The notes under the pieces are model-generated. The model made no database searches, had not been told where the DNA came from, and saw only the letters and a program-made list of their open reading frames with translations. A program made the translations under genes and the position numbers. A DNA stretch of 20,421 nt from a virus, in the IMG/VR virus record IMGVR_UViG_3300032326_001486, positions 1-20,421 of that record; one strand, 5' to 3'. Numbering within the stretch: the stretch's first letter is position 1; each line of letters begins with the position of its first letter. Below, in pieces: positions 1 through 20,421 of the stretch.

Positions 1-3000
1 ATGTATTCCAATAATCAGACGTTGCCAATCCTTCCGAGTATGATTTACGAATTGGCTCTGCACATGTCTGTCCACTTGAGTCTTGTACTTGTAGAGGCGC
101 TGATAAAATTTGTTCTACGTTAGTCCACTTACCAGCAATTGCTCCGCTACCACCTGTCCACTTCCACAAACGATTGTCTGACTGTTCTGTCGACAGTCTA
201 GCCTTTAAGTCTTTTGTGATGTTTGAATTTGCCTCCCCATACACCGCAACCTTATCGCGATCCGTGGGGTTTGCTATCTTTGCAAGCTTTGCATCCGCTA
301 CGGCCAAGTGATGATCACGAATATCTTTATGGACACGTAGGTCGTTCAGTCCATATGATGCAGCTTCCATGTAGGACGACTTTGCTCCAAGATTTTTAAG
401 TGCGTCCGCCACTTGTGGGTAGTAATCTCTACGTAAGCGTGCAACCTCTCGCATCATTTTTGCCATTTCAGACTTTGTAAGATTAGGTCCAAATAGAATC
501 TTTTCTTCAAACGTCTTTTTTAAATCGTCCGGCATAACATTTAACAATTTCATTCTGCCAATTGTTGTTACATTGCCCTTGTATTTAAACCCTTCGCGTT
601 CTTCAAGAGTATTTTGCTTATGTGCTAGATACGCAGCAGATTCAGTGTCAAATGCTTGCTTGCCAGTAAATTTAATCTCAGACAATTGCCAAATACCATA
701 AGCAGCATCCCATTCTGGTAAATTCATAAGATCAAAGTCTTTAGCTCCAAATAAATTACGGCTAGGAGTCATACCTTTAGCTTCTTCTACAGCTTCCTGT
801 GATGCTGGTAAAAATATCGCCATAGTATCACCGTCAAAGTCGGCGTTAAAGCCTTTACAAACCATGGGGTGAATTTGGATAGACTTATCCTCTGTAAGTG
901 TGGGGTAAAACGCCATAACACTATGTTTATGAAGCATGGGATCACGTTTCATTAAAACGGGTCTATTTTTAACGGCAAGATCGGTTGCATACTTAACGGT
1001 ATCGGAGGTTGCTTCATCACGATATTTCTTCATCGCTTGCGCGGGCGTATATCCCATACCAATAATTTCACGGATAATGAATGGGCGATAAATTGCCAAG
1101 GCCATTTTACGTGGCATACCGATTTGATCTAAAGTTAAATTGGGCTCAGGAATAATAACGGAACGTGCAGACAATTCAACGCGTCTACCAATTAGCTTGT
1201 CCTGGTAGAACCCTTCCTTACCTTGTGCCAACCCACCTGTTGTTTTTGGATTAGTAATATACTGTAGCAACGAAGATATTGGAGCACCTTTGTTATCCAT
1301 AGCACCCTTAATGTATGTCTCTTTTACGGAATTAAACAGAGCGTACTCCGCATCCATCCTTTTTTCTGGAAGAGTTTCGGCTGGTAAATCTTTTAGTTGC
1401 ATATTAAACATACCGACTTGGCGATACATTTGATTAATATCAGCTGATTTAACATCACCAACCGCATCAACTGCGTCTGAAATACCGATGGGGCGCATAA
1501 CAGGTGGTAGAATTGGCATATACTTCATTGTATAAGCGTCATATGCACTTAGATTGAGATTTGTAAGTACCTTGAGTAAACGTATTTTCTTAACACAGTT
1601 ATTTCGTTCAGTACCCTTTACTTTGTCAAGAAGTTTGATTTGCTTATCAAGCTCTTTGGCTGTGTCAATCTTTGCCAAAGCATTAACAATCGCCCCCATG
1701 CCTGTTCCCCCAGAGAACTGCATTTTACCTTGTGCGGTAGGCTCAAAGTTTTTTTGCATAATATCTAAAAGAATACATACAGGTTTCTCAAAGACGGGAT
1801 TAATTACACGTGAGTGTAAAGTTACTCTACCCCACTCTTTACTTAAAGTCTTACCGGTAGGGAAATCGAACAGTCCGCCCTTTTCTGGTTCGCCTGTTTT
1901 ACCTACGATAGCTCTACTTGGGTTCTCGATTTCATGTGGACAGCTTTTAAGCACATCCTTGTCTGTCATAGGAACTAACTGAAATTCGTCCGCATTTCTT
2001 GATGTGTTAATGCCTAGCGCAGTAAGGTGGGAGAAAAACTTTTTAGTAGCAAAGGTTGGTTGGGGCGCGGGTATTTGGTGCCCATTCATAAGCGCATCCC
2101 AATACTCATCAGAGTCGTACTCACCTTTAAACACATCACCTTGTTCGTAGGTAGAATGGTGTGTCTGCATTTCAAGAATATTTGCACGTGCGTTATGTGC
2201 AAGTAACCCATACATACCCAAGGCCCCCATAGCTTGACCACCGATACCCGCGCCCTTAACAGGCTGGTGATTAATATCATATACAGCGCCTTTAATGCCA
2301 GGTAAAGATCCGCCAGCACGAGCTGTAAACTTTTTCTCAACTTGGTGCTGTAACTTTTGGATATATTGTTTCCCAACAATTACACTACCGATAGACTTAC
2401 CTGTATCGGGGTCATGAAGTAATTCTTGATCACTAACGCCATGCGACTGCATTTCTTTCATTAATTCGTCTAGCCGGTCTTGACTATTTTTATCAAAGTT
2501 AGTAACAATGTAAGGTTTGCCCGTCTTTTCAGCAATTTTAGACGCGCCTAACTCCATCAACTGTCCAGGATTAGTTCTACCTGTCATACCAACGGGGTGT
2601 AAGGCAACTTCAAGATGAACTTGCTCCCCAGAGGCGTCTTTATAGAACGGCATCTCATGATCTTCTAAAATTTTAGTAACGATACCCTTATTACCATATC
2701 TACCAACAAGCTTATCGCCGATTGTCATTTTTTCTTGTGTGCGCACAAACACCGTAACTTTTTTACCCGTATTCACAATTCTAGATACAACACCAGGGGT
2801 TTCTTTTTCCCAACGAACTTCGGAAGCTTTCCAGTCTAGTGCGAAGGATGTTGACTTAGACATAGCTCTAAAGGTTGGATCGGGCACTTTTTTGGTTACG
2901 GCACAAATCAAGACATCATTCATCTCGACCTTTTCGCCTAACTTGATTACGCCATTTTCATCTAGCTTTTTAAATGATTCGGTCGATAGTCTTGAAGATT

Positions 3001-5125
3001 GTGGAGCGATTGTATCAAACAAATACCTAGAAATGATAACAGCGTTTGATTCTAAGTCGTTAAGTAGGCTTGGGGAAATTTTAGTACCAATTTGAACAGT
3101 TGCATCACGATCAAAAGAGTACATGTGCTCACTTTTAAGCTTTTCAGACGCAGAACGAGAAATAACTACGCCGTCTTCATAGTTGTACCCACGCATTGGT
3201 AAGTAACCAACACGTAAGTTTGTTCCTAGAGCCAAGGTACCATTCTTTGTAAAGTTGGAGTCAGCGACTAACTGACCCTCTTTTACTTTATCTCCTACCT
3301 TTACAATTGGGATATGTTGTAGAATACCGCCTACTGCATTTGTTTGGAAATTATTGTATAAATATACGATATGAACTTCTTTACCATCATTAATTTTTAC
3401 AAAGTCGTCTGTAACCTCTGTTACGACACCATTGACAGGCGAAAGCTCTGCGGATTTGCTCCCAACTGCCTTTTCCATTGTGTTGTCTGTATTGCCAACA
3501 CGTATTTGAATAAGAGGTTCTTCACGATTGACAAGACTCAAAGACTGCCCAGCCATCTTAGCTGCCATCATATTTCTGTTACCATTGTTATTGTTAACGA
3601 ATGGAATTAAGTTTGTAGCAATACCAAACTGTTGTTGCGCATTTACAATTACGTAGTCAACCTGAGAGAGATCGACCTTACCAGGTTTACCTCCTGGGAG
3701 AGAAACGCGTATTAATGGAACGCGAGCTTTACATTCTCCGTTTACAAACTCTACGTCTTCTGGAAAGGCTACAGTCGCTCTGTCAGCGGTTAAAGGATCT
3801 ACCTTTTCAAGCTGTTTAGTCTTCATGCTATAGAGCATGGCGTGTAGTCTATCGCCTTCTTTGGCAGTACCTGTCGCTAAAGGTAAAACTAAACCAGTGT
3901 TATCACTTTCACCCGTATCAAGAGGATCAAGAAATGCTAAGTGAGAACTGTGTACGCTAGTAGCACTACCCAATTGCATACCTGGTCCTGTACTGATACC
4001 GCCCATACCCTTAACAGTAGTAGTGGTTGCACCGGAGATCATAGCAACTGGATTAATTTGATCACCCTCAGATGAAAGCTGTGTTTCACCACCTTTACGA
4101 AAAAAGCCTAGCATATAAGGATCCATAATACCCGAAACAATCTTAGACGCCGAGTCTGAGTTGACACCCATTCTATTTTTAACTTTTTGTTGGATTTCCC
4201 TTGATTTTCTAGCTAAGTAGTCCTCAATTAAATCAGGCGTATCTAGAAACTTTTTATGACCAATATTATTATATGATGATTCAGTTTTCTCTCCTTTAGA
4301 TACTTGAATTAAAGCCTTTCCTGTATCAAGTAAAGCGTCTGGTGTTAGTGTTGCGTGGGGTCTACCCAATACATCTTGTGTAATACGCGTGTCTAGTGTG
4401 TGCTTTGCAAGCTCTTGGAAAATGATCTCGGCTGCAACCCTCTCGTTGGGAATAATTGCTTTATCCCCCGCAACTAGCTTGGCCTTACTAATTAAAGAAC
4501 TTACCATTGCAGCCGGTTTAATATTACGTTTAGCAGCGTCAACCATAGGTTGTCCCCAAACACTTGCAATCTGCTCATCTGTCTTACCAATACCTCTAAG
4601 TAATGCATATAAATCTAGTGTAGCAGATGAATCCTTACTACCAAGCTTAGGCTGTATTGTAATCATACGTTTGATTGGGTCAAAGACTAGGGGGATTTGG
4701 CCTTTACGCTCATTAGCGGCTACAGCTTGTATTTCGCCATTATCCGCAATACGCGTATAAATACCCGACATACGTCTAAACTGAGATGACACTTGATACT
4801 CTCTACCTTGAACCAAATAGCTTAATCGGGCGGTAACAACAGGAAGCTTACATATGTTTACTTTTCGTGACTCGTTGATAAGCTTGCCTGTTGCCTTCTC
4901 AAAGAGTTTGACCTTTACGGAAACGTCTTGTGCTAATGTACCCCCTTGGTCCCTTAGTTGGCGGTGCAACATATAATTAGAACTATTGGTCAAACCATTA
5001 AACTGCACCTCACTAACCTCTAGTTTTCTAGTTGTACTTTCAACATTAAAAATAGATGGAATAAGGGTAATTAGGCGTTGTTGAAGATCCTTGTGTCTCT
5101 TTTCATAATCCAAATGCTCAAGCAT
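1..5125 (-). CDS. Fused beta-beta' multisubunit-type RNA polymerase (C-terminus beyond window)
   Basis: DNA-dependent RNA polymerase in which both large catalytic subunits lie in one frame; 1708 codons are visible and the 3' end is off the left edge. The beta half shows a degenerate rifampicin-pocket region (355-400, starting DQINP), GYNYEDG (646-652, beta YNFED), GDKLVGRYGNKG (803-814, with the two active-site lysines) and HPVGMTGRTNPGQ. The beta' half starts near residue 1060 with GLFDF (1084-1088), then GRRVELSARSVI (about 1310-1322) and the Mg-binding loop NADFDGD (1427-1433). The last visible residues, EPIRKSYSEGLATSDY, match the stretch just before the beta' bridge helix. These motifs fall in one frame and I read no stop between them. 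The N-terminal beta' zinc ribbon is missing: GLFDF leads straight into the following conserved block with no CxC/CxxC. The start has GGAG 6 bases upstream. It differs from phiKZ-type phage polymerases, which are split into several polypeptides. The family call is secure; promoter specificity is unknown. Confidence 0.95.
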   Translation of the reverse strand, partial: MLEHLDYEKRHKDLQQRLITLIPSIFNVESTTRKLEVSEVQFNGLTNSSNYMLHRQLRDQGGTLAQDVSVKVKLFEKATGKLINESRKVNICKLPVVTARLSYLVQGREYQVSSQFRRMSGIYTRIADNGEIQAVAANERKGQIPLVFDPIKRMITIQPKLGSKDSSATLDLYALLRGIGKTDEQIASVWGQPMVDAAKRNIKPAAMVSSLISKAKLVAGDKAIIPNERVAAEIIFQELAKHTLDTRITQDVLGRPHATLTPDALLDTGKALIQVSKGEKTESSYNNIGHKKFLDTPDLIEDYLARKSREIQQKVKNRMGVNSDSASKIVSGIMDPYMLGFFRKGGETQLSSEGDQINPVAMISGATTTTVKGMGGISTGPGMQLGSATSVHSSHLAFLDPLDTGESDNTGLVLPLATGTAKEGDRLHAMLYSMKTKQLEKVDPLTADRATVAFPEDVEFVNGECKARVPLIRVSLPGGKPGKVDLSQVDYVIVNAQQQFGIATNLIPFVNNNNGNRNMMAAKMAGQSLSLVNREEPLIQIRVGNTDNTMEKAVGSKSAELSPVNGVVTEVTDDFVKINDGKEVHIVYLYNNFQTNAVGGILQHIPIVKVGDKVKEGQLVADSNFTKNGTLALGTNLRVGYLPMRGYNYEDGVVISRSASEKLKSEHMYSFDRDATVQIGTKISPSLLNDLESNAVIISRYLFDTIAPQSSRLSTESFKKLDENGVIKLGEKVEMNDVLICAVTKKVPDPTFRAMSKSTSFALDWKASEVRWEKETPGVVSRIVNTGKKVTVFVRTQEKMTIGDKLVGRYGNKGIVTKILEDHEMPFYKDASGEQVHLEVALHPVGMTGRTNPGQLMELGASKIAEKTGKPYIVTNFDKNSQDRLDELMKEMQSHGVSDQELLHDPDTGKSIGSVIVGKQYIQKLQHQVEKKFTARAGGSLPGIKGAVYDINHQPVKGAGIGGQAMGALGMYGLLAHNARANILEMQTHHSTYEQGDVFKGEYDSDEYWDALMNGHQIPAPQPTFATKKFFSHLTALGINTSRNADEFQLVPMTDKDVLKSCPHEIENPSRAIVGKTGEPEKGGLFDFPTGKTLSKEWGRVTLHSRVINPVFEKPVCILLDIMQKNFEPTAQGKMQFSGGTGMGAIVNALAKIDTAKELDKQIKLLDKVKGTERNNCVKKIRLLKVLTNLNLSAYDAYTMKYMPILPPVMRPIGISDAVDAVGDVKSADINQMYRQVGMFNMQLKDLPAETLPEKRMDAEYALFNSVKETYIKGAMDNKGAPISSLLQYITNPKTTGGLAQGKEGFYQDKLIGRRVELSARSVIIPEPNLTLDQIGMPRKMALAIYRPFIIREIIGMGYTPAQAMKKYRDEATSDTVKYATDLAVKNRPVLMKRDPMLHKHSVMAFYPTLTEDKSIQIHPMVCKGFNADFDGDTMAIFLPASQEAVEEAKGMTPSRNLFGAKDFDLMNLPEWDAAYGIWQLSEIKFTGKQAFDTESAAYLAHKQNTLEEREGFKYKGNVTTIGRMKLLNVMPDDLKKTFEEKILFGPNLTKSEMAKMMREVARLRRDYYPQVADALKNLGAKSSYMEAASYGLNDLRVHKDIRDHHLAVADAKLAKIANPTDRDKVAVYGEANSNITKDLKARLSTEQSDNRLWKWTGGSGAIAGKWTNVEQILSAPLQVQDSSGQTCAEPIRKSYSEGLATSDYWNT

Positions 5126-5151
5126 AGTAACTCCAATATATGTGTATTTTC

Positions 5152-5160
5152 TGTGATAAG
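5152..5160 (+). promoter_or_regulatory. Candidate promoter motif TGTGATAAG (site 1)
   Basis: This is one of four copies of (T)GTGATAA(T/G), each found in a plus-strand intergenic gap. It ends 21 bases before the ATG at 5182 and is followed directly by TATATA and then the ribosome site. Seen as a bacterial extended -10 (TG-n-GATAAG), it would give a very short leader. It could instead be read by the phage's own polymerase. No convincing -35 was seen. Confidence 0.45.
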
Positions 5161-5181
5161 TATATAGAAAGGAGGTGCAAA

Positions 5182-5265
5182 ATGACAACTAAATCGGCAC
5201 CCAAAAACGATTTACCAAAGTGGCGTTGGGGTGATTTCGGTGGACCTACACAACCAAAAAAGTAG
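5182..5265 (+). CDS. 27-residue basic, Trp-containing peptide of unknown function
   Basis: A very short reading frame with an unusually strong ribosome site: AAGGAGGTG lies 4 bases before the ATG. The peptide begins MTTKSAPKND, has a central PKWRWGDFGG block and ends in PKK. It has two tryptophans, no cysteine and no membrane segment, and is net basic. It is the first gene on the plus strand diverging from the RNA polymerase and has promoter-like site 1 just upstream. I recognise no family. Strong ribosome site plus own promoter-like motif make translation likely despite the length. Small phage proteins in such positions sometimes bind host or phage transcription factors, but nothing in the sequence shows that here. 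Confidence 0.6.
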   Translation: MTTKSAPKNDLPKWRWGDFGGPTQPKK

Positions 5266-5389
5266 AGCCATGAAATCATCCCCAACACTGTTGGTAATTT
5301 TTAGCTTATATTACAAGATAAAGATACTTTTATAAAGTATGTGATAATCAAAATGTAAATACAAGCAAAATAGTTAAAAAGGAGCGACT
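5266..5389 (+). other. 124-base intergenic gap with weak hairpin and promoter-like motif
   Basis: The longest gap in the window. It holds an imperfect inverted repeat, CCAACA-C-TGTTGG at 5282-5294, followed by TAATTTTTA, which could act as a weak terminator for the 27-residue gene, although the stem is short. Further on are an AT-rich stretch, promoter-like site 2 and the ribosome site of the next gene. A 21-codon reading frame from 5270 has no good ribosome site and was not called. Confidence 0.4.
5340..5348 (+). promoter_or_regulatory. Candidate promoter motif TGTGATAAT (site 2)
   Basis: Second copy of the shared motif, ending 41 bases before the ATG at 5390 and lying in an AT-rich run. 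It matches an extended -10 (TG-T-GATAAT). No clear -35 hexamer lies at 17 bases. Site and spacing resemble those before the genes at 10784 and 14178. Confidence 0.5.
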
Positions 5390-5563
5390 ATGAATGAGCG
5401 TGAGCAATGGTTATTATTTTGGTCTATGATCGGCGGATTCTTTGGATGGCTGACATGGGAACTAAAAAATGAAAAGGATAAATGCGATGAAGAGTACGAA
5501 AACTATATACGTAGGTGCGTACGACAAAAACAAGAGCATGACTACTACGATAGCCAGCGGTGA
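5390..5563 (+). CDS. 57-residue single-pass membrane protein, function unknown
   Basis: The ribosome site AAGGAG stands 6 bases before ATG. The product starts MNEREQ, then has one hydrophobic, aromatic-rich segment (residues 7-23, WLLFWSMIGGFFGWLTW) that should span the membrane once. A highly charged tail (residues 24-57) follows, with two cysteines (32 and 43). No lipobox or cleavable signal peptide is apparent. The size and shape would fit a small inner-membrane phage protein, such as a superinfection, lysis-related or host-modifying peptide, but no family is recognised and no lysis genes lie nearby. It is the first gene after promoter-like site 2 and overlaps the next gene by 26 bases, suggesting coupled translation. 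Confidence 0.65.
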   Translation: MNEREQWLLFWSMIGGFFGWLTWELKNEKDKCDEEYENYIRRCVRQKQEHDYYDSQR

Positions 5564-5801
5564 AAAACCACCGTCTGAATACTGCCCTATTATCAATAGC
5601 ACCTGTAGCTTGATTACATGTTCAAAGTGTAAAGCACTAAATATGTTTACAAATGATGCCGTTTGGGTATGCGTAGGATGCTACGACAGGTATATGAACG
5701 GAATGTATTCTATACTACCCTTTCATTCAACTGGAAAATGTCATGTTTGTGGATGCGCAAGCGTGGCTCTAATTCTTGTGGAGATTAAAAATGAAATGTA
5801 A
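5538..5801 (+). CDS. Small cysteine-rich zinc-ribbon-like protein (87 residues)
   Basis: Nine cysteines lie in 87 residues: C16, C23, C28 and C31 (CSKC), C45 and C48 (CVGC), then C68, C71 and C73 (CHVCGC). This arrangement of repeated CxxC knuckles suggests two zinc sites of the ribbon or treble-clef kind. The ATG at 5538 was chosen because it leaves only a 26-base overlap with the membrane-protein gene. Two ATGs further upstream in frame (5469 and 5484) would extend the product by 23 or 18 residues, but through sequence that already codes in another frame; AAGGA before 5484 keeps that start possible. The 3' end overlaps the next gene by 11 bases. Function unknown; metal binding is an inference from the spacing. 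Confidence 0.6.
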   Translation: MTTTIASGEKPPSEYCPIINSTCSLITCSKCKALNMFTNDAVWVCVGCYDRYMNGMYSILPFHSTGKCHVCGCASVALILVEIKNEM

Positions 5802-6447
5802 AGATCGGAAAGAGAAAGATATTGTTGGCGTATGTCCCCACTGTATGGATGACACAGACAATATTTACAATTATATTAAAGATGGTGAAAAGTGTTATAG
5901 AGTCGAGTTTGGCCACACTCTCAGATCAAAAGATGGCGGACATGTTATTTTCGATGCTATGACAGAGCACTGCTACTTTGAGTATATTTCTGCGGGTAAT
6001 TACGAGTTTGATGAGTTGGAGGAAGACCCATTCCAATATGACGATACATACGCTCTAATGTTTCTTCATGTGCATTGCTTTGAAACAATCAAGTGGGGAA
6101 AATATGAAAAACAGAAAGAACCAAGTAATTGCAGCTGTTGTGATACGAAAATCATTGGAATGCACAACATTGCTGTTGGCGAAACCCCTGATATTATGGC
6201 GCGTGTTACTCTAGGCTATGTGGATCTTGATGACAAGAATGAGCCCATATTTACAGAAACAGTTGAAGCGGATCTTACACCTGATAGGTATTTGTGTTTA
6301 CAATGTATGTATGAAGCATTTTCATGCCCATCTACAATTATGGAGGCTCAAGAACAGATGGATCAATTGCATAAGCAACGGTCAGATGAGCACGAAAAAG
6401 ATAAAGATGACTATATAGATCCGGAGGATAGGTGGCAAAATCAATAG
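5791..6447 (+). CDS. Acidic cysteine-rich protein of unknown function (218 residues)
   Basis: The ATG start follows GGAG by 7 bases; an in-frame TTG at 5776 would add five residues but has no better site. CxxC or CxC groups lie at 15/18 (CPHC), 114/116/117 (CSCC) and 169/172 (CLQC), with further cysteines and histidines at H60/C61 and H95/C96, so one or two zinc sites are likely. The middle (71-85) and the last 40 residues are strongly acidic, and the tail after residue 185 looks helical and charged. It is the last gene of the plus-strand group and follows another CxxC-rich gene with an 11-base overlap, so the two may work together. Its stop codon overlaps the stop of the converging portal gene. 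I do not recognise a family. Confidence 0.75.
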   Translation: MKCKDRKEKDIVGVCPHCMDDTDNIYNYIKDGEKCYRVEFGHTLRSKDGGHVIFDAMTEHCYFEYISAGNYEFDELEEDPFQYDDTYALMFLHVHCFETIKWGKYEKQKEPSNCSCCDTKIIGMHNIAVGETPDIMARVTLGYVDLDDKNEPIFTETVEADLTPDRYLCLQCMYEAFSCPSTIMEAQEQMDQLHKQRSDEHEKDKDDYIDPEDRWQNQ

Positions 6448-8495
6448 CCAATTGGATTTTGACGTCTTGACGGCTTCATTGTTGGCATAGGGGATTGGAG
6501 AGGATTTAGGGGATTAGCTTGACTACCCTTTCTAGAGGCTAGGATATTATTTACCATCTGAAATAGCGGAGGATTTGATATCGCCATTTGGTTTAATATT
6601 TGATTTTGTCTATCTGCTGGTACGCCTGTGATATAAGATGCTGCTCTTTTAGCTACATAACTAATGTCCATATTATTAGAACCGGCTTGTGCACCAGATC
6701 GCTCAGTACCAAACCATGGTGGGATACCCGTTTGTGGTGTTCTTGATCCGTTCCTAGCGTAGGCTGTTGCACCTTCTGGGAAACCAGGAGCTACCTGATC
6801 GCCTGTCATCGCACCTTCAGGTAAAGCATTATTAGATGCTACTGACTGACTTATCATTGGTACTTGTTTATTTTTAGCTTTTTCCTCTGCCTCAGCCTGC
6901 ATACGTTCTTGAATCTCTTGCTGTTCTTGCTGTAGATCTAGCTGACCGATTGCTTGAGATCGTTGATTTTGCATTTGATAACGAGTGTTAATCGCCATAA
7001 TCTCACCTTGCATATGAGCTTGTTGGGCTTGCATACGCTTTTGGAGCTCAAGCATTGATCCACGCTCCTCGTCCATCTTTCTACGCTCAAGCTCTGGGTC
7101 AAATCCTAAGTCCTCTAACAAGGTTCTATCAGCTAGCTTTTGTGCTTGAACAAGTTGGAAATAAAGCATTGTACGTTGTAGATCATCCGCCATTTTAAAT
7201 GGTCTAAACTCGCCGTCTATTTCAGGGTAATTCATAAACTGTGCAACGCGTCTAAGAATAAAATTAAATACTAGATCTTGTTGGTCTTCAATGTAAGAAA
7301 TAAATTTATTATGTAGTTGGAACATTGTTAGATTAGTACCGCTATATTGTACGCCCCCAAATACAAACTCTGGTGGAACACCCATACCAGCAATTACGTG
7401 CTCCATCCAAACACGGTATTCTTGGTGAAGAATTAAGGAACGTCCCTCACCGCCTATTTGCTGAAACCCTAAAGGTAAAGGCATAATCGGAATACGATTT
7501 GGATCTATTTTCCACTGACTAAGTTGTTTTTCAACCTCAGTTTTCCACTCACCAAGATTTAACATGGAGTATGGATCTGCCGTTGGAGAATTTGATGACG
7601 GGAATACAATACGCATTGGCACAATATGCTCTTGTGCAATTGCCTCTTGTGATCTACGTAGAATACCAAGATAATGTAAATCCTTCATTACGGGAAGTAT
7701 TAAAGGCGTACCATAACCCATACTCTTTTGTGCAAGAGTTGGGCGTTTAAAATGAAATACATTTTCTTTACTTAGTATTAAGCGCTTTGAACGCTGAACA
7801 GCTTTAATAAATACATCGGGTAAATCCTCTATACGTGCTTTACGCCCCATACGAATTTCATTCTGTAGCTCAGCGGGGATATCATAAAAATATTCCGTAT
7901 CGCCTGTGATATCGTCATACTTAACATCAATACGTTCAGGATCCCATCTCATAAGACGGATACCCCTCAAACTACGCATTGATTGGTCATTTACTTCCGC
8001 AAAACCAACATGAGAGCACTTATTACATGTCAATTGGTATTTCATACTGACCCAGCGGTATTTAGTACTTATATCCTTTACATAGTGCTGATTCTTACAC
8101 TGCTGACAGACTAAGAACTTCTTAAATGGAAATAATACACTTACATAGCAATTACCATAAGTATAATAATCCAGTCCTACCTCAACGCGAAATGCTTTCA
8201 AATTTAGGTGCTTTACCACCTCCTCGTATTTTTTACGAAGAATATCATTATCTGTTTTAAATATAATTGGAGTAATTGGGTATTCAGCCATTTTAGTAAT
8301 AGCGGAATTAACAGCAGGGTTTGTTAGAAAATAAAACCTACACCAATGAAACATATTCTTAAAGGATGTAGGTAAGTACGCTTGACCTTGATCAAAAAAT
8401 GGGTGCGGGTATTTAGGGGCTGATGTTGCTCTACCCTCTGCTCCCGCAGAGTTTAGCATAGACCCCTTACCGCCTAAACTAAACCTATAACTCAT
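6441..8495 (-). CDS. Phage portal protein with inserted zinc ribbon
   Basis: Portal proteins form the dodecameric ring at one capsid vertex through which DNA is packaged and ejected. The 684-residue product has portal-like features: an N-terminal FYFLTNPAVNSAITKMAEY helix, a long alpha/beta core with the MRWDPERI, HFKRPT and SMGYGTPLI segments (about 180-270), and GMGVPPEFVFGG (about 374-385) followed by a long helix with ISYIEDQQDLVFNFILRR, typical of the stem/crown end of the family. Two knuckles, CQQC (130-133) and CNKC (157-160), make an internal zinc ribbon unusual for a portal. Residues about 500-570 are Gln/Met-rich and probably coiled coil, followed by a Pro/Asn-rich tail. The start has GGAG 8 bases upstream and shares one base with the preceding stop (TAATG). 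It is the last gene of a four-gene minus-strand cassette. Confidence 0.88.
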   Translation of the reverse strand: MSYRFSLGGKGSMLNSAGAEGRATSAPKYPHPFFDQGQAYLPTSFKNMFHWCRFYFLTNPAVNSAITKMAEYPITPIIFKTDNDILRKKYEEVVKHLNLKAFRVEVGLDYYTYGNCYVSVLFPFKKFLVCQQCKNQHYVKDISTKYRWVSMKYQLTCNKCSHVGFAEVNDQSMRSLRGIRLMRWDPERIDVKYDDITGDTEYFYDIPAELQNEIRMGRKARIEDLPDVFIKAVQRSKRLILSKENVFHFKRPTLAQKSMGYGTPLILPVMKDLHYLGILRRSQEAIAQEHIVPMRIVFPSSNSPTADPYSMLNLGEWKTEVEKQLSQWKIDPNRIPIMPLPLGFQQIGGEGRSLILHQEYRVWMEHVIAGMGVPPEFVFGGVQYSGTNLTMFQLHNKFISYIEDQQDLVFNFILRRVAQFMNYPEIDGEFRPFKMADDLQRTMLYFQLVQAQKLADRTLLEDLGFDPELERRKMDEERGSMLELQKRMQAQQAHMQGEIMAINTRYQMQNQRSQAIGQLDLQQEQQEIQERMQAEAEEKAKNKQVPMISQSVASNNALPEGAMTGDQVAPGFPEGATAYARNGSRTPQTGIPPWFGTERSGAQAGSNNMDISYVAKRAASYITGVPADRQNQILNQMAISNPPLFQMVNNILASRKGSQANPLNPLQSPMPTMKPSRRQNPIGY

Positions 8496-9160
8496 TACAT
8501 GGCTCCACTAGGTGTTTGCTGTTGAGGAACTTGCTGAGCTTGCTGAGCTTGTTGTTGCTTATAAGCTTGGAATTTTTGAGCCATAACGTCCCCCGCGCCT
8601 ACTCCTCTTAGTTTGGAAATACCTCTATCTAAATGCCTTCCAGCAAACTCACCCGCTTTTTGACCGATACTTCCGCTAAGCATTGAAGCACCGATGGATA
8701 TAGGCATTGCGGCAGCGCCTAAGTATCTATTGACACTATGTGGCAAGTAGCCCATAGCGGATCCTAAAGTATAACCTAGACCGCCTGCTATACGTTCCGT
8801 TCTAGAACGTCCTTTGCCTTCAGCATCCTCTTTATTAAAGCCAGATGCTATTGCTGGAACACCCATACTAGCTACGGTCAACTTTGCCCCCATGGGAATA
8901 TAGCGTGCTAATGTACCAGAACCAGCACTATAACCTCCCCCGCCTCCAGCCTCTCCCATGTTCTTCCACACTGCCTTACCAATTGACCTTGGATCCCACT
9001 TTGCAGAACGCGCTTGACCTACTAAGGCCCTAGCTTTGTCCTTCATTGTTAGATTTCCCAAATCAGAAGCATTAAGATTTCTTGTAGCTTCCCATAATTC
9101 TTTTGAGTTCATCTTTGAGTAGTCGGGGGTACCGGCTGCGATTTTTAAAAATTGGTTCAT
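8495..9160 (-). CDS. Gly/Ala-rich protein next to portal, possible virion protein
   Basis: 221 residues, unrecognised. The first 70 residues are polar and helical. A glycine run near 72-76 is followed by a small-residue-rich stretch (about 80-185, with AGGLGYTLGSAMGYL and MPISIGASMLSGSIG) that could form amphipathic or membrane-inserting helices. The C-terminal end is a Gln/Ala repeat (QQQAQQAQQ) encoded by tandem 9-base units at about 8520-8560. Such composition is seen in phage internal or ejection proteins, but this is only an inference from composition and position beside the portal. The ATG is preceded by GGGAG and overlaps the previous stop by four bases (ATGA), showing tight translational coupling. 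Confidence 0.75.
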   Translation of the reverse strand: MNQFLKIAAGTPDYSKMNSKELWEATRNLNASDLGNLTMKDKARALVGQARSAKWDPRSIGKAVWKNMGEAGGGGGYSAGSGTLARYIPMGAKLTVASMGVPAIASGFNKEDAEGKGRSRTERIAGGLGYTLGSAMGYLPHSVNRYLGAAAMPISIGASMLSGSIGQKAGEFAGRHLDRGISKLRGVGAGDVMAQKFQAYKQQQAQQAQQVPQQQTPSGAM

Positions 9161-9936
9161 AGTATCTCCCGAATTTGATTATCAAATCTTGCTTTAAAGT
9201 CGCGTCTTACATATTCAGCTGCTAGTAGCTTTCCTACTTGTACATCTGTTTTATCAAGATTTAAATTAATATTATTTTTTGATAAAGACTTTAACGACCC
9301 GTATCGTGTAGATATTGAGGCGTATTCGTACTCATCAAATCTAATGATATTCTTACCTCGATCCTCTAAACCTTCCAAAGGTTGATCTTTTAATACACCG
9401 TCTTCGTACCTACCACAGCATATATCACACTGACCATCTACTAAATCGTCATAATCAGTATTACCACAATCTTGACATTTATACATTGGTCTACACAAGT
9501 ACGGCATGCAGAAAGTTAAAGGATCTGGTAGAAACTCTAGTTCTTCAAAACGTGCACAAGCGGCAATAAACTTCTTGACATCTGTACCAAATGGTATTTG
9601 TTGTATAAGCCTTAGGCAGTCAACGGCAATCATCATTTCATATAATTTCAAATGATCAAACTGCTTAAAATTTGGTATATTTCCTGACAAGGCTGTACAT
9701 ACATTTCCAAAAGATACGGGATCCGTCCAAGGTAAAAGAGTATTTTTTGCTGTGGCGTATGCGCCTAACATTTGCCACGTAGATTCGGACATCCTACCAT
9801 ATCCTTGCTTTTCTAAGGCGTCCCTAGTAACGGACGGTAGCCATGTTCTCCACTCATCGCCTAGTAGTTGATCACAGGCTCTACCAAGAACTACGGGGTG
9901 TTGTAATTCCTTTTGAAAAAAGTCTTTACTAATCAT
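9157..9936 (-). CDS. Unknown 259-residue protein with a C4 zinc ribbon
   Basis: The N-terminal 140 residues look all-helical. They lead into a four-cysteine ribbon, CQDC (154-157) then CDIC (170-173) with an extra C174, separated by an acidic loop. The last 80 residues are mixed and charged, with RRDFKARFDNQIREIL at the end. No catalytic motif was recognised. It starts by ATGA overlap with the upstream gene and ends by ATGA overlap with the next, so it should be made together with the portal protein. The cassette suggests a structural or assembly role, but the sequence alone does not show it. Confidence 0.78.
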   Translation of the reverse strand: MISKDFFQKELQHPVVLGRACDQLLGDEWRTWLPSVTRDALEKQGYGRMSESTWQMLGAYATAKNTLLPWTDPVSFGNVCTALSGNIPNFKQFDHLKLYEMMIAVDCLRLIQQIPFGTDVKKFIAACARFEELEFLPDPLTFCMPYLCRPMYKCQDCGNTDYDDLVDGQCDICCGRYEDGVLKDQPLEGLEDRGKNIIRFDEYEYASISTRYGSLKSLSKNNINLNLDKTDVQVGKLLAAEYVRRDFKARFDNQIREIL

Positions 9937-10700
9937 TGTTGCTCTCTACCCATTTTTGGACTTGCTTGTCCTTTAGTAAGTCTTTCCAACGCTTGTGTTG
10001 GTGATTCGTATAGTTGTTCTTTTTCAAGCGCACCATCATAATCATATAAAGATCTACCACGAGATTGTAAGTTGTCAATTACATTGTCATTAACAAGACG
10101 AGTGATTACCGTTTTTTGGGGATCAGGTAATGAACTAAAAATTGTCCAAGGATTTCTAATTAATTCCGCTACTAAATCTATATGAAAAGTTTGTTCAAGA
10201 ATAGATTTAGCAGAAGGGTTTTTAACCCACTCTTCTAACTTTCTTTGTGAAAGGGTATCAGAAGGCCCTTCCCAAGTTTCATTACCAACAACATCGGCAA
10301 CCTTCTCAAAAACAGTGTGAAATGGGTCTGGCATTCTACCGTAGCATTTGTCGAGCTGGTAAGCTTTGTCTAAATTTTCAATCAAGCTTACGACTCTATA
10401 AGGATCAACATCTTCACGACTAGCAATTTTCACAATTTCATCGACTGCTGCATTTGTTCTACCACCAGATAGATAATTACGCATTTGCATACCTGGAGCT
10501 ATACTGTTACGTGGAACACCTACATAGCTAGCAACCTTTTCAGTTGGCTCTAAACCATTTTGTAGCATTACATTTGCTAAACCTTGAGCGTATTCGATTC
10601 TGTCAGTCAAACTAAAGTTTTTTTCGTACATATCAAAATATGCGCATGCAGTTTTAATTTGTGCGGATGAGTTAACGGGGTACTTACCTAGTAATTTCAT
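9933..10700 (-). CDS. Unknown 255-residue protein, first gene of the portal cassette
   Basis: I chose the ATG at 10700 because it follows GGAGG by 6 bases. An in-frame ATG at 10712 lies across that ribosome site and would add only four residues (MEDS). The product is soluble and mostly helical, with no membrane segment, two lone cysteines and no metal knuckle. A segment around 130-175 includes PDPFHTVFEKVADVVG and KLEEWVKNPSAKSILEQ, and the tail is polar (KGQASPKMGREQQ). No family is recognised. It is the first gene of the minus-strand cassette, directly behind the divergent promoter region, and its stop overlaps the following ATG by four bases. Confidence 0.75.
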   Translation of the reverse strand: MKLLGKYPVNSSAQIKTACAYFDMYEKNFSLTDRIEYAQGLANVMLQNGLEPTEKVASYVGVPRNSIAPGMQMRNYLSGGRTNAAVDEIVKIASREDVDPYRVVSLIENLDKAYQLDKCYGRMPDPFHTVFEKVADVVGNETWEGPSDTLSQRKLEEWVKNPSAKSILEQTFHIDLVAELIRNPWTIFSSLPDPQKTVITRLVNDNVIDNLQSRGRSLYDYDGALEKEQLYESPTQALERLTKGQASPKMGREQQ

Positions 10701-10736
10701 TGAATCCTCCATAGGTTATCTTAATGCCTATATAAA

Positions 10737-10745
10737 TGTGATAAT
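10737..10745 (+). promoter_or_regulatory. Candidate promoter motif TGTGATAAT (site 3)
   Basis: Identical to site 2 over nine bases. It lies in the divergent gap between the portal cassette and the replication operon, ending 38 bases before the ATG at 10784. TATAAC follows five bases downstream, comparable to TATAC after site 4. It would drive the plus-strand replication genes. Confidence 0.5.
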
Positions 10746-10747
10746 TC

Positions 10748-10756
10748 TTTATAACA
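10748..10756 (-). promoter_or_regulatory. Candidate minus-strand extended -10, TGTTATAAA
   Basis: On the minus strand the gap reads TG-T-TATAAA, a good bacterial extended -10, 47 bases upstream of the ATG at 10700. It is the only strong promoter-like element for the portal cassette and differs from the GTGATAA motif on the other strand, so the two divergent units could be read by different polymerases or at different times. No clear -35 was identified. Confidence 0.35.
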
Positions 10757-10783
10757 CAAGAAAGGAGTAGTTATAACCAAAAA

Positions 10784-11248
10784 ATGACAAGTTACTACAA
10801 TAACACGAATAAACCGCACTGTTTTGGTAATGATGATTACTATAACGAGACATCTCGTCAGTGTTCGGGGTGTAATTACCGACAATCCTGTGCAATCGCG
10901 CTTCAAGAGAAAGGAAAACAACAAGAAGTGAGTGAAGTAAATTATTATCGTCCAAGGACTGCAACCAATAGTACATCAACAAGCAGTACTACATCGACTA
11001 CATCTAGTAGCACACCATCGGCATCCTATACAACAAACTATACAGCCAGCAATAATAACGCATCCAACAGACCTGTTGTTATGCGCGGTTCTACTGATGA
11101 CTTTAATTTTGATAAACCTTTGGGTAGACAATTTGCCACATATTTGGCATATGATATTGCACAAGTAAGTACTGAACGCCTACACTCATTCATTGTAGCA
11201 AGTAAGGAAAACTACAGAACATCATTAAAAAAACCGGAGAATAAATGA
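10784..11248 (+). CDS. Cysteine-cluster protein with Ser/Thr linker, function unknown
   Basis: 154 residues in three parts. Residues 1-45 are Tyr/Asn-rich and carry four cysteines, C13-x13-C27-x2-C30-x5-C36 (CFG, then CSGCNYRQSC), spaced for one zinc or Fe-S site. Residues 59-95 are a Ser/Thr/Asn low-complexity linker. Residues 100-154 form a helical, probably folded tail (KPLGRQFATYLAYDIAQVS). It is first in the replication operon, so an early regulatory or DNA-binding role is possible but not shown. The only ribosome-like site (GGAG, 10764-10767) sits 16 bases before the ATG, which is long; no in-frame start lies between them. The gene overlaps the next by ATGA. Confidence 0.75.
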   Translation: MTSYYNNTNKPHCFGNDDYYNETSRQCSGCNYRQSCAIALQEKGKQQEVSEVNYYRPRTATNSTSTSSTTSTTSSSTPSASYTTNYTASNNNASNRPVVMRGSTDDFNFDKPLGRQFATYLAYDIAQVSTERLHSFIVASKENYRTSLKKPENK

Positions 11249-11628
11249 AGCTTAAAGACTTCTTAAGCGCAAAACGAGCTGCATCAAAGTTTCAAACATT
11301 TGTAGATATTTCTGCATATGCAAAAACACGCGGTTATGATATAAGTTCAGAGTCACTAAGACTATGTGAAAAGGGCGACAGAATTCCAAACTCGGATACG
11401 AGAAAGATTCTTGTTGAGATTTATAAGCTAACACCTGATGAGTCGGATACGCTCAATTGGTTATGCGCCTCTGAGGTTCTTGCTAGGGATTTCCCAGATT
11501 ACATAGCAGTAAGCAAACAAAAGACAAATACCTTTTCGGAGGCGTTAGCACAAAGCCTTAGGTATTTACCAGACGACAACAAGTCAAAGCTAAAAGACAC
11601 ACCATGGATCAAAACACAGCTTACATAA
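11245..11628 (+). CDS. XRE/Cro-like helix-turn-helix protein
   Basis: 127 residues. Residues 1-73 resemble the helix-turn-helix of the XRE/Cro/CI family: FLSAKRAA as helix 1, a VDISAYAKTRGYDISSESL stretch as the DNA-recognition pair, then CEKGDRIPNSDTRKILVEI, matching the family's E-x-G-x-R-x-P-S signature, and KLTPDESDTLNWL as the closing helix. The C-terminal half is helical and short, without an S24 peptidase or other sensor domain. It probably binds DNA and may tune early or replication-gene expression. The start is good (GGAG 6 bases before) and overlaps the upstream stop by four bases. The similarity is by pattern only, so family membership is probable, not certain. Confidence 0.6.
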   Translation: MKLKDFLSAKRAASKFQTFVDISAYAKTRGYDISSESLRLCEKGDRIPNSDTRKILVEIYKLTPDESDTLNWLCASEVLARDFPDYIAVSKQKTNTFSEALAQSLRYLPDDNKSKLKDTPWIKTQLT

Positions 11629-12956
11629 GCAATTATTTGTTCTTACCAAGAAAATTTGTCAGCGTTGCTCCAATACGCTATTCGTTAGCCATAGGCGATA
11701 TGCCATCAGACTCATTACTAACAGATACTCATATAAGAGTCCCGCGACACTTTTTGGATGTCAAAAACACAGAAGTACCTTATTCGGTAGAAGAGATTAC
11801 ACATAATGCTCAATCGATTGATGTAGAGGCAAAGACTTCTCTTAGACCTGGGCAAACTAACGCCTTACAAGCAATGATCGATAATAAGAACGGAATACTA
11901 AATCTCGGATGCGGGCATGGTAAAACCGTTGTGTCATTACATTACCTAGCACACATAAAGACTAAAACAATTATTGTTGTTAATCGTGCTAACCTAATAG
12001 ATCAATGGCGCGAAGAGATTGATAAGCACTTAGATATTAAGCCCAAGAAAATAGGAATTGTACAAGGTAAAAAGTTTGAATGGGAAGATAAGGATATTGT
12101 TCTTGCTACTATTCAAACTCTTGTCAAGCGTATTGACGGTAACGAAGAGTTTTTTAAGTCATTTGGTTTAGTAATATTTGACGAATGTCATCATTTGAGC
12201 GCGCCCGTATTTAAACAAATATGCCCCCTATTTCATGGCCTACGGCATGGGCTCTCTGCAACACCAAAACGTGAAGATGGTTATCAAAATGCTTTTATCT
12301 ATCATCTCGGCCCTGTGTATTATAGCGACATAAGTCAAGAGATCATACCTAAGAGTTATTTTGTAAAGACAGATATTAAAGATGATGACGTTGCAGACGA
12401 AGCTTATGATGTAGCGGGGGAAATACATCACCGTAAATTATGTGCATGGCTTGGTTCATTACAAAATAGAAATGAAATTATTTTCAATATTATAGATCGA
12501 CTGCTGAATAATGGCCATAAGATTTTGTGTTTATCTCATAGTGTAGAGCATGTTCAAGAGATGCATAAGCTACGCTTAGATTCTGGGATTGCCTGTGGTG
12601 ATGTAGACCCCGAGAAAAGACGAGAAGAGATAGAAAATAACCCACTAAGCTTTGGGACAATTGACGTAGCGGCAGAAGCGTTGAATGTCCCATCCCTTAG
12701 TGCTCTAATCGTTATGACCCCTTTTGGCGCAAAAACACAAGGAAATATCCTACAACAATCGTTGGGTAGAATACAGAGACGTTGTCTAGGTAAAAATGAT
12801 GCAATTGCTGTTTTTATTGAGGACGACATAGGTATGTGTTCTTCACTGACACGACAGATTAAAAAAAGACTGAGAGAATGGGATTATCCCTATGAAGAAA
12901 CAAATTCAAGCAAACTTGTCCAATCCCTATCAAAGGGAACACTTGCGTTTGATTAA
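11604..12956 (+). CDS. SF2 DNA helicase (UvsW/XPB-like)
   Basis: ATP-dependent helicase or translocase of superfamily 2, as used by phages for branch migration, recombination or origin processing. Motifs in order are RPGQ (81-84) as Q-motif, Walker A GCGHGKT (102-108), IIVVNRANLIDQW as motif Ia, DECHH (193-197) as Walker B, SATP (218-221) as motif III, KILCLSHS (307-313) as motif IV, IDVAAEALNVPSLSALI as motif V and QSLGRIQRR (385-393) as motif VI. At 450 residues it is slightly shorter than T4 UvsW and lacks extra nuclease domains. The start overlaps the previous gene by 25 bases and has only a weak ribosome site; a later ATG at about 11701 is possible, but the early YLFLPRKFV segment looks like real protein. 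Confidence 0.9.
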   Translation: MDQNTAYISNYLFLPRKFVSVAPIRYSLAIGDMPSDSLLTDTHIRVPRHFLDVKNTEVPYSVEEITHNAQSIDVEAKTSLRPGQTNALQAMIDNKNGILNLGCGHGKTVVSLHYLAHIKTKTIIVVNRANLIDQWREEIDKHLDIKPKKIGIVQGKKFEWEDKDIVLATIQTLVKRIDGNEEFFKSFGLVIFDECHHLSAPVFKQICPLFHGLRHGLSATPKREDGYQNAFIYHLGPVYYSDISQEIIPKSYFVKTDIKDDDVADEAYDVAGEIHHRKLCAWLGSLQNRNEIIFNIIDRLLNNGHKILCLSHSVEHVQEMHKLRLDSGIACGDVDPEKRREEIENNPLSFGTIDVAAEALNVPSLSALIVMTPFGAKTQGNILQQSLGRIQRRCLGKNDAIAVFIEDDIGMCSSLTRQIKKRLREWDYPYEETNSSKLVQSLSKGTLAFD

Positions 12957-13647
12957 CAGCGTTGCTAGTGCAAGCAATACCCCATCTGACTGTAAAAAGT
13001 GTGAGCTGCACTGTACTCGCAAAAATTTAATCTATGGCACGGGCAATCCTAAATCACGTTTACTAATTGTAAAGGATATGCCAACAAGCGAAGAAAACAG
13101 AGTAGGAACTCACGACACACCTGATCTTGATCTTCTTGTGCGAGTCTTTTATGAGATTGTTGTAAAGGAAGAAAAGCTATATGGTCGTGTAAATCAAGAT
13201 GAAGCAAGACAAGTGTTACTTGATTCATGCTTTATTACAGATTCCGTAGCTTGTCGTTCAGAAATACAATCTGGGGAGAACGCTGGAGAAGGGCGTGATC
13301 CTAAGCAATCTCAAGTCAAAGCTTGTAGAGATAGACTACAAGAAACTATATATGAAGTTGACCCTTTAATTACACTAGCGTGTGGTAAGTTTGCCGTCAC
13401 ATCCCTATTAAAAAGAAACAAAGACTTGCCTGCTAAGACTGGTAAAGCGGATTCGCTTTTCACATACACAGTCCCTGGTAGAATGGTTGAAGAAGTAAGA
13501 TATAGCGGAATCTACACATATGATTGGAAACACGCTGAGCGTATAGGCGACTATGATGACCCAAACGGTGCAATCGCAAGCTTTTGTAATGCGATTAGAA
13601 CTACTTGGAGAATTTACAGTAAAATAACAGGAGAAAAAGATGACTAA
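12892..13647 (+). CDS. Uracil-DNA glycosylase-superfamily protein with Fe-S-type cysteines
   Basis: 251 residues in the pattern of family 4/5 iron-sulfur uracil-DNA glycosylases: a cysteine pair DCKKCELHC (34, 37, 41), then NLIYGTGNPKSRLLIVKDMP, a CFITDSVACRSE segment (113-124) equivalent to the N-x-V/C-R strand, C145, and ITLACGKFAVTSLL (160-173) equivalent to the family's 'lG..A...l'. C34, C37, C121 and C145 could hold a 4Fe-4S cluster. The first catalytic motif (GEAPG in active enzymes) is replaced by KDMPTSEE, and no HPS-like C-terminal motif is visible, so base excision may be lost or altered. The start overlaps the helicase gene by 65 bases and has a weak ribosome site; a TTG at 12943 is an alternative. 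The next gene overlaps by 8 bases. Confidence 0.7.
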   Translation: MKKQIQANLSNPYQREHLRLINSVASASNTPSDCKKCELHCTRKNLIYGTGNPKSRLLIVKDMPTSEENRVGTHDTPDLDLLVRVFYEIVVKEEKLYGRVNQDEARQVLLDSCFITDSVACRSEIQSGENAGEGRDPKQSQVKACRDRLQETIYEVDPLITLACGKFAVTSLLKRNKDLPAKTGKADSLFTYTVPGRMVEEVRYSGIYTYDWKHAERIGDYDDPNGAIASFCNAIRTTWRIYSKITGEKDD

Positions 13648-14137
13648 AGTAGAAGAACTTAAGTCTAAGATTGACAATATTCACTTTTTGTTAAGTGGCG
13701 GTATCCTAAAAGATTTCTTAAGCGAAGAAGCATTTGAAGAGGCACTACCACGCTTTCAAGAAGGTTTATATGAACTAACATTTCTAAATGATCAACTCAA
13801 GGCTGAACTAGAAGCCGAGAAGACAAAATTTAGACGTGAAGCTTACGAACAATTCCAACAAGATCTAGCACTTGGTCGTGATAAATCTGATGCAATCAAG
13901 AGCGGAAACCTTGTAGCAACTGCTCGCTATACAAAGGAAATGCCATACTCTATTCCAGAGGTTCACTCAATCTTTGAGCGCGAAGGTTTAACAGCACCTG
14001 CTTGTAAAACAACAATCGATGTCAAAGCACTAGATTCCAAGCAAAAGAAACTCTACAAGAGCCTTGAAAAAATCACAGGCGTAACTGTAGTTGTTAAGGA
14101 TATTAGTGGCGGAGATACAGAAGAAGCTGACGAATAA
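13640..14137 (+). CDS. Unknown 165-residue protein with coiled-coil N-terminal half
   Basis: AGGAG stands 7 bases before the ATG. Residues 1-90 are almost all helical and highly charged, with heptad-like FLNDQLKAELEAEKTKF around 48-64, suggesting a coiled coil or oligomer. A short basic segment (94-110) links to a compact C-terminal part that includes one cysteine and KQKKLYKSLEKITGVTVVVKD. The tail is acidic (GGDTEEADE). It sits among recombination and replication genes, so an accessory role such as a helicase loader or mediator is conceivable, but there is no motif to support it. Confidence 0.75.
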   Translation: MTKVEELKSKIDNIHFLLSGGILKDFLSEEAFEEALPRFQEGLYELTFLNDQLKAELEAEKTKFRREAYEQFQQDLALGRDKSDAIKSGNLVATARYTKEMPYSIPEVHSIFEREGLTAPACKTTIDVKALDSKQKKLYKSLEKITGVTVVVKDISGGDTEEADE

Positions 14138-14145
14138 GTGATAAT
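14138..14145 (+). promoter_or_regulatory. Candidate promoter motif GTGATAAT (site 4)
   Basis: Lies directly after the stop codon of the preceding gene and ends 32 bases before the ATG at 14178. The wider string GTGATAATCAAGTATA resembles site 3 in having TATA at the same distance. It lacks the T before GTG found in the other three copies. It would restart transcription in front of the helicase-primase-polymerase genes. Confidence 0.45.
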
Positions 14146-14177
14146 CAAGTATACGGATGCGTATATAGGAGATAGCT

Positions 14178-14513
14178 ATGGAACATGAACAACATGATTA
14201 CTCAATCACTGCAAGTATTGTACTTAAGCATGGTGATAAACAATATATCTATTCAAAACCTAGGAGTTTATTTATGAAACACTTAATTGGAGATGGCTTA
14301 GCAAAGCTTACAATGTCATCCGAACTAAATGACAAGACCTATGGAGATGGCGTCTCTTGTATGGTAAGTGTAACAGTTACTGTCGATCAATCAGAAAATG
14401 CTATTGCGGACGCTGCACAGATCCTACGTGTAATCACTGGTGAAGAAGCTCGTACTGCTCTAAGTGAATTTCGTGATATTTATCGCCAAATGAAAGCTGA
14501 TAGCAAGAAGTGA
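14178..14513 (+). CDS. Unknown 111-residue beta-rich protein
   Basis: TAGGAGATAGCT gives a good ribosome site before the ATG. The first 75 residues alternate as in beta strands (SITASIVLKHG, QYIYSKPR, VSCMVSVTVTVDQ), followed by a C-terminal helix (TGEEARTALSEFRDIYRQMKAD). It starts a new transcription unit after promoter-like site 4 and is coupled to the next gene by a four-base GTGA overlap. The strand-then-helix layout and the helix ending in S-x-FRD resemble the next, smaller protein, so the pair may be diverged duplicates or partners. No known family recognised. Confidence 0.72.
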   Translation: MEHEQHDYSITASIVLKHGDKQYIYSKPRSLFMKHLIGDGLAKLTMSSELNDKTYGDGVSCMVSVTVTVDQSENAIADAAQILRVITGEEARTALSEFRDIYRQMKADSKK

Positions 14514-14749
14514 AAAACGCAATCACAGTCGAGGGGTTAAAGTTAAAAATTGTTTCTACTACATTCAAAGCGGATACGCTAACAGTTGAAGTAGTAATTG
14601 CAAACAATAATGCGGTGAGTACGCCTGCAACCTTTACAATCCCACTCAATAACGAAAAAGCTAAGGCAATCGCAAGTTTCCGTGATCTCTTAGAGTCACA
14701 AATTTTGGAGTATTTAGATGCGCGACCTCGAAGTCAAACTAATATCTAA
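14510..14749 (+). CDS. Unknown 79-residue protein, possible paralogue of its neighbour
   Basis: The start is GTG, overlapping the upstream TGA stop by four bases. No strong ribosome site is present, so it probably depends on translation of the upstream gene. It has a beta-strand-rich body (LKLKIVSTTFKADTLTVEVVIA) and a closing helix (NEKAKAIASFRDLLESQILEYL), the same order as in the previous protein. Its 3' end overlaps the DnaB-like helicase gene by 32 bases. Function is unknown; position suggests a role linked to the replicative helicase. Confidence 0.65.
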   Translation: MKNAITVEGLKLKIVSTTFKADTLTVEVVIANNNAVSTPATFTIPLNNEKAKAIASFRDLLESQILEYLDARPRSQTNI

Positions 14750-16190
14750 GATTATGCTGGACGGTAGTCCTCGTAAAGCAAAATCTTTGGGTGTTGGGCT
14801 TGAGTATTTTACAAATCCCAAGTGCGCTCTTGCGTGGAAAAAACTACTTGAATATGGCTCTATGCCGGGCCAAATGGGTGAGGTTCCAACAAAGCGACAG
14901 CTAACAAAGCATACAGGCCTTGAACTATTAGACTACGTAGATGAGTCTATGATGGACTTGGTTAAAGAGTTGCGTGATGACTATTCAACTAGAACATTGC
15001 GTAAATGCGTGATCGAAGTTGATGATTTATTACGTGCTTATGGACCAGAACTAGCGCTTGAGCATTTAAACTCTATTGCAAAAGAGCTTAACAGTGGCTT
15101 AATCCCTGACAGTAATCGTTTAGATTTAGCTGATGCTATTCCTCGTTTCAAAGAGTCATATGAGCTCATGCAAAAAGGTAATGGTATCAATGGTATTCCA
15201 TTTCCATGGGCACCTATGAATGATGGTACTGGTGGTATGGCTCCCGGCACTTTTAATGTTATTTATGGTCCTTCAAAGTCGGGTAAAACATGGATGGGGC
15301 TTGAAGTTGGCGTCGTTCACCCATTTGAACGTGCAAATGCAAGAACACTTGTTGTCAGTAATGAAATGCCAAATGAGCAAATCTATAGGCGTGTTTTGGC
15401 TAGAATGTGTCGCCTAGATTATGGCCAAGTTGTTCGTGCTGCACTAGATGAAGATGGTCGTGCTCAAATGTATGAACACCTAAACTCTATTCATCAAGAA
15501 CAAATAGATGAGCTAAAACAAGGATTAAATCACCAACGCTATCGTGCTATACGTTGTGTTAAACCCTCGTCCGCCTTAGGTGGTGGGTGTAATGCAATTC
15601 GTAGTGAGATAGAGGCTTTCCAACCTGATCTTGTATTCATTGACGGTGTTTACCTAATGACTGATGATCGTACTAAAACACGAGATATGTCTTGGAGAAC
15701 TATCGCAAATATTACACAAGATCTCAAAATGCTTGCAACGCGCTATAACCTTCCTATCATTGGCACAACACAGTCTAATAGAGAAGGTGTTAAACGTAAA
15801 CCAGGCGAGGATATGGACAGCTACGACGACGTTGGGTTTGGCTTGGGCGCTATTCAAGATGCGGATATGGTTATGCGTGTCCAAAAGATTGAGACAAATC
15901 AAGGGGAAAAGGTACTCGTTACACTTCCCGCTATGCGTGAGTCAAAGGTAGACAGCTTTACTGTAAACTTTGTTCCCGTAGTAGATTTCGGCCTACACCA
16001 AATTAACCTAACTAGAGATCAAGTTAAAACGCTTATGAACCTTGCGGACAACGGATCCGTTGCGCAAGTGTCTAACAATAACATGCAACCCGAACAAAAA
16101 GAATACCGAAGGAGACGACAACCACAAGCAACACAGCAAGCAGCGCCCTCGTTGCCAACATTACCCGGAACTACAGACGGAGAAATCTAA
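14718..16190 (+). CDS. DnaB-type replicative DNA helicase
   Basis: Hexameric helicase unwinding the fork. The N-terminal 140 residues resemble the DnaB N-terminal helical domain. A RecA-like core follows: PGTFNVIYGPSKSGKT with Walker A at 184-191, SNEMP (214-218, equivalent to DnaB SLEMS), Walker B DLVFIDG (304-310), GTTQSNR (349-355, sensor region) and DADMVMRVQK (about 381-390), matching DnaB's DADVV segment. The last 50 residues are Gln/Pro-rich and likely disordered. At 490 residues it is close to bacterial DnaB in size and carries no primase domain; the primase is the next gene, starting right after this stop. The ATG has GGAG 7 bases upstream and overlaps the preceding gene by 32 bases. 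Confidence 0.93.
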   Translation: MRDLEVKLISKIMLDGSPRKAKSLGVGLEYFTNPKCALAWKKLLEYGSMPGQMGEVPTKRQLTKHTGLELLDYVDESMMDLVKELRDDYSTRTLRKCVIEVDDLLRAYGPELALEHLNSIAKELNSGLIPDSNRLDLADAIPRFKESYELMQKGNGINGIPFPWAPMNDGTGGMAPGTFNVIYGPSKSGKTWMGLEVGVVHPFERANARTLVVSNEMPNEQIYRRVLARMCRLDYGQVVRAALDEDGRAQMYEHLNSIHQEQIDELKQGLNHQRYRAIRCVKPSSALGGGCNAIRSEIEAFQPDLVFIDGVYLMTDDRTKTRDMSWRTIANITQDLKMLATRYNLPIIGTTQSNREGVKRKPGEDMDSYDDVGFGLGAIQDADMVMRVQKIETNQGEKVLVTLPAMRESKVDSFTVNFVPVVDFGLHQINLTRDQVKTLMNLADNGSVAQVSNNNMQPEQKEYRRRRQPQATQQAAPSLPTLPGTTDGEI

Positions 16191-17099
16191 ATGGATATAC
16201 GGGAGATTGTTACCGAATACTTTGGGCAGTATAAGGCGTCTACAAACAATAATGTTTTTATTAAATGCCCAAGCCCCGATCATAATGATAGTAATCCATC
16301 GTGCCACCTAGACTTAGAAAAGAAGGTTTTTCTTTGCTTTTCTTGTGGGGCAAAAGGCACACTTGAAACCGCATTACGTTGGAAAAAGGCTCCTCCTGAT
16401 CTAGTGTCACTATTCTCCGAATATAAACCAGTGTACAAGCACCCAACAAGAGTTGAAGAACATCTTTTGGATGAAATGATTTTATATGCGTGGGACTTTG
16501 AGCCACAGCCTTGGATTGATGAAGGCTTTGATCCCCGTGTCTTACATGCACATGATATTGGCTTTGACATTCATAACCAACGTATTACTATTCCCATATA
16601 CAACAAGAATGGACAGCTTGTAGCTATATCTGCTCGTGCGGTAGGTAGTGAACAACCACGCTACAAAATATACAAGTCAGAGCTCATGGATTATTGTCCC
16701 GTTGGGTATAATCCTAAAATACACAATTACTTGTGGCGCTTCAATCGTGTACCACCTGATGCACAATACCTTGTAATTGTTGAAGGTTTTAAAGCCGCTC
16801 TTAAACTTGTACAAAATGGTGAACATAATGTTGTAGCGCTTATGGGAAAAATGTTATCAGCTGAGCAAGAAGCTGAAATAGTTTCTAATCGACAACGTGT
16901 TTATCTAATGCTAGACAATGACGAGGCGGGTCGCAAAGGCCAGCTAGAAATTGCGATAAGGTTAAGTAAACGAGGCACGGATACGTGGATAGTTGATTAT
17001 CATACTCGTCAACCCGACACACTCACACAATTCGAGCTCCAAGAGGCTCTTTCTAAATCACTTCCGCTATTTCAGTGGAGAAGGAAAGGTGAACCATGA
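16191..17099 (+). CDS. DnaG-like DNA primase (zinc finger plus Toprim)
   Basis: Makes RNA primers for lagging-strand synthesis. A zinc-binding domain lies at 26-52 (CPSPDH, then CFSC at 49-52, with an additional C38), as in the CHC2 fold of DnaG and T7 gp4. A linker with the LDEMILYAWDF and ITIPIYNKNGQLVAISARAV segments resembles the RNA-polymerase-like part of DnaG. The Toprim motifs follow: VIVEGFKAAL with E198, and LMLDNDEAGRKG with D242 and D244. At 302 residues it is about half of bacterial DnaG and has no C-terminal helicase-binding domain. GGAG precedes the ATG, which follows the helicase stop immediately; separate helicase and primase genes contrast with the single fused T7 gene. Confidence 0.93.
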   Translation: MDIREIVTEYFGQYKASTNNNVFIKCPSPDHNDSNPSCHLDLEKKVFLCFSCGAKGTLETALRWKKAPPDLVSLFSEYKPVYKHPTRVEEHLLDEMILYAWDFEPQPWIDEGFDPRVLHAHDIGFDIHNQRITIPIYNKNGQLVAISARAVGSEQPRYKIYKSELMDYCPVGYNPKIHNYLWRFNRVPPDAQYLVIVEGFKAALKLVQNGEHNVVALMGKMLSAEQEAEIVSNRQRVYLMLDNDEAGRKGQLEIAIRLSKRGTDTWIVDYHTRQPDTLTQFELQEALSKSLPLFQWRRKGEP

Positions 17100-18163
17100 C
17101 ACAATGGTTCCGTACATCACAAATGCTTGACACCAAGCCAGAAAAGTCCACCGACAATGTTGGTTACAATGACAGCTACTTAAAGCAAATCAAGCTTGGC
17201 GAAAAGCCAACAAACATCTTGTTCATCGACTGCTTATACCCAAGCTATACAAATCCAGAAATCAAAGTGCCTTATTTCGAATGGCCACGTCATACATTCA
17301 AAGATACTCGTGATGGTAAACCATACTTGCGTTCTTTTCTCTGCGTTCGTGGTAATCAAAAAGGCGTTGAATGTCCAAGTTGTAAAGCTCAATATGATGC
17401 TGAAGACAAGCGTTACACTGGTAGACGTATGCGTTATTTCTCTGTAATTGCTCTTGATTGGTTCTATACATCTACAAATGACTATGGCGATATCACTTAT
17501 GATCAACCTGAAAGTCCCGCACAAAAACGTCAATGGGAAGCAGAAGGTCGTGCAAAAGTATTTGGTCGTCGTGGCTTCATTGAAGTTGGTCCAGGGCATG
17601 CCTCACAGTTGATCGGGATTGCTTCTCAAATCAGTAAGTCCTGTGGTATGTGTGTAGAACCTGGTAAAAAGCCTGGTAAGCTCACACCAAGCAAATTCTC
17701 TTGCTCATCTTGTAAGCGTGTTCATGTCGACATGGAAACAACAAGTCTTAATGGTAAAGAGATTGAGGAATTATTCTCCAAGCCATATACATGCCAATGT
17801 GGTCATAAGGATTTACTAGAAATCAGTTTTGAATGCGATCGATGTGATGATCCTCGCCCCGCAGAAATCTTTGATGTCGTTCTTCCTCTTGCCAAGCGTG
17901 GTAAAGACAAAGACACAACTATTATCGTTCCACCTGGCGAAGATATTGTATTTATCGATCACTACCAAATTCCAAATCCAGATGGCTCTACATCGCCACT
18001 ATTTGATGGTCAACACTACCACCCAGCAATCAAAGAATTATACGAACCACTAGACTTCGTTGATGTGTTCAAGGTCGAATTAAATCCAGCATACCATGCA
18101 AAGATGACCGGTATTCAACAACAAGTCAGAACAACAATTGCTCCACCCCCTCGCAGAAGATAA
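17096..18163 (+). CDS. Cysteine-rich protein, candidate single-stranded DNA-binding protein
   Basis: 355 residues between primase and DNA polymerase, where phages often keep their single-strand binding protein. The N-terminal part (about 55-125) reads WPRHTFKD, RSFLCVRGNQKGVECPSCK, then RRMRYFSVIALDW. This recalls the gp32-like pattern of basic/aromatic strands around a C...CPxC site (C83, C93, C96). Further knuckles occur at 183/186 (CGMC), 203/206 (CSSC), 233/235 (CQC) and 247/250 (CDRC), giving two or more extra zinc sites in an insertion. The C-terminus is basic (APPPRRR), unlike the acidic tail usual for such proteins. The call rests on gene order and a loose pattern. The start overlaps the primase gene by ATGA, with AAAGGTG upstream. 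Confidence 0.5.
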   Translation: MTQWFRTSQMLDTKPEKSTDNVGYNDSYLKQIKLGEKPTNILFIDCLYPSYTNPEIKVPYFEWPRHTFKDTRDGKPYLRSFLCVRGNQKGVECPSCKAQYDAEDKRYTGRRMRYFSVIALDWFYTSTNDYGDITYDQPESPAQKRQWEAEGRAKVFGRRGFIEVGPGHASQLIGIASQISKSCGMCVEPGKKPGKLTPSKFSCSSCKRVHVDMETTSLNGKEIEELFSKPYTCQCGHKDLLEISFECDRCDDPRPAEIFDVVLPLAKRGKDKDTTIIVPPGEDIVFIDHYQIPNPDGSTSPLFDGQHYHPAIKELYEPLDFVDVFKVELNPAYHAKMTGIQQQVRTTIAPPPRRR

Positions 18164-18173
18164 TTATTAAGCG

Positions 18174-20201
18174 ATGAAATTCGTCTCACTGCCAAAACCT
18201 ACTGTTATCAGCGATGATCAACAGTTTAACTTACTTATGTCTAGGCTAAGTAAGAATGGCGGTTGGGATAACAGATTGGCTCTGGATACGGAGACCACCG
18301 GCTTAAATAAATTAAACGATATTCCTATTTATTGGTCTATGTCCGATGGAAAAGATCGTTGGTTATTTAGCCTAGAACATCTATTATCACCAGCCTTTCA
18401 TGATCTAGTTAATCAGACTAATCGTGTTTGGGTACTACATAATGCTAAATATGATATGCATATGTTGGCAAATGTTGGCGTACCTGAGTTTAAGGGTATT
18501 GTAGCGGATACGCTAAGTATGGGTTTCTTATATGATGAAAACAGACAATCAAGAGGAGAGTTAGGTTTAAAATATTTAGCAAACGATTTACTTGGTATTG
18601 CCATGAAGCCGTTTAAGGAAATATTTGGCGTAAAGTCAGAAGCGGATATTGCTCCCAAGCTAATTAGTGCAGATGTAAATCTTGTGGCAAGATATGCTAC
18701 TCTTGACGCATTTGCTACGTGGCAACTATCCGAATACTTACGACAGCAGCTTGAGTCCACTATTGTAAATGATGTCGGTACACATACAGATCTATTTGAC
18801 TATTTCATGAGTGTGGAAGCGCCGTTTACAAAATGTTTATGGCGTATGGAACGTAGAGGATTTAAGGTTGACGCTCAAAAGTTAACTGATCTACGTATTC
18901 CTATGGAAGCACGAATGAAAGAAATCAATGCCGATATATTTCGTGTTGTAGGCAGGCCTATCAATATTCGTAGTGTAAAACAGCTTAAGGAATATTTCTT
19001 TGGAGATGTTTCTAAGGGTGGGCTAGGGCTTAAACCCGTTAAATTTACAGATACAGATGAGCCAAGTACCGATGAGGAGTCACTAACAATACTTGCTAGT
19101 AAAGGTATTACTGTTGCACAAATGCTACTAGAATATAGAAAGCTAGACAAGCTAGTTGGTACATATCTAGTCGGTCTTGTGGAGAAGATTGAGAAGGATG
19201 GTCGTATTCACGGTTCTATCAATCAAACGGGTACTGTCACAGGGCGTCTATCATCAAGTGATCCTAACCTGCAAAATATTCCACGTAAGGGGGATGCGGG
19301 TAAAGAGATTAGAAAAGCGTTTGTTGCTAGTGATGGGTATAAGCTTGGCGTGTGGGACTATGGTCAAATTGAAATGCGTGTTATGGCTCATATGTCTGCT
19401 GACAAAGCTATGTGTAGTGCAATTAGTGATGGTTTAGATCTCCACTGCTTTACCGCGTCAAGAATGCTCGGATACGAGTATGAAGACGCAGTAGGTGCCA
19501 AGGTTATGGACGATGCAGACACGCCACAAGATGCAATTAAGGGTATCATGAAGAAAGCTAAAGTAAATGAGGAGCGTGCGTTCCAAATATATGAAAAGCT
19601 ATCAAAAGACCCTAAGCTAGTTCCACAGCTGATAAGCGCTCGTGATGCGTCTAAGGCAATTGGTTTTGGTATCATGTATGGTAAAGGACCTGCCTCTCTT
19701 GGTGAAGAGCTTGGGATTAGTCGTAATGAGGCTCAACAAAAAATCAACAGCTGGTTTAATACGTTCCCTGCGGTGCGTGATTATATTCAGCATACACAAT
19801 CAACCCTAATCAACGATCCACAGCATTGTGTTCGTACTCTCATGGGGCGTTATAGACGTCTAATGAGTATTACAAGCACAAATCATGGGATCAAAGCTAA
19901 AGCGGAACGCGACTCAATCAATGCGCCCATTCAGGGTTCGGCTGCGGACATAACAAAGATGGCCATGATTGCAATCGATCGTGATCCAATGCTAGGTGGA
20001 GACTGCCTTGAAGGTGGCACACTTGGTGTAAGAATGCTATTACAGGTGCATGACGAATTACTCGTAGAAGCACCCAACGATGAAAGTATATTACAAGAAT
20101 GCAACAAGAGAATTGTAACTCATATGTGCAACGCTATCGCGCTGCGAGTACCCTTAACAGCAGAAGGGCGGTTTGCGAACAGTTGGGCGGAGGCCAAGTA
20201 G
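18174..20201 (+). CDS. Family A DNA polymerase with 3'-5' exonuclease
   Basis: Replicative polymerase of 675 residues, near T7 gp5 in size; there is no 5'-3' exonuclease domain. Exonuclease motifs are DTE (38-40), HNAKYD (89-94) and YATLD (174-178), with all four metal-binding acids (D38, E40, D94, D178), so proofreading should be active. Polymerase motifs are TGRLSSSDPNLQNIP (356-370), motif A DYGQIEMR (395-402; most members have DYSQIE), motif B R490, K494 and KAIGFGIMYG with F498 (most have KAINFG), and motif C QVHDE (624-628). Phe at 498 predicts normal discrimination against dideoxynucleotides. Between motifs A and B the fingers carry about 45 more residues (432-488) than E. coli Pol I. 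The start has only a weak ribosome site, 10 bases after the preceding gene. Confidence 0.96.
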   Translation: MKFVSLPKPTVISDDQQFNLLMSRLSKNGGWDNRLALDTETTGLNKLNDIPIYWSMSDGKDRWLFSLEHLLSPAFHDLVNQTNRVWVLHNAKYDMHMLANVGVPEFKGIVADTLSMGFLYDENRQSRGELGLKYLANDLLGIAMKPFKEIFGVKSEADIAPKLISADVNLVARYATLDAFATWQLSEYLRQQLESTIVNDVGTHTDLFDYFMSVEAPFTKCLWRMERRGFKVDAQKLTDLRIPMEARMKEINADIFRVVGRPINIRSVKQLKEYFFGDVSKGGLGLKPVKFTDTDEPSTDEESLTILASKGITVAQMLLEYRKLDKLVGTYLVGLVEKIEKDGRIHGSINQTGTVTGRLSSSDPNLQNIPRKGDAGKEIRKAFVASDGYKLGVWDYGQIEMRVMAHMSADKAMCSAISDGLDLHCFTASRMLGYEYEDAVGAKVMDDADTPQDAIKGIMKKAKVNEERAFQIYEKLSKDPKLVPQLISARDASKAIGFGIMYGKGPASLGEELGISRNEAQQKINSWFNTFPAVRDYIQHTQSTLINDPQHCVRTLMGRYRRLMSITSTNHGIKAKAERDSINAPIQGSAADITKMAMIAIDRDPMLGGDCLEGGTLGVRMLLQVHDELLVEAPNDESILQECNKRIVTHMCNAIALRVPLTAEGRFANSWAEAK

Positions 20202-20419
20202 ATAGCCAGCTTGAATACCTATTAAACAATGGTAGACTCAAGATTGGTAATCTCGGAACTGTCTATGTTTTGACTGGGCGTAGTCCTTATGATACAAGTA
20301 AAGTCATGAATAACATTCATTTTGTCCCCAGTGAAGCTCTAAGAGCGCTAGTGGGCAGAGAGGATACTCAAAGTCATGATGGAAAAAAACGCAGTAGTCG
20401 GAAGCAACAATCTCATTAA
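20183..20419 (+). CDS. Small unknown protein (about 78 residues), start uncertain
   Basis: The frame is open from inside the polymerase gene. The part after 20200 has protein-like composition: a predicted helix/strand run LEYLLNNGRLKIGNLGTVYVLTG, then NNIHFVPSEALRALVG and a basic tail (DGKKRSSRKQQSH). The first segment loosely recalls a winged-helix wing, which is only a guess. No ATG fits well; I give the TTG at 20183, which overlaps the polymerase by 19 bases. The ATG at 20099 would overlap by 103 bases and translate polymerase sequence in another frame. An ATG at 20306 would keep only 37 residues. Confidence 0.45.
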   Translation: MGGGQVDSQLEYLLNNGRLKIGNLGTVYVLTGRSPYDTSKVMNNIHFVPSEALRALVGREDTQSHDGKKRSSRKQQSH

Positions 20420-20421
20420 CA
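20376..20421 (+). CDS. Start of a further gene, cut by window edge
   Basis: An ATG-ATG pair at 20376 and 20379 opens a frame reading MMEKNAVVGSNNLIN that is still open at the edge. AGAGGA lies 13 bases before the first ATG and 16 before the second, so the ribosome site is weak and distant. It overlaps the previous frame by 44 bases, as other genes in this operon overlap by 25-65. Too short to identify. Confidence 0.4.
   Translation, partial: MMEKNAVVGSNNLIN

Follow-up and report, generated by a model that had tools for sequence, protein, structure and literature searches.

The question raised by this locus is whether a bacterial virus encodes beta and beta', the two large subunits of a bacterial-type RNA polymerase, as one polypeptide. 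In nearly all bacteria beta and beta' are separate proteins. Helicobacter and Wolbachia have fused rpoBC, with beta and beta' in one cellular chain. Fused two-barrel polymerases have been reported for crAss-like phages, phage P23-45, YonO of SPbeta and cytoplasmic plasmids, all of them strongly diverged, and the jumbo-phage enzymes are split. A bacterial-like beta-beta' fusion in phages was not described in the literature searched (few subscription papers, no preprints), an absence that remains unproven. The DNA analysed, referred to as the window, is the whole 20,421-base stretch of the IMG/VR virus record IMGVR_UViG_3300032326_001486, a metagenome fragment.

On the minus strand a single stop-free frame of 1729 codons extends from position 5188 to the contig end at base 2. 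The frame is open from a TTG at 5188; the ATG at 5125, preceded by GGAG five bases upstream, is the more likely start. Pfam searches with the window protein identified RpoB domain 6 (Rpb2_6, E=2e-52) and RpoC domain 2 (Rpb1_2, E=1.5e-30), thus, with both values obtained in one protein, the match to RpoB and RpoC is not due to chance. Rpb1_1 was matched as well. According to the alignment, K826 and K834 of the window protein are the counterparts of E. coli beta K1065 and K1073. The chain is truncated ahead of the bridge helix and the trigger loop. The features of the gene are:

2..5125, minus strand: single-chain beta-beta' RNA polymerase gene, start ATG 5125, 3' end cut by the contig end
5131..5134, minus strand: GGAG, ribosome-binding-like site five bases before the ATG
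2252..3385, minus strand: beta catalytic double-psi barrel, Pfam RNA_pol_Rpb2_6, residues 602-979, containing GYNYEDG and GDKLVGRYGNKG
3193-3170, minus strand: RGYNYEDG at residue 666, in the polymerase frame
2719-2684, minus strand: GDKLVGRYGNKG at residue 824, in the polymerase frame
1949..2020, minus strand: beta/beta' junction ALGINTSRNADEFQLVPMTDKDVL, residues 1057-1080, predicted ordered beta hairpin
1310..1627, minus strand: beta' N-terminal clamp region, Rpb1_1, residues 1188-1293, the preceding stretch without Zn1 ribbon
1189-1154, minus strand: GRRVELSARSVI at residue 1334, in the polymerase frame
770..973, minus strand: beta' catalytic double-psi barrel, Rpb1_2, residues 1406-1473, with NADFDGD
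847-827, minus strand: NADFDGD at residue 1448, in the polymerase frame
26..55, minus strand: PIRKSYSEGL, the segment immediately preceding the bridge helix, where the contig ends

RpoB features give way to RpoC features across some 10-15 residues: the beta end ALGIN (E. coli SLGIN) is followed by the beta' start PMTDKDVL (E. coli ASPDMI), and the junction proper was placed at residues 1057-1073 (window 2020 to about 1970). The junction of the window gene shows no ribosome site paired with a start codon, and GC3 is even across it. The AlphaFold model of window residues 560-1729, comprising both halves, had a pLDDT of 89.7 and a pTM of 0.83; the junction was predicted as an ordered hairpin with block pLDDT values of 84-93. 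The initial annotation, made from the sequence alone, had claimed that beta and beta' motifs share one reading frame without a stop or a new ribosome site at the junction, which it estimated at residues 1013-1084. These claims held: all four quoted motifs lie in the 1729-codon frame, and the estimate was narrowed to the interval given above.

The window protein alone as query revealed no relatives, these were found only with alignments. Among 401 candidate stretches in IMG/VR, 335 were relatives, and the top 80 of them were retrieved. A complete single ORF of 2010-2639 aa, covering the segments tested between the beta N-part and the beta' C-part, was present in 73 inspected loci, a few of them from duplicate contigs and two from MAG contigs; these complete chains have bridge helix, trigger loop and Zn2, and Zn1 is missing. 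Several truncated relatives contain the same junction within one ORF. The nearest relatives (L005, L109, L110) are 51-54 % identical to the window protein, and their chains contain what it lacks: the bridge helix, the trigger loop and the Zn2 cysteines. An assembly artefact, a chimeric contig joining two genes, finds no support beyond the window being a metagenome fragment. It is all but excluded: isolate genomes and many contigs of independent origin have the same junction within one ORF, and the independent contigs refute an assembly chimera. The fusion is widespread in a group of tailed bacterial viruses. The annotated phage collection held no record with a full single chain; the best named records were cut forms, Salmonella phage Arash gp206 (1525 aa) and Vibrio phage D69 (1527 aa), with beta and the beta' N-part in one chain and the beta' C-part on a separate gene.

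Several relatives exhibit peculiarities of their own. In L007 and L015 (ORF 9992-17911) the catalytic DFDGD is directly followed by an intein, about 485 aa long, that contains a LAGLIDADG domain; this intein is missing from L006, a close relative. L127 (ORF 9977-17386) has a LAGLIDADG insert in the trigger-loop half of its polymerase chain, 2469 aa in total. The portal proteins of L124 (4159-9063) and L114 (5650-9015) are enlarged by intein or homing-endonuclease inserts. Vibrio phage D181 (L004) has group I introns at 1667-1874 and 5464-5744, beside or inside the portal and polymerase genes, and their splicing would yield a D69-like chain. In the polymerase genes of L180, L181 and L183 in-frame TGA codons were observed, several at sites where nearly all homologs have tryptophan; thus, these phages probably read TGA as Trp. 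L029 and L030 carry a phage-type fused polymerase on contigs binned as Bacillus and Deltaproteobacteria MAGs. L029 also has a portal gene, hence phage DNA in the bins is likely.

In the alignment of 25 phage chains, beta K1065, K1073 and R1106 as well as beta' R352, R425, D460, D462 and D464 (E. coli numbering) are identical in every chain, and the trigger-loop H936 is kept in all 24 that have letters there. The four cysteines of the Zn1 ribbon are deleted in 25 of 25 phage chains and present in 11 of 11 bacteria. In the rifampicin pocket all 25 have H526 replaced and S531 changed to T, therefore insensitivity to rifampicin is predicted. The AlphaFold model of the L005 beta' part (pLDDT 85.6) had a bacterial beta' as best solved-structure match (E=1.9e-60) and a TM of 0.84 to Clostridium; the best sequence matches in the PDB were bacterial beta' too. 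None of the matches inspected in a viral structure library spans both halves, the two best covering 757-788 of 1170 columns. The chain is a bacterial-type two-barrel polymerase with RpoB and RpoC domains and catalytic residues kept; its activity is inferred. A dead or decoy chain that interferes with host transcription without synthesizing RNA has to be considered, since activity data are lacking and the Arash-type chains have AADYDGD where the others have NADFDGD. We regard it as very unlikely: the catalytic aspartates and lysines are all kept in the 25 chains, and once the active-site intein of L007 is spliced out, the DFDGD motif would be intact.

A tree of 80 rows placed the phage chains apart from the bacteria and the MAG-derived cellular fused rpoBC within them, and a mixture-model tree of 41 rows agreed (phages supported with 95). 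Stretches of yeast RPB2 and human RPB1, taken from PDB alignments, were combined into a composite outgroup; archaea, Helicobacter and Wolbachia were left out. Within these limits the phage enzymes group in a clade of their own, outside the bacteria. A recent capture of a cellular fused rpoBC, of the Helicobacter, Wolbachia or Omnitrophota kind, could be proposed because such genes exist, including the MAGs L040, L078, L095 and L106. However, the cellular fused genes lie inside and the phage genes outside the bacteria, a constraint joining both was rejected (AU p=0.007, in the tree without Helicobacter and Wolbachia), and Zn1 is missing from the phage chains but kept in bacteria, so that a capture is all but ruled out. 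Each of the four MAG genes, from Omnitrophota, Caldisericota and an unnamed lineage, encodes beta and beta' in one ORF, the lengths being 2508-2691 aa. In two candidate-phylum MAGs rpoC is split into several ORFs (L068, 4612-11258; L067, 10232-16358). A scan for phages with separate subunits revealed only four loci. Because the 41-row tree left an open fork among L029, the separate-subunit phages YerA41/Carin-5 and the main clade, the order of the fusion and the split from separate-subunit phages is unresolved.

The Arash-type phages have the chain cut after the beta' barrel, and a sister group (L011, L012, L014, L016-L021, L024-L026) has a further cut inside the beta' N-part. Both form one clade (support 100), and the beta/beta' border stays joined in every cut form examined. 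The simplest reading, an inference from sequence alone, is a fused ancestor that was cut later, with the Arash-type forms as secondary.

Upstream of the polymerase gene the window contains:

6441..8495, minus strand: portal protein gene, upstream of the polymerase and co-directional
5469..5801, plus strand: small Cys-rich protein between portal and polymerase, kept in several relatives

A portal gene upstream on the same strand was present in all 88 loci in which a portal was found, the distance being about 0.9 kb in the median and 9 kb at most; in L110, genes for terminase and head protease lie downstream of the polymerase. Elsewhere in the window, a uracil-DNA glycosylase-like gene (12892-13647) adjoins a replication module at 14718-20201 (SF2 helicase, DnaB, primase, PolA); the order of glycosylase, helicase and DnaB is kept in close relatives. 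The SF2 helicase was considered as the Arash helicase Gp217 and is not the same helicase. Partner genes were sought in 32 records, which may be fragments, many exceeding 140 kb. Each had exactly one Rpb2_6 match. Profile searches detected neither alpha genes (0 of 32; 13 of 14 control genomes matched) nor omega genes (0 of 32; 14 of 14 controls). Sigma region 2 was found in 9 of the 32 and sigma region 4 above the cut-off in 8; sigma domains above the cut-offs were absent from 20 of 26 fused-phage records. Sigma-70-like promoters around the window gene were at chance level. The initial annotation had interpreted the gene as a natural fusion in a phage, which would form a distinct branch of the family and could assemble without alpha. 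The fusion held, full-length in the close relatives, and so did the distinct branch; assembly without alpha is consistent with the lack of alpha and omega genes, the use of host alpha is not excluded. As refutation it had named a stop or frameshift between the halves or a recent capture from cellular fused rpoBC, and neither was observed. Two corrections are necessary: the 335 relatives show that the gene is no single oddity, and existing database records of cultured phages contain this joined junction, under no annotation other than 'subunit beta' or hypothetical.

The Arash virion proteome bears on the function. In this relative, a member of the cut branch at about 30 % identity, the fused Gp206 ranks first with 3516 spectra and 128 unique peptides, followed by Gp4, Gp229, the major capsid protein (1333 spectra) and Gp216 (1210 spectra), which is the beta' C-part; the helicase Gp217 (1148 spectra) and the sigma factor Gp10 (467 spectra) were also detected (PMC10585845). 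The proteome from a sucrose gradient comprises 116 proteins, among them likely carry-over enzymes, and the authors allow abundance as explanation of detection (PMC10585845). A carry-over of proteins abundant in the lysate is not excluded. They label Gp206 'subunit beta', and the fusion is unremarked in the sections bearing on it (PMC10585845). Together with the position among head genes, the proteome favours a packaged and injected polymerase. Alternatively, the same single-chain enzyme may remain unpackaged and be synthesized only once infection has begun, serving as a non-virion polymerase for middle or late genes. Only one polymerase copy per record, a position among head genes that could simply reflect late expression, and the carry-over allowed by the Arash authors support this alternative. 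Against it, more spectra were obtained for the fused Arash chain than for the major capsid protein, the beta' C-part and a sigma factor were detected along with the chain, and the polymerase lies downstream of the portal in all loci where a portal was found; we consider it unlikely.

In the preferred reading, the packaged polymerase, the whole catalytic core would be one chain of about 2,100 residues, with beta, a short ordered linker and beta' without Zn1. The two barrels would fold against each other within one polypeptide, and the core should therefore assemble without alpha and omega. Encoded among the head genes in the order portal, polymerase, terminase, the chain would be packaged in the virion, injected with the DNA and transcribe early phage genes, with a sigma-like factor of the phage or of the host selecting the promoters. 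Later cuts of the chain, always within beta' and never at the old beta/beta' border, would have arisen in the branch to which Arash belongs. The fusion, the predicted fold, the lineage, the gene order, the lack of alpha and omega genes and the intact catalytic residues in relatives are shown. That the enzyme is active and independent of alpha, that the window's own phage packages it, and which promoter factor it uses are inferences, made without any experiment on the enzyme. Packaging is supported by one relative, Arash, and by gene position, the early role is an inference, and host alpha might still bind. Taken as a whole, the likely interpretation is a bacterial-type core enzyme made of a single chain without alpha, which the virion probably carries for early transcription. 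For a bolder version, a large uncharacterised lineage with a self-contained alpha- and omega-free chain that is packaged and injected, its ancestor already fused and the Arash-type cuts secondary, the arguments are balanced.

If true, nature would here provide a minimal model of the universal transcription enzyme, in which a single polypeptide does without assembly factors and still aligns residue by residue to bacterial RpoB and RpoC. Two questions would become accessible to experiment: the purpose of alpha and omega, and the relationship between phage and cellular polymerases. The chain, with its predicted rifampicin insensitivity, is a possible single-gene transcription tool, and a common but unannotated phage lineage is linked to culturable members.

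Among known systems, Arash (Gp206 with Gp216) and Vibrio phage D69 belong to the same lineage, with the same junction, the portal upstream and, for Arash, the chain detected in virions; they differ in the separate gene for bridge helix and trigger loop and are annotated as 'subunit beta' (Arash) or hypothetical (D69). The mReC group resembles the window lineage by bacterial-like beta and beta' in tailed phages that branch apart from cellular life (Weinheimer & Aylward 2020, PMC7481178). However, mReC was reported with separate beta and beta' subunits and a Gp23-type capsid (PMC7481178). The T4-type capsid protein Gp23 (PF07068) was found in none of the 32 fused-chain records, yet above the cut-off in 5 of 6 separate-subunit phages tested, thus these are not the capsid lineage reported for mReC. 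The capsid type argues against an identity with mReC, for which the exact contigs (97 published) were not compared; some of them could be members unrecognised as fused. The virion and non-virion polymerases of phiKZ and AR9 are likewise alpha-free phage two-barrel enzymes with one form packaged, but consist of four to five chains with two enzymes per phage, whereas the window lineage has one chain and one enzyme. Cellular fused rpoBC differ in that the MAG examples fall inside the bacterial tree. The crAss-like gp66, P23-45 gp64/gp96 and YonO also combine both barrels in one chain, and the crAss-like and P23-45 gp96 forms are packaged. No member of this clade was among the sequence and fold matches inspected, the best of which were bacterial beta'. 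These enzymes are highly diverged with limited similarity to RpoB and RpoC, whereas the window lineage has retained the Pfam RpoB and RpoC domains intact.
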